Shown: one piece after another, positions 1 to 64,000 of the stretch | How positions within the stretch are numbered: position 1 is the stretch's first letter | Layout: every line of letters starts with the position of its first letter | IMG/VR virus record: IMGVR_UViG_3300020178_000825 | Span: 62,001 to 126,000 of that record | Strand: one strand, 5' to 3' | DNA length: 64,000 bases | Source: a virus | Position numbers and translations under genes: made by a program | The notes under the pieces: model-generated | What the model was told of the DNA's origin: nothing | Database searches by the model: none | The model's input: the letters and a program-made list of their open reading frames with translations, nothing else

Positions 1-879
1 GATTGATGGATATAGGTAGTAGTATAGACCCGATAATTGAGAGCGTTCCACCCCACCATATCTTAAATCGGTAATCACACCATCCAAAATATATCCAGTA
101 TCTCTTCTACATTTTGCTTCGTTATATGAGAAGTTTGGATATGTTGTATTAATATATGTAATCGTTTCGTCTTGAATTAGAGAACGATTTTGTAATAGTG
201 TATCAGCGATAGTAAGTGTAGATGCCGATTGAGTTACGAATGTTTCGTTTTTAGCTAACTTCTGAGCTATCCTCTTAGCGTACTTAATACCATCAATTGT
301 TTGATTTAATTGTCCACCAACAGTACTATTATTTACAGTTGCCTGGGATGGGTATTTGTAATAGAAATTACCAGCGATTACACTTCTCTCATTACCACCA
401 TATTTGATATCAGTTGCTACCGCATCTATGATGTATCCCAAATCTCTTACACACTTAGCTTCATTGTACTCAAATGTACTCCAAGAAGAACTTACATATG
501 CAATAGATTCGGATTGTATAAATCGTTTATTTTCAAACAATAAGCTGTATGCATTATCAGCCTCAGCAGTTGTTTCTACAAAAGTTGTATCTGATAATAT
601 ATTATCAACCATACCAGCAACATATTTGATTGCCGTTAGGGTTGGGTCTTTTTGAGTTGTTGTTGCATCCGATGGATAGAGGTAATAGAAGTTACCATTT
701 CTCACCGATTCTTCATTACCACCATATAATAAATCATGCGCAGCACCACTTACGATATAACCAACATCTCTCTTACAAGTAGTTTGGTTGTATTCAAACT
801 CACTCCAAGACGAACTCAAATAAGCAATCGTTTCTTCTTGAATAAATGGAATGTTTTCAATTAGTAATGCGTAAGCATT
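1..879 (-). repeat. Three tandem protein repeats of 108-116 residues in the left-edge fibre
   Basis: Each unit opens with a helix-like segment (NAYALLIENIPFIQEE, NAYSLLFENKRFIQSE, ADTLLQNRSLIQDE), then a conserved FxYNxxxCxRDxGYI core and YGGxExS. Units start near residues 615, 723 and 839; the third continues towards the left edge. The Cys in the core is kept in all three copies. Confidence 0.75.
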
Positions 880-2721
880 TTGATAATCAATCGTTGGATT
901 TTCGTTTGAACTACTCTGAATAATTGCTGGTGCTGAACCTGTTCCATTATCCAAAATATTATATACAATAGATAACGAAGAACTTACTGCTTCTCTAACA
1001 TTTAATGATGAAGATAAATCAGTAATATATTGAGTTGTATCGGTTACCTTAAACGATTGAGATGTATTTAATTTTATTTCTGGAATAAAATCTAAACCAT
1101 TTTCTATGATGGAAATAATAGTATCAAATCGTTCACCAATTGTATCTTCCGTAATATCAGATACCGGTGATGATTTGTATTGCTCGACATCACTTATTTT
1201 AATTGAAGAACTAACATTATCTACATAAATGTATGATGATGTAGCTGCATTACCTCTTTCAATTATATCTAAAACAATATCATAATTAGTATTGATTGTA
1301 CTTAAATCATCTTCAGATGCCGTAGTTGATGAAGTTATTTGATTATCACCACTAACATTCCATACTGAACCCGAATTATATCCTCTATCCGATGATACGG
1401 CTAAAATAGGAATTTTATTTTCAACTCCTCTTTCAATCAAATTAGATATTAATCTATAATCAGATACAACTGTTTTTGCATCTTTATCACTTGCTTGTGC
1501 ACCTGTATTGAATTTTTGTAATTCATTAGTTACTTTAATACCATCTTCAGTATTTGTAACTAAATCAGGAATTTCACCCAATCCCCTTTCAATTGTATCA
1601 ACAATAATTGAGTAATTATCTTGTACATTTAAAAATGCTTCAGTATTACCACCACTACCAGTGATGAAACGAGAACCAGACGCATACATACCAAAATCAC
1701 CAAATGAAGTGTTGGAGTTAAGTAATACTGCTTGCCCACCATCAATTACTTTTACTGAATATGCAGAGAAGTTTGTGAAGAACGATACTAACTGAATAAA
1801 TCCTCTACCTACAACTTGACAACCAACACCGTTTGGTGCAACCTGTGTATATGCATCAAGTACCATTGAAGCAAGAGGTGAATCAGGATGAATTCTATTA
1901 CCATCTACATTCAATCCACCACCACCAGCAGGAATATCCTCATATGCTTCTAAGAATGAGTTTTCCTGATTGGAAATCATTGAACAGTTCTGAACATAAG
2001 GAGATGTTGTAATAAATGCGTTTGGAGCAAATGATATTGCAAAACCTTTCTGGGAATCATCAACTGATGGAAATACTCTTAATCCAGCAAAAGTCATCTC
2101 TGCTAAATAGTTACCACTATTTACCCAAAATAAATCTTCGTTTTCATTCTTAGCAACAACTTTGGTAACCCTTAAACCAGCTCCCCAAACAGTTGTGTTT
2201 CTTGGAAGTTCAACTGGATTATCTTCTAAGTAAGTACCAGCTTGTACATCAATTCTAAAACCAGTAAAGTTGGAACCAGTTGGTAAACCATATCTACCAT
2301 CATCACCAGGAGTTACTATCTGAGCTGCTCTCTTAATTGTTCTAACTGGGAATTGTGGTGAACGTCCATCATTGGAATCATCACCTCTAGTAGCAGATAC
2401 ATAAACTGTTGCATCACTACCTCCGAATTCTGCTACTGGAATACCACCAAATCTTTGAGTATCAACCGATACATCAGAAAAAGATGCGGTTGCATCTAAT
2501 CTACTTTCTGCTCTAGCAAATGTTAAATCACCATCAATATTAATTGAACCAGTAATTTGAACCGAACCAGTTATTCTTTGTGGTGTGGTTAAATCATTAC
2601 CAATATCGATTGATTGAGAAACTAAAAGAGAACCAGATATAAAGACAGAATTACCTACGGATATACTATCCCTAAAAATATTTACTTCTTCAATCTGCTT
2701 TTGTGGTATTAATCTAGCCAT
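1..2721 (-). CDS. Large tail-fibre/virion structural protein, 3' end beyond the window
   Basis: The frame is open for all 907 codons from the ATG at 2721 to the left edge, so this is a partial gene. The N-terminus (MARLIPQKQIEEVN) leads into short beta repeats. Near residue 100 comes a stretch reading YVSATRGDDSNDG followed by FPVRTIKRA, typical of right-handed beta-helix (pectin-lyase-like) phage fibres. Residues from about 370 to 600 contain several degenerate units of the form Y-x-I-I-x-x-I-I-E-x-G. From residue 615 on there are three longer repeats (starts near 615, 723 and 839) with the core CxRDxGYIxxxxxxDxxYGG. Similar repeats occur in virion structural proteins of T4-like cyanophages. 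It starts 2 nt after the stop of the preceding gene. A role in host contact is inference from the architecture. Confidence 0.8.
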   Translation of the reverse strand, partial: MARLIPQKQIEEVNIFRDSISVGNSVFISGSLLVSQSIDIGNDLTTPQRITGSVQITGSINIDGDLTFARAESRLDATASFSDVSVDTQRFGGIPVAEFGGSDATVYVSATRGDDSNDGRSPQFPVRTIKRAAQIVTPGDDGRYGLPTGSNFTGFRIDVQAGTYLEDNPVELPRNTTVWGAGLRVTKVVAKNENEDLFWVNSGNYLAEMTFAGLRVFPSVDDSQKGFAISFAPNAFITTSPYVQNCSMISNQENSFLEAYEDIPAGGGGLNVDGNRIHPDSPLASMVLDAYTQVAPNGVGCQVVGRGFIQLVSFFTNFSAYSVKVIDGGQAVLLNSNTSFGDFGMYASGSRFITGSGGNTEAFLNVQDNYSIIVDTIERGLGEIPDLVTNTEDGIKVTNELQKFNTGAQASDKDAKTVVSDYRLISNLIERGVENKIPILAVSSDRGYNSGSVWNVSGDNQITSSTTASEDDLSTINTNYDIVLDIIERGNAATSSYIYVDNVSSSIKISDVEQYKSSPVSDITEDTIGERFDTIISIIENGLDFIPEIKLNTSQSFKVTDTTQYITDLSSSLNVREAVSSSLSIVYNILDNGTGSAPAIIQSSSNENPTIDYQNAYALLIENIPFIQEETIAYLSSSWSEFEYNQTTCKRDVGYIVSGAAHDLLYGGNEESVRNGNFYYLYPSDATTTQKDPTLTAIKYVAGMVDNILSDTTFVETTAEADNAYSLLFENKRFIQSESIAYVSSSWSTFEYNEAKCVRDLGYIIDAVATDIKYGGNERSVIAGNFYYKYPSQATVNNSTVGGQLNQTIDGIKYAKRIAQKLAKNETFVTQSASTLTIADTLLQNRSLIQDETITYINTTYPNFSYNEAKCRRDTGYILDGVITDLRYGGVERSQLSGLYYYLYPSI

Positions 2722-2723
2722 TA

Positions 2724-3107
2724 TTATAGAATCTCTGCAATTTTACCTTTAACTTCAAAATCAGTTCTAACCACATCGGCAGGAACTCGAGTAATATTTT
2801 CCGTAAATGTTATGGTTATTGATGTATCATCAAATGTAACACCATACCTATCGTTTGGTTGCTTTACTCCATATAAATATACATCTAAATAATCTTTCGA
2901 ATCCGCAACAACTAAATCCTCATAAACAAATCTATATCCATTTAATACCAATGTAAAGTTATCACCATCTAAAGAAATTGAAGTGGGTATTACTTCAAAA
3001 ATGAATGTATCATCAATTACCTCCAATACAAAGTTTTTAAAAGATAACCTATCTCTTTTTTTGGTAATACTACCTAAATCTATATGTGGTTTTGGTCTTG
3101 TTGGCAT
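2724..3107 (-). CDS. Small virion-associated protein with shared C-terminal beta domain
   Basis: 127 aa, function not recognised. The C-terminal half (DVYLYGVKQPNDRYGVTF, then TSITITF, then FEVKGKIAEIL) has the same layout as the C-termini of the next two upstream genes: a VYxxG strand, a DYxY/NDRY turn, an IxFTF strand and a terminal xEVxIxGK stretch. It overlaps the upstream gene by one base (TAATG), which implies coupled translation. Its place directly after the tail-completion gene suggests a neck, tail or fibre attachment part; this is inference. Confidence 0.7.
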   Translation of the reverse strand: MPTRPKPHIDLGSITKKRDRLSFKNFVLEVIDDTFIFEVIPTSISLDGDNFTLVLNGYRFVYEDLVVADSKDYLDVYLYGVKQPNDRYGVTFDDTSITITFTENITRVPADVVRTDFEVKGKIAEIL

Positions 3108-3481
3108 TATCTTACTCTTTCTAAATCTCCTTCGATTTTAACTTCATCAGTAACTTCAAATGCCCAAGGTTGTCCATAATTTGGGTCATTTGGATTTTCA
3201 ATAGTTGTTGGAAAATTTGCTCTTATAAATTTGATATGAAAATCATTTCCAATTTGTTTATATTCGTAATCTCTAGGTGCAATATAACCACCCCATACAA
3301 ATACATCAAATCTATTTTGTTCTTTTCGTTTAGTAGATAATCTACTATCTAAAGTTTTTAATCTACAATTTTCTACTTTCCAAATCCAATATAAAGGATG
3401 AACTAAGTCGTGAGGAACCATAACGAATTCATTTGGTTCGTTAACTTCCTTCATTATATTTTTTAGTGTCTTTATATTCAT
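3107..3481 (-). CDS. Small virion-associated protein with shared C-terminal beta domain
   Basis: 124 aa, not recognised as a named family. A charged N-terminal part (MNIKTLKNIMKEVNEPNEF) is followed by a C-terminal region reading FDVFVWGGYIAPRDYEY, then FHIKFIRANFP, and ending DEVKIEGDLERVR. This resembles the ends of both neighbouring genes and suggests duplication of one beta-sandwich module. It overlaps the upstream gene by 4 nt (ATGA). Confidence 0.7.
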   Translation of the reverse strand: MNIKTLKNIMKEVNEPNEFVMVPHDLVHPLYWIWKVENCRLKTLDSRLSTKRKEQNRFDVFVWGGYIAPRDYEYKQIGNDFHIKFIRANFPTTIENPNDPNYGQPWAFEVTDEVKIEGDLERVR

Positions 3482-4566
3482 AGTTGTTCAAATTTACCTA
3501 CAATATCCACTTCATCATTTGCATCTAATTGAAATCCTAAAGTTTCATTAAAAGTAAATGATATTTCATTTGTACTTCCATTAAAAGAATAAGTGTAAGT
3601 AGATGCCGGTTTGAATTCAGTATTTATGTAAACTCTAAACCAATTTAATGTATCAAACGAACCAATTAATTCAGTTGGTAAAACCGGCTTTCTTACATTT
3701 GTTATTTTTACAATAGCACCATCACCAGTAACGGCATCACCACCATTAACTAATTCAGCTCTTTGTGAACTTCGTATTGCTACAAAATCTATAACATTCT
3801 GATATTCATTATATATGTTGGGATTAGTAAATGTTAATCCACTTAAATCTGTTTCAACACCCCATACAACTTTCTTAGGGGTAAATGTTTTTTTAACAGT
3901 TGGTTTTTCATCATATGTTTCAGGAAGTAAATAAGCGTTTACTACCATAGTGAAAGAAGTTCTAATGATTCTTTCTGAACCTTCTCCCACTTCTTGTTGG
4001 TTATCAAATGAATCAATACGAGTTCTAAATTTGAATCCATCTTCTTTACCCCAATATCTATCAGTAGCATATTGAAATGCTTCTACAATCTTATTCATAT
4101 GTTCGGTAAATGATGTCCAAATCATTACCTCATAAGTTACCGTTACATAATCAGGAACCGAAACTTCATATTGTTCAAATGCTTTTTTTGCTCCAGTTTG
4201 TAATGAAAATCTTTCGTATCTATTTTGAGAAGAATATTTTTTGTAAGCTGGTAAGGTGTTTATATCCTTAAATTGTGCTAAGTTTGTATCTCTTTCGATG
4301 GAATTTCTTTTGAACATTACTAAAGGAATTTGAATCTTACCCCTTTGGTCTCTCAAATATCCTTTTGCTCGAGCATTATTCCATCTTTCAGCATTTCCGT
4401 AAAGTAGAGGAACTTTAACTTTACTATTGTGTTCTTCTACATCAGGAATGATAGTATCCACCATATACTCTGCAATAGTAGTATCTACATCTAAAAGTTT
4501 TACACCTTTAGTGTATTCTGGTTTGATACCTCTTTGTAATGCTCTATTTGTTTCTTTCTTATTCAT
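3478..4566 (-). CDS. gp15: gp15-like tail completion / proximal sheath stabiliser
   Basis: 362 aa. T4 gp15 caps the tail and stabilises the contracted sheath. The core (residues about 45-215) follows the gp15 pattern: KVPLLYGNAERWN, IQIPLVMFKRNSIERD, then VTVTYEVMIWTSFTEHMNKI, FKFRTRIDSFDNQQEVG and TSFTMVVNAYLLPE, matching T4 stretches such as PSPIKMIYELSIFTRYEDDM and LTFEVNGWMYPP. The last 130 residues or so are an extra beta domain (WFRVYINTEF to DEVDIVGKFEQL) shared with the two following genes, making this protein longer than T4 gp15 (272 aa). The order gp23 - gp13-like - gp14-like - gp15-like supports the call. It shares one base with the upstream gene. Confidence 0.8.
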   Translation of the reverse strand: MNKKETNRALQRGIKPEYTKGVKLLDVDTTIAEYMVDTIIPDVEEHNSKVKVPLLYGNAERWNNARAKGYLRDQRGKIQIPLVMFKRNSIERDTNLAQFKDINTLPAYKKYSSQNRYERFSLQTGAKKAFEQYEVSVPDYVTVTYEVMIWTSFTEHMNKIVEAFQYATDRYWGKEDGFKFRTRIDSFDNQQEVGEGSERIIRTSFTMVVNAYLLPETYDEKPTVKKTFTPKKVVWGVETDLSGLTFTNPNIYNEYQNVIDFVAIRSSQRAELVNGGDAVTGDGAIVKITNVRKPVLPTELIGSFDTLNWFRVYINTEFKPASTYTYSFNGSTNEISFTFNETLGFQLDANDEVDIVGKFEQL

Positions 4567-5021
4567 TAGATAACTCTCATTTCAGTTTGAATAGTACTTC
4601 TTCTTGTCATAAATGTTGAACAAATGATTGAGAATTTCTCTCCACTTTGTCCACCAATTAGTTGGTCCTCTCTTACATTATCGATTTCAAAATATGCATC
4701 ATTGTGCATGATAATATCACCGATTTCTGGATAGAACCCTTTATCTTTTAACTTAATACGATTGAATCTGAACTCTACATTTTGTCCACTATCCGGTCCA
4801 AATCCTTCGTAAGAAATAGAAGAATCATCTCTTTCAATCACTGCAGTACATTCTGTACCTTGATAATATGATTTATTTAGAGATTCACCATAAAGGTTTG
4901 TTGAAATATCATCAATAGCAAGTTTGAATAGAACTACCGTAGTTTCAATTACAGCATCTACCAACTCTCTTGAAATTGATTCAAAGAATCTTATATCTCT
5001 ATCTAATGCAAATCTTGGCAT
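4566..5021 (-). CDS. gp14: gp14-like neck (head completion) protein
   Basis: 151 aa. T4 gp14 forms the neck with gp13, closing the filled head. Sequence hints are a LYGESLNKSY segment (compare the LGEDxxxxF region of gp14 proteins), a central beta region, and FYPEIGDIIMHNDAYFEIDN, resembling the PxxGDLIYFxxxxxxYEIxxV segment of cyanophage gp14. It is shorter than T4 gp14 (256 aa), so the call rests largely on position between gp13-like and gp15-like genes. A different head-tail connector protein is possible. Confidence 0.6.
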   Translation of the reverse strand: MPRFALDRDIRFFESISRELVDAVIETTVVLFKLAIDDISTNLYGESLNKSYYQGTECTAVIERDDSSISYEGFGPDSGQNVEFRFNRIKLKDKGFYPEIGDIIMHNDAYFEIDNVREDQLIGGQSGEKFSIICSTFMTRRSTIQTEMRVI

Positions 5022-5022
5022 C

Positions 5023-6171
5023 TTATCCGGTGTATATCGTTAATGGAACTTTTCGTAACATTTCTTGCTGATAATTAGATTCGTTATTTCTAATTTCAAA
5101 CTGATTTTTTCTACTTAACTCTTCTAAGTTTTCTCTGAGTTGTTCAATCAAAGCATCTTTTTCAGTTTGAGCTTCAGCTCGTAATGCTGCTCCATCCAAC
5201 GATATTTCGGAACCAGGAATAGGTACTGAACTATATTTTTCTCTGATTGCTCCTAATAGTTCTTTAGCAAGAGCAAGTGAATATTTTCTAATCCATTGTT
5301 TACCCACATCATTTATAGATGTATATGGGATAAAATCATATCCAACATTTGAGTAATCCGATACTACATCAGATGTTACCGATGTTGAGTTTTGAATAAA
5401 TTCATCTCTAACAAAATATTCAAACCATAACTTACCAGCAGTTGTTGGGATTGGAAAAATTTGTAATTTATTATTTACGATATTAAATGAGTGTGCTGAT
5501 TTTCTAATAGTATCATTAAACTCAATTGCCTGCATTCTTAATACATCTTCAAATATTGGCATTAACACAAATTGTGCTGCCGGTGAAAATGAACCAAATC
5601 CAAACTCATCAATTAAATTTAGAGTACCTTGTCCACTTACCGAATAAGGGTCAAAGAATCTATTTACCGCTGGAGTTGCTTCGTGAAATACTGTTGTTAC
5701 ATCAATTCGGTTTCCGCTTTCACTTACATTAGCAAATAAAATATCTAAATCGTAATTTTGTTTACCCGCTACCAAATCAATAGAACCACTTTTAATATCA
5801 GTATTACCACCAACACCAGCTAATGTACCATAAGCATCTGAAATGGCTACTAAATCAGGTAGATTTGAACCTTGTACCAACTTTCCACTATAATTTGTAC
5901 CAGTTGGATTTCCTTTTAATGTATCTAAGTTATTTCTAATGTTGAATTGATTAACTTGTGCAGCATACTCTGCAGTAGCTTCTTCAAAACAAGCAAACAA
6001 ACTTTCATCAACTAATTCCACATTTTGTATGGGATATCCTAATCTTTTTGCACACCAATTAGCTATTTTGGGAGCATCGGCTTGGAACTCAGAATCAGAA
6101 TCATAAGTTCCGAATGGAGTATCTCCTACTGAAAATGATGATGAACCAGGGTATATGTATTCTACTGACAT
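5023..6171 (-). CDS. gp13: gp13-like neck protein
   Basis: 382 aa. Probably the neck protein that sits on the portal after packaging. The N-terminal region contains ANWCAKRLGYPIQNVELVD, then a CFEEATAEYAAQVNQFNIR helix, a pattern recalled from gp13/neck proteins of marine T4-like phages. Residues about 330-370 form a charged helical tail. It is the first gene after the capsid gene and its terminator, with its own late-type motif at 6201-6208 and an AGAGGAA stretch before the ATG. It is followed with a 1-nt gap by the gp14-like gene. Confidence 0.65.
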   Translation of the reverse strand: MSVEYIYPGSSSFSVGDTPFGTYDSDSEFQADAPKIANWCAKRLGYPIQNVELVDESLFACFEEATAEYAAQVNQFNIRNNLDTLKGNPTGTNYSGKLVQGSNLPDLVAISDAYGTLAGVGGNTDIKSGSIDLVAGKQNYDLDILFANVSESGNRIDVTTVFHEATPAVNRFFDPYSVSGQGTLNLIDEFGFGSFSPAAQFVLMPIFEDVLRMQAIEFNDTIRKSAHSFNIVNNKLQIFPIPTTAGKLWFEYFVRDEFIQNSTSVTSDVVSDYSNVGYDFIPYTSINDVGKQWIRKYSLALAKELLGAIREKYSSVPIPGSEISLDGAALRAEAQTEKDALIEQLRENLEELSRKNQFEIRNNESNYQQEMLRKVPLTIYTG

Positions 6172-6200
6172 AAATTATTCCTCTCTTTTAATATCGTATC

Positions 6201-6208
6201 TATAAATA
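6201..6208 (-). promoter_or_regulatory. Late-type promoter motif (TATTTATA), neck operon
   Basis: Reads TTTATATTTATAG in the direction of transcription, 30 nt before the gp13-like start and just downstream of the gp23 terminator. Matches the motif recurring before many structural genes here; no TTTG -33 element is visible. Confidence 0.55.
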
Positions 6209-6245
6209 TAAAGAAATATAAGAATAGTGTTTTTATAAGAAGCAT

Positions 6246-6275
6246 AAAAAAAGAGGGAAGATTTCTCTCCCCTCT
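6246..6275 (-). terminator. Rho-independent terminator after the capsid gene
   Basis: On the minus strand AGAGGG pairs with CCCTCT (6270-6275 with 6252-6257), with an inner AGA/TCT extension, followed by seven T residues (6246-6252). It lies about 27 nt after the gp23 stop and separates the head operon from the neck operon. Confidence 0.88.
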
Positions 6276-6301
6276 AATTTATAATCCTAAATTACTTCAG
6301 A

Positions 6302-7918
6302 TTAGATAGATGCTAAATCTTTAACATAAATCTTACCATAGTACTCAGGTCTTACCATCTTCTTAGCGTATCTCGTCATAACACCTCTTCTTGGAGTGAA
6401 GTTAGTTGGGTCATACACTAATGGAGTCATAATAAGTGGTACATACGGAGCGTAAACAGCACCAGTTTCTAGGAAGTTGCTTCCTCTAAATCCTAATAAG
6501 ATTTCGTTAGAAGTCATATAAGGGTTTTTGTAAACTGTGTATCTGTTAGCAATCGCACCTACTGAAGTTACACCAGCAGCGAAAGACATTGCATCTTTAT
6601 CAGCTGAAACAGTAAATCCAGGGATTGATTCTAAGATAGTACATACATCAGGAGATGCTACTACAAAGTTAGCTCCACCTCTTAATGTTAATTGGTGAAT
6701 CTTATTAGATACTTTGTTTAATTTAGTACCTAAAGTTTGGAACCAAGTGTTCTTTTGGTATGCAACACCAGCAGTTCCAGCAGACCATACACCAGTTGAA
6801 GAGTTGTACTCCTCACCGATTGTAGCTGACCAGTACTCAGTAGTCAATGCGTTAGACTTTAACATATCTAAGATTTCTAAATCAATCTCTAATGAGATGT
6901 AATCAGATAACATAGAAGTTAATTCAGCTTCAGCATCGATTGAGTGGTAAGCGTTAAGGTCTTGCGCCAACTCAGGAGTCCACACAGCCTTTAACTTTCT
7001 AGTCTTAGCAACAATTGCTTCAGATTTCAATTCTAAGTCAACTTCTGGGATATCGATATCAGTACCGAAAGTACCAGAACCAGCAACTTTACCAGTGTTC
7101 ATTCCATCTTCGAAATCACCTCTTGAGTAATCAGCAGGAACTACTGAGTAAGTTAAGATAGCGAAATCTGCAGCAGATGTACCATATCCAGCAGATGCAG
7201 ATACGAACATTACTAAGTTAGAACCAGCAGCACCGTTGAATTGGTTGATAGTAGTTACGATTTCATCATCAGAGATGTTGAAAGAGTTAGCACCATCTAA
7301 ATCAGCAGTTGCAGGAGCAGCGAAAGTAAGTTTAGCGATTTCACCATCAGAAATTGATTGTGATAAAGAAGCGTCAAATCCTACCTCTGCCCAAGAAGCT
7401 GAAGCGAATGTGATATCACCTACAGCGATAGAAGCAGTTACATCATTTGCAGAGTATCCGAATCTACCATCTCCGTAAAGACCGTTTTCAGCAACATTAG
7501 TTGAACCTACATCCGAACCATCACCACCGAAAAGAGATTTTCCAGAGAATGCTGGGTTACCACCTTGCGCAGTACCATATTTGAAATCAAGATAGAATAC
7601 AAGTCCAGAAGGTAAGTTCATAGGTTGTACACTAACGAATTCTTTAGAAGCAATCTCACCAAAGATTCTTCTTACTAAAGGTAAAGCTACACCGCTCCAC
7701 TCTTCAGAGTTATTAGCAACACCAGTTTGTGATGCTTCATCAAGCAATTGTTTTGCTTGGTTTTCTAAAAGAACAGACATTGCGCCTTGCTCTTTCTCAT
7801 TTAAACCTTCAAGAAGACCTGTATTTTCCCACTTAGACTTTAATTGTCTAGTTTCAGCCAACATAACTGACTGAGGGTTTTTGCCTTCCATTAGTTTAGA
7901 TAAATCAAAATTTGCCAT
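6302..7918 (-). CDS. gp23: Major capsid protein gp23
   Basis: 538 aa, HK97-fold major capsid protein building the prolate head. The N-terminus (MANFDLSKLMEGKNPQSVML) with KSKWENTGLLEGL, then PLVRRIFGEIASKEFVSVQPM and VFYLDFKYGTA, is diagnostic of gp23. Residue 22 ends an L-A-E triplet just before TRQLKSKW, fitting the (I/L)xE cleavage rule of gp21-type proteases and implying removal of a propeptide of about 22 residues. The C-terminus keeps LGFRGSNFLETGAVYAPYVPL and TRYAKKMVRPEYYG. A Shine-Dalgarno-like AAGGA sits about 12 nt before the ATG. It follows gp22 by 29 nt and is closed by a strong terminator. Confidence 0.96.
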   Translation of the reverse strand: MANFDLSKLMEGKNPQSVMLAETRQLKSKWENTGLLEGLNEKEQGAMSVLLENQAKQLLDEASQTGVANNSEEWSGVALPLVRRIFGEIASKEFVSVQPMNLPSGLVFYLDFKYGTAQGGNPAFSGKSLFGGDGSDVGSTNVAENGLYGDGRFGYSANDVTASIAVGDITFASASWAEVGFDASLSQSISDGEIAKLTFAAPATADLDGANSFNISDDEIVTTINQFNGAAGSNLVMFVSASAGYGTSAADFAILTYSVVPADYSRGDFEDGMNTGKVAGSGTFGTDIDIPEVDLELKSEAIVAKTRKLKAVWTPELAQDLNAYHSIDAEAELTSMLSDYISLEIDLEILDMLKSNALTTEYWSATIGEEYNSSTGVWSAGTAGVAYQKNTWFQTLGTKLNKVSNKIHQLTLRGGANFVVASPDVCTILESIPGFTVSADKDAMSFAAGVTSVGAIANRYTVYKNPYMTSNEILLGFRGSNFLETGAVYAPYVPLIMTPLVYDPTNFTPRRGVMTRYAKKMVRPEYYGKIYVKDLASI

Positions 7919-7947
7919 TTTATTTTTCCTTTTTAATGTTAGTTAAA

Positions 7948-9108
7948 TTATTTGATATTAGCTAATTGTTTAAATCTTTCAGCTAATACATTTGTGTTTT
8001 CAGAAATAATTTCTTTTGCAGGTGCAGTAGAAGCAACTGGTTTAGATGCAGCTTCAGCTACAACTTTCTTAGTTCTCTTCTCAGTTCCTGTAAAATTCAT
8101 TGATTCTGCTAACGTAGCGTAAACTAATTTTACTTCTCTAACAGATGATGTTCTGTCTAAGTTTTCAACAACTTTAGATTTTTGCTCATTGTTTAAGTTA
8201 TAAGCTCTGAACAATCTATTAGCGTATAATAATTTTGCGTTAAGAAGGTTTACTTCGTTGATGGTAGATTGTAGAGTCTTAACAGTTGAAAGAGCTTCTT
8301 CTAATTCAGTTTGTAGTCTAACTACCTCTTCATTAGCCTCTTCTTCGTGTTCTTCTTCTTCAATTTCTTCTTCACCTTCGCCGTATCCCATTTCTCTAAG
8401 AATTTCATCCAAGTCGATTTCATCATCCTCATCTTCATCTTCATCTTCATCTTCAGCTTCAGCTTCTTCAGCTTCTTCTTCAGAATCCATTTCGATTTCA
8501 TCTTCTTCGGATACTTCATCCTCATGTTCTTCTTCAGATACTTCTTCTTCAGAATCCATTTCCTCTTCAGAAATTTCTTCTTCATCTTCCATACCCATTT
8601 CAAGTTCTCTAATGATAGACTCCAAATCTAACTCATCTTCTTCTTCTTCAATTTCTTCTTCAGATTCTTCTTCTTCGATTTCATCTTCCTCTTCAGAAAT
8701 TTCTTCTTCAGATTCTTCTTCTTCGATTTCAGATTCTTCTTCTTCCGAAATTGTAGCGTCATCAGCGTTAGTTGGGTCCTCAACAGAACCTTCACCTTCT
8801 TCCAACTCGTCTCCTACCTCTGCAGTTTCTTCTTCAGATTCAGGTCCAAGTTCGGTGTGTGCGTCAGATGCAACATCAGATGGTTCAACTGGAGAATCCT
8901 CATCACCGTTACCAATATCACTTGAATCTAATTCCTCTTCGATTTCTTCCTCTTCACCTTCCATTTCAGCTTGTAGCTTCTTTGATAGGATTGATTGTAA
9001 TCTTGGAGTAAATGCTTCCTCAAGTGCAATCTTAGCGTTAGCGATTGCAGTTTCTCTTACAGCTTTAGCATCCGCAATTGCTTCTTTTAACAATTTTGAA
9101 TTTGCCAT
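7948..9108 (-). CDS. gp22: Prohead core scaffold protein gp22
   Basis: 386 aa. Main scaffold of the prohead, degraded by the gp21 protease before packaging. Evidence: immediately before gp23, an N-terminal helix ending in the conserved FTPRLQSILSKKLQAE, and a C-terminal helical part (VVRLQTELEEALSTVKTLQ; VVENLDRTSSVREVKLVYATLAESM). The middle (residues about 50-265) is an extremely Glu/Asp-rich run, much longer than in T4 gp22 (269 aa total). This makes the DNA at 8340-8960 a TCTTCTTC-like low-complexity tract. A long leader with inverted repeats precedes the start. Confidence 0.87.
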   Translation of the reverse strand: MANSKLLKEAIADAKAVRETAIANAKIALEEAFTPRLQSILSKKLQAEMEGEEEEIEEELDSSDIGNGDEDSPVEPSDVASDAHTELGPESEEETAEVGDELEEGEGSVEDPTNADDATISEEEESEIEEEESEEEISEEEDEIEEEESEEEIEEEEDELDLESIIRELEMGMEDEEEISEEEMDSEEEVSEEEHEDEVSEEDEIEMDSEEEAEEAEAEDEDEDEDEDDEIDLDEILREMGYGEGEEEIEEEEHEEEANEEVVRLQTELEEALSTVKTLQSTINEVNLLNAKLLYANRLFRAYNLNNEQKSKVVENLDRTSSVREVKLVYATLAESMNFTGTEKRTKKVVAEAASKPVASTAPAKEIISENTNVLAERFKQLANIK

Positions 9109-9142
9109 TTTACTTTTTATTTTTAAAATTTGCTGAAGTTAT

Positions 9143-9242
9143 TTGAGGAACCTCAATATAGAATAGTGTAAATTGGTTGTTCGGTCACTAAACATTAAAA
9201 GTTAGTATTCATTAACCAATGAAACCCACATAGTCGTGGGTT
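9143..9242 (-). promoter_or_regulatory. Structured leader of the scaffold gene: three inverted repeats
   Basis: Between the late-type motif at 9251-9258 and the gp22 ATG at 9108 lie three stems. They are TTGAGG/CCTCAA (9143-9156), ATTGGTT/AACCAAT (9172-9220) with a nested ACTAA/TTAGT, and AACCCAC/GTGGGTT (9223-9242, 6-nt loop). None is followed by a T run in the transcribed direction, so a leader structure is likelier than a terminator. The 215-bp gap holds no gene I can support. Confidence 0.5.
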
Positions 9243-9250
9243 ATTATACG

Positions 9251-9258
9251 AATAAATA
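9251..9258 (-). promoter_or_regulatory. Late-type promoter motif variant before gp22
   Basis: Reads TATATTTATTCG in the transcribed direction. It is the only late-type motif in this gap and lies about 143 nt before the gp22 start, giving an unusually long leader. Confidence 0.45.
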
Positions 9259-9323
9259 TATAAAAATTTATAAAACAATAAAAAACTAAAGAAAATTATA
9301 AGTTTTTTATAGAATTGGTGTAG

Positions 9324-10208
9324 TTACTTTGTAATTTTACCTTTTTTGATATCTCTTTCGAGTTCTTTTCCTGCACCTAATAAATCATTAATTGCATAAT
9401 CTAATGGTACATTTCTATATTTGGCAAGTTTTCTAACTGCCATCATTACGATTCGTTTCTCTTCAGTAGAGTATCCTTCGTTAATTGATTCGTTAAACAT
9501 TTTGATAATTTTCTTTTGTTTAGGATTATTTGGTCTACCAGCAAGTGCGGCAACAAATTCCATTCTTTGGGGTAATCCGCCCTTTTCAACATATTTAAGA
9601 AGTTTAGTAAAATTCAATGCGTACTTAGAAACAAAATCCTCAACTGCTTCAGGTCTTGTACCTGTAAAGTAAGCAATCTTTTTGATTTGTGGTTCAATAC
9701 CTTCGTTTACTGATTCTTCAATATATCCTTTTTTCAAAAGTGCATTTCTGAAAGTTTCTAAATCCTTTTTGTTTTTGAAGATTTGGATTCCAAAGAAATC
9801 ACTACCATCTTTGTGTTTTTGTTTTCCATCGTGGTAAGAGATTGTGTATTTAGCTTTACCAATACCATCTTGCTGTCTGAATCTTTTCTTACCTTCTTCA
9901 AAGGTTACTTTCTCACCATCAACTTCAACTTCACCATCAGAGTGTAGTTTTTCCATATCATCTTTAGATAGTTCAATTTCAGAGATAGCTCTTTCTCTCA
10001 TTATCTCTCTTACGATTTTTCTAAGTTGTTCTTTCATCTTTGGTAATCCTTTATGTTTTGTTGCTGCGAAATCTTCAATCTCTTTTTCACTCATTCTATC
10101 AGCAATATCTTTTATTTCATCCGAAACCTCTGAAGCAGGAACTTCACCTCTTTTGAATGCTAATGCTAATCCGAATAGTTTTTGTTGTTGTTGAGATTGT
10201 GCAGGCAT
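9324..10208 (-). CDS. Head-module protein with DUF3008-like N-terminus
   Basis: 294 aa. It begins MPAQSQQQQKLFGLA followed by LAFKRGE, the hallmark of the DUF3008-type proteins common in marine phages. Helical charged regions follow (VSDEIKDIADRMSEKEIEDFA; MKEQLRKIVREIMRE), then a basic segment. The central KLHSDGEVEVDGEKVTF stretch looks like a small beta unit. ESVNEG (about residue 167) and ESINEG (about residue 242) are short acidic motifs also found in another head-module gene and could be protease sites. It lies between gp21 and gp22 and is probably an internal head or core protein; its exact role is unknown. Confidence 0.75.
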   Translation of the reverse strand: MPAQSQQQQKLFGLALAFKRGEVPASEVSDEIKDIADRMSEKEIEDFAATKHKGLPKMKEQLRKIVREIMRERAISEIELSKDDMEKLHSDGEVEVDGEKVTFEEGKKRFRQQDGIGKAKYTISYHDGKQKHKDGSDFFGIQIFKNKKDLETFRNALLKKGYIEESVNEGIEPQIKKIAYFTGTRPEAVEDFVSKYALNFTKLLKYVEKGGLPQRMEFVAALAGRPNNPKQKKIIKMFNESINEGYSTEEKRIVMMAVRKLAKYRNVPLDYAINDLLGAGKELERDIKKGKITK

Positions 10209-10217
10209 GGTATTACT

Positions 10218-11150
10218 TTATGATTTTCTTTTTAATTGTTTATGAACATATTGAATTCTTTCAATAGCGTTTTCTAAATGTTCCATTGCTTCCAAAACAC
10301 CATCTTCTTCTAACATTTCAAGTGCTTCTTCAAAATCAATTTTTACTGTACCTGCAATGTTTTTTAAATCTCTTTCTTCTTTTTTGAATTTACCTTCTTT
10401 TAATAAATCAGTTAGTTTAATTGTACCTTCATTATTTTCCATATCCTTATCAAAAGATGATTGGATTTTATCTGCTAATTCATTAGAACCATCTCTTCTC
10501 ATTTTATCTAAGATAGCATCAATAGTAAGTTGTCCATCCCAAGAAGCTTGTGAAGTGATTGCCCCAACCATTTCATCCGAATCATCAAAGTTTGATGTTG
10601 CTGAATCAAATCTTTTACCATAGATAGAGTTTTTTTCTTCCCACTCATCTCTTTCAGGTGTTCCAAATTCAGGAGCTTCGGAGTAATCAGGTCTTTTTGC
10701 TAATTCCGGCTTACCATATAAATCAGCGAAGATTTGTCTGTTTGCTGAATGGAAGTTTGCATCTTCTAATGCATCATGTACCAAAGTTAGCATTTTCTTT
10801 TCATAATCTTCCTTACCTAACTTATCAGGAGTTAATCCTAACCTTTCTGAGAATTTATCAACAGTCTTAACTAATACTTTGTTTGCTTTTCTTGGAGTTA
10901 CTTTTGGAGTATCATCTGATTTTGCATCAGGTGCATCGTATCCAGTATCTTTAGAGAACATATTTGGTTTCTTCTCTCCAGTTGGTACATCTACTGCATC
11001 ATCTTTATCAGTTTTTCTTTTTTCGTGAGAACCAGCTTTTACAGCAGCATCTCTAGCTGCTTTGGTTTTGAATACTGATACATTACCAGTTTCTTTGCTT
11101 GTTGCGGTGAATGCTTTCTCAGCTTCTAATAAATCAGTTAGTTTAATCAT
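10218..11150 (-). CDS. Head-module protein of unknown function with two KLTDLL motifs
   Basis: 310 aa, function not recognised. It starts MIKLTDLLEAEK, and a second IKLTDLLKEGK occurs near residue 243, so the C-terminal 70 residues look like a repeat of the N-terminal leader joined to a helical bundle (FEEALEMLEEDGVLEAMEHL). The middle is hydrophilic and charged with no membrane segment or signal peptide. Similar xKLTxLL starts are frequent among prohead-associated proteins of T4-like marine phages. The gene sits between gp21 and gp22, so an internal core protein processed during maturation is the best guess. Confidence 0.72.
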   Translation of the reverse strand: MIKLTDLLEAEKAFTATSKETGNVSVFKTKAARDAAVKAGSHEKRKTDKDDAVDVPTGEKKPNMFSKDTGYDAPDAKSDDTPKVTPRKANKVLVKTVDKFSERLGLTPDKLGKEDYEKKMLTLVHDALEDANFHSANRQIFADLYGKPELAKRPDYSEAPEFGTPERDEWEEKNSIYGKRFDSATSNFDDSDEMVGAITSQASWDGQLTIDAILDKMRRDGSNELADKIQSSFDKDMENNEGTIKLTDLLKEGKFKKEERDLKNIAGTVKIDFEEALEMLEEDGVLEAMEHLENAIERIQYVHKQLKRKS

Positions 11151-11154
11151 TGTA

Positions 11155-11703
11155 TTATTTTTTACCTAATCTTTCGTTTGCCATATTAATATCAATATCA
11201 GCAATCTCATAGTATCTACCTAAGATATTACCCATATCTTCATATAATGCATGTAACCTTTCATCTAAAGCTCTTGCTTCAGTTGCAACCTTATCAAATG
11301 CTTTATCCATTTTATCCAACTCACTCATATTTCTTTTGATGGTTACTTTATCGAACCAATCATCATTTTCTGAAAGAGTTAATGTTTTTGCTGCTTCAAC
11401 AATACCACCCAAAGTTTCTGCTACCTCAACGATATCAGATTGTCTTTTCATTTGTTCTTGGTATGCTTTATAAGTTGAGATAATTTCTAAGAAGTGTTTC
11501 TTAACTTCATTTGATAATTTTTTTTCACCTTCTAATGATTCAGATAATGAAAATTTACCATCTACGATTTTTACTTCGTTGATGTTAGTTTTTCTAATAT
11601 CATTATATCCTTTAGATACTTTAGTACCTCCTTTGTTCTCAACTTTCAAAGTAAATTTGTTGTTGTGAACATAATCGTATATGTCAAAATTCTTTTTACT
11701 CAT
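11155..11703 (-). CDS. Head-module helical protein, unknown function
   Basis: 182 aa, not recognised. Almost entirely helical and charged. Residues about 60-100 and 120-160 look like coiled-coil stretches (KKHFLEIISTYKAYQEQMKR; LDKMDKAFDKVATEARALDE). It overlaps the upstream protease gene by one base (TAATG) and ends 4 nt before the next gene, so it belongs to the head operon. A small core or chaperone role is inferred from position. Confidence 0.7.
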   Translation of the reverse strand: MSKKNFDIYDYVHNNKFTLKVENKGGTKVSKGYNDIRKTNINEVKIVDGKFSLSESLEGEKKLSNEVKKHFLEIISTYKAYQEQMKRQSDIVEVAETLGGIVEAAKTLTLSENDDWFDKVTIKRNMSELDKMDKAFDKVATEARALDERLHALYEDMGNILGRYYEIADIDINMANERLGKK

Positions 11704-12290
11704 TATGCTAACTCCGTTATAATTTCTCTCATTAAATCTTGTGCTTTACAAAAATTTCCACAAACATCAGTACCAATTTGTTTGATTACCGATTCGTTCA
11801 TTGGAGTCATAAATGCACCATGTGTAGATGGGTTGGAAACAAAATCCCAACCGATTAGTTCAAAATCTTCACCAACTAAAAGTTTGTTATCTTTCATTGG
11901 TTGAGTAGAACCCATACCTCTTGATGAGATACCTAATAGGATTCCAGCTCTTAATAATTCTTTTAGAATATTTCCAGAAGGAGTAGGTAAGATTTCAACT
12001 GTACCTACAACATCGTTACCTTCCCAATGTACCTCTTTAATATTATGTGATACATTCTTTAAGTTGATAACTGAAGAATCTGGGTGGTCTAATTCACCCA
12101 ATGCTCTTCTTTCTTTGATTAGTTGTTGATATTTGTTTATCTCTCTTTCTAAGATATTTTTTGGGTACACTCTACCATTTTGGTTTTCTGCACCTGCTCT
12201 TTGAAGGATACCTTTAACCATAGTTCTTCCTGATGAATCTTCGTTCACCCTTCCTTCAAATAAGTTTGTTTCTATTAATAGGTTTCTCAT
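11703..12290 (-). CDS. gp21: Prohead core protease gp21
   Basis: 195 aa serine protease of the herpesvirus-assemblin-like fold that processes scaffold and capsid proteins. Visible signatures are GRVYPKNILEREI (about 39-51), LGELDHP with the predicted catalytic His69, the Ser-containing LGISSRGMGS (Ser122/123), and ELIGWDFVSNPSTHGAF (Asp149 region). Length and order fit gp21 of T4-like phages. An AAGGA lies about 13 nt upstream of the ATG. It is followed directly by small head proteins and then gp22/gp23, its substrates. Confidence 0.93.
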   Translation of the reverse strand: MRNLLIETNLFEGRVNEDSSGRTMVKGILQRAGAENQNGRVYPKNILEREINKYQQLIKERRALGELDHPDSSVINLKNVSHNIKEVHWEGNDVVGTVEILPTPSGNILKELLRAGILLGISSRGMGSTQPMKDNKLLVGEDFELIGWDFVSNPSTHGAFMTPMNESVIKQIGTDVCGNFCKAQDLMREIITELA

Positions 12291-12301
12291 ATCGGTTATC
12301 C

Positions 12302-13363
12302 TTATTTATATTTCTTTAATAACTCAGCAAATTCTTTTTTCACACCAGATGATAATCTTTTGTGAATTCCAACTTTTGCTAACATAGGGATTGCTTCTTT
12401 CATTTGTGAATTATCAATAGCAATACCAGTTCTACTTCTTGATAACATAGGTCTTTGTAAGAACATTCTCATTTCAAAAGCTAAATCTTTAGAAATTTTA
12501 ACTCCTTCAACTGATGAAGTTCTACCAGCTTCAACATCTTTCAACATTGCAACTTTACCCAATCTTGCTTCATTTACCGATTCTCCAATTAAAGAATCAA
12601 CATCAGCATGGATATCTTTCCATTTATTAAATTTTTGATTACGAATTGCACTATAAAGAGCCATCGTATATTTTTGTGAGTTGTTATGAATTCTTGATTT
12701 TACTAAATCAACTGCTCCATATATAGGTTTTCCTTTTTGGATTGAATCAACTGCTACTTTAAATGCTTTATATTGATTGAACGCATCTTCCTTTTTTCTA
12801 TCTGTGATAACTTGGATAATGTAATCTTTTGCCTTATCCATATCACCTTTGAACTTATCTAAGATTTGCTGTGCACCTTTATCGTTTTTTTGTAGTGCTC
12901 TTTCAAAGTTTCCGATTTGTACTTTTGCTAAACCTTTAGCATTAAAGTAATCTCTTTTATCAAAGATACCATATACTTTTTCAAAAGTGGAATCTTTTGA
13001 TTTGAATTCTTCGTTCATTTTAGAACCACCACATCCACAACCACATCCACATCCTGCAGATTCGTTTACCGATTCTTCCTTTTTCTTACCAGCTCTTAAA
13101 GCAGCTAAATCAGATGCTTCAATCTCACCATCACCATCAACATCTAATTTATGTTGGTCACCTTTTAAATCTTCATTCTTTTCTCCTTTAGCGTTCCAAG
13201 CAGCATCAATCTTATTGAAAAATTCTTTCTTTTCCTCATCAGACATTGATGGGATAGATTTCCCTGCTTTCTCTAAAGCTTTTTTGAAAAATGTTTGATA
13301 CTCAGTTTCTTCAGCCATAATGGCTCTGAGTGTGTCTTTAATAGTTTCTCTGGTAATATTCAT
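12302..13363 (-). CDS. Head-module protein with EF-hand-like loop and Cys-Gly cluster
   Basis: 353 aa from the ATG at 13363. The open frame reaches a TTG nine bases further up, but the ATG has AGGA upstream and gives MNITRETIKD. Residues about 74-85 (DVDGDGEIEASD) match a calcium-binding EF-hand/dockerin loop with acidic residues at positions 1, 3, 5 and 12. Next come an ESVNE motif (97-101), a compact alternating cluster CGCGCGCGG (105-113), then MNEEF. A second ESVNE lies near residue 260. The C-terminal 90 residues are basic and may form a separate unit (AFEMRMFLQRPMLSRSRTG). It sits between portal and protease genes and is probably an internal head protein cut during maturation; function unknown. 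Confidence 0.74.
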   Translation of the reverse strand: MNITRETIKDTLRAIMAEETEYQTFFKKALEKAGKSIPSMSDEEKKEFFNKIDAAWNAKGEKNEDLKGDQHKLDVDGDGEIEASDLAALRAGKKKEESVNESAGCGCGCGCGGSKMNEEFKSKDSTFEKVYGIFDKRDYFNAKGLAKVQIGNFERALQKNDKGAQQILDKFKGDMDKAKDYIIQVITDRKKEDAFNQYKAFKVAVDSIQKGKPIYGAVDLVKSRIHNNSQKYTMALYSAIRNQKFNKWKDIHADVDSLIGESVNEARLGKVAMLKDVEAGRTSSVEGVKISKDLAFEMRMFLQRPMLSRSRTGIAIDNSQMKEAIPMLAKVGIHKRLSSGVKKEFAELLKKYK

Positions 13364-13379
13364 AATTGCCAATCCTAAT

Positions 13380-13823
13380 TTATAATTTGCTAATCTGCGT
13401 TACAATAGTGTTTAATCTTTCTCTAATCTTAAAAAGATTCTTTTGTGTTCTTTTCCAATATTGGTCAGAATTTAAATCACTTTCTTTTTTAATTCTACCA
13501 TACCATCTTAGGAATGTTTCAATTTCAGAAAGTTGTTTGTTTACATTAGAAATCCCTCTACCAATTTTTTGCTTTGGAGTGGATTCATCTTTTTTTAATT
13601 CTAACCAACGATTTTCACTAACTCTTTTGTAACCACTTGCTTTATTTATAGTATCAACAAATTTATCATCGTTTTCTTCATCTTCATCAGTACCATCAGT
13701 ATCTTTGAAAGCATTAGGGGTATTATAACCAGCCACATCACCAGTAGTGGTAGCCTCTTCAATATCTAACTCATCTTGCTCAATTTCAGCAATTAAATCT
13801 TCAATTAACTCCCTTAACTTCAT
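13380..13823 (-). CDS. Small head-module protein, unknown function
   Basis: 147 aa. It begins with an acidic helix (MKLRELIEDLIAEIEQDEL), then TTTGDVAGYNTPNAFKD, a segment recurring in small proteins next to portal genes of T4-like marine phages, an acidic linker, and a C-terminal helical half (RGISNVNKQLSEIETFLRWY). It overlaps the upstream gene by 4 nt (ATGA). In T4 the equivalent slot holds small core genes 67 and 68; whether this is an analogue cannot be told from the sequence. Confidence 0.72.
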   Translation of the reverse strand: MKLRELIEDLIAEIEQDELDIEEATTTGDVAGYNTPNAFKDTDGTDEDEENDDKFVDTINKASGYKRVSENRWLELKKDESTPKQKIGRGISNVNKQLSEIETFLRWYGRIKKESDLNSDQYWKRTQKNLFKIRERLNTIVTQISKL

Positions 13824-14683
13824 ATCTTAGCTTTCAATTCTTTAATTAATTCGTATGACATCATTATAGATGAAACATGATTATCAGAAACAACTTTACC
13901 AATTTTAGTTTTAGATAAAACAGAAATAGTTTCTGTCAACTTAATTTTAGTTACTTTATCTTTAACATTTTTTTGGATTGATTTTAATTCATTCACAATA
14001 TTTGGAATTTCTTTTTGTATATATGATTTAAATCCAGTTGTGTTTGTTAAGTTATTGATATATTCTTTTAATAAAGCTTTTTGAGATTCATTTAAATTAG
14101 AATACTTTTTGTTAAAAGTTTCTACTAAAATTTTATAAGTAAGTAATCTTAAATCTTTATCTTGTTTTTTATAATTTTCAACTAATGTATCTTTTTTTGT
14201 TTGAGTTTTGATAGATGGATTAGATGTGATAGATTCAATGAGGGTAATCTTTGAATTGAATACATCTTTTACATCATAGTTATCCATCTTTTTAGATTCA
14301 AAAATCTTATAGATGGATGCCAAAACTCTATAATTAGAAATAGGTGAAGAAAGGAATTCATCCATATTGAACGATTCGTTAATCTTTTTGATAAGATTAT
14401 ATTTTTCTTTGTGAAGTTGTTTTTGGTCAATACGATTGTGTGCTTCATTGACAGTATCAATAAACTTTTCAGCTCTTGATTCTGAACTATATTTTTCCTT
14501 CATAAGAAGTTCGTACAATCTTAACTCTTTGTTTAACTCTGTTTTTGGGCTAAAAAATTCCCTTACGATTTTTTTAGCTTTTTCAGTAGTATCACCATTC
14601 AATACTTCTAAAGTGATTTGCCTCACCAAAAGTTCGAATAGAATACCAGTATTCTTAAATTTTGAATGTTTTACCCTCTTCAT
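13820..14683 (-). CDS. Conserved head-module protein near portal, unknown function
   Basis: 287 aa. The N-terminus MKRVKHSKFKNTGILFELL followed by VRQITLEVLNG resembles a conserved hypothetical protein found next to gp20 in cyanophages and related marine T4-likes. The rest is helical and lysine-rich with no enzymatic motif. It has its own late-type motif and an inverted repeat upstream (14713-14741), so a transcript start within the head module is plausible. A portal- or core-related structural role is inferred from position. Confidence 0.72.
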   Translation of the reverse strand: MKRVKHSKFKNTGILFELLVRQITLEVLNGDTTEKAKKIVREFFSPKTELNKELRLYELLMKEKYSSESRAEKFIDTVNEAHNRIDQKQLHKEKYNLIKKINESFNMDEFLSSPISNYRVLASIYKIFESKKMDNYDVKDVFNSKITLIESITSNPSIKTQTKKDTLVENYKKQDKDLRLLTYKILVETFNKKYSNLNESQKALLKEYINNLTNTTGFKSYIQKEIPNIVNELKSIQKNVKDKVTKIKLTETISVLSKTKIGKVVSDNHVSSIMMSYELIKELKAKI

Positions 14684-14712
14684 TGTGTTTTTATCCTATA
14701 ATAATATATCAA

Positions 14713-14741
14713 TATACGATACAATACATCGTATATAAATA
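14713..14741 (-). promoter_or_regulatory. Late-type motif abutted by an 8-bp inverted repeat
   Basis: TATTTATA at 14734-14741 (transcribed direction) is followed at once by an inverted repeat with arms TATACGAT/ATCGTATA (14713-14720 and 14728-14735) and a 7-nt loop. The arrangement could be an operator or the first structure in the transcript. The start codon is at 14683. Confidence 0.5.
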
Positions 14742-14767
14742 TAAGTTAATTTTGATTTCCTAAATTT

Positions 14768-16528
14768 TTATTCATCAATCAAATTTGCGTCATCTAAAAA
14801 GTCTCCGTTTTCACTCATCAACCTTCGTTTTGCTGAAACTCCGTTTACATATTCTCTAGCAACTTTATGCGTAGTTTTACTAACTTTTGATTCAGTTTTC
14901 TTTAACGCTTTTTGATTTTCTTTTTTACCCAATGGGTCTCTCCCATAAGGATGTTTATCTTTACCATAGGTGTTTCCCTCTTTTGGTCTACCACCTTTGT
15001 TCTTTAATTCAGTTTTTAATTCTTCCAATTCATCCTCTACATCAGTTGGGTCTGTCTCCATTGCTGGGTCATTACCCTCATCTTCAATTGAACGATATCT
15101 AAATCTATCTTTTAAATCATTGATAAGTTGAGTTTTTTGGAAACCAACTTCATCATCACTAAAGTTAAAGATATTTTTGTATGCCCAATCTTTAGATACC
15201 ATATTTAATCCCTGAATATCTGAAACTAATCTAACTTTCTCACTCCAAAGATTTACTTTTTCTTGCTCATAAATTGTAGATGGATTTACTAAATCTAATT
15301 CAAAATCTACCATTTCAGCACCTTCAATACCTTGAGCAGCTAAGTGAGTTACTGCTAATTTAGTTAACTCTGAAATAAGAGTTCTTTGGATTCTTTCAAT
15401 TGTTCTTGCAAATCTCACATCTTCTGCAGCAAGAGTTGCTTTACCATTTACATTCTCATCATATCCCAAATATGCTTTTGGAATTTTGAGAGCTGCAAAT
15501 AGTTTGTTCTTTAAGTAATCAATATCATCGATAGCAGTATATTCTAAACCACCCAATGAATCAATTTGAGTACCACTATCACCACCCCTAACAGGTAAGA
15601 AGAAATCTTCAGTTAGGTTTTGAACATTATACTTTAAGTTATAATCACCAGTCTTTTTGTCAACAAATGGAGTTTTCTTCATTTTGTTGATAATTCTTTG
15701 CATGTAGTTATCAACTTCTTGTGGTGGAATGTTACCAATATCAATTTTGAACACTCTCTTATCCGGTGCTCTCATAATTCTATGAATTAACATTGCATCT
15801 TCCATCAAAGAAACTTGTTTCCAAATTCTTCTACCATTCTCAATCATTGCCTTTCCGTAAGGAAGGAAGTTTGTATCTGATAATAATCTGAAGTGGACAA
15901 TCTCATAGTTTTCATACTCACCTTTACCATTTGGGTCGTGATTTACTTTGAACTTAATATAATTTGTATTAGTTGGGTCAGTATTCTCTAATCTTTCAGT
16001 TTCGTAAACTGGAAGTGGTCTTACATTTATAATACCAACACCTGGTTGAATTTCTTGTAGTAAAAAGAAATCACCATACTTAACCATATTTCTTGTCCAA
16101 GACCATAGGTTAAATTCTATATTCAAAATATCATAGAAAAGGTTTTCTAATATTTCTTTTACTTTTTCGTTTTTTGATTTGATTTGTACAACTTCACCGA
16201 ATTCGTTTTTAAGTGTACATTCATCTGCGTATATATCTAATGCCGATGAGATAATTGGGTCATTATCCATAGCATCATAATCTCTGAATAGTTCTCTACG
16301 AACTTGATGGTATGCCATCGATTGAGCTGCCATCTGGTCTCCATAAAAAGACCTTTGTAGTTTGGTGTACCTATCTCTTAAATTCATTAAGTTAGTACCA
16401 CCCTGCTGTCTATCATCTACATCAACAACTTTTCTCTTTCCATCCTTGTCAACCTTTACGATTGCTTGAGTAGAAAAGAGTTTCGTTAATCGATTAAAAA
16501 ATGAACTATTGTTTTGCTCTTCTGCCAT
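14768..16528 (-). CDS. gp20: Portal protein gp20
   Basis: 586 aa dodecameric portal forming the packaging vertex. Diagnostic stretches are YDAMDNDPIISSALDIYADE (about 83-102), NLWSWTRNMVKYGDFFLL, EIVHFRLLSDTNFLPYGKAM, LIHRIMRAPDKRVFKIDIGN, YLKNKLFAALKIPKAYLGYDE and KATLAAEDVRFARTIERIQR. The C-terminal 70 residues or so are a basic tail (GGRPKEGNTYGKDKHPYG) reminiscent of DNA-binding extensions. An AAGGA precedes the ATG. Unlike T4, sheath and tube genes do not sit between it and the terminase; two small genes do. Confidence 0.96.
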   Translation of the reverse strand: MAEEQNNSSFFNRLTKLFSTQAIVKVDKDGKRKVVDVDDRQQGGTNLMNLRDRYTKLQRSFYGDQMAAQSMAYHQVRRELFRDYDAMDNDPIISSALDIYADECTLKNEFGEVVQIKSKNEKVKEILENLFYDILNIEFNLWSWTRNMVKYGDFFLLQEIQPGVGIINVRPLPVYETERLENTDPTNTNYIKFKVNHDPNGKGEYENYEIVHFRLLSDTNFLPYGKAMIENGRRIWKQVSLMEDAMLIHRIMRAPDKRVFKIDIGNIPPQEVDNYMQRIINKMKKTPFVDKKTGDYNLKYNVQNLTEDFFLPVRGGDSGTQIDSLGGLEYTAIDDIDYLKNKLFAALKIPKAYLGYDENVNGKATLAAEDVRFARTIERIQRTLISELTKLAVTHLAAQGIEGAEMVDFELDLVNPSTIYEQEKVNLWSEKVRLVSDIQGLNMVSKDWAYKNIFNFSDDEVGFQKTQLINDLKDRFRYRSIEDEGNDPAMETDPTDVEDELEELKTELKNKGGRPKEGNTYGKDKHPYGRDPLGKKENQKALKKTESKVSKTTHKVAREYVNGVSAKRRLMSENGDFLDDANLIDE

Positions 16529-16551
16529 TTTGTTTCCTTATTTTATAACCT

Positions 16552-16812
16552 TTATTCTTTTATCTTAATTATGAGGTCACCCTCACCCTTAATAACTCTA
16601 TGAAAAGTTTCTTTTGGTATTTCTACTACATTTCCACTTTTCAAAGTTTTAGGTAGTTCGTTATCCATTTGAAACTTCCATCCATTGGATTGAATAACTT
16701 CAACTACTCTATCGTTTTTATCTCTATGCCAAACCAATTCTTCAGATTCTACATCTTCTGAAAAAGTTCTTACAATAACATCACTCTCAATAACTTCTTT
16801 ATATGGATTCAT
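16552..16812 (-). CDS. Small cupin-like protein
   Basis: 86 aa from the ATG at 16812, which overlaps the upstream stop as TAATG; an in-frame TTG two codons earlier is less likely. The sequence reads as a single small beta-barrel: ELVWHRDKNDRVVEVI, GWKFQMDNELP, GNVVEIPKETFHRVIKG, ending DLIIKIKE. Similar ELVWHRDxxDR proteins are known from T4-like cyanophages. The HRD and FHR histidines could bind a metal or small ligand as in cupins, but substrate and role are unknown. Confidence 0.75.
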   Translation of the reverse strand: MNPYKEVIESDVIVRTFSEDVESEELVWHRDKNDRVVEVIQSNGWKFQMDNELPKTLKSGNVVEIPKETFHRVIKGEGDLIIKIKE

Positions 16813-17387
16813 TACCAATAGAAATTACCTTGAGTAATACCTAAAGATTTACCATAACGAGGTAGGTTACAAGACCAATACCCAGCTTTGGTTCTATCTT
16901 TTTTATCACTACAATTATGTCTATCCGCAAATGCCTTTCTAGCATCCTTGTCAGAAATCTTTGCAGATAATCCACCCTTTGCATCACCAAAGTTTACCTT
17001 AATTACATTTCCTTTTTTGTTCTTAACATAAACTTGATATTTCTTAGGACCTGAACTTCTTTGTGGTTTATTGAGATTTACTTTCTTTCCATTATATTCT
17101 GCCTCATTAATCTCCATTGGAAAATCTAAAAGAACTTTTTTTCCTTCATAAATTCCCCACTTACCTAAATCAGATTCTAATAACCAAATATCATCCTCAT
17201 CAATAGAGTTCAGTTTTCCTTCATTATACAAAGAACGTGCCTCATTATATAGTTCGAAATAACCCTTTGAACCATATCTAAATACATTCTCCACCAAAGG
17301 TGTGTTAGTATCTATATGATATTGTAGTGCCTCCGAAAGGTTACTTTCGTTACATTCCAATATAATATTATTACTCAAACTATACAT
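16812..17387 (-). CDS. Conserved phage protein with basic RHNC/GYWSC C-terminal domain
   Basis: 191 aa. The N-terminal half is variable and acidic. The C-terminal 90 residues are well patterned: RSSGPKKYQVYVKNKKGNVI, KVNFGDAKGG, ARKAFADRHNCSDKKDR and GYWSCNLPRYGKSLG. The same block recurs next to terminase or portal genes in T4-like marine phages. The paired Cys residues and conserved His suggest a small metal-binding fold, possibly nucleic-acid related; this is inference. A late-type motif (17394-17401) is only 6 nt before the ATG, so the transcript would be nearly leaderless if that motif is used. Confidence 0.72.
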   Translation of the reverse strand: MYSLSNNIILECNESNLSEALQYHIDTNTPLVENVFRYGSKGYFELYNEARSLYNEGKLNSIDEDDIWLLESDLGKWGIYEGKKVLLDFPMEINEAEYNGKKVNLNKPQRSSGPKKYQVYVKNKKGNVIKVNFGDAKGGLSAKISDKDARKAFADRHNCSDKKDRTKAGYWSCNLPRYGKSLGITQGNFYW

Positions 17388-17414
17388 ATACTGTATAAAT
17401 ATTAAAAACTAAAT

Positions 17415-18995
17415 TTATAACCATTTAGATAAATCTTCGATATCATCTCCGATTTGCATCTGCCAAGGGTTATCATCAGAATCGTTTCCACCATACACCC
17501 CACTATAAGTATATGATGAAATACTATTGATTGCCTGTTTGGTTAAATCAATACCTTCTTGTCTCAATCTCAGAGCAGTATCCCTCACCCAAAGTGAAAT
17601 AGCCAAAGACATTGTAAGGTCATCGTTATAACCTCTCATTGCTTCAGCTCTACCATTCATCCATATAAATGTGAACAATTCATCAATAGTTCTAACTGAA
17701 CGAATGATGATTGATTTTTCCCTTATATACTCTTCCAACTTTGAAACAATTAAAGGTCGAGTTCTTGAGGTGGTTGAGAATCCCGCAACCATACTTTTAT
17801 CTTGAGAACGATATCTATTTGAGTGTTGATGTTCAGTATCTACATACTTTAAATCCTTACTCATATAATAAAGGTTTCCATAGTTTCTATCAATAACTTG
17901 TTGAATCGTTGCCCAACCAATATTAGCGTTCTCAATTACTAACAATGCGTTGTTATATTCAGTTGATAGAGATACTAAGAAATTACCAAAATCTTTGGTA
18001 TCTAACTTACCTCTATATTCAGCTACTTGTTCAGATGCTTCAACATCAATAACATGGGCTGCTGAGTAATCCGATGAATCACCTCTCGCAACATCCGCTA
18101 CAACTATATATGATTTATTATAATCGGGAAATTGCCATTTCCATAAGTTTCCATCGAACCCACCCTTTTCAATAGGTTCTTGTACATAAGTTTCTTTATA
18201 GAATTGAAGAACTTGTGGGTCAATTACTGAATCACCAGAAGACACAAAATCACAATCACATTCTTGTGCTGCTCCCTTTGGTCCTAATAGTGTTTCTTGT
18301 TCATCTCTCCAACTTTGGTCTCTTTCTGGATGTACACTCCAATGTAATCTAATATTATTAAACCCATTTGTTCCATCTTCAGAACCTACCCAAGTTTTGT
18401 GGAAGAAGTTACCCACACCATTTGGTGTTGAAAGGATAATTGCAGAACCACCCGTTGATAAAGTAGATTGTGCAGATACCCAAATCTCTTCAATCTTATC
18501 GATAAATGCTGCCTCATCAAATACCAATAAGGATAGTGCTTCAGAACGACCCGCATCTCCTGCTGCTGAAGTTGCTTTGATTTGTGAACCATTTGAATAT
18601 CGTAAGGATAGTTTGTTATCTTCAACAGTTGTTAACTTTAACCAACTTGGAAGATACTGATTCATCACTCTTACTTTAGTTACTAAGTTTTTAGCAACCT
18701 CTTGTTTAGTTGCAATTACCAATACATTGTAATCATCATTAAATAACATTTTCCAAAGTGAGAATCCAGCAGTTAAGGTTGAAATACCAGTTTGTCTGGA
18801 TTTAAGAATAATATTATATCTATGGTCTTTGAAATCAGTTAAAGTAGTTTCTTGAAACGGAAAAAGGTGAAAGGGAATTTTTCCTCTCACCGGATGTTGA
18901 ATCATACAATACTTTTTCATAAAGTATATAGGGTCAGAAGCACATTTTTTGTACTCTACCGCTATAATCTCTTTTAATGATTTCTTTTGTGCCAA
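17415..18995 (-). CDS. gp17: Terminase large subunit gp17
   Basis: 526 aa packaging motor. The N-terminal ATPase shows Walker A SRQTGIST (66-73), Walker B LLVFDEAAF with the catalytic Glu (156-164), and the coupling motif ILSTPNG (187-193). The C-terminal RNase H-like nuclease shows VVADVARGDSSD (Asp301), VIENANIG (Glu355) and GYNDDLTMS (Asp458/459). The start is a TTG: the next in-frame ATG is near codon 26 and would remove the conserved EYKKCASDPIYFMKKYC segment, and an in-frame stop lies just above the TTG. It is followed by two small genes and the portal. Confidence 0.97.
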   Translation of the reverse strand: MAQKKSLKEIIAVEYKKCASDPIYFMKKYCMIQHPVRGKIPFHLFPFQETTLTDFKDHRYNIILKSRQTGISTLTAGFSLWKMLFNDDYNVLVIATKQEVAKNLVTKVRVMNQYLPSWLKLTTVEDNKLSLRYSNGSQIKATSAAGDAGRSEALSLLVFDEAAFIDKIEEIWVSAQSTLSTGGSAIILSTPNGVGNFFHKTWVGSEDGTNGFNNIRLHWSVHPERDQSWRDEQETLLGPKGAAQECDCDFVSSGDSVIDPQVLQFYKETYVQEPIEKGGFDGNLWKWQFPDYNKSYIVVADVARGDSSDYSAAHVIDVEASEQVAEYRGKLDTKDFGNFLVSLSTEYNNALLVIENANIGWATIQQVIDRNYGNLYYMSKDLKYVDTEHQHSNRYRSQDKSMVAGFSTTSRTRPLIVSKLEEYIREKSIIIRSVRTIDELFTFIWMNGRAEAMRGYNDDLTMSLAISLWVRDTALRLRQEGIDLTKQAINSISSYTYSGVYGGNDSDDNPWQMQIGDDIEDLSKWL

Positions 18996-19002
18996 AATCT
19001 AT

Positions 19003-19686
19003 TTATTTTTTTCCGATTTTCCAATACATACCACCTGTAACAAATGGTGCAAGTTGTGAGGTATTAGAATTGTTTTGAATACCTAAACCTAATTGATATA
19101 GATTATTCTTTTTACTTTTTAGGATTAACCCAGCGCCAACATTACTGATTACATCTTCTTTGTTGAATCCTCCGTTTAATCCCCAATAAAATTCGTTCTT
19201 AGGTAATTCTTTTACAATCGTTGTATTATAAACAGTTGGGATTTGGAAGAACCAATCCACATCTCTTGATTGAATTTGGTTTTGTGAAATGATATCAGTT
19301 AGGATACCATACCCTAAAGTTGGATTTGGTTTTTGTCCTAATGAATCAGTAATACCTTTTGGAAAATCATATGTAAGATTAAGTGTATCCTTTACTTCGT
19401 ATTTTGCGAAATAATCTTCTACGATTTTCAAAGTATCAATATCGATTGGTACTTCTACTTCAACTGTTTCTACTTTAGTGATGTATTTTGGTATATATGT
19501 TGGAACTTTTACTGTTTTTTCTACAACAACAGTATCTACTTTTTGTTCCAATAACTCATAATCTTTACCACCTACATTTATAATTTCTTTATCTTCTTCT
19601 TCACCACCACAACTTCTTAATAATAATACCACACATAGTGCCATTATCATTATTGTTTTTAAATCAAATTTCTTTAACCAACTCAT
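19003..19686 (-). CDS. Membrane-anchored protein with beta-rich C-terminus (possible envelope/lysis protein)
   Basis: 227 aa. After LKKFDLKT comes one hydrophobic segment (IMIMALCVVLLL, about 12-23), then RSCGGEEEDKE. The Cys after LRS is reminiscent of a lipobox, but the Arg at -2 is atypical, so a lipoprotein is uncertain. A long periplasm-like stretch rich in V/T/K/E (VDTVVVEKTVKVPTYIPKYI) follows. The last 60 residues alternate like outer-membrane beta-strands (FYWGLNGGF, NVGAGLILKS, NLYQLGLGIQ, APFVTGGMYWKIGKK). It overlaps the upstream gene by 23 nt. A spanin-like, superinfection-exclusion or envelope-sensing role are all possible; none is proven. Confidence 0.65.
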   Translation of the reverse strand: MSWLKKFDLKTIMIMALCVVLLLRSCGGEEEDKEIINVGGKDYELLEQKVDTVVVEKTVKVPTYIPKYITKVETVEVEVPIDIDTLKIVEDYFAKYEVKDTLNLTYDFPKGITDSLGQKPNPTLGYGILTDIISQNQIQSRDVDWFFQIPTVYNTTIVKELPKNEFYWGLNGGFNKEDVISNVGAGLILKSKKNNLYQLGLGIQNNSNTSQLAPFVTGGMYWKIGKK

Positions 19687-20335
19687 AATTTCTATCTTTT
19701 AATTTCTCATAGGCAGCGTTTCTCTTTTCAATAACTTCAGTAAGTTCTTTTTTACCATTCTCTATATCTGTTTCAATTTGAGATTTTAAAGTTTGTACAT
19801 CTTCATTGGATGACCATTTTTCTATGGAGCCATCATCATTCACATATTCGTGAATGTTGGTAACTTCATTTAAAGCCAGATTCCATTTTTGTAGGACTTC
19901 GGTTCCATACGCCGCCATGTTTGAATACACTTTATATTCATTGTAAGCTTCCCACAATCCATCTTTTTTTATAATAGATTCCCTCTCCGATAAGCACTTA
20001 GAACAATAACCTGTCTTACTAATTAACTTTTTATCAGTAGGTCCATATTTTAATTTATCACAATCTTCCGATTTACATTCAGCTAATTTTGATAAAAACT
20101 TTCTAACTGAGGCTAATTCTGAAGATGCTTTTGATTGTTTTACTTTACCATATGATTTTTGTTCCCAAACTACACCATTCTCTTCCCAAATATCACCAAC
20201 TTCTCTTTTAGTTGTTTCTTTGATATTAGAAAGTGAAATTTGAGTATCCTTATCATACTCACCAGTTTGAATCATATTTACCAACTTCCTACGAGTTGGA
20301 TGCATGAATTTTTTATTGAATTGTTTCTCAGCCAT
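19664..20335 (-). CDS. Conserved protein upstream of terminase, possible small terminase (gp16) analogue
   Basis: 223 aa. It begins with FMHPTRRKLVNMIQTGEYDK, a pattern recalled from conserved proteins beside the terminase in T4-like cyanophages. Four Cys in two pairs (AECKSEDC near 88-95 and GYCSKC near 112-117) look like a zinc-binding site. Helical regions follow (GLWEAYNEYKVYSNMAAYG; LKSQIETDIENGKKELTEVI). In T4 the small terminase gp16 is encoded directly before gp17, so gp16 function is plausible by position, but I see no decisive homology. Preceded by a late-type motif. Confidence 0.65.
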   Translation of the reverse strand: MAEKQFNKKFMHPTRRKLVNMIQTGEYDKDTQISLSNIKETTKREVGDIWEENGVVWEQKSYGKVKQSKASSELASVRKFLSKLAECKSEDCDKLKYGPTDKKLISKTGYCSKCLSERESIIKKDGLWEAYNEYKVYSNMAAYGTEVLQKWNLALNEVTNIHEYVNDDGSIEKWSSNEDVQTLKSQIETDIENGKKELTEVIEKRNAAYEKLKDRNYELVKEI

Positions 20336-20360
20336 ATTATGTAACTTATATATCCATATA

Positions 20361-20368
20361 TATAAGTA
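20361..20368 (-). promoter_or_regulatory. Late-type promoter motif (TACTTATA)
   Basis: Reads AATACTTATATATA in the transcribed direction, 26 nt before the ATG at 20335; the C variant of the recurring motif. Confidence 0.5.
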
Positions 20369-20380
20369 TTAAGTTTTTTA

Positions 20381-23300
20381 CTATTCGTAAAATAACCCAA
20401 GAATCTGATTGAGAGGTGCGAATGTGCCCGTTAGTTTGAAAGTTTTCCCACCATACACAAATACGATTCCTTCGTTTGGAACAATTTTATTCTTTCCTCC
20501 GATAGAATTTAATCTTTCCAATTCTAATTTTAGTTTTTTTACTTTCTTAGGGTCACCTGATTTTCTTACATCTTTAATGGTTTGGTCTAATCTCTTTTTC
20601 ATATCTCTAACTGCACTATCAGGATTAACAGTTAGTGCTGAACTCATAAATGAAAGTACTTCTGCTCCTAAACCTAAGAAGATATCTTCAAATGGTCTGA
20701 TGTTATCTTTAGCCATTTTAGCGTGGTCATTCTTATCAATTCCCTTTGCCCATTCTAATGTTTTTTCATCAGTAATATTCTTATTATCTAATCTGAATGA
20801 TTTATCATAGAATGCCCATCTCTTTACTAATCCCATTAGAGTTTTGTTATCTAACTTAGATGGTGATTTCTTATTCACAAAATCCATCCAAAATGCTTGA
20901 TGATAATCAGCGATTCCATCGTTATCTTTTAACTTAAATTTAGATTGTAGTTTTGAGATTTGTCCATTATACTTTCCTTTGAGTGAAGAAAGGTTTTTGG
21001 ATTTAGGTAATTGAACTACTGGTGGGCCTTGGATTGTGTAAGCGGATTGAACATCTGCATTGATTTGTTTAATCATACCTGCCAACATTCTCGCTGCATC
21101 TTGGTTCTCACCAATTGCGATACCATCCTCATTGTATTCCATTGTTCCGTGGAATACTAATAGTGCTTGTCCGTAAGGTATTACATTAACAGAAGTTGGA
21201 TAGATTACCTCCAAATTCATAAAACATGCTCCTCCTTTGAAAATCTTATCTCTCTGCTTTTCACTCAACTTAGATATTGCCTTCGTTAAATCTTTCATTG
21301 CGAAGTTATACGCCTTTTCCAATTCTCCTCTACCAGCAAACTTCATCGCTACACCATTGATATCTAATGCTCCAGCTCCTTTGTTTTTCAAATGTCCTTT
21401 ATTTCTCGCTGCAACTAATCTCCCATCTCTCCAACTAACTGCTAATGCTTGACCATCGGTCTTTTCTCTAGTGAGTTCTAAATTACCCTCTAAAGCTCTA
21501 TTTACGATATCTTTTAATTGTCCAAAAGTTAAATTGATTTCGGTATCGAATGGGTGATTCATATGTCCATAAGCACCTCCTTCCAAAATCAATGATTCAG
21601 TAATACCACCACCTAATGCGAATGGTTCATTATACTGAAGTTTTTCTTTATCAAATTTCTTTCTTAATTTTTTTAATTTCTTTTCGTGGTCATCTAACCA
21701 TTTTTGGTCTGGATAACCCATTGCCAATCCTTCTTTGATAATTCTATCTTTTACCAATAAGTGAACTAACTCAGCGCCAATATAATCAGGACTTTCTCCC
21801 CTATGCCACTTTCCGTGGTCTTTCATGTATTTATCTGATAAGAATTCAATCTTATCTTCATAATCCATTTTATTGATTTTTGCTCTATTTTTATGTGCCC
21901 ATTTTTTGAAATCCATATAGAAGAAATCATTTACACCTTCGAATTTATATTCTGGGTCTGGTGTTTTAAAATCATCTTTTCTCATTACGGTCTTAGCGAT
22001 TACTTTATTCGCTTGTTTCATAAATGGAATGTTGATTTTACTTCTATTATCCTTTGCTACAATTTGTCCGTACAATTGTAAGAAGTTTAAGAAATCTTTT
22101 TTCTTCTTTCCTAATCTTTTAAAGAATCCAATTAGTTCTGCAGGTGATATTGGTTTTTTATTTCTTGGGTCAGTTAATCTATCAAAGAAATGCTTATCGG
22201 TTAAAACTACATCAACTGGATTAAGCTGTTTATCTGCATATTGGTCAATCTTTTGTAAATCAGCCATTGGGATTTCATCCAATTGAACTTGTACACCTTC
22301 TTTTAAGATTCTAAAGTTTACAACTTTTCTACCATTGATTGTTGGCATCCCATGTTCATCTTTACCAATAGTTTTAACAACTGTCTTTTTATTTTTAAAT
22401 CTACCCGTTAAGATTGTATCACCCACATTTACTGGAAGTTTGATATCTTCTTTGAGTGTGTTACTAACTGGTTTCTTTTCTTGTGATAAATCTTTAGTTG
22501 ATTCTTTTCTATCAACCTCCAAATCAATGTAATCAATTAAAGAATATCCAACTAAACCAGCGGTTCGAGTTACATGCTTCCACCATTTATCATATGCAAT
22601 TGAACCATAGTAATCCTTTTGGTTAGTTGCAGTTGTTTTACCAGCTACACCAGCTGGAAATGGAGTTACTGCTTTTACAGGCCCATCAGGATAAATTGGA
22701 TGTGGGTCAATATCAGTAAGTTCCGCACTCATAATCTGAGATAAAACAGTGTATCCAATTTGTTCTGCTCTTTTTTGGGAAACTCTATCGAATATTGCAT
22801 ACGATGGAAATAAAAAGTTTGGACCATCATCAACTTCTTGTGAACCTAAAACTTTAGATGCCTCTTTGATTAAATCACTACCTTCAGCTATTAACCAATT
22901 TTCTACTATTTCTTTTGAAATACTAAATTCTTCATTTAGTGTGTTAGTTATGAAATCAAATATCTTTTTATCAAATTTTGGATATGCTCTTTTTACAAAA
23001 AAGTTTTTCTTATCTTCTTCTGAACCTGATGATAATCCGTTACGAACTTCAGTTCCACTTACACCCCCACCACCTTCGGGTGCGATGTAAACATATCCTC
23101 TATCTTCGTATCCTTCGAAATCGATACCATCTTTATAAGGAGTAAAAAACTTACCACCTAATCTACTTGCATCCTTTTTACCTACAACAGTAATAAATGC
23201 AGTTGTATCTTTATCAAACTTCGTTAATACCTCAGTTGGTACATAGGGATTTTTAACTTGAACAATTTTGTTTTTTGGAATCCCAAACATTTTGGTAATA

Positions 23301-23527
23301 ATCATTACCTTTTCTTTGAAGTTGAATGGGGATTTATTATTATCGGTTTTGTTGGATGTACCGATATACACATTGTTTTTTCCAAACTTTTTTACTAAGT
23401 GGGAATAGGTTGCGTAATGACCTTTATGAAAAGGTTGAAAGCGGCCAGCGTAAACTACAACGATGTTGTCTACACTGTCCGCTTCTCCTAATATACTCTC
23501 TACTAAAAATTGAGATAGTTCGTTCAT
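20381..23527 (-). CDS. Multidomain nucleotidyltransferase: NMNAT-like domain fused to ligase-like KxDG domain
   Basis: 1048 aa. The N-terminal ~190 residues are an HxGH-type nucleotidyltransferase: YAGRFQPFHKGHYATY (26-41) and SGTEVRNGL (157-165), as in NMNAT/cytidylyltransferase enzymes. The middle includes a segment (about 440-510, KHFFDRLTDPRNKKPISPAE) resembling a conserved phage domain of unknown role. From about residue 640 there is a covalent-nucleotidyltransferase (RNA/DNA ligase) layout: motif I EKTDGQ with Lys689, Asp691 and Gly692, MNLEVIYP as a possible motif III, and near the end NEGIVFVYGG (Glu1019) and KTFKLTG as candidate motifs IV and V. The predicted activities are NMP/NAD transfer and lysine adenylylation; substrates are unknown. 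It has its own late-type motif and lies between terminase and sugar genes. Confidence 0.83.
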   Translation of the reverse strand: MNELSQFLVESILGEADSVDNIVVVYAGRFQPFHKGHYATYSHLVKKFGKNNVYIGTSNKTDNNKSPFNFKEKVMIITKMFGIPKNKIVQVKNPYVPTEVLTKFDKDTTAFITVVGKKDASRLGGKFFTPYKDGIDFEGYEDRGYVYIAPEGGGGVSGTEVRNGLSSGSEEDKKNFFVKRAYPKFDKKIFDFITNTLNEEFSISKEIVENWLIAEGSDLIKEASKVLGSQEVDDGPNFLFPSYAIFDRVSQKRAEQIGYTVLSQIMSAELTDIDPHPIYPDGPVKAVTPFPAGVAGKTTATNQKDYYGSIAYDKWWKHVTRTAGLVGYSLIDYIDLEVDRKESTKDLSQEKKPVSNTLKEDIKLPVNVGDTILTGRFKNKKTVVKTIGKDEHGMPTINGRKVVNFRILKEGVQVQLDEIPMADLQKIDQYADKQLNPVDVVLTDKHFFDRLTDPRNKKPISPAELIGFFKRLGKKKKDFLNFLQLYGQIVAKDNRSKINIPFMKQANKVIAKTVMRKDDFKTPDPEYKFEGVNDFFYMDFKKWAHKNRAKINKMDYEDKIEFLSDKYMKDHGKWHRGESPDYIGAELVHLLVKDRIIKEGLAMGYPDQKWLDDHEKKLKKLRKKFDKEKLQYNEPFALGGGITESLILEGGAYGHMNHPFDTEINLTFGQLKDIVNRALEGNLELTREKTDGQALAVSWRDGRLVAARNKGHLKNKGAGALDINGVAMKFAGRGELEKAYNFAMKDLTKAISKLSEKQRDKIFKGGACFMNLEVIYPTSVNVIPYGQALLVFHGTMEYNEDGIAIGENQDAARMLAGMIKQINADVQSAYTIQGPPVVQLPKSKNLSSLKGKYNGQISKLQSKFKLKDNDGIADYHQAFWMDFVNKKSPSKLDNKTLMGLVKRWAFYDKSFRLDNKNITDEKTLEWAKGIDKNDHAKMAKDNIRPFEDIFLGLGAEVLSFMSSALTVNPDSAVRDMKKRLDQTIKDVRKSGDPKKVKKLKLELERLNSIGGKNKIVPNEGIVFVYGGKTFKLTGTFAPLNQILGLFYE

Positions 23528-23532
23528 CTGAT

Positions 23533-23563
23533 ATAGTACTATTTCCTTTGTACTATATAAATA
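23533..23563 (-). promoter_or_regulatory. Late-type motif abutted by a 7-bp inverted repeat
   Basis: TATTTATA at 23556-23563 (transcribed direction) is followed by inverted arms ATAGTAC/GTACTAT (23533-23539 and 23550-23556). This is the same motif-plus-repeat geometry as at 14713-14741. The start codon is at 23527. Confidence 0.5.
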
Positions 23564-23572
23564 TAAGGTTTC

Positions 23573-23941
23573 TTACTTTACCACTTCTATATTATCAGAT
23601 GTTAAATTTGCGTTTTGCTGATTCATCTGCTCTTTGATAGCTGGGTTGTATGTTAGTGTACCTTCTTTAAGGTTTATCTGTCCTCTTGGATACTCTTTAT
23701 CCAATGCACTTAATTCTTCTCTTAAAGCATCGTTTGATTCTTTAAAATCAGCTTCAGCTTGTTGTAAAGTTGTTTCTAACTTTTCTAACTCTTCGTTTAA
23801 TTCTTTTTTACGAAGATAGATTTGACCAAATGCATTAACGATATCGTTAATCTTTGCATTTTTTTCTTTGATAGAACCGATTGTACTCTCACCTAAATCA
23901 ATAGTAAGTAATTCAATTTGTTGTTTGCTTTCTTTTGCCAT
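23573..23941 (-). CDS. Small coiled-coil protein, paralogue of the gene at 28521
   Basis: 122 aa, function unknown. Residues about 40-85 form a coiled coil (KKELNEELEKLETTLQQAEA). It is followed by LDKEYPRGQINLKEGTLTY, which matches IDGKYPNGQIDLEKGTITY at the end of the 90-aa protein at 28521-28793, so the two are paralogues; this one has about 22 extra C-terminal residues. Small bundled proteins of this kind could be virion accessory parts or chaperones. It has its own late-type motif. Confidence 0.72.
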   Translation of the reverse strand: MAKESKQQIELLTIDLGESTIGSIKEKNAKINDIVNAFGQIYLRKKELNEELEKLETTLQQAEADFKESNDALREELSALDKEYPRGQINLKEGTLTYNPAIKEQMNQQNANLTSDNIEVVK

Positions 23942-23977
23942 ATGACTTTAAATTAATTAATTTGTTTTGAATTCATA

Positions 23978-23985
23978 TATAAATA
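23978..23985 (-). promoter_or_regulatory. Late-type promoter motif (TATTTATA)
   Basis: Reads TTATATATTTATATATG in the transcribed direction, 37 nt before the ATG at 23941. Confidence 0.5.
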
Positions 23986-23991
23986 TATAAT

Positions 23992-24744
23992 TTATAAATT
24001 TTCGTAATCTATTGTTGTTACACCTCGTTTTTGTACAACTTGTGCTGAACAACGATTTCCAAATTGTATTGATTTTGGAATATCTTCGGAATCTAAGAAC
24101 TCTTTCACAAATCCTGCTACAAAAGTATCACCTGCTCCTGAGATATCCATAATCTCTACTTGTTCAGTTGGATATGATGTACCTTTGTACATACACCCAT
24201 CTTTATCTAATGTAATTATTAACTTTTCTAAAATCCAATCGTTTTCTTCAATAAATTCTTTATTATTTTCAAATTCTGAACGATTTAATTTTATGAATCG
24301 CAAATCTTTACACCATTCACCCAACTTTTTCTTTGTATCACAAATTACATTTGGGTGCTTGAATCCGATATATGCAATATCTTCTTCGGTTAGGAATCCT
24401 TTGTTGTAATCGGAAACTACAACCATTGGATATTCCCAAAAATCTAACTTAGGTAATCTATCACCTATATTATCAATATTTAATTCCTCATCAATTCTTA
24501 GAAGTAAGGTATTCGATGGTTCGTGAATGTGCCTTGTCTTTGTAATTGGAGATTGTTGATGTTCAAAATCTACATCAACCCCCAATGCCATTAAATTACC
24601 CATTACATTCATTCCCATCCCACCATTGTAAACTTCTCTTTTCGGAATAAATACAGGAGCAGGTCCTTCGGGTGAAAGTCTTGGTGTATCTCCATAAATA
24701 AAGATATCATCACATTGTTCTCCTATTAATAATATTCTACCCAT
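23992..24744 (-). CDS. PfkB-family sugar kinase, HldE N-domain type (heptose-7-phosphate kinase-like)
   Basis: 250 aa ribokinase-fold kinase. Features typical of HldE/RfaE kinase domains are LSPEGPAPVFIP (23-34), YNGGMGMNVMGNLMALG (39-55), LLLRIDEE (80-87), VVSDYNKGFLT (109-119) and the anion-hole/catalytic DISGAGDTFVAGF (Asp206 as predicted base). It is shorter than typical HldE kinase domains, about 310 aa. It overlaps the nucleotidyltransferase gene by 8 nt, so the two resemble a split HldE. The likely reaction is phosphorylation of a heptose 7-phosphate at C1 for ADP-heptose synthesis; another sugar phosphate cannot be excluded, but the neighbouring heptosyltransferase favours heptose. 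Confidence 0.85.
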   Translation of the reverse strand: MGRILLIGEQCDDIFIYGDTPRLSPEGPAPVFIPKREVYNGGMGMNVMGNLMALGVDVDFEHQQSPITKTRHIHEPSNTLLLRIDEELNIDNIGDRLPKLDFWEYPMVVVSDYNKGFLTEEDIAYIGFKHPNVICDTKKKLGEWCKDLRFIKLNRSEFENNKEFIEENDWILEKLIITLDKDGCMYKGTSYPTEQVEIMDISGAGDTFVAGFVKEFLDSEDIPKSIQFGNRCSAQVVQKRGVTTIDYENL

Positions 24745-25126
24745 TACTTAATATCTTTGTAGTACTAAAATTTTCCATTCGATTAAAGTAAACAATTGAT
24801 TTTGCATATTGTTCACCAACTATTGGTTTATTTTTATAATCAGAACCAATTACAAATACATCAGGTTCATATGATTTTATCATTTCTTCCAATGCATGAG
24901 ATGAATCAAATATTATTACTTTTTTTACTCCTTTAATTCTTTCTAAGTTATACTTTCTCTCTTCTTGCGTATGAAAAGGTCTATCTTCTCCTTTTAACTC
25001 TTTTACTCGTTTATCAGAATCAATACCAATTACTAATAAATCACCAAAAGTAGATGCAAATTCAATCATTTTAAAATGAGCATGATGTAAAACATCAAAA
25101 CATCCATTTATCCAAACTTTTTTCAT
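24737..25126 (-). CDS. Sugar-phosphate nucleotidyltransferase, HldE C-domain type
   Basis: 129 aa cytidylyltransferase-like enzyme. It has NGCFDVLHHAHFKMI (8-22), where the usual HxGH is HHAH (Gly replaced by Ala), then LLVIGIDSDKRVKELKG and DRPFHTQEER, PDVFVIGSDYKNKP, and a short C-terminal TTKILSNG in place of the usual STT(K/R)I end. The family adds AMP (HldE C-domain) or CMP (TagD-like) to a phosphorylated sugar or polyol. Given the adjoining kinase and heptosyltransferase, ADP-heptose formation is the best reading. It overlaps both neighbours by a few bases. Confidence 0.84.
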   Translation of the reverse strand: MKKVWINGCFDVLHHAHFKMIEFASTFGDLLVIGIDSDKRVKELKGEDRPFHTQEERKYNLERIKGVKKVIIFDSSHALEEMIKSYEPDVFVIGSDYKNKPIVGEQYAKSIVYFNRMENFSTTKILSNG

Positions 25127-26265
25127 AAAAACTTTTCCAATTCTTTGATTACCATTTCTGATGTAATGGATTTAGTACACTCAAACTGTCTTTTAGTTTC
25201 TTTGTGGTCAGGACACCAATTCCAATCACCAGCATCTAATCTCAATCTATTGAAACAACCACTACATTTTCCTTCAGGTGTTCCAATTCTAATACAATCT
25301 TCCATTTCTGCCCAATCGTATGAGAATCCACTAATCAATACAGTCTTAGTTCCCAATGCCCAACTTAACCAACTCAATCCACTACCAATACCAATAAAGG
25401 CTTTAGATTTTCTCATCTCATCCATAACTGATTCTAATGTTCCTTCTGGGTGTTTAATGATTCCGTTAGGATGCTCGTTACCCATATATCCATCGTTTTC
25501 TCTGGATAATAATTTTACTTTGTATCCTTTATCATTTAACCAATCTACAACATCTTGCCAACCATTTGGATTATTCCAATACTTTGTTTGTGCGGTTCCA
25601 TGAATTGCAATAGTGATTAGTTTATTATCTTTTTTAATTTGTTTATCCACTAATTTTGGTTTAACTTCCTTAAAATCCATACCCAATATATCAGTTGCCA
25701 TTTTCTGCATTGGTTCATTTAAAAAATTAGATGGATGTTTTAACATTTTGTATGTATTATCTTCATTATAAAATAACCCTAATGAATACATAGCATATAA
25801 ATTATGTACATTTGTACCCGGTTCAACAAATTCTATGTTTGGGTATTGCTTTTCAAACATATGATTGTGAAATGTGGAAGTTATCATTTTACAATTATGT
25901 AGTTTACCAAACTCCTCAACATATGGAACCCAAGCCAAAGTATCACCCAATGCCTTCGAATCCAATGCTATATAAACTCTTTTATTTTCAGCATTATATT
26001 GATAATCTTCTACCAAAATATCACCTTCCCAAATTTTAACATTCCAATTAACAAAAAATTCAATACTACATTTTGCCCACTGCCCATTTGAGATATCTGT
26101 TTGGAAATGAATATAATTTGTTTTTGGGTCTATAAATTGTACTTTATAGTTTTTTGGTTGGGAACCCTTTACTTCGATATAAGCACCTCTAACAAAATTA
26201 AAAATAAAAGTATTTCTAACTTCTCTAATATTGTCCTCTAATTTTATTAAATTATCGTAAATCAT
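25123..26265 (-). CDS. BAHT-type (Aah/TibC) protein O-heptosyltransferase
   Basis: 380 aa from the ATG at 26265, which overlaps the upstream stop as TAATG; an in-frame TTG three codons earlier is less likely. The pattern fits the autotransporter strand-loop-strand O-heptosyltransferase family: a beta-rich N-domain, ALDSKALGDTLAWVPYVEEF, STFHNHMFEKQYPNIEFVEP, TNVHNLYAMYSLGLFYN, ATDILGMDFKEVKP, a GT9-like GIGSGLSWLSWALGTKTVLI with ISGFS, and four Cys near the C-terminus (about 334, 337, 351 and 363; CSGC, NWCPDHK, FECTK) matching the metal-binding finger of TibC. Known members move heptose from ADP-heptose to Ser residues of autotransporters. Here the acceptor is unknown; the giant fibre nearby is a candidate. 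Confidence 0.86.
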   Translation of the reverse strand: MIYDNLIKLEDNIREVRNTFIFNFVRGAYIEVKGSQPKNYKVQFIDPKTNYIHFQTDISNGQWAKCSIEFFVNWNVKIWEGDILVEDYQYNAENKRVYIALDSKALGDTLAWVPYVEEFGKLHNCKMITSTFHNHMFEKQYPNIEFVEPGTNVHNLYAMYSLGLFYNEDNTYKMLKHPSNFLNEPMQKMATDILGMDFKEVKPKLVDKQIKKDNKLITIAIHGTAQTKYWNNPNGWQDVVDWLNDKGYKVKLLSRENDGYMGNEHPNGIIKHPEGTLESVMDEMRKSKAFIGIGSGLSWLSWALGTKTVLISGFSYDWAEMEDCIRIGTPEGKCSGCFNRLRLDAGDWNWCPDHKETKRQFECTKSITSEMVIKELEKFL

Positions 26266-28448
26266 TATAACCAAGTTTTATTTTTTAAATCTAATAAAGA
26301 GTATCCTTCTGCTTGCTTTGAATATACTTTATTGGTTGTATATCTTTTTTCTGGATGTTCGTAGAATACGTGGTTATACCACAAATCAGCAACATCCCAC
26401 TTACAATCTTTGATTCTATCTAACCACCATTGTTTTTTACGATTTGGTATTAAATAAGCATGTGCTAAATCTTGATTATGTGCCGTTTTGGAAAACAACT
26501 CATCTATTTTTTCTTTACTTCTAGATGGATTATCAGCGAAAGATATGTAGGTAACATCATCTCTTTCTGATATGAAACAAGCTTTATGTACAATATCTAC
26601 AAACTCCTCTAAACCAGTATAAATAAATGCATCAGCTTCGAAGATAAGAGTATAATCAAAGTTATCATTATCCATTGTTTCCAAAGCACCTCTATGAGCC
26701 ATATAGCACCCATAATGCCCCCCAGTTATCCAACCCAAACCAGCACCAGGATATAACTCACCCGGTTTGTTATCTTTACTTAGATGTTCAGGCCTTCTAC
26801 AAAATTCCTTTGGTGCAAAATCAGTATAAGGTTTATTTACAATTGGTTCATAAACCATTCCATACCTTTCCAATTGTTTAAGTGAAGCTTGTGATACCAT
26901 TTCTCTTAAATCATTTGGCCTAGTCATTAGGTGTTTGATTTGAATACGAGGTTTTCTTCTAGCCCATTGAAATTTGTTTATTTGTTCAAACTGATAATAA
27001 AACGATTCTCTCACAGCATCAACTACTCCCATAAATTCCTTAACATAATCATCACCAGCAATAATTCCACCTGGCTTAACTTTTTTATACCAATATTTTA
27101 TATCTTTAATCACATCATCATATGTGTGGCCCGCATCCAAAAAAACAAAATCTAATGAGTTATTTTGAAATTGGGATGACGCATTTTCGGATGTATCTTT
27201 TATAATTTCAAAGTTGTTATAGTTGTTTGATAAAATTGTGTTATCTATAAATTCATAAAATACATCTCCCCCAAAACTATTTACAATACTCTGATGTAAA
27301 GTTTCATCAATTGTACCCTTAAACGTATCAACTGTTGTAAAATTAAAGTTCTTTTTTGAATATTTTATTTTGTTGGCCATATGATTGGTAGATTTACCTA
27401 ACCAACTACCAACCTCAACTATATTAGAATTATCGGGCAAATCCCTAATCACCTTATCGTATAAATCAGAATATGAAAACCAACCAGGTACTTCATTAAA
27501 ATCAGGTTGTAACTTTTCTAATATAATTTGTTTAGTATTATTTAAATCATCATCGATATAAGTAACCAGTGGATTATCATCATATGTATCCAAATAAGTA
27601 TGTAGTTTTCTGAATATAGATGGTAATCCATATGATAATGCTTCTTTAACCGATAAAGGATTTAATTCTAATTTAGAACTAAAATAAAACATATCCGATG
27701 CTTTGTAAAATTTATCTACATCATTTCGTTCTCCCCAAATAATACAATTATCGGGTTTAACATCCATTAAAGGTTTCCAATAATTTTCGAAGTTCATAGC
27801 TTGGTTTCCAACAAAGTGAAATTTAATTTTGTACTTTTCCATTTGTCTAGCTACCCCAAATATTTCACCTTGATTTTTACCCTCAGTAAATAAACCAATC
27901 ATCACTACATGCTTCCAATCGGATTCAAATCCTAATTCTTTTTTTGCAGATTTTTTATCATACTTAAAATCTTCAATTGGGTAATCCCAAATATCAGTTT
28001 CAATACCTAAATGTTCAAATTTTCTTCTACTCCACTCAGATACCAAAACATATCTATCTGGATGATATCTTATTTCGTCTGGATTTGTTAGTGAACCATG
28101 TGTGGTTACTACAATATTATAATTTCTTTTTTCATTATCAAAAATAATATCTAATAAAGATGTATCTACAAAATGATGTGGTATTTCGTGAAAATGAATT
28201 ATATCAGGATTTTCGGAATCTATAATCTCTAATAACTCTTTTTTATTTTCATATAAAGAGTATAGTTTCACTAAATCATTTATTTGATTTTTTTGAACTA
28301 CAAATACACCACCACTATGGTCATTATATTCAACAACAACTATTTCAAAATCATTTACAAATGTTTGGATTTGTTTGAGAAGATATTGTGGCATGCCCCC
28401 AGTAGAAAGATGGGGTGCAATGTATAACAGTTTTTTCTTTTTAGGCAT
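26265..28448 (-). CDS. Three-domain glycosyltransferase / methyltransferase / glycosyltransferase
   Basis: 727 aa. Domain 1 (about 1-320) is a GT4-type glycosyltransferase: LYIAPHLSTGGMPQYLL and the nucleotide-sugar region SSKLELNPLSVKEALSYGLP. Domain 2 (about 330-500) is a class I SAM methyltransferase: IVEVGSWLGKSTNHMA, TTVDTFKGTI, LDFVFLDAGHTYDDV, KPGGIIAGDDY. Domain 3 (about 530-690) resembles GT25-like or other small transferases: LGWITGGHYGCYMAHRGALE and YTLIFEADAFIYTG with an EADA acidic motif, then ERDDVTYISFADN. It is the first gene of the sugar cassette, driven by a Bacteroidota-type promoter. Predicted to extend and methylate a glycan; substrates unknown. Confidence 0.85.
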   Translation of the reverse strand: MPKKKKLLYIAPHLSTGGMPQYLLKQIQTFVNDFEIVVVEYNDHSGGVFVVQKNQINDLVKLYSLYENKKELLEIIDSENPDIIHFHEIPHHFVDTSLLDIIFDNEKRNYNIVVTTHGSLTNPDEIRYHPDRYVLVSEWSRRKFEHLGIETDIWDYPIEDFKYDKKSAKKELGFESDWKHVVMIGLFTEGKNQGEIFGVARQMEKYKIKFHFVGNQAMNFENYWKPLMDVKPDNCIIWGERNDVDKFYKASDMFYFSSKLELNPLSVKEALSYGLPSIFRKLHTYLDTYDDNPLVTYIDDDLNNTKQIILEKLQPDFNEVPGWFSYSDLYDKVIRDLPDNSNIVEVGSWLGKSTNHMANKIKYSKKNFNFTTVDTFKGTIDETLHQSIVNSFGGDVFYEFIDNTILSNNYNNFEIIKDTSENASSQFQNNSLDFVFLDAGHTYDDVIKDIKYWYKKVKPGGIIAGDDYVKEFMGVVDAVRESFYYQFEQINKFQWARRKPRIQIKHLMTRPNDLREMVSQASLKQLERYGMVYEPIVNKPYTDFAPKEFCRRPEHLSKDNKPGELYPGAGLGWITGGHYGCYMAHRGALETMDNDNFDYTLIFEADAFIYTGLEEFVDIVHKACFISERDDVTYISFADNPSRSKEKIDELFSKTAHNQDLAHAYLIPNRKKQWWLDRIKDCKWDVADLWYNHVFYEHPEKRYTTNKVYSKQAEGYSLLDLKNKTWL

Positions 28449-28463
28449 AAACGAAACTTTTTA

Positions 28464-28516
28464 GTGTATAGATACACTTCAATACAAATATACTAAAAAA
28501 TATTTGAATTACCAAA
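28464..28516 (-). promoter_or_regulatory. Host-type (Bacteroidota) promoter of the sugar cassette
   Basis: The minus strand reads TTTG (28513-28516), 20 bp, TATATTTG (28485-28492), the Bacteroidota -33/-7 consensus. A small inverted repeat GTGTAT/ATACAC (28464-28477) lies between it and the ATG at 28448 and may act as an operator or leader hairpin. Confidence 0.75.
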
Positions 28517-28520
28517 TATT

Positions 28521-28793
28521 TTAGTAAGTAATTGTACCTTTTTCTAAATCAATTTGTCCATTTGGATATTTTCCATCAATTTCAGCTAATTCTTTATTTA
28601 GAATTTCAATTGATTTATCCAAACTTTCACCTAATGTTAATTCCCTATTTTCCAAATCTTCAATACTTTTTGATAATTGTCTTTTTTGTACTGTGATTTG
28701 TCCTAATGAAATTACTATATTATTTTGTTCTTCTTGAATTTTTTTTAGTTTAGCAACTAAATTTAAATCCAATTGTTCTGTTTTGTTTTGCAT
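28521..28793 (-). CDS. Small coiled-coil protein, paralogue of the gene at 23573
   Basis: 90 aa. A predicted coiled coil (VQKRQLSKSIEDLENRELTL and flanks) ends in LAEIDGKYPNGQIDLEKGTI-TY, nearly the same as the end of the coiled-coil core in the gene at 23573. It lies just upstream of the sugar cassette, so the two paralogues bracket it. Function unknown. A late-type motif (28810-28817) precedes it. Confidence 0.7.
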   Translation of the reverse strand: MQNKTEQLDLNLVAKLKKIQEEQNNIVISLGQITVQKRQLSKSIEDLENRELTLGESLDKSIEILNKELAEIDGKYPNGQIDLEKGTITY

Positions 28794-28809
28794 GTTACCT
28801 TTATTTATA

Positions 28810-28817
28810 TATAAGTA
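28810..28817 (-). promoter_or_regulatory. Late-type promoter motif (TACTTATA)
   Basis: Reads ATATACTTATATATAAATAAAGG in part before the ATG at 28793, 17 nt away; C variant of the recurring motif. Confidence 0.45.
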
Positions 28818-28842
28818 TATATGAATTATATTTAACGAAAAA

Positions 28843-29232
28843 TTATTCCGGTTGAGTTGGTAAAGTATATGGAGGAGTTTGAGAAGTTACATCTCTTAAA
28901 TATTGTCGATATTGTAACCAATCATCTAATTTAGAACCAGTAATAGGAGAATGAGGAAGTACAACCCAATCCGATTTATCCAAAAGTTCATTTCTTTCTC
29001 TTCTAATATTTTGTAAATCTCTTTCGTTTTGTTCTTCGGTAGTTAATGGTACAACTGTGTGAATACCATCGATTACTCTACATCTAGTTTGCCTTGCCTC
29101 AATCCATTGTTCTTTTGTTAACTCTATGTTGGGAGTGTCCATAGAACCTGTATCGGGATGTATATCCGTTGGGAAAAATGCTTTATAATCCCCATTTTCA
29201 TCATAATGTCCAAAGTATCGTATATCACTCAT
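28843..29232 (-). CDS. Tail-fibre assembly chaperone-like protein
   Basis: 129 aa. The N-terminal part (MSDIRYFGHYDENGDYKAFF) and LTKEQWIEARQ are typical of small proteins encoded after phage fibres. The C-terminal RRERNELLDKSDWVVLPHSP and WLQYRQYLRDV match the conserved RxxRdxLLxxsDW...W..YRQxLRD pattern of phage tail assembly/fibre assembly chaperones. It starts 12 nt after the giant fibre gene, which is the likely client. Confidence 0.82.
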   Translation of the reverse strand: MSDIRYFGHYDENGDYKAFFPTDIHPDTGSMDTPNIELTKEQWIEARQTRCRVIDGIHTVVPLTTEEQNERDLQNIRRERNELLDKSDWVVLPHSPITGSKLDDWLQYRQYLRDVTSQTPPYTLPTQPE

Positions 29233-29243
29233 AATTTATTTTT

Positions 29244-32200
29244 TTAATGTCCGATTGCAATCCAAAATCCATAATTACCATCTAAAATTAATTCTACACC
29301 ATTTCTATCGTAGTTGTAAACATGATTATACCCGTTACTACCACCAGAATTTCTATTTGTAGAACAAACTACCGAATGAATAACATTTGGGAATTGGGTA
29401 GGGAATGCAACATATCTTGGTGATGATGTATCATAAATATGTCCCCATTGTAAGATAACACCACCAGGCAATTTTACATAACTATCATAGTTATCATTAA
29501 CTGAGTTAGTATCTGTGGTAGTTGCACCGGGACCATCATCTAATGATACAGCTAAGTTTTCAATATCTACACCATTGAGGTTATGGCCGTAAATATTTTT
29601 CCACATATCCGAAGCACTACCAAAATCAAAATCATCACCATTTTCTGGCATAAGATTACCTTTTACAGTCATTGCAGTCTGGCCAATTCCAGTTCCCGTA
29701 GCTTCGAAAATAGATTCTCCACCTTTTGCTTCTAAAATTGTTCCACCCCCAGTAGCTTGTCTAGGTATTTTAACAAATGTATCTGGGTCTGATACAACCT
29801 GAATACCACCTGCTTTAATTTCAACAAAGTTAGATGCTAACGCAAAACTAACATTAGTATCTAATAATAAATCAGGTTGATATCCACCCGCTCTACCCAA
29901 ATATCCAGCTGGTATTGGACCTGCTGCTCTTAGAGCATCATACCTAACAGTATGTGTTTTGTAACTATTTAAACTGTTACCAGATGAATCTACATTAATA
30001 GCTCTACCTGAAGCAGCTGCTAAACGTATAGAATATCTGAATGCTGCATTAGTTGCCGCTCGAGATATATTAATTGTTTTAGTTTGATTGCTTATTGCTG
30101 ATTGAGAACCAACATATCCACTTACAGTAGTAGCAGATGTATAAGTCCAAGTTGATGGGTTGTGTGATAAAATATCATTTGATATGTAATTATGAACACC
30201 CGGTACTTCAAATGTATATACCCACTCATCAGTTTCAATCTCTTCAACTGAATCAACTGTTTGTAGTTTTATAGTATCACCATCTACTATGTAAACTTTA
30301 GTTTCATTTGGTATAATATCAACTGCGGTTACTTCTTCATTATTATCTAACCAAAACCCATGAGTATCGGAAACTCTCACTTCCTTATCACCAACAACTA
30401 CTTTATAAACTTTATCTACTTTTCGTTTTTTTACTTTTTCTAATTTAAATGAATCAAATTTATTTATTTCATCTACACCATCTATTTTATCGTTCCAACT
30501 CCAAACTTTTAAAGGTTCACCACTAAATATCTGGTCTGCTCTCATTTTTCTTCCAGATGCTAATGTAATTTCAGTATCACCAGTTACTGAACTTATACCT
30601 GGGAAAGATGTTCCCCCACCACCACCGTCATTAACATCACCAACGTAATAATTACCAGCAGTATAATCACTTCTTGAATTAACGGCTGCTATTAATGTTC
30701 TACCCAAAACACTATTAGAGGTATCGGTATCTACACATTCTAAATAAAGATATGCATAGGCATATTTCGGAAAAGAACTTCCTCCATGTAGTTGAGAATT
30801 ATAAGTTGGATTATAATTTGGATAAGATGTAGTATGTGATACCGAACTACCTTCTGGTTTCATCAAATACATTTCTGGTACATTTATCGTTACTTCTAAA
30901 TCACCAGCAGTTACACCAAACAATCCATCATCTGTTCCCTCATCATCAGAATCACTTAATCCACCAGATATGTAACTACCAAATTGAACAAGTGTTGTTG
31001 TAGCACTGGATGCTTGTGATATTATACCGCTTGAATTTCCAGTACCAGCGTATCTAACATCACTGGGGTCTGGTGCTGCTGTTATCCATTCTACAGTAGT
31101 TGTAGTTCCACCCGTACCAGTTAAGGTATCCGATGGAGAAATAATTACTTTCTTAGCAGCTGCACTATCAAATAATTGTATTTCAGGAATATTAGGTTCA
31201 AATACGATTTCAGAGTTATCATCTCTTAATGCCTGAGTATCTTCATCAATTACCCAAGAACCAATTCTACCAGAATTAGCATTGATAATACCCTGAATGT
31301 TTGCATCGGAAGCTGATAATGCTCCCTGAGCATTTACACTAAATGATGCACTTACTCCAGTAGCTGGTACGCTGATTGTACCTCCAACAATATCCGAACC
31401 TTCAATTGCCCCACCAATAATATCCGAACTCATTTGTACTACACTACCATCATATCTAAAGAAACTACCATCAGGTCCTCTCATAGAAATTCTTGGAACA
31501 GTTGAACCAGATGGGAATCCGAAAAATAATCCTTGCGCATCATATGATGCAGTAAGCTGTCCCATAGATAAGAATGGGAGAGTTTGTCCATCCAATGAAC
31601 CAGATGTTGATATTCTTAATGCTTCTCCAGTTATACTTCTTGGTTCAACTCTACCAGCAGTAAGTGAACCAGCATTAATTGTATTTACACCTTCTCCACC
31701 ACCACCTGCATACATTCTATCAATTAAATATAAAGTTACGCTTCCTGCGTTATGTAGTTCTATATCACTACCATAGTTATTATCTTCCGTTGAACGTAAA
31801 GTTGTTGAGTTTAGATATTGAACAATTGGAATATACAAATCTACAATATTACCAATACCTAAAACAGGTACATCATATGCATGAATGTACGCACTCATTC
31901 TTGGGTCAGCTCCACTATCAAGGCTACCATGAAACCACTCATCTGGTATATAAGGTGAACCGATAGCATCTTCCCAAGATGAATCGGATGTTATAATTTG
32001 ATTTGTACCAGCTTGCCAAACTAAGTTAGAGGCATTGGCACCACCAGCATCTAAATTAAATGAACCAGTCCACCAAAAATCAATTTCATATGATGAATTA
32101 AGTGCGTATAAGTTTGGAGTTACTTTAAAGTGTGCATTATCTGAACCAAAGAAAGAACCAGATGCTGAACCTGTTACTAAGTTTGTTGTGGTTACAAGAC

Positions 32201-35200
32201 CAAATGCTGTCATAACTGCAGAACCACTACCAAATGGGTCTGCGGTTCTCGTCATTTGTTTATATGCATTATCACCAACATCAGAAATTGATGTATTTCT
32301 TTCAATAATTGCTCTACTACCTCCACCTTGATTTGTTATAGCATCCGTAAAATCAATATAAGATAAAGATTGAGTTACAACACTTTCACCAAAGTATTGA
32401 TTACCCACATCATATGTTGATGGGAAGAATACACCAGTATTATCAATTACCAATCCACCAAATATACCAGCCGATGCTGATACGATACCAGAAACTTTTA
32501 AATTACCCGATGATTGTTGGAATGATAATGAACCACCTTCTTCTCCTCCTAAATAAAAGTTACCATTATTATCTAAAAATGCGTTCCAATCAGTTCCATC
32601 GTGATAACCTAAATTATCAGAACCTAAATATAGACCTGGAACTGATGGAGTTGCTGGTAATTCTCCCAATTCGAAGAAATCAGGACTACTACCTGGTCCG
32701 AATTGATATTCCGATGGGTTTATAAATCCACCTGTTGCGTTGTTGATAGCATCAACGCTTGAAGTGGTTGCGGCAGAACCTCCTTTGATTTGTATCGAAC
32801 CTGCTATTTCTAAATCATAACCATCCCATCTTAGATATCTATCACCAGTATCATTTTCTATTGAGAATAATCCAGATGTTCCTTGTGTTCCATTAGGTCC
32901 ACCATCTTCAGTTACACCCAAAAATATACCTTGCTGTCCATATCCTTGAGTTCCTTGTCCGATGGCTATATAAGGTTCACTATCACCACCATAAATTGCT
33001 ATTTGTGGATTAACACTATAATCAGTTGATGGTTTACCAACATTTATTGTGTTTTCTACAAATGATTCTTCAAAAATTGCAATCTTAGCAGCTACGAAGA
33101 AATCTTCTTGTCCTAAGTATTCCCACCCAGTTGTTGCATCTTCATAACCTTCTTCATATGGTGGGCCAGGTGGTAATGTTGGTTGTGCGGTATATGGTGC
33201 ACTTCCATCAGTATATGCTGGTTTGTTTATAAGTGCTTCAGTTGTTGCCCAATAGTGTGTATCACCACTAATCTCTTGAACAACCGCATCTCTTCTTGTT
33301 CCAGTAAACAGATATGGAACATTCGCATTCCACTCACCTCTTACAACAACACCAGGACCAGTTGCTCCTTCGAATGTTACTGCAAATGATTGTGATAAGA
33401 AATAAGTTGCTCTACCATTTTCAATATCAACTTTGTAAACAATTGTTCCAGTTGGATTATCAAATGGTGAAGTCCAACCACCATTTGGTATTTCAGGTAA
33501 AGTTGCAGGGTTTCCAGCGAATATTCCCGTTTGATTTAAATAAGGACTTTTAGATTCTATCGATGCAGAATATTGTCCTAAGTTACCAATAAATACACCC
33601 TGCTCATCATAAACATAGTCGGATGGTGAATATGAAGTTACGTGAGTTAGCGGTGTTACACCTTTTACGGCTCTGATTACAGCACCACTACCAGTAAAGT
33701 GAGTTGTACCATCTACATCAGATGTAAGAGTTACAGATGGGTTATCCAATTGTACATTATAATTTGATGCTCCATCTTGTACACCAGTAATAGTAATTGC
33801 ATCAGTAGCTACTACATTAGCCGTTGAACCACCATCTCTAATTCGTACCTCCCAGCTTACAGTTTCACCAGCTTCAGTTGCATCACCAGAACCAACAGTT
33901 ACTGTATTTGTTTGTGAATATGGTTGCCACACATAACTATCTCTAAAGAATCCGTAATAAACAGAACCTGTTGTATTGTAAGCTTCAGCAGTTAATGTAA
34001 TTGCACCTAATGGAGATGTTACCTGTCCATCACCATCAAAGTGAACTACTTCTGATGTTGCTGTTAACTCAACACTTCTAGCGTTTGGAGGTGTAATACT
34101 TTTAACAAAATTTTGAGTTCTTTCAAAAACAGAAGATGAATATTCATGACCAGGTCCTAATGAAAATGGAAATACATTAATATTATATGTAACACTAGCA
34201 GATACATATGGATATTCAAATTCACTAAATTCAACACTAGCAGATATTCCACCTTCCAACGAAACTAAATTTGAAGTTATGTTTGTTGTATTAATAGATT
34301 CTAAAGTAAATGTACCAGGTGCACCACTACTGGTGTTTATTAAATTATCAGAACCCTCTTTTACCGTAATTGTTGTTGTAGCGTTGGAATAATCACCTAC
34401 AAATTCTACTTCATTAGCAATTAAAGTTACAGATTGAGGAACTATGTTTAGTTCTATTGGAGGAGGTCCATCTAATATTTTAGTAAAATTTTGAGTAAAA
34501 CTTTGTGTGTAAACAGATGATGTAAAGTAAGGTCTAATCTCTAATGGATATGTAATACTACCACTAAGTTGTGTAAAGTTTGATGATTCACTTACAATCA
34601 ATGATGCCGTATAATCAGTACCAAATGATGAAGTTAAGTGTAGTAATCCCACTTCAATGTTTTGTGAACTGATAGATTCGGATGCTATTGTAAACGTACC
34701 GGGTTCTGCACTACCCGTAAATATTAATCGTCTTGAACCCTGTCTTAAACTAATATCAGTTATAGATTGTTTAAAATCATTGACATTACCTCTACTATCC
34801 GATTTTAGATTTACAGTCTGAGGGTTAACTTCAAACAATACAGTTTCATCACCCGGCTTACCTTCAGGTACAATGGTGAAAATATGGTCAACTTGAACCG
34901 ATGCAGAAGTTACTGGTTCTGTGTAAGTAAAGTTTACCAATAGTTGTTTGCTTTGTGAAGCAGGTAACCCAATATATGAACCCAACTCACCATGTGGTGA
35001 ATAGAATCCATTCTCATCATATGCCGTTACCTCAATACTTTCATCTTTAGAATGAGATACAAAATACATCCAGTATTCAGGAACAAAATCTTTATTGATT
35101 GACATCGATGGGAATATCTCAATCGATGCTGATACTGGATTTGCTTTAGTACCCCTCTTATAAAAAGAACCCGTTACACTACTAAATTGCGGAGTAAATT

Positions 35201-37652
35201 GAGTTTGTGTTCTTGGATTAATAGTAAATACATCTGCATCAAATGTTACAAACCCACTATCTAAACCATCTTGTAAATCGGTAAGAATAATTGATGTAAG
35301 AATTGATTGAGAAGTTTCACCATCCATTAAGAATACGGTCAATTCATTATCAATAGAATCTCTATTAAATCTTGCGTTATAATCAATTTCACCACTACCA
35401 GTTAAACCAGCGTTTAATCCTTTAATAAATTTAGTAGATGATGCCTCTGAAAGAAGTATATAAGAACCACTTTCTTCCAATGTTACTTCATCTATTGATG
35501 ATGAAAGGACTCTAAGTTTTGCATCGGAAAATCCAGTTTGTGGTAAATTATCTTTAAGAATAATTTCATTAATACCATCAATACGAATTGCTTGAATTTC
35601 TAATTCTTTATCATCTTTGTTTTTGATAATTGTACCTCTGTAAGGCCTAATCTCAAAGTTTACACCACCCTTACCATCTTGAACTCTAGTGATTACGAAT
35701 GAATCGGTTACACCCTCAACCTCACCAGTATATTCAATATATTGAACTGTAATATCATCTCTTGAACCAGTATAATCAGATACATTTAATTTTACAATAT
35801 CTTTATCTCTGTCCGTTAATAGACCAGGAAATACCCCACCATTATATTGTGATGATGATAATAAATTTCCAAACTCATCATATGCACCAGATGTAAATGT
35901 TACCGAACCAGTTATTACTCTTTTTTCAACATCAATAAAAATGTTTAATGGAGGTAATGGATTTGCAGGTGCCGATGCTGAATCAAATGCAAAATATAAT
36001 TGATTTGGTGTAAGAATTAATTCTTTTGTAAATAAGTTTAAGTTACCACCTGTGAATGTTTTTGTTTCTTCAACTAATACAGGTATGTAATTATTATTTA
36101 TATCATAAAATTCAAAACGAAAATCAAATGTTTCTTCAGCTAATGTTTTTGGTACACTTTGTATAAATGTAATTTCATCGGGAGAAAAAGAAGTTTCTTC
36201 TGCTGCTCTTAATGAAATATTATTAATTAACCAATCATTACCTTTTACTTCAAAATATAATTGTGAACCAGATATATTATCTGCAATTATATTTTCATTT
36301 ACTAAAGTTTTTTGTAATAATTCATTCGAACTACCTATATTTGTAATTGTTTGTGCTACAGTTGTATTTCCAAACGAACCACTTAGATAAACTTTTAAAT
36401 AATCATCGGCTGAGATGTTTGTTCTTTTTCTAACATTAAACGATAAATTATATTCAACACCATTGGTTATACCCAATGATTGAGATGTATAAAAATATTG
36501 TGGAGTAGATGCCCCATTATCAAGTTCAACAGAATTGTATAAAAAATCTTGATTAAATGTAGTTACTAAATCATTTGATGATGTTAACCAATAATTATTA
36601 ATGTAGTTTTGACTTAGATTACCATAGAAAGTTTCCGTTGATTCAACACTTTCTAAATCTCTCAACAATTCGTTTGATTCTAATTGTATTTCTTGTACGA
36701 ACTCATAATCAGTTAATTGGGATACCGATTTTCTAAACACCTTAACCCTAGCGGCATCACCAACAAATGTTTTCATATTGGTGATGTTAATTTTAGCAAA
36801 TGAACCAGTTAAAGCGGTTGCTAAATCAACTGCCCCCTCAACATATGGAAATGATACCGAATAATTTTGAGATGAAAATGGTTTAACTAAATCCGATTCA
36901 GAATATGGTGGAGATACTAATACTTCATCTTTGTTGACAATATCAGTAATGGTTGGTGAATAGTTTAGTCCACTAAATTCTATTTGTTGACCAACCGCAG
37001 AACCGGTCCAATATGTATCATCTGTGATTTTTAATCTATATGATGTTGGTAAAGAAAAATTAGATAGTTGAGTATTTTCGGTTGGGATTAAAGGTAAACC
37101 ATCTACTTGCCCAGTTTGAGTAATTGTTTGTGGGGTTTTGTTAAATATTGGTTTAACTATCTCATCAATACCCACCTTAGGTCTACGATAAAATCTTACC
37201 CTATCTTCGTTTGATAGATTTTTATTAATCTGAAAAGTTCTTTCCCATTTAACATTATAAGCACCTCGCCAATCTGATGGAATTTGTCTTTTTACACCAT
37301 TATCATCATACTCCTTTAGTTCACCCAAAATAGTAATCTTACCCAATCCGATTGGAGTATCTTCATAGATATAAACAGCTATTAACTTTGATATACCTTC
37401 ATAGTATTCTGGGATTCCATTACCTGGTTCATAATATATTGGTTCTCCATTAACATCTAAAATCTCAATTTTTATTTCAGTAGATTCTTTTAGATATTCT
37501 GAACCCTCTATTAGGAATCCATTTTTACCACCAGTAAATGTATCTTTAAATTCGGTAATTCTAAAATAATCCGAATTGGGATTTTCATCTACTATTAAAG
37601 TTTGAAACGATGATAAATTTTGTTCAGGTGAATACTTTTTAATTCTGGCCAT
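29244..37652 (-). CDS. Giant tail fibre / receptor-binding protein with embedded Hint domain
   Basis: 2802 aa. The N-terminal ~200 residues look like a virion-attachment part. A long series of beta-rich repeats rich in Ser/Thr/Gly follows, many of the form 'F-x-I-x-P-x-x-x-x-L' joined to SSFTQNF-like linkers, consistent with Ig-like modules (about 500-1400). Residues about 1430-2000 carry collagen-like or trimerisation-type phrases such as VTEDGGPNGTQGTSG and IAGSIQIKG. Residues 2355-2498 are an intein-like Hint domain (separate entry). The C-terminus (LPGGVILQWGHIY, FPTQFPNVIHSV, YGFWIAIGH) matches the gp53-like fibre tip domain. One late-type motif and the assembly chaperone downstream support a fibre role. 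The high Ser/Thr content would suit O-glycosylation by the adjacent cassette; this is inference. Confidence 0.88.
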   Translation of the reverse strand: MARIKKYSPEQNLSSFQTLIVDENPNSDYFRITEFKDTFTGGKNGFLIEGSEYLKESTEIKIEILDVNGEPIYYEPGNGIPEYYEGISKLIAVYIYEDTPIGLGKITILGELKEYDDNGVKRQIPSDWRGAYNVKWERTFQINKNLSNEDRVRFYRRPKVGIDEIVKPIFNKTPQTITQTGQVDGLPLIPTENTQLSNFSLPTSYRLKITDDTYWTGSAVGQQIEFSGLNYSPTITDIVNKDEVLVSPPYSESDLVKPFSSQNYSVSFPYVEGAVDLATALTGSFAKINITNMKTFVGDAARVKVFRKSVSQLTDYEFVQEIQLESNELLRDLESVESTETFYGNLSQNYINNYWLTSSNDLVTTFNQDFLYNSVELDNGASTPQYFYTSQSLGITNGVEYNLSFNVRKRTNISADDYLKVYLSGSFGNTTVAQTITNIGSSNELLQKTLVNENIIADNISGSQLYFEVKGNDWLINNISLRAAEETSFSPDEITFIQSVPKTLAEETFDFRFEFYDINNNYIPVLVEETKTFTGGNLNLFTKELILTPNQLYFAFDSASAPANPLPPLNIFIDVEKRVITGSVTFTSGAYDEFGNLLSSSQYNGGVFPGLLTDRDKDIVKLNVSDYTGSRDDITVQYIEYTGEVEGVTDSFVITRVQDGKGGVNFEIRPYRGTIIKNKDDKELEIQAIRIDGINEIILKDNLPQTGFSDAKLRVLSSSIDEVTLEESGSYILLSEASSTKFIKGLNAGLTGSGEIDYNARFNRDSIDNELTVFLMDGETSQSILTSIILTDLQDGLDSGFVTFDADVFTINPRTQTQFTPQFSSVTGSFYKRGTKANPVSASIEIFPSMSINKDFVPEYWMYFVSHSKDESIEVTAYDENGFYSPHGELGSYIGLPASQSKQLLVNFTYTEPVTSASVQVDHIFTIVPEGKPGDETVLFEVNPQTVNLKSDSRGNVNDFKQSITDISLRQGSRRLIFTGSAEPGTFTIASESISSQNIEVGLLHLTSSFGTDYTASLIVSESSNFTQLSGSITYPLEIRPYFTSSVYTQSFTQNFTKILDGPPPIELNIVPQSVTLIANEVEFVGDYSNATTTITVKEGSDNLINTSSGAPGTFTLESINTTNITSNLVSLEGGISASVEFSEFEYPYVSASVTYNINVFPFSLGPGHEYSSSVFERTQNFVKSITPPNARSVELTATSEVVHFDGDGQVTSPLGAITLTAEAYNTTGSVYYGFFRDSYVWQPYSQTNTVTVGSGDATEAGETVSWEVRIRDGGSTANVVATDAITITGVQDGASNYNVQLDNPSVTLTSDVDGTTHFTGSGAVIRAVKGVTPLTHVTSYSPSDYVYDEQGVFIGNLGQYSASIESKSPYLNQTGIFAGNPATLPEIPNGGWTSPFDNPTGTIVYKVDIENGRATYFLSQSFAVTFEGATGPGVVVRGEWNANVPYLFTGTRRDAVVQEISGDTHYWATTEALINKPAYTDGSAPYTAQPTLPPGPPYEEGYEDATTGWEYLGQEDFFVAAKIAIFEESFVENTINVGKPSTDYSVNPQIAIYGGDSEPYIAIGQGTQGYGQQGIFLGVTEDGGPNGTQGTSGLFSIENDTGDRYLRWDGYDLEIAGSIQIKGGSAATTSSVDAINNATGGFINPSEYQFGPGSSPDFFELGELPATPSVPGLYLGSDNLGYHDGTDWNAFLDNNGNFYLGGEEGGSLSFQQSSGNLKVSGIVSASAGIFGGLVIDNTGVFFPSTYDVGNQYFGESVVTQSLSYIDFTDAITNQGGGSRAIIERNTSISDVGDNAYKQMTRTADPFGSGSAVMTAFGLVTTTNLVTGSASGSFFGSDNAHFKVTPNLYALNSSYEIDFWWTGSFNLDAGGANASNLVWQAGTNQIITSDSSWEDAIGSPYIPDEWFHGSLDSGADPRMSAYIHAYDVPVLGIGNIVDLYIPIVQYLNSTTLRSTEDNNYGSDIELHNAGSVTLYLIDRMYAGGGGEGVNTINAGSLTAGRVEPRSITGEALRISTSGSLDGQTLPFLSMGQLTASYDAQGLFFGFPSGSTVPRISMRGPDGSFFRYDGSVVQMSSDIIGGAIEGSDIVGGTISVPATGVSASFSVNAQGALSASDANIQGIINANSGRIGSWVIDEDTQALRDDNSEIVFEPNIPEIQLFDSAAAKKVIISPSDTLTGTGGTTTTVEWITAAPDPSDVRYAGTGNSSGIISQASSATTTLVQFGSYISGGLSDSDDEGTDDGLFGVTAGDLEVTINVPEMYLMKPEGSSVSHTTSYPNYNPTYNSQLHGGSSFPKYAYAYLYLECVDTDTSNSVLGRTLIAAVNSRSDYTAGNYYVGDVNDGGGGGTSFPGISSVTGDTEITLASGRKMRADQIFSGEPLKVWSWNDKIDGVDEINKFDSFKLEKVKKRKVDKVYKVVVGDKEVRVSDTHGFWLDNNEEVTAVDIIPNETKVYIVDGDTIKLQTVDSVEEIETDEWVYTFEVPGVHNYISNDILSHNPSTWTYTSATTVSGYVGSQSAISNQTKTINISRAATNAAFRYSIRLAAASGRAINVDSSGNSLNSYKTHTVRYDALRAAGPIPAGYLGRAGGYQPDLLLDTNVSFALASNFVEIKAGGIQVVSDPDTFVKIPRQATGGGTILEAKGGESIFEATGTGIGQTAMTVKGNLMPENGDDFDFGSASDMWKNIYGHNLNGVDIENLAVSLDDGPGATTTDTNSVNDNYDSYVKLPGGVILQWGHIYDTSSPRYVAFPTQFPNVIHSVVCSTNRNSGGSNGYNHVYNYDRNGVELILDGNYGFWIAIGH
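30159..30590 (-). other. Intein-like Hint domain inside the giant fibre (144 aa)
   Basis: It starts at Ser2355 after a GGGGGTSFPGIS linker: SVTGDTEITLASGRKMRADQ is a block-A-like start with Ser in position 1. VRVSDTHGFWL contains the TxxH-type block B (D-T-H-G), and VPGVHNYISNDILSHN supplies block F/G ending in His-Asn (2497-2498). The residue after Asn is Pro, not Cys, Ser or Thr, so normal splicing should be blocked. Bare mini-intein size, with no homing endonuclease. It may cleave the chain or be a relict. Confidence 0.82.
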
Positions 37653-37678
37653 TAACTAAAGTTTCTTTGTTATTCCTA

Positions 37679-37686
37679 TATAAGTA
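37679..37686 (-). promoter_or_regulatory. Late-type promoter motif (TACTTATA) for the giant fibre
   Basis: Reads AATACTTATATAGG in the transcribed direction, 27 nt before the ATG at 37652. Confidence 0.5.
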
Positions 37687-37707
37687 TTTAATAAATTTTA
37701 TTTTTAG

Positions 37708-37714
37708 TATTTAT
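37708..37714 (+). promoter_or_regulatory. Late-type motif on the plus strand
   Basis: TATTTAT in an AGTATTTATTC context, 28 nt before the ATG at 37743. With the minus-strand motif at 37679 it makes this 90-bp gap a divergent promoter region. A direct repeat of TTCTAAAGA surrounds the ATG region. Confidence 0.4.
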
Positions 37715-37742
37715 TCTAAAGAAAACTAAAGAGTTCTAAAGA

Positions 37743-38138
37743 ATGAAGAAAAAATACCCAGATAACATTGTATATGATGAAAAGGATGGGTTCAATGCCA
37801 ATATTTTACCATATGGTAGTAATGTTGGGGCACCATCAATTAAGGTAGAAAATATAGCAGTTTGGAAGGGTGTAAGTGTTAATAAAGTTAACAAACAATT
37901 TTCAGCTAAGTTTAATGAACTTAAAGAAGAGTATCAAAAATTGGTTGAAGAATATCAATGGAATGATTTAGTTTACAAATCTAAATTTAATTTTGAACCT
38001 GTTATTGGTGAAACCTATTATTTGTACATAGGTGATAGTGGTGAAATGTTTTTATCACTTATTGAACCAACTATGTGGAATAGAGAACACATTGGTTCAT
38101 TCACACTTAACAGTGAAAGAAAATGGATAAAATTATGA
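37743..38138 (+). CDS. DUF2452-like conserved phage protein
   Basis: 131 aa, one of only two rightward genes. Recognisable pattern: ILPYGSNVGAPSIKVENIA (27-45), WKGVSVNKVNKQF, helical KFNELKEEYQKLVEEYQWND, then FEPVIGETYYLYIGDSGEMF, LSLIEPTMWN and a final GSFTLNSERKWIK. This order is that of the DUF2452 proteins found in T4-like phages and bacteria; molecular role unknown. It overlaps the next gene as ATGA. Confidence 0.8.
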   Translation: MKKKYPDNIVYDEKDGFNANILPYGSNVGAPSIKVENIAVWKGVSVNKVNKQFSAKFNELKEEYQKLVEEYQWNDLVYKSKFNFEPVIGETYYLYIGDSGEMFLSLIEPTMWNREHIGSFTLNSERKWIKL

Positions 38139-38305
38139 ATAAAAAATATGCAATGTTACAAATTGATGCCGAAGTTCATCAATTATTAAAGTCCTTTTGT
38201 AAGGATAAAGGATATAAAATGAATGGGTTGGTAGAATCTCTCATAAAAGAAAAGGTTTCACCAAATGCGAAACCACTTCCTACTAATGTTCTTAAAACTA
38301 AATAA
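38135..38305 (+). CDS. Small ribbon-helix-helix-like protein
   Basis: 56 aa from the ATG at 38135, which overlaps the upstream stop as ATGA; an ATG at 38123 would add four residues and is less likely. Layout is one strand (YAMLQIDAEVHQLL) then two helices (KSFCKDKGYKMNGLVESLIKEKV), as in Arc/MetJ-type DNA-binding proteins. It could be a small regulator. It converges on the UDP-sugar dehydrogenase gene, overlapping by 8 nt at the 3' ends. Confidence 0.65.
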   Translation: MNKKYAMLQIDAEVHQLLKSFCKDKGYKMNGLVESLIKEKVSPNAKPLPTNVLKTK

Positions 38306-39116
38306 CTGCTCTCCCTTTCATCTTTTCCCAATCTCTATTCTTTCTAACTGAGTAATTAGTTTGTTCTACTGCACTGAGTACATTATCAACCACATTCAAA
38401 TCTTCTGCTAATCTTAAAAGTGCTGATAAATCTTTGGGGAAACAATGTCCACCAAAACCAAAATCACCATCATGACCCGGTACGTTCCAATGTGATTTAC
38501 CCAATCTTTCATCGTGGGTTGCATATTCTACTACTTTATCATAATCGATATCTAAACCTTTACAAATTTGATATATCTCATTTGCAAAAGATACTTTAGT
38601 TGAAAGAAATGTATTTGTTAAATACTTTACCATTTCAGCATGAGTTGAATCAGTTTTTATTATATATGCACTTGGAAATACTTTTGAAAATATTCTTTTC
38701 AGATGAGTAGTTGTTGGTCTTGGTCCTCCTAATATAATTCGGTTTTGATTTTCGTAATCTTTAACCGCATTTCTTTCAGTAAGGAATTCTGGATTGAATA
38801 CGATGTTTGTTTTATATTCATCATTCCATTTTTGAGTAGTACCGGGTACAATAGTTGATTTAACCACAATACCCTTCGTTTTACCAATCTCATCAATTTG
38901 TTTGATTACACCTTCTACAATATTGGTATTACAACTACCATCCCCATTCATTGGAGTTGGTAAGCAAGTGAATACATAATCACATTTAGCAACTTCTTCT
39001 AAGATTGAATTACATTTAGTTTCATCTAAATCATAAGTAAGTACATCATAATACTCTTTGAATTTCTGATACACCGCATTACCCACAAAACCCTGTCCAA
39101 CAATTCCTATTTTCAT
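38298..39116 (-). CDS. Short UDP-glucose/GDP-mannose dehydrogenase-family protein
   Basis: 272 aa. It has an N-terminal Rossmann fold GIVGQGFVGNAV (4-15), CLPTPMNGDGSCN, VVKSTIVPGTTQ, IVFNPEFLTERNA, KYLTNTFLSTKVSFANEIY and the catalytic Cys225 in GFGGHCFPKD. The family oxidises UDP-glucose or GDP-mannose to the uronic acid. Full-length members are about 400-450 aa; here the C-terminal nucleotide-binding domain is missing, so activity may be altered or need a partner. It may supply a sugar acid for the glycan cassette 10 kb away; this is inference. Confidence 0.83.
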   Translation of the reverse strand: MKIGIVGQGFVGNAVYQKFKEYYDVLTYDLDETKCNSILEEVAKCDYVFTCLPTPMNGDGSCNTNIVEGVIKQIDEIGKTKGIVVKSTIVPGTTQKWNDEYKTNIVFNPEFLTERNAVKDYENQNRIILGGPRPTTTHLKRIFSKVFPSAYIIKTDSTHAEMVKYLTNTFLSTKVSFANEIYQICKGLDIDYDKVVEYATHDERLGKSHWNVPGHDGDFGFGGHCFPKDLSALLRLAEDLNVVDNVLSAVEQTNYSVRKNRDWEKMKGRAVI

Positions 39117-39119
39117 TTA

Positions 39120-42100
39120 TTAAAATTTAATACTACTGAATCCATTTACTTTTTTAATTTCCATAAGAGAATCCACTACATCTCTCATTGAATCAATATG
39201 TGATATAATCATCACAAAATCAAATTGTGTTTTCAGATATGCGAACAACATATACAATGATGTAAGGTTCTCATTATCTAATGTTCCAAATCCTTCATCG
39301 ATTACTAAGAAGTTAGGACGAGGAAGATTACATACGTTGATTAGAGCGATTCTAATCGCTAAACCACTAATGAACTTCTCCATACCACTACACATCTCTA
39401 AACTCCATTTCTGGTCATCGTAAACGATGTTAGCGTTAATGTTCTTTCCATCCATCTCCAATTGTAAGCCAAACTCTACGATTTGACCTAAGATGTTATT
39501 TACCTCACCTTCAATCATTGGAAGAGCTTTAGAAATCAATTCATAAGATACACCATCCTTACCCAAAGCATTTAGGTAATATTCAAATAATCCAAATTGC
39601 TCCTCTAACTTTTCTACTTCTTCAATTCTATCTTCGATTGTTTTCTTTTGATTTGTTAGGGATGAAACTTCACCATTCAATTTAAGAAGTTGTTTGTTTA
39701 ATTTATCAACATCATCTTTTGATGAAGTCAATTCTGCTCTTACTGAAACCATTTCAGTTCTGAGTTCTTTGTTTTTTTGGATTTGCTTTTCATTCTCCAA
39801 ATAATCGGTGATAAGTTGTGTAACTTGAAGAAGTTCACCATTTATTTTGATTTCTTTAGTTTCGAATGTTGATAACTTGTTGATAAGTGTGTTAATATCT
39901 CTACTTACATTGTTTTCATCTTCTTTAAGTTTTTTCAACTTTGTATATTCCGATTCAAATGGAGCCAACTCTTTTCTTTTAGATACTAACTCCGAATGTT
40001 TGGTTTCCAAATCATTTAGTTCTGATTTAATGGTTTCTAATTCACCATCTACCTTTTCTTTTTGCTCTAAGATAGTTTGTGAGTTTTCCATACAAATATC
40101 ACACTCTTCATTGTATTTGTGGGAATCCAAATGTTGTTTCCTCTCACTAAGGGATTCACTCTTTATAAGATGTTTCTCAATATTGTTTTCAATCAATGTA
40201 AGTTCACTCCCCACCTCAGTATATTCGGTTAGACCCTCATCGATTTTATCTTCATCATATGAATCAATCTTTTCTTCTAATCCAATTTGAGTTTCTTCAA
40301 ACTTATCAATCTTAGATTGTGTTGTATCTCTTTGAGATAACAAGTCGGTCAACGAAGTTTCTAAAGTCGATTTTTTAGTTTCTAACTCGTCTAAAGAATA
40401 ATTGTCGGATTTAACTTTTACAATCTTTTCGTTGAGAGAGATTAATTTCTGATTGTGCTTCTCCACTTCATCTTTTGAAGCGTTCAATTGAATTTCCTTT
40501 AACTTATACTCAGCTTCTTTCTCCTTTAACCCAACACCAATATCAGCTAACTTTTGTGTAAAATCATCCTGCTTAAACTTACGGATTAGAGAAGCGTTAT
40601 CTCTATTCTCATCCGATGCATGTGAATACAATTTATCAAACACATCTACTCCCATAAATTGAGCAAGGATTTCTTTTCTTTCCGATTGTGATTTATCAAT
40701 AAAGAGTGCATTATTTCCTTGAAGTGAAAGAGTAGTTAAAACGAAATCTTCGTATGTACCTAAGTATTGTTGAATGATGGAGTTAGTATCCCTCCTTTGC
40801 TCTCCATTCAAGGAGTGGATACCACTCTCATCTTCTCTCCAAAAGGATACATCTACTTTTAGATTTCTCCCTCTATTGATTAACTTTGCTCTTCTTTCTA
40901 TGTAATAATCCACTTCTTCTATTTGGAAGTGCAGTTTACAATAGAAGTTACTCTTTCTATTATTAAGAATATTCTTTGCTACATAAGTTCTACTTGTCTT
41001 ATCAAATATACAAAAGGATAGTGCATCGAATAAAGATGATTTACCTGAGGCATTAGGTGCGAATATACCTACCATACCTTTTGCGTTGTCAAATCTAATT
41101 AAATTATTCTCACCATAAGAGAACATATTAGAAAATTCAAATTGTTTTGGCACCCATTGTATATTAGGAGTTACATCATCATCTACCAACTTTGTGTTGA
41201 TTTCTCTATTGATTTGTTGTATCTTATCAACAGTCTCTTCATCTGCCAAATACTGTCTTTCCAAATAATCTTTGATGAGTTCGTTTTGGAACTCTACATC
41301 TCTCACATTTCCAATTGCAAGTTTATCATCAAAGTTACCCGTTTTTTGTTTTGATAAAGTATCCATTCGAGTAACAGTGAACTCTTGTACTTTATATTTC
41401 TTTTTAATTTGGGTTAATGCCTTTTTAATCTGAGAAGGTTCGGTATTTGAAATCCTAACTCTCAAACGAGGTTTAGATGGCATATCGGTAACATTAGGAA
41501 CAATACCATCGTTTACATCTAATGTGTAAAATCCATAATCGTTTGGAATATCAACTTCTTCGAAAGTTCTACTTTCAACATCCCAAAGTAAGTAACCATG
41601 TTTATCTAATGCTTCTCCGTGATTTTGTTGTATCATCGAACCAGCATATGCAATGGTTGGTGAACCTAATGTTTGTCTCCTATGGATATCACCCAACATC
41701 ACCATATCAAATCCTTCAAACATATCAGTTGTAAAAGAGTTTGATGATACGGTATATCCAATATCAGTTTGTGCTAAGTTTACAGGTCCGTGGAATAAAC
41801 AAATTTTATTCTCACCTTCTACCAATTCCGCCTTTGGCCAATTCTCTTTTTTATCGAGTATCGAATAAACAACAAAAGTGATGTTACCAAAAGGGTAAGT
41901 CCCAGTATCTCTAAGATAGTGTATTCTGTCATTTTCTAAGTTTTCAACGATTGGTGTCAATACATCCAATCGATAGTTATTATTTAAGTTACAATCGTGA
42001 TTTCCCGTAATAAGGAATGTATGTTTTCTATTTGCACATTCAGTTAAGAACCAACTGATTTCTCTGATTAACTCAGGACTCATTTCGGTTTTAGCATGTG

Positions 42101-42251
42101 CAATATCACCAGCTAAGTAGATTATGGAGTTTTCAATATTATCTCTATCTACATTATCTAAAAACTTTTGGAATACTTCTCTATACTCCTTATGTCTTTT
42201 TAAATTACGAATGTGTAAATCTGCTAAATGGTAGATTTTTTCTACTATCAT
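39120..42251 (-). CDS. Fused Mre11-Rad50 (gp47-gp46, SbcDC) recombination nuclease-ATPase
   Basis: 1043 aa. Residues about 1-330 are a calcineurin-like nuclease with phosphoesterase motifs HLADLHIRN (Asp11, His13), LAGDIAHAKTE, ITGNHDCN, CLFHGPVNL and MLGDIHRRQ. From about residue 360 the SMC/Rad50-like ATPase follows: Walker A FAPNASGKSSLFDALSF (about 396-405), long coiled coils split by a zinc hook CDIC (717-720), a signature-like SGMEKFISGLAIRIALIN and Walker B FLVIDEGFGTLDN (about 979-991). T4 encodes these as separate gp47 and gp46. The enzyme resects DNA ends for recombination-dependent replication. It overlaps the primase gene by 4 nt (ATGA). Confidence 0.93.
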   Translation of the reverse strand: MIVEKIYHLADLHIRNLKRHKEYREVFQKFLDNVDRDNIENSIIYLAGDIAHAKTEMSPELIREISWFLTECANRKHTFLITGNHDCNLNNNYRLDVLTPIVENLENDRIHYLRDTGTYPFGNITFVVYSILDKKENWPKAELVEGENKICLFHGPVNLAQTDIGYTVSSNSFTTDMFEGFDMVMLGDIHRRQTLGSPTIAYAGSMIQQNHGEALDKHGYLLWDVESRTFEEVDIPNDYGFYTLDVNDGIVPNVTDMPSKPRLRVRISNTEPSQIKKALTQIKKKYKVQEFTVTRMDTLSKQKTGNFDDKLAIGNVRDVEFQNELIKDYLERQYLADEETVDKIQQINREINTKLVDDDVTPNIQWVPKQFEFSNMFSYGENNLIRFDNAKGMVGIFAPNASGKSSLFDALSFCIFDKTSRTYVAKNILNNRKSNFYCKLHFQIEEVDYYIERRAKLINRGRNLKVDVSFWREDESGIHSLNGEQRRDTNSIIQQYLGTYEDFVLTTLSLQGNNALFIDKSQSERKEILAQFMGVDVFDKLYSHASDENRDNASLIRKFKQDDFTQKLADIGVGLKEKEAEYKLKEIQLNASKDEVEKHNQKLISLNEKIVKVKSDNYSLDELETKKSTLETSLTDLLSQRDTTQSKIDKFEETQIGLEEKIDSYDEDKIDEGLTEYTEVGSELTLIENNIEKHLIKSESLSERKQHLDSHKYNEECDICMENSQTILEQKEKVDGELETIKSELNDLETKHSELVSKRKELAPFESEYTKLKKLKEDENNVSRDINTLINKLSTFETKEIKINGELLQVTQLITDYLENEKQIQKNKELRTEMVSVRAELTSSKDDVDKLNKQLLKLNGEVSSLTNQKKTIEDRIEEVEKLEEQFGLFEYYLNALGKDGVSYELISKALPMIEGEVNNILGQIVEFGLQLEMDGKNINANIVYDDQKWSLEMCSGMEKFISGLAIRIALINVCNLPRPNFLVIDEGFGTLDNENLTSLYMLFAYLKTQFDFVMIISHIDSMRDVVDSLMEIKKVNGFSSIKF

Positions 42252-43186
42252 ATATTATTTAGTTTTGAAAGGATTAAATCATCCCAACCGGTTTCTTCGG
42301 TTTCTTTTAACAAGTTATTTATTTTATCAAATCCCAATTCACCAGCATCACCACCTTCAGGTATAACATTCTTTACCTTTATACCATTCTTAATAAAGTA
42401 GTTTGCATGTTTGGTAGAATCTTCTACTGCATCTGAATCTAATAAAATATTAATTTCTTTTACTCCCTTTTCTTTTATTTTAGTTTGTAAAGTTCTTGGA
42501 ATAAACTTTCCTAAAATAGGAATCACATTTCTTTTTACTGAGAATGAATCAAATACACCTTCTACTAATGTAATGGGTTCGTTCCAATCGATTTGATTAT
42601 CAAATACAATTACATCCCTACTAACGGGTGGGTTTTTGTATTTCATCTTTTCATCTTCGTAAAAAGAACGAGCAATAAAATAGTTTAATTCACCATCTTC
42701 ATTATAAGATGGAATAATCACTCTACCACTATATAATCCTTCCTCACAATAACCAATGTTATATTTCAAAACCTCATCCATAGAAATACTTCTTTGTTTG
42801 AGATAATGAATTGCTTGATTATAAATCGGATTGATTGATTTTGGTTTGTGATAAAGTGATTTAAATTCTTTTGGAAGTCTGAGTACTATCTTCTCAACTT
42901 CCCTTTCGTTCCGTTTTGGTTTGTACTCTCCATAGATAGAATGAATCTTTGCTAATTCACTCTTATCAACATTTAGTTTATAAAGTAAGGATTGAATACT
43001 CCTACCCTTAGAATCACATACCCAACAATGCCAATATTGTGAATCTAAATTGACTTGTAGTTTCTTCTTATGGTGATGACAAAAAGGACAATGATGTGCT
43101 TGTTCATTTCCCTTCATTGATGTACCAACACCTAAAGCAGAATCTAATACATTTATAACTACTAACTTATTTCTTGCGGAGAGCAT
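42248..43186 (-). CDS. DNA primase (DnaG-type, gp61 role)
   Basis: 312 aa. The N-terminal zinc finger has C33, C36, C54 and C57 in HCPFC...YWHCWVC. The catalytic part has SGRVIIPSYNEDGELNYFIA, the TOPRIM Glu in LVEGVFDSFS (about 205-214), the DxD in ILLDSDAVED (about 251-260) and GGDAGELG. It makes RNA primers for the lagging strand. Short compared with bacterial DnaG; no helicase-binding domain or fused helicase is seen. It has its own Bacteroidota-type promoter 16 nt before the ATG, fitting early expression. Confidence 0.92.
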   Translation of the reverse strand: MLSARNKLVVINVLDSALGVGTSMKGNEQAHHCPFCHHHKKKLQVNLDSQYWHCWVCDSKGRSIQSLLYKLNVDKSELAKIHSIYGEYKPKRNEREVEKIVLRLPKEFKSLYHKPKSINPIYNQAIHYLKQRSISMDEVLKYNIGYCEEGLYSGRVIIPSYNEDGELNYFIARSFYEDEKMKYKNPPVSRDVIVFDNQIDWNEPITLVEGVFDSFSVKRNVIPILGKFIPRTLQTKIKEKGVKEINILLDSDAVEDSTKHANYFIKNGIKVKNVIPEGGDAGELGFDKINNLLKETEETGWDDLILSKLNNI

Positions 43187-43201
43187 AAATTAAATTTTCA
43201 A

Positions 43202-43233
43202 CAAATATACGAAAAATTTTTCAATTATCCAAA
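43202..43233 (-). promoter_or_regulatory. Host-type (Bacteroidota) promoter of the primase operon
   Basis: Reads TTTG (43230-43233), 20 bp, TATATTTG (43202-43209) in the transcribed direction. The -33 box abuts the stop codon of the upstream gene. Confidence 0.78.
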
Positions 43234-43437
43234 TTATCCGATGGTTGAATCGGATACATCATATAGAAATTGTCCTAATTTTTTTATATCATTAATAGTT
43301 TGTTCATCTACTTTTCTTTTTTCAAGCATAGGAACTAATTGTTGAATAGATTTTACTGCTATTTTTAATCCATCATCTTTTGCGTTTAAAGAATTTGGAT
43401 TGATACCATGTTTTTTTGCTACTTGGTTTAAAGTCAT
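43234..43437 (-). CDS. Small hypothetical protein under a host-type promoter
   Basis: 67 aa from the ATG at 43437 (MTLNQVAKKHGINPNSLNAK). An in-frame TTG at 43464 would lie too close to the -7 box at 43473 to be used. The N-terminal 18 residues read like a helix-turn-helix start (QVAKKHGINPNSL); the rest is helical. Function unknown; a small early regulator is possible. Confidence 0.65.
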   Translation of the reverse strand: MTLNQVAKKHGINPNSLNAKDDGLKIAVKSIQQLVPMLEKRKVDEQTINDIKKLGQFLYDVSDSTIG

Positions 43438-43472
43438 AATATTATTTTTTGTGTATATATACAATTAACACT

Positions 43473-43504
43473 CAAATATACGAAAAATATTTTAGATTTC
43501 CAAA
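43473..43504 (-). promoter_or_regulatory. Host-type (Bacteroidota) promoter
   Basis: Reads TTTG (43501-43504), 20 bp, TATATTTG (43473-43480) in the transcribed direction, sharing TTTTTCGTATATTTG with the primase promoter. It overlaps the 3' end of the GIY-YIG gene and directs the 67-aa gene. Confidence 0.77.
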
Positions 43505-43905
43505 TCTTTTCTAAAAAACTTTCCTAAAAGATTATCGTTGAGTGAGTTTTCATCAGCTAATACATTGTATTTGAATTGCCAATGTAGTTCGTAATAAGTC
43601 AGTGCTTTTGCTGAATGACAGAATTGAAGTATCTTCTTTTTGAAGTTTTCCTCACCACCATTAGATACTTCTTCTTTAATCCATTGATTGGAGGACATAT
43701 ATTTTTTCCAGTCAGATTCTTTAATGACTTTTCGTTTCCTCTTTTTTCCTTTTAGTGGGGGAAGTGTTCTTTTTGCCTTTAGGTTTTTCTTACCTATGTA
43801 GTATTTTCCAGTAGGGATGTGTTCAATCATGTAGATGAATCCTACTGCGCTTTCGGGAATTTCCTCATCTTTGATGTGGTTTCCCTCCCATAACCATTGA
43901 ATCAT
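43492..43905 (-). CDS. SegE-like GIY-YIG family protein
   Basis: 137 aa. The GIY-YIG half-sites are VGFIYMIEHI (21-30) and TGKYYIGKK (32-40), followed by a basic stretch with Arg (LKAKRTLPPLKGKKRKRK), then SDWKKYMSSN and the helical YYELHWQFKYN with the candidate catalytic Glu. This matches the SegE-type GIY-YIG domain proteins of T4-like phages. It may be a homing or repair-type endonuclease; freestanding, with no intron seen around it. Confidence 0.8.
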   Translation of the reverse strand: MIQWLWEGNHIKDEEIPESAVGFIYMIEHIPTGKYYIGKKNLKAKRTLPPLKGKKRKRKVIKESDWKKYMSSNQWIKEEVSNGGEENFKKKILQFCHSAKALTYYELHWQFKYNVLADENSLNDNLLGKFFRKDLEI

Positions 43906-43911
43906 AAATTC

Positions 43912-44094
43912 TTATTTAAATGTATCGGAGTAAGGTTTACTATTTAGTTTACCCCCTCTAGCTTGCTTTATCTTAGCTTCATCTTTTGATAAATCTAATC
44001 CACCATCAGCTTCAATCAAAGTTTTATCACCACCTTTGATGTTTGCTTTTGATACTGCTGGAGGATTTTGAGCTAATCTTTCTTCTAAAGTCAT
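43912..44094 (-). CDS. Small conserved phage protein
   Basis: 60 aa, unrecognised. It reads MTLEERLAQNPPAVSKANIK, DGGLDLSKDEAKIKQARGGK and ends KPYSDTFK. The pattern suggests a short flexible virion-associated protein with a DLSKDE core. It has its own late-type motif and ends 6 nt before the SegE-like gene. Confidence 0.65.
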   Translation of the reverse strand: MTLEERLAQNPPAVSKANIKGGDKTLIEADGGLDLSKDEAKIKQARGGKLNSKPYSDTFK

Positions 44095-44114
44095 AATTGT
44101 TTTTCTTTATATTA

Positions 44115-44122
44115 TATAAATA
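44115..44122 (-). promoter_or_regulatory. Late-type promoter motif (TATTTATA)
   Basis: Reads GGTTATATTTATATAATA in the transcribed direction, 21 nt before the ATG at 44094. Confidence 0.5.
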
Positions 44123-44127
44123 TAACC

Positions 44128-45066
44128 TTATGTATCGAAACGAACAATGAAGTTTACAGGATAATCCGGTAATGATTTAATTGGTTGGGGTAGTTTAGCT
44201 ACCGCAACCATATTCATTTCATTATCATATAAACCTATTGTTGTAATAAATGGCGTTAAATAAGAACCAGTTTGGTCAGTAGAACCACTTACTTCATAAT
44301 CATCAAAACTTCCCTTAGATGAGCCATCATAAGATGATACATATGGATACTTACCACCCCTTATATATCTAGCTCCAGGTTGATAAAAAGATTGAGATAC
44401 CAACTCACCATCAATCAATCTAGTCTTTGGTTTTGTAATAGATGCCGTTATTTTTTTACCACCAACTTCATAAATAGCAGTTGGATTTTGAGATACATTG
44501 AATTCATTTTCATTTACTGAAAGGAATATTTCGTTTTCATAAATAGTCATAGTTGAACGATATGATACATCAAATGAAGATAAACCGCTTCCATCAGCTA
44601 CATCTTCGGTAAGTACAACTAATCCCCTATCATAAAACACATTACCCTTAATGTTTGATGCAGAATCGATTAAGTTAGAGTTACCATCATCGGTTGCCGT
44701 AATCGAACCATATTCAACTACCATTGAACCCACTTTAATTCCTTCACCATAATATTGTTGTGGAATTGGTATTATACCAATCGTATCACTAATAACCCTT
44801 TCATTGGTTGATGCATATGATTCCCTTTTACCAACTTCGGTTAAAATAGATGCAGTAGCTGGATTTAAATAAAATTGTGCTTTTATAGAATCATATAAAG
44901 TTCTTTTAGATGTACCGTCTGAGTTAGTGTCATCGGTATTTACATCATAAAGGTCCGTTTGATTTGTACCATAAAGTGCGGTAATATCCGTTTGGTCCAA
45001 AGCCCACTCTTTGTAAACTTTGAAAGGCCTAACCACCACATCTGATTTTGGAATCTCTTTTATCAT
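44128..45066 (-). CDS. Virion structural protein, paralogue of the next gene upstream
   Basis: 312 aa, beta-rich, no named family. Its C-terminal half parallels the protein at 45154-46365: IFLSVNENEFNVSQNPTAIY against FFVRATNREFNYSNNPTYVN, and FITTIGLYDNEMNMVAVAKL against YITTVGLLNDANETIAVAKT, each followed by QPI and a final positively charged strand. Likely a baseplate or tail component inferred from neighbours. It has its own late-type motif 18 nt upstream, just beyond the terminator of the upstream gene. Confidence 0.72.
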   Translation of the reverse strand: MIKEIPKSDVVVRPFKVYKEWALDQTDITALYGTNQTDLYDVNTDDTNSDGTSKRTLYDSIKAQFYLNPATASILTEVGKRESYASTNERVISDTIGIIPIPQQYYGEGIKVGSMVVEYGSITATDDGNSNLIDSASNIKGNVFYDRGLVVLTEDVADGSGLSSFDVSYRSTMTIYENEIFLSVNENEFNVSQNPTAIYEVGGKKITASITKPKTRLIDGELVSQSFYQPGARYIRGGKYPYVSSYDGSSKGSFDDYEVSGSTDQTGSYLTPFITTIGLYDNEMNMVAVAKLPQPIKSLPDYPVNFIVRFDT

Positions 45067-45083
45067 CTAAGCAAATACTTTTA

Positions 45084-45091
45084 TATAAATA
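45084..45091 (-). promoter_or_regulatory. Late-type promoter motif (AATATTTATA)
   Basis: Reads TTAATATTTATATAAAAG in the transcribed direction, 18 nt before the ATG at 45066 and directly after a terminator. Confidence 0.5.
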
Positions 45092-45100
45092 TTAAGAAAC

Positions 45101-45125
45101 AAAAAACCCCACTTTTAGTGGGGTT
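45101..45125 (-). terminator. Rho-independent terminator after a structural gene
   Basis: In the transcribed direction AACCCCACT pairs with AGTGGGGTT (9 bp, 3-nt loop; 45117-45125 with 45105-45113), then a T run (45101-45106). It lies about 28 nt after the stop of the gene at 45154. Confidence 0.9.
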
Positions 45126-45153
45126 CTTCTACATTTATATTTTAATAAATTTA

Positions 45154-46365
45154 TTAGAATGAAAGTTTAACTTTAATTAATACTTCTTTATCAAATGATT
45201 TTTCAATTGGTTGAGAAGTTTTAGCTACTGCTATTGTTTCATTTGCATCATTTAATAATCCAACCGTTGTAATATAAGTTCTTGGGTCAGTTTCAAATGT
45301 TGTTTCTGTGAATGTTCCATTGGCATTTACATAAGTTGGGTTGTTTGAATAGTTAAATTCTCTATTCGTTGCTCTTACGAAGAAATGTTGTGTTGATACG
45401 TTTTCAGTTCTTCTAGCTTGGAAATCACCACCATGATGAATTGCGTAGAATAATCTCTTATGATTTTCTTTATCAGCATCTACTCCAGTATCTCCAGCTA
45501 AAGTTCCTAAAGAACCCCAATCAGCATCAAATGCGTTACCAACAGTATCAGCGATTGCAGTTGGGTTAAGAATGATAATACCTCTATCAGGATAGAACAA
45601 TCCATATCCCTCATTGTTAGATGCGGTTGTTGTATTGATTGTAGCTGCATCTTCAGTACCTAAGTTAAGTGAACCACTTACTACTTTAAATACTCTACCA
45701 GCTTTTCCTAATGTATCTCCAAACTTCTTACCACTATCATCAATGAAAGTAAATAATCCATTAGAACCAGAAAGTTGTAATGACCAGTTACCCGGGTCCA
45801 TTTTCTCTCTATATCTCGCTCTATTGATATTGATAGCGTAGATTGCGTTTGAATCGTTTGCTATACCACTACCATTTTCAAATGAGAATTGTGTATCGGT
45901 TGGGTCTAACAAAACTGATTTATATTGAGCGTAAGTTGCTTTAGTTGGTAGTAATGCATCATCTGAATTTGCTAATGATATTGAACCACTTCCATTTAAA
46001 TGTCCATATGCTACAGCGAATTGAACTTCAGCTGATGAAGTTACTGCTGTATCTCCGGCGTAAGCATTATAGTAGTACTTAGCACTTGTACCAGCTACTT
46101 GAGCAGATGAAGTATAAAGTGCCGTTAATGAACCTACATCACCTGTCCATAATCCAGTTGTTACTACTTCAATTTTTGCATTTACCTTATCAAACTCACC
46201 GAATCTTTTATAAATTCCAGTAGTTACACCTGCGCCAGATTGTAATTGCTGTCCCGCAGGTAATGCTGAGTTTAAAAGGGCTACTACATCATTACTATCG
46301 ATTGTTCCGCCTTGTGCTAACGCTTGTAGTTGAGCGGATATATTTGGGTCGTTTATAATTGCCAT
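45154..46365 (-). CDS. Virion structural protein (baseplate/tail type)
   Basis: 403 aa. It opens with MAIINDPNISAQLQALAQGG and is beta-rich, with ININRARYREKMDPGNWSLQ, GYGLFYPDRGIIILNP, FFVRATNREFNYSNNPTY and a C-terminal block TVGLLNDANETIAVAKTSQP, then FDKEVLIKVKLSF. The central 'RYREKMDPGNW' and 'GLFYPDRGIIIL' are shared in abbreviated form with the gene at 44128, so the two are paralogues. AAGGA lies just before the ATG. Abundant-product status is suggested by its dedicated strong terminator. Confidence 0.78.
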   Translation of the reverse strand: MAIINDPNISAQLQALAQGGTIDSNDVVALLNSALPAGQQLQSGAGVTTGIYKRFGEFDKVNAKIEVVTTGLWTGDVGSLTALYTSSAQVAGTSAKYYYNAYAGDTAVTSSAEVQFAVAYGHLNGSGSISLANSDDALLPTKATYAQYKSVLLDPTDTQFSFENGSGIANDSNAIYAININRARYREKMDPGNWSLQLSGSNGLFTFIDDSGKKFGDTLGKAGRVFKVVSGSLNLGTEDAATINTTTASNNEGYGLFYPDRGIIILNPTAIADTVGNAFDADWGSLGTLAGDTGVDADKENHKRLFYAIHHGGDFQARRTENVSTQHFFVRATNREFNYSNNPTYVNANGTFTETTFETDPRTYITTVGLLNDANETIAVAKTSQPIEKSFDKEVLIKVKLSF

Positions 46366-46379
46366 ATCTCTATCCTTTT

Positions 46380-47009
46380 TTAGTTGTTACTTCTATAAGT
46401 TACAGTTACAGGAATAGTTTGTGAACCACCCGTCTCATTTCCATATACAGTTATCGTAGTAGAAACATTAGATGTTAACGAAGGATTTGGTGAGAATGTA
46501 AATCCTAAACCACTAACAACTTGTGCCGTAGTAGTTACTTCTTCTCCTAAGAAAACAGGAACCGAACCGGCTGCTGTTGCTCCTTGCGTTACTGCTAATG
46601 TACCAGCTCTCTGGTCTGCTAATACAACAGTATATCCAGAAGAACTATTTCCTTGTGGTGAAGTTGTAGGTGAAAGAGCAACTTGCCCTTCATCTTGATA
46701 AACTCCAATTGAAGAAATACCTAATGCTACAACTGGAATCTGAGTTGTACCTTTTGGTAATGTAACTAACTTGTATCTTAATACTTGTGTTTCGTCTGGA
46801 CTAGCTTCCAGAATTGGTATCGCCTTAATTGCCGAATCATAATACGCTGAACCCTTTGGGTGCGCTGGCTCGTACAATGTATAATCAATCTCATCATCAC
46901 CTAATGCGAATTTGGTAATGTTAAGGGATTGACCAGATGCCAACTTCTGTCTACCTTTTTTGGTTAGGATGGCATCGACTGTAATTGATGTATTGTCTAA
47001 ATATCCCAT
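46380..47009 (-). CDS. Virion structural protein, baseplate-proximal
   Basis: 209 aa. The N-terminus MGYLDNTSITVDAILTKKGR and LNITKFALGDDEIDYTLYEP has the look of small tail or baseplate proteins that begin with an 'xDAILTKKGRQxLAxG' segment in many phages. The C-terminal half is a Ser/Thr-rich beta domain (STTITVYGNETGGSQTIPVT). Own late-type motif upstream. Exact role unknown. Confidence 0.74.
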   Translation of the reverse strand: MGYLDNTSITVDAILTKKGRQKLASGQSLNITKFALGDDEIDYTLYEPAHPKGSAYYDSAIKAIPILEASPDETQVLRYKLVTLPKGTTQIPVVALGISSIGVYQDEGQVALSPTTSPQGNSSSGYTVVLADQRAGTLAVTQGATAAGSVPVFLGEEVTTTAQVVSGLGFTFSPNPSLTSNVSTTITVYGNETGGSQTIPVTVTYRSNN

Positions 47010-47045
47010 AATTTTTTTAATTTGCCCTTTTGTTTATTATGTACT

Positions 47046-47053
47046 AATAAATA
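47046..47053 (-). promoter_or_regulatory. Late-type promoter motif variant
   Basis: Reads GTTATATTTATTAGTAC in the transcribed direction, 37 nt before the ATG at 47009. Confidence 0.45.
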
Positions 47054-47072
47054 TAACTATTTTAAAATTTAA

Positions 47073-50000
47073 TTAATCTACCTCAAGAATTGGTTCTCCA
47101 CTTCCTCTACCAGTATCCGCAACTCTTAAAATGTTCGGATTCGTAGTAAATGTTTCAACAGGAGATAACCCATCTGGGGTTGTATTTATTGTTTGTTTTG
47201 AACCTTCAAAGAATGAATTTTTTAATCCTTGTGATAGGTTGTTTTTATATCGATAGTGAGATGATAAGTATCCCTTTAACGGAGTTACTTCAACTACATC
47301 GTTTCCAACCGATGGGTCTGGTGCTCCAAATGGTACTTTTGTTACTTTGTATCTAAACTTAGTAACCTCTACATCTTCATATCTAACCTGCTCATTGGTT
47401 GTTGTTGTAGGATATCCTGCAACTTGAGTAGGTACTTTTTCTATGTATGATTCTTTTATTAAATATACTTGCTGTCTACTTCCAGATAAATTTCCAAATA
47501 TATCCAATGTACTAACTTCACCATATTTTTCAATTGGTGTAAATAATCCAAATCCAGCATTATTTAATGAATTCGGGTCCATACCAATTTGTTCAAATCC
47601 AAATGATTCAGCCGATGCATCTAATTTACTTCCATCGGGAACTTCAATTTCCGAAACATATGTTGGATATGTACCCAATAAATTCGTATCATTATCAACA
47701 TCGATAGATGAATCATATTGTGGGTTGGTTGATGTTAATACAATATCATCCTCACCATCAACATTTGCTTCATAGTTATCATACTGATGTGTTAATACTA
47801 CATCAGATTCCCCATCTATGTTAGCTTGAAATTGATTGTTATCACCAATTAAAATTACATCTTCATCAACATCTACACTGGTTTCATAATCTCTTTTTTC
47901 AGATGTTGGTTTATCCCATTTAGTTTTACTTCTTTCTAAAAAGTGAGGTTCGATTAATAAACCTTTAGAAACTTTTGCTCTAGCAGGAACTAAATCTTCC
48001 AATACATCGAATAAAGATTTATCAATGTATCTAATTAATCTGATATATTCGTAGATATCTCTATTTAATCTTTGGAAGTAATAATCTCTTAATGATTTTA
48101 ATTCCGTATATTCATCTTTGTATTCATCAGCAGGTGCTCCAATATAATTATCAATATTGAAGTTACCAAATGATTTAATGATATCCATATTCAACTCTTT
48201 GATTGGGGAGAAGAATAATCCTAAACGAGATGAATCGATTGGCGCCCTATCTAATGATTTTTTGGTTGCTCTAACTTTGTGTGATAAATTACCAACAAGT
48301 TCTTGAGTTTCAAATCTAATTTTATCAGCTTGATTAAATCCTAATGATGGAACTTTTGCAGTTATTGTTCTTTCATAACTTCTATAATGATATGGATAAT
48401 CTGATATTGAATTAAATCCAACAGCGGTTCCATTAACATTATATTCGGTACTAATAGCAACATTATTTATTGTTGTGGATGATGATAAATCTTTAGGAAG
48501 TTCAAAATCAAATCTAAGTACTAAATCTTCAGATGATGCCGTATAGCTGTTTCCAGCTATCGAATCTGGTTGTAGTGTATGCGTATCTAATAAGTTAGTT
48601 TCTAACGGAGTTTTCCATAATCTAAATTCATCAAGCGAACCATTAAATCCATTACCAACTCGCAATGAACGCCCAATACCCAATCCACTACCAGTCCAAT
48701 TTGCATTAGTAATACTTAGAGTATTTGATGCTTTTTCTGTTCGTATTCTACCATTAATGGAATCTCTTAAATACACATTGAATGTATCATCACTTCCATC
48801 TTCACTTTTGTTGATAAGAATTTGTTTATACTCACCATCAAAGAATCTAACATTATCAATAGATGCCGAATGTAGTTCTGAGCTTGAACTTACATATAAA
48901 TCTAAGTTAGCAAAACTACCAGTGGTTTGGGATATTTTAAATTCCCATTCTGCTTCTGTACCAGATGGGTCCATCATTTTAATTAACGATGTATCTTTTG
49001 GTATAGTAGAATTAACCCTAAATTCAATACCTCTAGCGCTGTAATCATCGATATCATTAAATGGTATTTGAATATAAGAACTATCGCTACCACTTAAAAC
49101 AAGTTCAGAAGTTCTATCTTCAAATGTAAATGGTTGAGTACCACCATCAGTTGGGTCAGTTGGTCCACCAAACTCCATAATTGTAAGGAGTGATTGTGGA
49201 ACACCATAACAAGCCATTACTGCTTTTAAAGAACGAGAAGTACCTTTGTGTTTTAATAAGTAAGGTAAGTTGTTAAGGATTCTTCTCCAAACTTCTTCAT
49301 TTGCTGATTTAAGAGATTGTTGATATTTTTCAGTACCATCTTTGTATTGTCCTAAAGCATATTCCCATAAATGTTGAGAATCATAAGCTTTTCTACCATC
49401 CCATCCCAACGATTCTAACATTGTAGAAACCAAATCACTTGAAAATCCTAAATCTGCTTTATGTTCTGGTTTTCTTAAATTGTTTAACCCATTAATATAT
49501 GCCCAAATAACATCAAAATGATGCCCTAACATATCCATAAACAACATAAAGTCCTCGTTCTGATAATCTTCTCTAATAAATTCTGGAAGATTGTTGTTTA
49601 GGTAATCTACATTATTTCTATCAAATGTTGCGGCTTCATTTACAGCAGTATTATACCAAGCAATTGCCTGAGAATCGGTTGATGCTATAATTGAACTTCC
49701 GCTCTTAGGATATGCTAATGAATTGGTTGATGTATATAAAAAGTTTTCAAATCCATCAAATGTTTTGATAAGATTGTTTATATTAACCAATTGTTGATTA
49801 GCTTGTACCACCGAAGCTGCTGTTACACTTATAGCCTCAATTTGTAAACTGGAAGAAGCTGGTTCACTTATGATTGTATATTCATCAACCAATCCACCCT
49901 CTGCTAATAAATACCCCAATTCTACTTGAGATACCGATAAACTATTATATTTTGTTTGATATGATTCTAATAGTTCAACTTTATATTGGAAGTTTTTAAT

Positions 50001-51296
50001 TCTTTCTTCAGCCGAACCAAAATGTACAAAATTTTCAAATACATATTCGGAACCACTTACATATTGAATATTTAATTTTTTGGTATCTATACCAACTTTT
50101 TCACCATACTCTCTTATTAGTGCATCATTTGTTGATGAACCACTTGCAAGTAAATCACTATATACTTGATATCCAATACCATTATCAGATTCTAACGAAA
50201 AATTAGGTCCTTGTAATGGTGGGCAGTAATCCTGCGTATCACCCAATAATGTGAGTGTCTCAAATATAGGATTGGTTTGAATTTTAGTAATCCAAACTTT
50301 TTGATTTGTTTGTATATCGTTTGAAAGGGGTTCATATAACTTTAAAATTAACGAAGATGCATCACCACCAGTTTGAGTGATTTCTTGCAATCCTCTCCAA
50401 GTTGTTATTACTTTGTTGTTACCATCCCCCAAATGTAATAAGTGAGTAAGATATGTTGAATCATCAAAACTACATTTATTAAATTGAGAAATGAATCCTT
50501 CTGATATCCTGTTAATAGCAACCGAACGTGGTATATCTAAATCACCCTTATCAAATAAAATAGTAAAAGTTTCTGTTTCACCCCTTACCTTTTCTTTTCT
50601 TAGATTTTGGTTTACAGGAGTTAATGATATTGGTATCTTAATTTTATCAACATCTTCAGTACCTTCCATATCAAGATAGTTGATTAGAATCTCTTGTACA
50701 TTAAAATTAAGATTAAATTCTCTTGTTGTAAATGCATTTTTAACTCTACCAATACCAACTTCAACAAACCCACTTCTTTCTAATCCTTCTACATCAAATC
50801 TTAATTTAAAATCAACATCATATCCAATAAAATCAGCACCCCTAATTACTTTGGGATATGTGATTCTTCTAATATCTGGTACAGTTACAGAATACTCATC
50901 AACAACATTAATTGTTAAACTAACTGCTCTATCTAAGATATTAGATGTTTCATTATCTTGAGTTCCCTCATCTAACTTAGTTACAATATCTTTTTGTTCT
51001 TCAACTTCATTTAGATTTTTAGGTCTATCTGATAAAGATACCTCAGGCAATTTCTTTTCGTTTGCTTTTTTTGTATTTGGAATATTTGATTTTAATCCTA
51101 AATCATTTACTGGTTTAGTTGGATAGTTTATAGGGTTTATTGGTTTTAAAATATCATTAATAGGATTAAATGCTCCACCACCCGCTTTACCAGATTTATT
51201 TAAATCAGATAATGATATAATGGCATTATTCTTTGGTGGAACTTTGTTTGCTCCCAAAGATTTTAAAATATCTAATATGTTTTTTGGTGCTGGCAT
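47073..51296 (-). CDS. Large baseplate/tail protein with lectin-like domain
   Basis: 1407 aa. The N-terminal ~110 residues are low complexity. A conserved helical block at about 565-715 (NLPEFIREDYQNEDFMLFMD, LVSTMLESLGWDG, EEVWRRILNNLPYLLKHKGT, VMACYGVPQSLLTIMEFGGP) is typical of large virion proteins in marine T4-like phages. Residues about 725-900 form a concanavalin A/LamG-like lectin (SYIQIPF, IEFRVNSTI, GLGIGRSLRVGNGFNGSLDE, FRLWKTPL). Residues about 1137-1230 hold degenerate tandem repeats (separate entry). By position and size it may take the place of T4 gp7 or gp10 in the wedge. It overlaps the upstream gene by one base. Confidence 0.78.
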   Translation of the reverse strand: MPAPKNILDILKSLGANKVPPKNNAIISLSDLNKSGKAGGGAFNPINDILKPINPINYPTKPVNDLGLKSNIPNTKKANEKKLPEVSLSDRPKNLNEVEEQKDIVTKLDEGTQDNETSNILDRAVSLTINVVDEYSVTVPDIRRITYPKVIRGADFIGYDVDFKLRFDVEGLERSGFVEVGIGRVKNAFTTREFNLNFNVQEILINYLDMEGTEDVDKIKIPISLTPVNQNLRKEKVRGETETFTILFDKGDLDIPRSVAINRISEGFISQFNKCSFDDSTYLTHLLHLGDGNNKVITTWRGLQEITQTGGDASSLILKLYEPLSNDIQTNQKVWITKIQTNPIFETLTLLGDTQDYCPPLQGPNFSLESDNGIGYQVYSDLLASGSSTNDALIREYGEKVGIDTKKLNIQYVSGSEYVFENFVHFGSAEERIKNFQYKVELLESYQTKYNSLSVSQVELGYLLAEGGLVDEYTIISEPASSSLQIEAISVTAASVVQANQQLVNINNLIKTFDGFENFLYTSTNSLAYPKSGSSIIASTDSQAIAWYNTAVNEAATFDRNNVDYLNNNLPEFIREDYQNEDFMLFMDMLGHHFDVIWAYINGLNNLRKPEHKADLGFSSDLVSTMLESLGWDGRKAYDSQHLWEYALGQYKDGTEKYQQSLKSANEEVWRRILNNLPYLLKHKGTSRSLKAVMACYGVPQSLLTIMEFGGPTDPTDGGTQPFTFEDRTSELVLSGSDSSYIQIPFNDIDDYSARGIEFRVNSTIPKDTSLIKMMDPSGTEAEWEFKISQTTGSFANLDLYVSSSSELHSASIDNVRFFDGEYKQILINKSEDGSDDTFNVYLRDSINGRIRTEKASNTLSITNANWTGSGLGIGRSLRVGNGFNGSLDEFRLWKTPLETNLLDTHTLQPDSIAGNSYTASSEDLVLRFDFELPKDLSSSTTINNVAISTEYNVNGTAVGFNSISDYPYHYRSYERTITAKVPSLGFNQADKIRFETQELVGNLSHKVRATKKSLDRAPIDSSRLGLFFSPIKELNMDIIKSFGNFNIDNYIGAPADEYKDEYTELKSLRDYYFQRLNRDIYEYIRLIRYIDKSLFDVLEDLVPARAKVSKGLLIEPHFLERSKTKWDKPTSEKRDYETSVDVDEDVILIGDNNQFQANIDGESDVVLTHQYDNYEANVDGEDDIVLTSTNPQYDSSIDVDNDTNLLGTYPTYVSEIEVPDGSKLDASAESFGFEQIGMDPNSLNNAGFGLFTPIEKYGEVSTLDIFGNLSGSRQQVYLIKESYIEKVPTQVAGYPTTTTNEQVRYEDVEVTKFRYKVTKVPFGAPDPSVGNDVVEVTPLKGYLSSHYRYKNNLSQGLKNSFFEGSKQTINTTPDGLSPVETFTTNPNILRVADTGRGSGEPILEVD
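47640..47895 (-). repeat. Degenerate tandem repeat in the 1407-aa protein
   Basis: About five units of roughly 20 residues: YETSVDVDEDVILIG, FQANIDGESDVVLTH, YEANVDGEDDIVLTS, YDSSIDVDNDTNLLG, YVSEIEVPDGSKLDA. The pattern is aromatic-x-x-x-(I/V)-(D/E)-x-(D/E)-x-D-x-x-L. The acidic spacing is compatible with calcium-binding beta-rolls, but this is only inference. Confidence 0.7.
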
Positions 51297-52810
51297 TAGA
51301 ATTGTCTTATATCATAATTAGGTCTGAGGATGCTATCATCTCTTCCAAAGTCATCGAATCTATCTCCAAAATCATTAAATTCGTCTCTTTCTATAAATTC
51401 GTTTCGGCCTCCGCCTCCACCTCCGCCACCTCTACGAGGAGAGCCACCAGATGGTGTAGATACTGGCTTATATGGATTAGCCTTATCCTCTGGTTTTGGT
51501 GGTGGTGGGGGTAATTCTTTTTCGTTTTGTACAAACTTAGGTGTAACTTCTTTTGGTGTTATAGTAATAGGTTGTTCCGATTCTCTAACTTGATTTTCAT
51601 AATCATCAAATGAAAATGGAAATAATTTTATATTATATTGTCCTATTTTGTTAAAAACCCTATGAGGTATTGTTATACCAACAACCTTTCCACCCGGTTC
51701 CTCATAATTATCTCTACCAAAATCATCAAATTCCAAAACATCATCACCAACTACAACTGTTATTGCTTGCACATCATCGTTCATCTGAACCAGTAGTGGT
51801 ACTCCAGATTTAGTGTTAATATTATATTTTCTTGGGTCTCCATTTACCAATGATATTTGAGGGTCTAATCCTGGTAATGGAACTGGTATCTTTTCGGTAT
51901 CTATGCCAATACTATATTCAGATGTCAATTTTAATGTTGTTTCCAACGATTCACCAGCATCCGCTTCTATTATAATGGGTTTATTATCTGGTTTGAGAAT
52001 ATCAATACGAGTAATCCTATACAAAGAAGTATCAGCTGAACTTATTACATAGTTTGTTCCTTCAACATCTTCATATGAACTCTGTCCAATAGATGGAAAA
52101 AATTGTGCATTTTTATTTCCATTTTTTAGTACACTTACCGGCAATCCCTCACCAGTTATTAAAAAATTTACTTTATAACTACTTGGTTCCTCATATTCAT
52201 CACGTCCACCGCCTGTATTTACTGGTTTTTTATTTAATTTAAAATTTAAATCAATAGAAGATACACTAGCAATACCCTTTTCTTCTACAATTTTATTATC
52301 AACATATTTGATAAGAGAAATTGCTTTTGTATTTATTCCAAGTAATTGGTTTTCCGGTTTTAATCCTTGATTTTCTATAATGGGAGCCCCATCATCTAAC
52401 ATAGATACGATGTAGTATTCGTTACATACATAACCCTCTTTAGATACTTTTATTTTTTTATCACCAGTTCTTGCTAATGATTCTCTTGTAACTCTTACCA
52501 ATGAATTTATACCAACTTTTTCATCATTTACAAAAGTTGAAAATCCCTTTTCATTAGTTTTTATAATAAATAAAATAGGGTCTGAGATAGTATCCTTTGG
52601 TGGTTCTTCTGGGTCTTCTGTATCACCATAAGGTCCCTTTGGTGAGTTACCTCCACTATTACCACCAGTATTACCAGTATCACCAGTATCGCCAGTAGCA
52701 GGGCCATTACCTACACCAGGGTCTTGGTCTGGCTCTTGTGGTCCAGTATTATCACCCTCATTAGGGTCATATACTTCATCATAATCGATATTTTTTATTG
52801 GTGCTGGCAT
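51296..52810 (-). CDS. Structural protein with acidic Gly/Pro-rich N-terminus and polyglycine C-terminus
   Basis: 504 aa, not a recognised family. Residues 10-75 are a flexible Gly/Asn/Asp/Pro-rich arm. The middle is beta-rich with two repeated units around LLGINTKAISLIKYVD and ILFIIKTNEKGFSTFV (PEGA-like appearance: 'DEKVG... VTRESLARTGDKKIKVSKEGY'). The C-terminus is RRGGGGGGGGRN followed by an acidic/aromatic tail (DFGDRFDDFGRDD). It starts 5 nt after its upstream neighbour in a tightly packed run of tail genes. Probably a baseplate or fibre-connector part. Confidence 0.7.
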   Translation of the reverse strand: MPAPIKNIDYDEVYDPNEGDNTGPQEPDQDPGVGNGPATGDTGDTGNTGGNSGGNSPKGPYGDTEDPEEPPKDTISDPILFIIKTNEKGFSTFVNDEKVGINSLVRVTRESLARTGDKKIKVSKEGYVCNEYYIVSMLDDGAPIIENQGLKPENQLLGINTKAISLIKYVDNKIVEEKGIASVSSIDLNFKLNKKPVNTGGGRDEYEEPSSYKVNFLITGEGLPVSVLKNGNKNAQFFPSIGQSSYEDVEGTNYVISSADTSLYRITRIDILKPDNKPIIIEADAGESLETTLKLTSEYSIGIDTEKIPVPLPGLDPQISLVNGDPRKYNINTKSGVPLLVQMNDDVQAITVVVGDDVLEFDDFGRDNYEEPGGKVVGITIPHRVFNKIGQYNIKLFPFSFDDYENQVRESEQPITITPKEVTPKFVQNEKELPPPPPKPEDKANPYKPVSTPSGGSPRRGGGGGGGGRNEFIERDEFNDFGDRFDDFGRDDSILRPNYDIRQF

Positions 52811-52815
52811 AATTA

Positions 52816-54084
52816 TTAACTTATATCAGAAGGTCCTCCTCCACCTCTTTGATTTGTAACTGGTGTTGTTATTGGATTTGGTCTTTTTGTAAATGCACCA
52901 CTCTTATCATTTTCAAGCGGTATTCGTTTACCAGTACCCAATCCCAAAAACTTATTTTTAAATATACTTTTCTTTTTACTTTTAATCGGATTTTCTTTTA
53001 TAAATTTTGGAATTGGTAATTCAGATGGTACTTCTTTTTTAATAGCTACCTCTAAATTTTTTGATTCCTTAAATTCATCTTTTGTTTGTGGTAGAGGTTT
53101 TTCTTTTGTTACCTCAATACCCGGCACATTCGGTTGAATAATTACATCCGATTCTCTAGTTCTTATAATTTTACCAACTTTATCTCTACTAGCATCAAAT
53201 TCATTTTCTCTAGTTGTTCTTGATTGAATTGTTCTTTGTGGCAAAAATTTATCTACACATTCTATTAAGATTCTCTGAGCTGTTTTGTACACTGCTTCTT
53301 TTGATAAAGATAATGATTCTTTTGTCGGTTTCTTTTTACCATAGTTTACATCACCAATGTAAGAATTTCTATTTAAAAATTCATATTTCATCGCTTCTGC
53401 AAATTGTTTATGTATTCTTGTCATTAATCTATCGAACTCCCTAACACCAAACTCAGAAACTAATTTGTTATACCATTTTTCAGTATATGTCTTTTTAATA
53501 AATGAATCTATTTCTTTTGAATCTATTTTTTCAACAAATTCCCCTATATATGGTAAAATATCATCCCTAAAAGATTGTCCATTTACCATAATATTAAATC
53601 TGGTTAATAAATCAGTTTTTTCTGAAACTTCATTTCGAATCGGTAGTAACTTTACTTCAGTTCTCGATGGAGATATTTCTTTAATCCAAAGTTTTTCATT
53701 TAAGTTATCAAATCCAACTCTTTTATTTAATAGTGTTATTTGTGCTTTAAATATACCATTATTATATCCCGCCTCATTAATTAATCGTTCTGCATCAATA
53801 AAATATTCATTGGGAAAATTAAATGCCTGAAATTCGGTTCCATCTGCGATTAAAAAATAATCTTTAATGTTTTCTGAACTAAGTGGAATGTATCTAACTA
53901 ACTTTCCTTCATCACCCTGAGGAAGCTGATTATCATTGGCATCATAAACAATGAACTCAATCATATCCGCATCAGAAAATCCGAAAAAAGATTGCAGGGT
54001 TCCTTTTTCGAAAATTTCTCTATCTTTAGTAGAAATTCGATACCCTTTATTTTCTATTATTTCCTTAAATGTTTTAATTGCCAT
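52816..54084 (-). CDS. Virion structural protein, unknown role in baseplate cluster
   Basis: 422 aa. N-terminal ~150 residues look folded (LQSFFGFSDADMIEFIVYDA, FNFPNEYFIDAERLINEAGY), a helical middle follows (WYNKLVSEFGVREFDRLMTR), and the last 130 residues are low complexity, Lys/Pro-rich, ending RGGGGPSDIS. It starts by a one-base overlap with the upstream coiled-coil protein. The phrase DADMIEFxVYDxNxNxLPQ recurs in fibre-attachment proteins of related phages, from memory; role otherwise unknown. Confidence 0.7.
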   Translation of the reverse strand: MAIKTFKEIIENKGYRISTKDREIFEKGTLQSFFGFSDADMIEFIVYDANDNQLPQGDEGKLVRYIPLSSENIKDYFLIADGTEFQAFNFPNEYFIDAERLINEAGYNNGIFKAQITLLNKRVGFDNLNEKLWIKEISPSRTEVKLLPIRNEVSEKTDLLTRFNIMVNGQSFRDDILPYIGEFVEKIDSKEIDSFIKKTYTEKWYNKLVSEFGVREFDRLMTRIHKQFAEAMKYEFLNRNSYIGDVNYGKKKPTKESLSLSKEAVYKTAQRILIECVDKFLPQRTIQSRTTRENEFDASRDKVGKIIRTRESDVIIQPNVPGIEVTKEKPLPQTKDEFKESKNLEVAIKKEVPSELPIPKFIKENPIKSKKKSIFKNKFLGLGTGKRIPLENDKSGAFTKRPNPITTPVTNQRGGGGPSDIS

Positions 54085-55400
54085 TATCCACCTGTTTTAT
54101 CTTCACCAACAAATACTTGAGCAGTACCTCTACTTCCCCACTTGTCTTTTCTCTTAACTCGTTTCCAATAATATGCTTTTATCTCCAATTTATCACCAGC
54201 TGATGTATTAATTATAAGAGTTCCGCTTTTTTCTTGTTTTCTTTTAGATGTTTTACCAAGAGGTGTCCACTTAAATGTAACAGTAGTTACACCAGCAGAT
54301 TGTTCATTTCTAGCAGGAACTTTCCAAGTTTTAGGGCCGTCAAGCCAACTAATACTTTCAGATAATGTAAATGTTTGTTCTTCAGTTGTAAAGTTAAAGA
54401 ATGCAACACCCTTAGAACCATTTACTATCGAAACTTCATCGGGTTTACGAGATGCAATTTTTAATCCCTTCTTACCCTCTTCATTTACATCGTTTGCTGA
54501 TATCTTCCATCCACTATTTTCAGTTTGTTGGAAGAATCCATTTAATCCTTCTAATGCGTTTTGTGCAGCATTTTGTTTTTCTCTTTCTTCAGTTAGTTCT
54601 TTTTGTACTCTAAACGATTCTTGTAATGCCTCTATTCTAGCGGTTAAAGAAACTCTTTCGATTGCTTCGTTGATTGAGTTTTGTACCGCGTTTTGTAAAT
54701 CTATTGTTGTTGATGCAATTTGAGTATTAGCAATATCTCTTTGGTCATTTGCAATATTAGCTTTTAATTTTTCATTATCGGTTTCTATTCTTAATGCAGC
54801 AACTATACTTTCTAATTCAGCTATTATTGAATTTAAATTACTAACATCATTATTTAATCTTTCAACCTCGGCAGTTAAATCTTCTATTTGTTCTAATGCT
54901 GTATTATATACTGAACGAAGTACTGTATCTGGTTGTGGTGCTGGTGTGTTTGGTATAAGTTCAAATATTCTAGTATCTATTGATTTTTCCAATTCAACAC
55001 TATCATATTTAGGTCTAATTAGTTGACCGCCTATGATACCACCATCTATTTCTTGCTCACTAATATATCCATATAATTCATCATAATCAGCACTATTAAC
55101 ACCATCCCAATTTATTGTAGATGGATTTACATTTGGTTCTATTGTTGTAGAATCAAATGGTCTATTTTTAATTACATCCGATAATGGATTAATTGGCCTT
55201 CCCTTAACTACATTTCTTTTAGCGATGCGTACACCACGTTCGTTTTTTTTAGGAAGATTTAGAGAACCACCTTCTTTAAGTTTTTTGACAAACTCATCTC
55301 TACCAAGTCCACGCTTCATAGGTTCTTTTTCATTACCCATACCAGCTTGACCTCGTTTTATAGATTCTGCCTTTTTTTGTGCTCTATTCTTTTTAAACAT
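54084..55400 (-). CDS. Coiled-coil structural protein with Ig-like C-terminal domain
   Basis: 438 aa. The N-terminal ~130 residues are basic and unstructured. A long coiled coil (about 165-285: TALEQIEDLTAEVERLNNDV, LNSIIAELESIVAALRIETD) is followed by a ~130-residue beta domain (GVAFFNFTTEEQTFTLSESI, SAGVTTVTFKWTPLG, SGTLIINTSAGDKLEIKAYY). The overall plan is that of a trimeric or dimeric stalk protein, perhaps a whisker or baseplate connector. No family recognised. Confidence 0.7.
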   Translation of the reverse strand: MFKKNRAQKKAESIKRGQAGMGNEKEPMKRGLGRDEFVKKLKEGGSLNLPKKNERGVRIAKRNVVKGRPINPLSDVIKNRPFDSTTIEPNVNPSTINWDGVNSADYDELYGYISEQEIDGGIIGGQLIRPKYDSVELEKSIDTRIFELIPNTPAPQPDTVLRSVYNTALEQIEDLTAEVERLNNDVSNLNSIIAELESIVAALRIETDNEKLKANIANDQRDIANTQIASTTIDLQNAVQNSINEAIERVSLTARIEALQESFRVQKELTEEREKQNAAQNALEGLNGFFQQTENSGWKISANDVNEEGKKGLKIASRKPDEVSIVNGSKGVAFFNFTTEEQTFTLSESISWLDGPKTWKVPARNEQSAGVTTVTFKWTPLGKTSKRKQEKSGTLIINTSAGDKLEIKAYYWKRVKRKDKWGSRGTAQVFVGEDKTGG

Positions 55401-55403
55401 TGT

Positions 55404-56471
55404 TTATGAAATTACGCTAAATGTATAATCATCATCAAAGAAATAATCAGTTCCATTGATACTAACTTTAAATTCTATAATATACACCCTATCAACTTCC
55501 CAATTAGATAAATTTAATTTAAAGTAATTTCCATCGGAATCACAACTTAATTTTGTATAATCTGAAAATGGAACTACTACTTCACCTGAATGATAGTCGG
55601 ATATTTGATAATATGATGTTATTGGTAAAAATTTACTAATACTATATTGTAATGTTGATGAGAATGTTTTTATTGGATATAAATCTCTACCAACTACTCT
55701 TAATTTTGGAGTTGTATTTACTTTATATTCTTTTTTAAAATTTTTAATTCCAACTTTTATTTCTTCCGATGTTAACTCAGTCAACGAACCAGTTGAAAAT
55801 GATGTATCATCCCAACCTATTCTAACTTTTGGTTGATGAATGGTGTTTGTTTCTTTACTAAAAAACCTAAGAATACCATAATCATTTGTATCTGTTTCTT
55901 TTGAAAATGGTAATTTTAGAATGATTCCATCATTTGGAATAGAACCACTAATCCAATCAATCATAATATCTTTGATATCTATATAAACATCGGTAGTTTT
56001 ATATTCAAAGTTTTGTAATGAAGAAGATGCGTAATAAAATGTTCCACCTTTGCCTTCATAAGAACCAGTAGATACACTACTAAACTCAGATGTTTCCAAC
56101 CATCTTAGTGTAGAATCACCTTCTCTATTATTCCAAGTTACACCCGATGTTGTAATATCATCAAAACGAGTACCATTACCCATTTCCCAACTTTGTGAAA
56201 TTGGATATGCTTCTAATGTAAATTCTAATGGAAGTTCTTCTGATTCGGTTTCTTTTAATATAAGGGTTGCTTCAGACATTGTTACAGACCCATCTGCTAA
56301 GCTAGATGATAATCCAGTTACATCAAATTTAAGAAGTGCTCTGGATACATCTTTGATGTTACCATAATAAACCTTACTAACCTCTAATACCTCATCTAAA
56401 CCAGCGTTTTGGTCGGGTTGTTGTAAGTACACCGATGCATCTTTTGATGCTGTTAAAAAATAGTATGCCAT
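55404..56471 (-). CDS. Virion protein with DNRLRE-like N-terminal domain
   Basis: 355 aa. Residues about 6-200 follow the DNRLRE/CBM96-like carbohydrate-binding layout: ASKDASVYLQQPDQNAGLDE, RALLKFDVTGLSSSL, ATLILKETESEELPLEFTLE, SWEMGNGTRFDDITTSGVTW, DYGILRFFSKETNTIHQPKV. The rest is beta-rich. Directly follows gp6 with a one-base overlap, the slot of gp7/gp8 in T4. A sugar-binding role on the baseplate is inference. Confidence 0.75.
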   Translation of the reverse strand: MAYYFLTASKDASVYLQQPDQNAGLDEVLEVSKVYYGNIKDVSRALLKFDVTGLSSSLADGSVTMSEATLILKETESEELPLEFTLEAYPISQSWEMGNGTRFDDITTSGVTWNNREGDSTLRWLETSEFSSVSTGSYEGKGGTFYYASSSLQNFEYKTTDVYIDIKDIMIDWISGSIPNDGIILKLPFSKETDTNDYGILRFFSKETNTIHQPKVRIGWDDTSFSTGSLTELTSEEIKVGIKNFKKEYKVNTTPKLRVVGRDLYPIKTFSSTLQYSISKFLPITSYYQISDYHSGEVVVPFSDYTKLSCDSDGNYFKLNLSNWEVDRVYIIEFKVSINGTDYFFDDDYTFSVIS

Positions 56472-58504
56472 TATCTTGCCCTCCCTTTAATATCCGAATC
56501 TGGAAATTTAACTTCGAAAACCGATGGGTCTAAAGATGGATATAAAATCTTATCTTTAATCGCCGCTTCTATATTATATGAGTTTGGTGAATATTCTCCA
56601 CCACACTTATTTACAATTTTTAATTTTGGTACTGAACTAACACCATCAACATTTGCTACAATTAATTCTAATTCTGAAATATTAATTGTATTGTTGAATG
56701 TCCAATTATCAATATTTAAATAATCTTTTAATTCGGATATACAATCAGAAATTACCTCACTTTTATTATAATTTTTTAAAGTAATTACTTCAAATTCAAT
56801 TCCTATATTAATAATAAACCCATCATTAATATTAATACCATCGGTTAAAATTTTATATTCCGATAGATATGTTTTTAAATTTTCCTTTACTGCTCTATTA
56901 AGATTTGATAATTTTTTATTTGAATCATACCCTAACAAATATAAATTTATTGCGAATGGATTATTTTTTTCATTATCATTTGATGTTTTTCCAGTTAGAT
57001 ATTTTTGTATTTCTTGTTGAACGCTTTTTCTATCAGGTTCTTCACTATCTGGCTTCTCAACAAAACTCATCACTAAATCAGTAAACTCTTGTAGAGCTTT
57101 TGGTGAAGAAAGAATTGATGATGGTGAGTTGTTATCTAATGTACCATCTGCCGTAGCGTATGCCTTTGCAACCGAACCATACTTAGTTGGCATTGATAAT
57201 GCTCTTACTTCATAATCTTTAGCAGTTACTGCTCTATTCTGAGAACCAAAGTTTGCTAAAGCATTTTGTCTTATTTCTTCAATAGTATCACCACCTTTAC
57301 CACCTGTTGCAGGAACTTCATTATCTACTGCGATTGAATTTTTAGCTGAATTATAAATTGCCAACTGCGTTGGTGTGAATAATGTTGTATCTTCTTCAAA
57401 TTCACTATTTCTAATTTGAGTAATTGTTCCTTTTTGAACATTTGATTCTACACCACCACCAACTAAATATTTTACAGTTATGGTTGTATTTGATGGTGAT
57501 GAACCATAAGTTTTGGTTTTTAAAAAGTTAGTTGGGTCAAATGATTCTTCTAATTTAGAAATAGAATTGGGTAATCCCAATCCAACATTTTTTAAATTAG
57601 GTATAATCGTTTCATCATTCGCTGTTGGGTCTCCTGCACCAAACTGAATAGTTGTTGTACTATCTGGGTTAACCTGTTTAACAAATCTACGAGATGTTTT
57701 AAGTGTATTTAATACATATGGTACTGTTGATTTAAATTGATAAAGGTCTGGGTCATTACTTTCCGTATTCGGATAATCCACAAATACCAATTCTTGTGCT
57801 AAGTAGGGAACTTCATACCATTTGTTTCCATTTGAATCTCGTACATCATAGATATCTATAATGTTTGTATCCAATAAATCAATTTTTTGAAATTCTTCAT
57901 ATGAACCAAATGTAAATTCTTCAGTTTTTACTTCTGCCGAAATAACTTTTACTAATTTCTTTACTAAATAAAATGATGTTTCTCCAGTAACCGAATCGGT
58001 TTGGTATATTGTAATTTCTCTATCAGTTGAATCCGAAAAATCAACTACATCTTTTGTAATAAAAGATACTCCATTTGAAGATTCCAATATCATACCTTCT
58101 TTTATCTTTAAAAGATATGTTTCATCAAATGTATTGTTTGCACCAGTTCCAGTTGAAGGAACTAATTGATAGACAGATAAAGTTGTTACTGCTGGTGCGG
58201 ATACTTTGGGTTTATATCCTAAGTATTGTGAAAGTGCTATTACATTTTCAATATCATCAGCATGTACCATTAATGATTCCTTTAAGGTATCATCAACATA
58301 ATATGAAAGTGAATCTCCAATATAAGATGCCATTTCAATGAACATCATACCAGGAGAGGATTCGTTAAAATCAGAATAAGTTGTTGGGAAATAAGTTTTA
58401 GCAAACTCAATAAGATTAGTTCTGAATTCAGTAAAATCTTTATTGAGGTATTTTATATCCTTACCTCTACCCTTAAAATTCTTTGTTGTTTTTGTAATTG
58501 CCAT
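56471..58504 (-). CDS. gp6: Baseplate wedge protein gp6
   Basis: 677 aa. It is the gp6/baseplate-J type wedge component that forms the inner iris of the baseplate. Signatures are DIKYLNKDFTEFRTNLIEFA, FPTTYSDFNESSPGMMFIEM, ASYIGDSLSYYVDDTLKES, ALSQYLGYKPKVSAPA near the N-terminus, TTIQFGAGDP, GGKGGDTIEEIRQNALANFG and RAVTAKDYEVRALSMPTKYG in the middle, and a C-terminal PDSEEPD to LSEYKILTDGININD region. Length matches T4 gp6 (660 aa). It lies directly after gp25 as in T4-like cyanophages. Confidence 0.93.
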   Translation of the reverse strand: MAITKTTKNFKGRGKDIKYLNKDFTEFRTNLIEFAKTYFPTTYSDFNESSPGMMFIEMASYIGDSLSYYVDDTLKESLMVHADDIENVIALSQYLGYKPKVSAPAVTTLSVYQLVPSTGTGANNTFDETYLLKIKEGMILESSNGVSFITKDVVDFSDSTDREITIYQTDSVTGETSFYLVKKLVKVISAEVKTEEFTFGSYEEFQKIDLLDTNIIDIYDVRDSNGNKWYEVPYLAQELVFVDYPNTESNDPDLYQFKSTVPYVLNTLKTSRRFVKQVNPDSTTTIQFGAGDPTANDETIIPNLKNVGLGLPNSISKLEESFDPTNFLKTKTYGSSPSNTTITVKYLVGGGVESNVQKGTITQIRNSEFEEDTTLFTPTQLAIYNSAKNSIAVDNEVPATGGKGGDTIEEIRQNALANFGSQNRAVTAKDYEVRALSMPTKYGSVAKAYATADGTLDNNSPSSILSSPKALQEFTDLVMSFVEKPDSEEPDRKSVQQEIQKYLTGKTSNDNEKNNPFAINLYLLGYDSNKKLSNLNRAVKENLKTYLSEYKILTDGININDGFIINIGIEFEVITLKNYNKSEVISDCISELKDYLNIDNWTFNNTINISELELIVANVDGVSSVPKLKIVNKCGGEYSPNSYNIEAAIKDKILYPSLDPSVFEVKFPDSDIKGRAR

Positions 58505-58510
58505 ATCTTA

Positions 58511-58939
58511 TTATCCCTGAACTGTGAATGTTAAGGTTTCTAAATTAATATCATCACCAATTCTAAATTTAATTGAAACATTTAATTTATTGTTATCTCT
58601 CAATTCATCAGTTGATTCAATATCAATTTCTTCTGCCGTAACATAAGGTAACCACTGTTCTAAACTTTCGTTTATTGTATCTTCTATTCTACCTTCTAAA
58701 TCATCTACATTTGGTTCAAACAATAACGATTGGATTCCACTACCAAATTCAGGTTGTAAAATACGTTCCCCCCTTTTAGTAAGTAGAAGATTTTTAATAT
58801 TTGATTTAACTTGGTCTTTAGTTAGAAAAGATTGTTCAAAGGTATTTTTACCAAAAGTTAATGGTAATGTAATACCAATAGCATAATTTGCGTATGCAAT
58901 GGTATCTTTAACAATTCTTCTTCCTAACTCAACTGCCAT
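58511..58939 (-). CDS. gp25: Baseplate wedge protein gp25
   Basis: 142 aa, the conserved gp25-like wedge protein at the sheath-baseplate junction. The family hallmark LLLTKRGERILQPEFGSG (51-68) with IQSLLFEPN is present, followed by an EDTINESLEQWLPYV helix and the C-terminal strand pair KLNVSIKFRIG and LETLTFTVQG. Size and neighbour gp6 fit. Confidence 0.94.
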   Translation of the reverse strand: MAVELGRRIVKDTIAYANYAIGITLPLTFGKNTFEQSFLTKDQVKSNIKNLLLTKRGERILQPEFGSGIQSLLFEPNVDDLEGRIEDTINESLEQWLPYVTAEEIDIESTDELRDNNKLNVSIKFRIGDDINLETLTFTVQG

Positions 58940-58947
58940 AATCTATA

Positions 58948-59481
58948 TTACATTCCCGGTCTCCAAGGACCTTTCTTTTTATCCAATGCTTTCATTAAAC
59001 CACTATAATCTCTATTTAGTGCTTTATCCAATCCAGCGTTTCCAGTATGAACACCTAAACCTTGTTTTGGTGCCATATCTCCGTAACCCATTTGTTGTGC
59101 TATATTTGATGCACCTAATGTATGTACTGAGTTTGAATCGAAGTTCATCGTACCAGACGATACTTCGGTTGGTGCCCCAGCATATGATGGAACATTAGTT
59201 CCACTTCTTTGTTGTGAGTTAAAGGGTTGTGTTTGTGCCAATACCTCATTTAATGCAGGATTCTTACTAAATGTTTTTTGTGGTTGAACTGGTTCTTCCA
59301 TTACATTTGAATCCATAAATGTTGGTTGTTTTGGTGTAATAGCTTCTTTAAGTTTTTTGTTTTCTTTCAATAACTTAGCCATTTCTTTCTTAACACCTTC
59401 TTTAACGAGTTTGGGAAGAATCACTTTGATTTCCTCCTTAACTATAATCTGTATTGCTTTTACTAATTTATCAGTATCCAT
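58948..59481 (-). CDS. Conserved small protein upstream of gp25
   Basis: 177 aa. The N-terminal helical part (LVKAIQIIVKEEIKVILPKL, VKEGVKKEMAKLLKENKKL) is a pattern found in a small protein just before gp25 in T4-like marine phages. The rest is hydrophilic and probably disordered, ending GPWRPGM. A baseplate assembly accessory is likely from position. It has a late-type motif. Confidence 0.72.
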   Translation of the reverse strand: MDTDKLVKAIQIIVKEEIKVILPKLVKEGVKKEMAKLLKENKKLKEAITPKQPTFMDSNVMEEPVQPQKTFSKNPALNEVLAQTQPFNSQQRSGTNVPSYAGAPTEVSSGTMNFDSNSVHTLGASNIAQQMGYGDMAPKQGLGVHTGNAGLDKALNRDYSGLMKALDKKKGPWRPGM

Positions 59482-59503
59482 TGTTAAAATGTTTTCCTTT
59501 CTA

Positions 59504-59511
59504 TATAAATA
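59504..59511 (-). promoter_or_regulatory. Late-type promoter motif (AATATTTATATA)
   Basis: Reads CAAATATTTATATAGAAAGG in the transcribed direction, 23 nt before the ATG at 59481. Confidence 0.5.
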
Positions 59512-59527
59512 TTTGATTTAGGTTTTT

Positions 59528-60433
59528 TTAATTTTTAATACAATCTGGTCGTATTGCTACTAATTGTTTTTTAAATTCTTCTATTTGTTTGTTGATATTA
59601 TTACCATCACCAATATCATTAATATCATCTCCTAAAGATGAGTTTACCATATCTTCAAAAGAACTATCTCCATTTATACCATCACCTAATCCACTACCAT
59701 CTCCATTTATACCATCACCTAATCCACTATCATCACTATCATTGGGTAATTCATATTCTTGAATAGGACCAACTTCACTTATAGTGTTATTATCAACCTG
59801 CTCTATTACAGGTAGTTCACTACCATCCGCAGATGGGAAGTTTGGATTTGGAATAGGGATTGCGGGTGGTATTAAATATCCCGTCCAAATTATAACACCA
59901 GGAGCGGGTATTGGGGATGGTGCCGATGGATATAGTGAAGTTGTTTGTATAACACCACCTATCGAAAATAAATGCACAATAGCGGCAAGTATAAACATAT
60001 TTACTATTATCTCTTGTTTTTTAGCGGGTTTTAATGGTGGGTATAGAGGCCACACCCCCACATTAGTTACAATATTAGAATTTACTACTAAATTTTGAAT
60101 TGAACCGGGTGCTGGAATTAGTGGAATTGGAAATGGGTTCATTTGGGCTCCGGCCCAATAAGCTTTTACACCATTCCCAAATTCATTTGGTAATGAAAAA
60201 TTTACGCCAGGTGGTGTTGCCAATCCTTTTAATAACGCAACTCTAAAAAGATTTTTCATTATTTCTTTATTACCAGCTTGTACTGATTCTAAATTAATAA
60301 AATCTTTTCCTCTTTTTATCGCAGCATCATATTCATCAGCCCAAATAGTTGCAACCTTATTTATATCTAAAGAAGGATTGTTATTTGGATTTGTCTTTCG
60401 TATTACGTTTCTTTTAAATAATCCCCAAGACAT
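59528..60433 (-). CDS. Structural protein with hydrophobic segment and Gly-Asp repeats
   Basis: 301 aa. N-terminal helix-rich part (KVATIWADEYDAAIKRGKDF) and PPGVNFSLPNEFGNGVKAYW with AGAQMNP are followed by one strongly hydrophobic stretch (IIVNMFILAAIVHLFSIGGV, about 143-162). Then comes a proline-rich segment (SPIPAPGVIIWTGYLIPPAI), and an acidic Gly-Asp-Asn tail with a duplicated 11-residue unit GLGDGINGDGS. The hydrophobic segment could contact the host membrane after contraction, as in tape-measure-related or hub proteins; function unknown. Confidence 0.7.
   Translation of the reverse strand: MSWGLFKRNVIRKTNPNNNPSLDINKVATIWADEYDAAIKRGKDFINLESVQAGNKEIMKNLFRVALLKGLATPPGVNFSLPNEFGNGVKAYWAGAQMNPFPIPLIPAPGSIQNLVVNSNIVTNVGVWPLYPPLKPAKKQEIIVNMFILAAIVHLFSIGGVIQTTSLYPSAPSPIPAPGVIIWTGYLIPPAIPIPNPNFPSADGSELPVIEQVDNNTISEVGPIQEYELPNDSDDSGLGDGINGDGSGLGDGINGDSSFEDMVNSSLGDDINDIGDGNNINKQIEEFKKQLVAIRPDCIKN
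59666..59731 (-). repeat. Two tandem 33-bp units
   Basis: Two nearly identical 33-bp copies starting at 59666 and 59699 encode the repeated GLGDGINGDGS; they differ near the end of each unit. A simple in-frame duplication. Confidence 0.85.
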
Positions 60434-60436
60434 TTT

Positions 60437-60850
60437 TTATCTTTTTAATAAATCCGATGGATTTGGTAAATTAATATCAGGTATTTTTACTTCAGGTACC
60501 TTTGGCAGTTCTATATTAGGTATTTTTGGAATATTTGGTACTTTAGGTACTACTGGTATTGGTGGTAGATTAGGTGGAGTTGGTAACTTTGGTAATCCTT
60601 TTTTAAGTTTAGGATTTTCTTCTACTTTCTTTTTTCTAAACTTTGGAATAGGTGGAAGTTTAGGCAATCTAACCTTTGGTAACGCCGGTAATTCTGGCTT
60701 AGGTGGAACTTTTGGTAATGCAGGTGGAGTTGGTAGTTCTGTAGTTATGCTACTTATCGTATCTTTAGGATTATTTGTAATATTAGATATATCAGCAACT
60801 TTTTTTATACTATCACTAGCACCACCCAATATGTTTTTATTTACTGCCAT
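60437..60850 (-). CDS. Proline-rich spike- or hub-associated protein
   Basis: 137 aa. After a 35-residue leader the protein is a run of short PxLPxxP, LPKVPxxP and IPKIPNI units, with a basic break KFRKKKVEENPKLKKGL in the middle. It ends IPDINLPNPSDLLKR. It lies one base after the gp5-like spike gene. A rigid polyproline-type rod or connector at the baseplate centre is plausible from composition and position. Confidence 0.72.
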   Translation of the reverse strand: MAVNKNILGGASDSIKKVADISNITNNPKDTISSITTELPTPPALPKVPPKPELPALPKVRLPKLPPIPKFRKKKVEENPKLKKGLPKLPTPPNLPPIPVVPKVPNIPKIPNIELPKVPEVKIPDINLPNPSDLLKR

Positions 60851-60851
60851 A

Positions 60852-62078
60852 TTACTTTAGTTGTACATTATTACTTAACATTGTTTGTAATTTAGATTTC
60901 AATGTTGTAAATTGTGCTATATTTGTTGGGCCAGGTGAGGTTGGGCCAGCTGGTGTTAAATATATTTGTTGTGTTATTAAATCTATCATTTCACCCAATA
61001 ACTCTACCAAAGTTTCACCCTTTGGTGCAGCTTCCAACTCACCATCAGTTCCTAACATAATAGTACCATTACCAATATCTAAATTTATATCTCTATCCTG
61101 TGTATCAACAAATATATGATTATCTGTTGTGATGTTTATACCATCGGTTGCATCAATTGAAAATTGACCATCAGTTATAAAACCAATATCTTTTTTTGCA
61201 GAAAAAATCATTTCGGCTGATTTAGCCGATATAATAACTCTATCTGAATTTAATAATATTTGATTTCCTTTTAGTTCTGATGGGTAATTAAAAAATGATG
61301 GATATTCATTTTCAGTTGGTAATGTATATTCCAATAATCGTTCACCGCTACCTAAAAATATAATATTACCATCATCATTAATACTTTCTTCAGTAGATGT
61401 TCCTATATCCTTTGTTAGGGATTCTCCATTTTCACCATTTCTAATTATAATGTTTGGTGAAAAAATATTATCAGGGTTATTATAACCACTAAATCTAATT
61501 GATTGACCAAATCTACTTTCAATTAAATAATCACCCTCATATAGTTTAAGTTTATGAATAGTACCATCTGGTTGGAAATATTGACCTAGCGAAGAAACAT
61601 CAATCGAATCAGATGAACTTTCCGTTCTTGATATTCCAGTTGATTGTACGTTACCATAATTAGATGCGGTGTTTGATTGAGCTGATTTTTCTTTTTTCTG
61701 AGATGCATTTATTTCATCTATACTTGTATTTACATTTGGTAATGCCGAACTGATGATTCGTTCATACAAATATCCACCAGCTGGTGAATTGGTAATAGCA
61801 ACTGTTTCATTTATAGTTGGTAGAGAAACACATGTTTTATCTTTCGGTAATGCTAAAGTTAATCCTTCATCTTTTTTATTTTGACTAGTTGAAGCTCTGA
61901 ACTGAATCGCTCCTATATATTTACCTTTTAGTGGTTCTTCTATTTCTAAATCAGAAAGAATATCATCATTAATATCCAATATAATCTTATATACAGTACC
62001 CATAGACATAGTATCTTTATGCCTTCTAATATTAACACTTTGATTGGATTGTACATTACGATTTCTATCCCCAAACAT
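60852..62078 (-). CDS. gp5: gp5-like baseplate central spike, without lysozyme domain
   Basis: 408 aa. The N-terminal ~105 residues include a beta-barrel (OB-like) with TVYKIILDINDDILSDLEIE and KGKYIGAIQFRASTS. A low-complexity Ser/Asn linker leads to LYEGDYLIESRFGQSIRFSG (about 175-194), resembling the GD.xxEGRFGNSIRFG block of gp5-type hub proteins in marine T4-likes. Then IILNSDRVIISAKS-type repeats (ILLNSDRVIISAKSAEMIFS, DIGFITDGQFSIDATDGINI) look like a beta-prism spike. T4 gp5 has an inserted lysozyme; none is visible here. It overlaps the upstream gene by one base. Confidence 0.72.
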   Translation of the reverse strand: MFGDRNRNVQSNQSVNIRRHKDTMSMGTVYKIILDINDDILSDLEIEEPLKGKYIGAIQFRASTSQNKKDEGLTLALPKDKTCVSLPTINETVAITNSPAGGYLYERIISSALPNVNTSIDEINASQKKEKSAQSNTASNYGNVQSTGISRTESSSDSIDVSSLGQYFQPDGTIHKLKLYEGDYLIESRFGQSIRFSGYNNPDNIFSPNIIIRNGENGESLTKDIGTSTEESINDDGNIIFLGSGERLLEYTLPTENEYPSFFNYPSELKGNQILLNSDRVIISAKSAEMIFSAKKDIGFITDGQFSIDATDGINITTDNHIFVDTQDRDINLDIGNGTIMLGTDGELEAAPKGETLVELLGEMIDLITQQIYLTPAGPTSPGPTNIAQFTTLKSKLQTMLSNNVQLK

Positions 62079-62473
62079 TACTTTTCTAATTTTTGTTTTA
62101 CTTCTTCTATTTCGTTTTGTAAATCATCTACCCTACTAACCTCATCTTGAACTTGTTCAATTTCTGAAAGTAATTGTTCTCTCTCTGCTTCCGTGAGGAA
62201 TCCAGTATCTCCTTCTGATTTTTGATTAGATGCTATAATTCTTTGTGCGATAGTTGCTAACTTAACCAATTGGTCATCGTTACGAACTGATGTATCAATT
62301 AAGTCTTTGATGACTGGACCTAAAATTCCCATATCACCATTATGCCTAATCATTTTTCTGATTTCAAAGATGACATCAGAAATATGTTTCTTTTTATTTA
62401 TTTGATTGTTATAGATATCCTCAAACAACCCACTAAGGTTTTTGCCTGGGAATAATTCGAAATCTGTTGACAT
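62078..62473 (-). CDS. Small conserved baseplate-cluster protein
   Basis: 131 aa. The N-terminus (FELFPGKNLSGLFEDIYNNQ) followed by KKHISDVIFEIRKMI is a conserved phage pattern I recall from relatives. A GFLTEAEREQLLSEIEQVQD helix and a C-terminal coiled coil (VSRVDDLQNEIEEVKQKLEK) complete it. Sits just before the spike gene. Function unknown, possibly baseplate hub assembly. Confidence 0.72.
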   Translation of the reverse strand: MSTDFELFPGKNLSGLFEDIYNNQINKKKHISDVIFEIRKMIRHNGDMGILGPVIKDLIDTSVRNDDQLVKLATIAQRIIASNQKSEGDTGFLTEAEREQLLSEIEQVQDEVSRVDDLQNEIEEVKQKLEK

Positions 62474-62497
62474 ACGTTTATCAATATTTGTTCAATA

Positions 62498-62505
62498 TAT
62501 AAATA
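62498..62505 (-). promoter_or_regulatory. Late-type promoter motif (ATATTTATATA)
   Basis: Reads TTGATATTTATATATTG in the transcribed direction, 25 nt before the ATG at 62473. An imperfect inverted repeat (GTTTAT...ATAAAC) flanks it. Confidence 0.5.
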
Positions 62506-62528
62506 TCAATAAACAAAAAAGTGTAGGA

Positions 62529-62672
62529 TTATCTACCCTGCCCTCTATATGCCTTTTTGTAATTTCTACTATTTTTAGATTTTGAAGTTTTACTCTTAGC
62601 GTGAACACCAGGTCTCTTCTTACTTTGAGAACGATATAACGAAATACCAAAACCTCCCTTTGCTTTTGCCAT
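62529..62672 (-). CDS. Very small basic conserved phage protein (47 aa)
   Basis: 47 aa from the ATG at 62672. It reads MAKAKGGFGISLYRSQSKKR, then PGVHAKSKTSKSKNSRNY and ends KKAYRGQGR. The Lys/Arg-rich KRPGxHAKxKTSKxKxSxNYKKxYRGQGR pattern is conserved in small proteins of many T4-like marine phages. It could bind nucleic acid or serve as a structural peptide. It is too short for most gene callers; a longer 66-codon frame over the same stretch starts with TTG and is not credible. Confidence 0.8.
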   Translation of the reverse strand: MAKAKGGFGISLYRSQSKKRPGVHAKSKTSKSKNSRNYKKAYRGQGR

Positions 62673-62690
62673 AATTTATTATTATATACC

Positions 62691-62698
62691 AATAAGTA
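62691..62698 (-). promoter_or_regulatory. Late-type promoter motif (TACTTATT)
   Basis: Reads ATATACTTATTGG in the transcribed direction, 19 nt before the ATG at 62672. Confidence 0.4.
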
Positions 62699-62724
62699 TA
62701 TTATACTAAATCAAACAAAAACAA

Positions 62725-63255
62725 TTACTTATTCTTATAAAAATATTCCAATATATCTTTCTCCAACATATAATCCATTACGAAGTTATCCCCATACATA
62801 ATGCTGGTAAATGTTCCATTACCCTCTTCGGTAATTTCAATTACATAATCCACCTCATTATAGGTAACTTCATAACTTTCGGATTTTCTAATTCGTTTAA
62901 TACTTCTATGCTCATCAGTTCTTTCAATAACTTCCTTTCCACTTAAATCGGGAACATTAATCAGTTTGGTTACACACTTAGCATAATTCGTTTTAAGGGT
63001 GTCTACGAAGAAGATATCATTCATACTACTCATTAGATACAATCGTTGTTTAGAATCCAAGCCACCTGCCTTAAAATTACCTGTGAACTGAACGATGGGT
63101 AGTTTTAATAAAAAATTTTGTGTATCTTCTCTTAGGGTCTTAAAATCTACGATAGAACTGATATGATGTGGTTCTGATACTTCCCTATCAAATGGTATGG
63201 ATAATACATCATAGTAAGTTTCCACACTAACTTTATCTATGATTTGAGGACTCAT
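62725..63255 (-). CDS. Hypothetical protein, unknown function
   Basis: 176 aa, not recognised. Mixed alpha/beta; notable stretches are IVDFKTLREDTQNFLLKLPI, MNDIFFVDTLKTNYAKCVTK and YEVTYNEVDYVIEITEEGN. No signal peptide or membrane segment. It starts 3 nt after the coiled-coil membrane protein gene and ends 53 nt before the 47-aa gene, so it belongs to the tail/baseplate run. A baseplate or assembly factor is possible. Confidence 0.68.
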   Translation of the reverse strand: MSPQIIDKVSVETYYDVLSIPFDREVSEPHHISSIVDFKTLREDTQNFLLKLPIVQFTGNFKAGGLDSKQRLYLMSSMNDIFFVDTLKTNYAKCVTKLINVPDLSGKEVIERTDEHRSIKRIRKSESYEVTYNEVDYVIEITEEGNGTFTSIMYGDNFVMDYMLEKDILEYFYKNK

Positions 63256-63257
63256 CT

Positions 63258-63851
63258 TTATTCTTTTTCAGTTGCATACTTTACACCCATAATCGTACCA
63301 ACGATTGAGAATGCGTTAGTTAGGAGAATACCAAACATATTACTCCAAGTAGAACCTATGATTTGTGTATCAGTACCAGAAATCAATGCTAACCCATACA
63401 TAGCAGTTGTGAGAACACCAACTCCTATAATCACATAAAGTGCTACTTTAACAATTGTACTGATTAACTCAAATTGTGTTTTCTTTTGCATTAGTTCCAA
63501 ATCTTCTAATGCTTTACCCATTCCTTTTTCGGCTTCTTGTCTTAATTGATTTGCTTCTTCTTCAGATTGTTTTGCAGATTCCAAAGCATCTTGAAGTTCT
63601 ATCATCAATTCATCGGTTTCCTTTTGTTTATCAACCAACTCTTTGTTTTGTTGTTGAACTTGCTTAGTTACTTGTAATCTTTTTCTACGAGCAGTAGAAT
63701 CTTTATCCTTACATATTTTAAGATATTCTTCAAACTCGGTATCCCCATCGGGTGCTTTTAAGAGTTTAAGAAAGTTTCCTTCAACATAAACTTTCCTTTT
63801 CTTAGCAACACCCAATAGGATATCTCTGGTATGTTTCGTAACCTCAATCAT
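63258..63851 (-). CDS. Coiled-coil protein with two C-terminal membrane helices
   Basis: 197 aa. Residues about 50-125 form a charged coiled coil (QVQQQNKELVDKQKETDELM; ESAKQSEEEANQLRQEAEKG). Two hydrophobic segments follow: STIVKVALYVIIGVGVLTTA (about 135-157) and NMFGILLTNAFSIVGTIMGV (about 168-190), ending KYATEKE. The paired helices at the C-terminus recall holins, but the long N-terminal coil is unusual for one. A phage membrane or tail-contact protein is equally possible. Late-like motif TATAAATT (plus-strand view) at 63865-63872. Confidence 0.7.
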   Translation of the reverse strand: MIEVTKHTRDILLGVAKKRKVYVEGNFLKLLKAPDGDTEFEEYLKICKDKDSTARRKRLQVTKQVQQQNKELVDKQKETDELMIELQDALESAKQSEEEANQLRQEAEKGMGKALEDLELMQKKTQFELISTIVKVALYVIIGVGVLTTAMYGLALISGTDTQIIGSTWSNMFGILLTNAFSIVGTIMGVKYATEKE

Positions 63852-63859
63852 TGTAAAAC

Positions 63860-64000
63860 TTATTTATAAATTTTGAATGGAGCGGTTCGGTTTAGATATC
63901 CTTCATAATCTTTTCTGAATTCTTCTAATCGAGGTTCAATATCATCGGATTTAATAATCCAAAATTGTGCACCTGCTGATTTTGCTTTTTCAATTTCTTG
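63860..64000 (-). CDS. Partial hypothetical protein, 5' end beyond the window
   Basis: The last 46 residues of a leftward gene that enters from the right edge: EKAKSAGAQFWIIKSDDIEP, then RLEEFRKDYEGYLNRTAPFK and IYK before TAA at 63860. Stays open to the edge. It cannot be assigned. Confidence 0.6.
   Translation of the reverse strand, partial: QEIEKAKSAGAQFWIIKSDDIEPRLEEFRKDYEGYLNRTAPFKIYK

Follow-up and report, generated by a model that had tools for sequence, protein, structure and literature searches.

A phage operon predicted to heptosylate proteins and its association with Gly-[Thr/Ser]-Ser repeat fibres

A 64,000 nt stretch of the viral record IMGVR_UViG_3300020178_000825 (positions 62,001 to 126,000; hereafter the window), from a bacterial virus detected in environmental DNA, contains a four-gene operon on the minus strand (23992-28448) beside a large tail-fibre gene (Table 1). 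Its gene families suggest the activation of a sugar and its transfer to protein, which raises the question of what sugar they would handle and which protein would receive it. The explanation that we favour, and hold to be probable, is a phage protein O-heptosylation system acting mainly on the Gly-[Thr/Ser]-Ser repeats of the phage's own giant tail fibres.

Table 1. Features of the operon and candidate acceptors (window positions, except where the contig is named)
Feature	Position	Strand	Basis
Compact HldE N-domain-like PfkB kinase, 250 aa (predicted heptose-7-P kinase), PHROG_8133	23992-24744	-	profile, fold
HldE C-domain-like nucleotidyltransferase, 129 aa (predicted heptose-1-P adenylyltransferase)	24737-25126	-	TIGR02199 match below cut-off
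Phage-type BAHT/TIGR04414 protein O-heptosyltransferase (predicted), 380 aa, four-Cys iron finger	25123-26265	-	profile, alignment, structure model
GT4-like glycosyltransferase + Methyltransf_24 + C-terminal GT25-like domain, 727 aa	26265-28448	-	Pfam (GT25 part below cut-off)
Promoter-like site of the Bacteroidota type (TTTG-N20-TAnnTTTG), 36 nt before the operon's first gene	28485-28516	-	motif scan
Tail-fibre assembly chaperone-like protein adjoining the fibre	28843-29232	-	PF16778
Tail fibre beside the operon, 2802 aa; Hint/intein-like domain near aa 2361-2498; alternative acceptor	29244-37652	-	Gp53-like C-terminus
Fibre-like repeat protein of the same phage, 4590 aa, about 38 kb from the operon	contig 35,544-49,313		

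The operon and its likely host

The original prediction of four tightly overlapping genes was right in its coordinates; the genes lie on the minus strand, with overlaps of 1, 4 and 8 nt. A chance arrangement can be excluded since the syntenic cassette was found again in related viral contigs, including a 252-kb record (G001) whose matched genes at the cassette locus (L024) were 100% identical to those of the window. Among the 12 representatives of the window's clade, the nucleotidyltransferase was present in 10 and the kinase in seven; both directly follow the transferase, while in a separate BAHT lineage (the L039 group) they come after a cupin gene. The 727-aa gene is kept upstream of the transferase in relatives. 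Further afield the donor genes are less constant: a kinase match was found in 14 of the 40 BAHT records searched, the majority thus being without one, and an HldE-like pair lay nearby in three of 80 bacterial BAHT loci. The GmhA and GmhB steps of heptose synthesis were said to be missing from the window, and in the whole 126-kb record neither GmhA (PF13580) nor GmhB (TIGR01656) was found. The same was true of the 252-kb record; GmhA was not found in 40 BAHT records, nor GmhB in the 36 records searched.

The operon was also said to have a host-type promoter. The promoter-like site ahead of its first gene is of the type of the likely host phylum, which supports this claim, and an equivalent site was found upstream of the same gene in all three relatives scanned (L009, L013, L016). 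A motif scan of the window returned nine matches against a mean of 4.03 in shuffled sequences, with one of 100 shuffles reaching nine. Near-identical sites also lie at 43202-43233 and 43473-43504; the zero chance expectation for this near-identical pattern is circular, the pattern having been written from the sites themselves. The sigma-70 consensus gave no match, and the intergenic sequence searched in Mel-JY01 and in a Flavobacterium phage did not contain the Bacteroidota motif. Shine-Dalgarno sequences preceded 11 of 50 genes compared with four at a control position, which does not decide the host, and the terminase was equally close to those of the Microcystis phage Mel-JY01 (56.3% identity) and of Flavobacterium phages (55.8%). 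A cyanobacterial host was set aside because psbA (PF00124) was absent from 40 records and the promoter-like sites are of the Bacteroidota type. A Bacteroidota host is likely, but no more than that.

Enzyme families encoded by the operon

The 380-aa protein (ATG at 26265 the most likely start; a TTG is listed at 26274) had been predicted to be a BAHT-type heptosyltransferase with a four-Cys metal finger. Run against the TIGR04414 model it scored 272 bits, above the curated cut-off of 200, and it aligned to TibC (4RAP; E 2.5e-48) with all four iron-finger cysteines in register. The equivalents of these cysteines (C339, C342, C358 and C370) were present in 42 of 42 phage representatives, bearing out the finger. 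The structure model (pLDDT 89.8) matched TibC with a TM of 0.84 over 371 columns (E 7.9e-35), the N-terminal beta-barrel included, while GT9/WaaC structures came far behind (E 5e-10 and weaker). Members of the family turn up widely in viral contigs (134 stretches); in many of these the transferase forms part of a longer protein, often one containing GT4, and L039 has it joined directly to a GT4 domain.

In TibC, according to the available text of PMC4358343, D110 is catalytic, T226, K230 and W305 contact the beta-phosphate and the heptose, and Arg286 contacts the adenine, being highly conserved and required for activity. The first four residues were kept in 42/42 phage representatives; the Arg286 position was occupied by V, L, I or A in all 42. 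The arginine was kept in 65 of 67 aligned rows made up of bacterial loci L107-L172 plus TibC, and in two of the 14 rows L093-L106. Since Arg286 is not kept on the phage side, we file the phage-type transferases, from their sequences, as a probable sister clade working like a BAHT rather than as TibC-type BAHTs. Trees also set this phage-side clade apart from TibC (support 100/99; 1.0 in a second tree). The same replacement makes ADP-heptose an inferred and not a certain donor; the donor nucleotide or sugar could differ from that of TibC.

The two short genes that follow the transferase were described as an HldE-type nucleotidyltransferase and kinase. Their homology to the two halves of HldE held: among NCBIfam models the best match of the nucleotidyltransferase was rfaE_dom_II (TIGR02199) and that of the kinase rfaE_dom_I (TIGR02198). 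Their scores (103 and 101.8 bits) did not reach the equivalog cut-offs (181.5 and 345), and both proteins are best called HldE-like only. The kinase model had HldA as its best fold match (E 5.6e-18; next, about 1e-12), and the protein matched the cyanophage kinase family PHROG_8133 over its full length (249 bits; profile positions 4-239 of 246), with the GAGD stretch unchanged across all 12 aligned kinases; it lacks about 33 profile positions between the matched stretches 9-64 and 98-311. The nucleotidyltransferase matches CTP_transf_like, contains the stretches GCFDVLHHAH and STTKI, and is 32% identical to its homologue in P-SSM2. We take these stretches to be nucleotidyltransferase motifs and GAGD to be the PfkB kinase catalytic motif. 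The profile matches and the gene overlaps together support the predicted association of a phage BAHT-type transferase with two HldE-like steps in one operon.

Glycerol-3-phosphate cytidylyltransferase was also matched by the nucleotidyltransferase (71 bits; PDB 1COZ), whose best PDB sequence matches were cytidylyltransferases. This resemblance, the sub-cut-off HldE scores and the loss of the adenine-contacting arginine would fit an alternative in which the kinase and nucleotidyltransferase make a different NDP-sugar, and protein is glycosylated with another sugar or from another nucleotide donor. The leading NCBIfam models, the HldA fold of the kinase and the unbroken retention of the phosphate and heptose contacts argue against it, as do L107-L112 and L121, bacterial copies that likewise lie beside GTS-repeat proteins and keep R286; we regard it as unlikely.

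The 727-aa product of the first gene was predicted to be a three-domain glycosyltransferase/methyltransferase. Its GT4 and Methyltransf_24 domains exceeded the Pfam cut-offs; the third, GT25-like domain gave a sub-threshold match (20.5 bits against a cut-off of 24). It probably extends or methylates the glycan.

Candidate acceptors

Phage-type transferases accompany giant Gly-[Thr/Ser]-Ser collagen-like fibres. An S/T-type Gly-X-Y open reading frame was present in the examined flank of 21 of 42 non-redundant phage loci, all of them outside the window's clade (21/30 outside; 0/12 inside). The Microcystis phage Mel-JY01, a cultured relative, has both a BAHT domain and a repeat open reading frame. 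No autotransporter was seen among the neighbours checked with HMMs, which were a sample. Searches starting from the repeats pointed the same way. A first scan with a loose pattern found BAHT in one of 13 S/T-type loci and in none of 107 others, among the matches listed. In a later scan the S/T pattern was made stricter and the run threshold raised from 10 to 15 triplets; with both scans pooled, choices made after seeing the data, BAHT occurred in 9 of 104 S/T-type loci and 0 of 127 others among the matches listed, these loci being a sample and not a census. At the level of records, covering 74 of the 104 S/T-type and 47 of the 127 other listed loci, TIGR04414 was matched in 24 of 74 repeat-chosen records (23 over the cut-off) and in one of 47 others (Fisher p 2e-5). 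A first set, hand-picked among records of 30 kb or more, had 39 of the S/T type and 33 others; a second set added five passed over in that choice (L312, L321, L219, L328 and L345) together with 33 more S/T-type and 11 more other loci, and gave 9/35 and 0/14. The single positive of the 47 (L206) matches the S/T DNA pattern yet was not classed as S/T-type, and the same holds for five negatives (L310, L339, L219, L328 and L345). The remaining 50 of the 74 repeat-bearing records, including one of 270 kb (G154), were without BAHT in the sequence searched. Viral contigs chosen by their terminase, intended as a neutral co-occurrence sample, were mostly too short, and six served as pattern controls.

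The association extends to bacteria: within the phage-side clade (support 1.0) a GTS-repeat open reading frame lay beside the transferase at 15 of 22 loci, and outside that clade at none of 58, a count by tree clade that replaces a cut at L112 set after the phage-flank result had been seen. A plain split gives 8/14 (L093-L106) against 7/66 (L107-L172). Transferase and repeat genes are both concentrated in large phages, and common descent could account for some of the association.

In this phage, the candidate acceptor is the 4590-aa protein. It contains 361 Gly-X-Y triplets, with X being Ser or Thr in 92%, and its repeat span holds 686 Ser/Thr among 1342 residues; its matches to PHROG tail fibres rest mainly on these repeats. 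Its distance of about 38 kb from the operon, with another fibre adjacent, speaks against this role.

The original prediction placed the operon beside a Ser/Thr-rich 2802-aa fibre and had it decorate either the phage's own fibre or a host surface protein. The 2802-aa protein is indeed a tail fibre; its Ser/Thr richness is only moderate (19.2%, against 9-16% in five other window proteins). That the same chemistry serves to tune adsorption by decorating this neighbour fits its Ser+Thr content, the absence of a repeat protein next to the operon within the window's clade, and the fact that, as the prediction anticipated, the cassette recurs beside the fibre in those clade relatives with enough upstream sequence (the chaperone was not detected in all). 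The fibre is, however, without Gly-[Thr/Ser]-Ser repeats, and outside the clade no homologue of it was seen near the transferase, the recurring neighbour there being the repeat protein, in bacteria as in phages. It is thus probably not the main acceptor, and we consider this alternative rather unlikely.

Still more improbable is a role in altering the host's LPS or some other protein of its surface, as might serve superinfection exclusion, instead of modifying phage protein. The linked bacterial repeat proteins do look like exported cell proteins, and marine cyanophages have homologues of the kinase and nucleotidyltransferase that are described, in the available text of PMC3037559, as LPS genes of unknown function; but the transferase resembles TibC, WaaC being only remotely similar, it is found with fibre-like genes in phages, and a lipid- or membrane-linked step was not seen among the operon genes. 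The association with repeat fibres favours such fibres as acceptors over the 2802-aa neighbour and over a host surface protein.

Under the favoured heptosylation of giant repeat fibres, the host would supply GmhA and GmhB, and hence D,D-heptose-7-phosphate, which the kinase and nucleotidyltransferase would convert into ADP-heptose. The transferase would then place heptose on Ser/Thr residues, mainly within the tripeptide repeats, and the 727-aa protein would elaborate the sugar. Dense glycosylation might leave the fibre hydrated, stiffened and shielded. Sequence and fold show which enzyme families are present, that their genes form an operon and that phage-type transferases go with the repeats; the identity of the sugar and of the acceptor, and any gain for the phage, are predictions.

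Comparison with known systems

Work on protein heptosylation has dealt with bacterial adhesins, and the known BAHT acceptors are beta-helical autotransporters rather than Gly-X-Y repeats (PMC4358343, available text). The phage enzymes share with TibC and Aah (TIGR04414) the fold, the catalytic Asp, the phosphate/heptose contacts and the four-Cys iron finger; they differ in forming a separate clade with Arg286 replaced, in being phage-encoded, often within a longer GT4-containing protein, and in having, among the neighbours sampled, Gly-[Thr/Ser]-Ser repeat proteins in place of beta-helical autotransporters. Further traits of the BAHT family are a dodecameric ring, ferric iron and heptosyl transfer. 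A distinct clade of protein-heptosylation enzyme is thereby placed in many uncultured phages, and its predicted acceptor is a simple, synthesizable tripeptide repeat. With the HldE/HldA route to ADP-heptose the operon shares homologues of both HldE halves and the HldA kinase fold; it differs in having two separate short genes, a shortened kinase, and scores below the equivalog cut-offs.

The glycosylation of Bacillus BclA and of mimivirus collagen uses other enzymes. Both are glycosylated Gly-X-Y proteins (PMC8968730, available text), as the phage fibres may be; the phage proteins have mainly Ser/Thr in place of Pro at X and Y, and a BAHT-like enzyme is the predicted transferase. Mycobacteriophages also carry glycans on virion proteins (work cited in PMC12619734), in their case at the C-termini of capsid and tail-tube proteins, and the available text of that source describes no link to BAHT or heptose. 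In titles and abstract openings of mostly open-access literature, no earlier report was found that pairs BAHT with phage fibres or collagen-like repeats.

The marine cyanophage 'LPS' cassette (P-SSM2, S-SM2; T4-GC 304, 305, 307 and 308) shares the homologous nucleotidyltransferase and kinase (PHROG_8133), and a cupin with the L039 group; it adjoins tail fibres in P-SSM2 and S-CAM3. BAHT was not found in those cyanophages, and the P-SSM2 cassette has in addition a HAD-like protein and an epimerase. The P-SSM2 'phosphoheptose isomerase' has a DIDGT motif near its start, by which it resembles a HAD phosphatase more than GmhA; no homologue was found in the window or the viral loci examined. A broader proposal, which we put forward tentatively, is that the BAHT clade found in large phages and in some bacteria is specialised for glycosylating Gly-[Thr/Ser]-Ser collagen-like repeats, that the giant fibres are hyper-heptosylated triple helices stable without proline, and that the cyanophage 'LPS' kinase and nucleotidyltransferase are donor modules for the same kind of virion-protein glycosylation. 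This suggests a possible route to proline-poor glycosylated collagen-like fibres. It also offers a testable function for cyanophage sugar genes, which a 2010 comparison left as either functional or 'stuffer DNA' (PMC3037559, available text).

Operon, promoter-like site and phage

The four genes of the cassette (see table), read from 28448 to 23992 on the minus strand of the window, overlap by 1, 4 and 8 nt, as tightly as originally noted. A promoter-like site of the Bacteroidota type, TTTG-N20-TAnnTTTG (the consensus for that group), ends 36 nt before gene 1. Two near-copies were detected; since the near-copy pattern was derived from the three sites themselves, the expectation of zero matches for it is circular. 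In the window, the plain consensus matched nine times, versus 4.03 in shuffled sequences (one of 100 shuffles was as high). Over 124 kb of the record, six of 14 matches were intergenic, only 4–5% of the bases being so. The same kind of site lay 17–33 nt upstream of the homologous gene in all three relatives scanned (viral loci L009, L013 and L016).

Matches to terminase, portal and major head proteins identify the record (126,056 bases) as a T4-like phage. The nearest terminases were those of Microcystis phage Mel-JY01 (56.3%) and the Flavobacterium immuto phages (55.8%). The promoter-like sites make a Bacteroidota host likely, though not settled, since the motif was not found between genes in the sequence parts scanned of either Mel-JY01 or the Flavobacterium phage relative.

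Features of the operon, its surroundings and related records
Feature	Position	Strand	Remark
727-aa GT4/Methyltransf_24/GT25-like protein	operon gene 1	-	
380-aa transferase	operon gene 2; contig 87,123–88,265	-	
129-aa nucleotidyltransferase	operon gene 3	-	
250-aa PfkB-type kinase	operon gene 4	-	
4590-aa repeat protein	contig 35,544–49,313	-	same record as window
2802-aa fibre	window 29244–37652	-	
1043-aa ORF	window 39120–42251	-	
272-aa nucleotide-sugar dehydrogenase	window 38298–39116	-	
1048-aa protein	window 20381–23527	-	
Promoter near-copies	window 43202–43233; 43473–43504		
'Phosphoheptose isomerase', P-SSM2	L090, 7722–8066		
'Phosphoheptose isomerase', S-CAM3	L089, 7710–8030		

Other genes surround the operon. 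The 2802-aa fibre carries, at residues ~2355–2500, a Hint/intein-like domain (PF14890, 31 bits, below cut-off) that perhaps cleaves rather than splices, because it starts with Ser-Val-Thr-Gly-Asp-Thr and ends with His-Asn followed by Pro. The fibre at locus L005 apparently has two such domains in tandem, and among viral loci L005–L025, of the window's clade, the domain seemed to track the kinase, being absent in the kinase-less loci examined (L015 and L020–L022); with few loci and shared ancestry, this co-occurrence may be due to chance. On translation only, the 1043-aa ORF resembles a nuclease of the SbcD type joined in one chain to an ATPase of the SbcC type (T4 gp47 and gp46 in one). The dehydrogenase (TIGR03026, 196.5 bits versus a cut-off of 189.8) is a short form lacking the C-terminal part, its match stopping at profile position 297 of 413. 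The 1048-aa protein has an N-terminal nucleotidyltransferase domain and a middle part that varies among relatives; it is also near the terminase in Mel-JY01, and is placed like the annotated NadR-like gene of the Flavobacterium immuto phage.

Transferase and donor genes

The 380-aa protein scored 272 bits against TIGR04414, the model for BAHT heptosyltransferases (cut-off 200), bearing out the family assigned to it, and aligned with TibC over 327 residues at 34% identity. Its predicted model (pLDDT 89.8, from 35 aligned sequences) matched TibC with a TM-score of 0.84; the next matches, a GT9 protein from Veillonella (E 5.1e-10) and then WaaC, came far behind. Functional residues described for TibC (PMC4358343) were mapped onto 42 phage representatives (41 viral-contig copies plus Mel-JY01, from 81 loci clustered at 90% identity). 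Asp110, Thr226, Lys230 and Trp305 (TibC numbering) were identical in all 42, as were the four cysteines of the iron finger, the metal finger that had been proposed for this protein. At the position of Arg286, which contacts adenine in TibC, every one of the 42 had V, L, I or A; R stood there in two of the 14 bacterial rows L093–L106 and in 65 of the 67 rows formed by L107–L172 plus TibC. The phage transferases have G, S or A at the position of Pro300, the stereoselectivity determinant in TibC, where the Ser of Aah admits both heptose isomers (PMC4358343). A 79-row tree split the phage copies, 14 near bacterial rows and three others from TibC and 19 further rows (support 100/99). A faster tree built from all 123 rows placed 42 rows from phages and 22 from bacteria on the phage side (support 1.0), intermingled within the clade.

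The kinase and nucleotidyltransferase had been described as HldE-type. Their top NCBIfam matches are indeed the two halves of HldE, yet both fall under the equivalog cut-offs. The kinase matched positions 9–64 and 98–311 of the 315 in its profile, the intervening stretch being absent, and the structures nearest to its predicted model were HldA (E 5.6e-18; next, 1.3e-12). It belongs to PHROG_8133; the phage collection contains 31 records related to it, each with Synechococcus, Prochlorococcus, cyanophage or marine in its name. P-SSM2 and S-CAM3 have kinase and nucleotidyltransferase (the latter by sequence only in S-CAM3) with a cupin and an epimerase, adjoining tail fibres. A 2010 comparison listed T4-GC 304, 305, 307 and 308 as co-occurring in P-SSM2, S-SM2 and S-SSM7, leaving their function open (PMC3037559); in the P-SSM2 record these are the nucleotidyltransferase, kinase, cupin-like ('cysteine dioxygenase') and epimerase genes. 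In locus L039 and its relatives, a separate BAHT lineage, the order is GT4–transferase fusion, cupin, nucleotidyltransferase, kinase; the donor genes thus come after the transferase in two distinct lineages, this one and the window type.

The kinase was present in 14 of 40 BAHT records. In the window's clade (12 phage representatives) seven had the kinase and ten the nucleotidyltransferase, L015 and L022 lacking both; BAHT phages without donor genes of their own must depend on the host or another source. Profile searches found neither GmhA nor GmhB families in the record or in the BAHT records searched, in line with their absence from the window as first noted. The proteins of P-SSM2 and S-CAM3 annotated 'phosphoheptose isomerase' have an HAD-type DIDGT motif near the start and, judging by sequence, may be the cassette's GmhB-like phosphatase, and the cupin beside them could be an isomerase. 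At three bacterial BAHT loci (L146, Enhydrobacter; L161 and L172, Lachnospiraceae contigs) the other strand carries, no more than ~2.6 kb away, a kinase and a nucleotidyltransferase of HldE-like type.

Repeat proteins associated with the transferase

Giant ORFs near transferases on distinct contigs were collagen-like by Pfam in all four cases tested, with Gly-[Ser/Thr]-[Ser/Asn] repeats. Within up to 10 kb on each side of the transferase, 23 of 42 non-redundant phage loci had a Gly-X-Y ORF; those of L015 and L034 were not of the Ser/Thr type, leaving 21 of 42 (0/12 in the window's clade, 21/30 in the remainder). No Ser/Thr-type repeat ORF was found within the window. The same record encodes a 4590-aa protein, ~38 kb from the transferase, with 361 Gly-X-Y triplets (X being Thr in 202 and Ser in 131); Ser and Thr make up 686 of the 1342 residues of its repeat span. 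Its best PHROG matches, resting mainly on the repeat region, are tail-fibre families, which the adjoining 2987-aa ORF matches too. Cassette and repeat pattern are both present in the 252-kb record G001, one locus of which is a 100% match to the cassette.

The reverse test started from repeats, by pattern scans of viral contigs. These gave at least 231 loci; of the 231 listed, 104 had Ser/Thr-type runs, 90 had Gly-X-Y runs of other kinds and 37 had short or no runs, and transferases were present at 9, 0 and 0 of these, respectively (9/104 versus 0/127, p 6e-4). Whole-record searches, again among the matches listed, detected TIGR04414 in 15 of 39 (14 over the cut-off) and then 9 of 35 Ser/Thr-type records, versus 1/33 and 0/14 others (24/74 versus 1/47, p 2e-5); enlarging the sample lowered the share from 15/39 to 24/74 and made p smaller. 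For listed records of at least 60 kb the values were 18/30 and 1/13. The sole positive 'other' record also bears the Ser/Thr DNA pattern. A strict form of this pattern, blind to AGY serine codons and to Asn, occurred in 14 of 24 BAHT records versus none of 12 not chosen for BAHT, and several pattern-negative records had Ser/Thr-type ORFs on translation.

Among bacteria, a Gly-Thr-Ser or Gly-Ser-Ser repeat ORF lay within 3 kb at 15 of 80 BAHT loci, several having a signal-peptide- or lipoprotein-like start. Recounting by tree clade gave 15 of the 22 rows inside the phage-side clade and none of the 58 outside, a shift that favours the repeats as acceptor, although rows in each group are related and the counts overstate independence. 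Neither this recount nor the larger record sample changed how likely we consider that reading. Scanning whole flanks added L166, inside the clade. The clade of L107–L112 and L121 (support 0.997) had the neighbour in 7/7. These loci, with L100 and L105, are from Gammaproteobacteria including Methylococcaceae, and their repeat proteins are small, with long repeats and several exported- or lipoprotein-like starts. No dedicated NCBIfam family was found for the six repeat proteins tested, whose matches, to collagen-like adhesins and to unrelated models, all fell below the cut-off.

Proposed pathway and known systems

The observed gene families, catalytic residues, operon and repeat association suggest a pathway whose sugar, acceptor, order of steps and benefit we infer. 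Host GmhA would supply heptose-7-phosphate, which the phage kinase, host GmhB and phage nucleotidyltransferase would convert to ADP-heptose. The transferase would then place heptose on Ser/Thr of the repeats, before or during fibre trimerization, and the 727-aa protein might add or methylate a further sugar.

BAHT chemistry is already known; in the literature searched we found no earlier report of its phage setting, of a clade lacking Arg286 or of the link with Gly-[Thr/Ser]-Ser repeats. Triple helices of Gly-Thr-Ser chains poor in proline are expected to be weak, and glycan-based stabilization of the repeat fibres is therefore plausible, its nearest analogy being the glycosylation described for the collagen-like protein BclA (PMC8968730).
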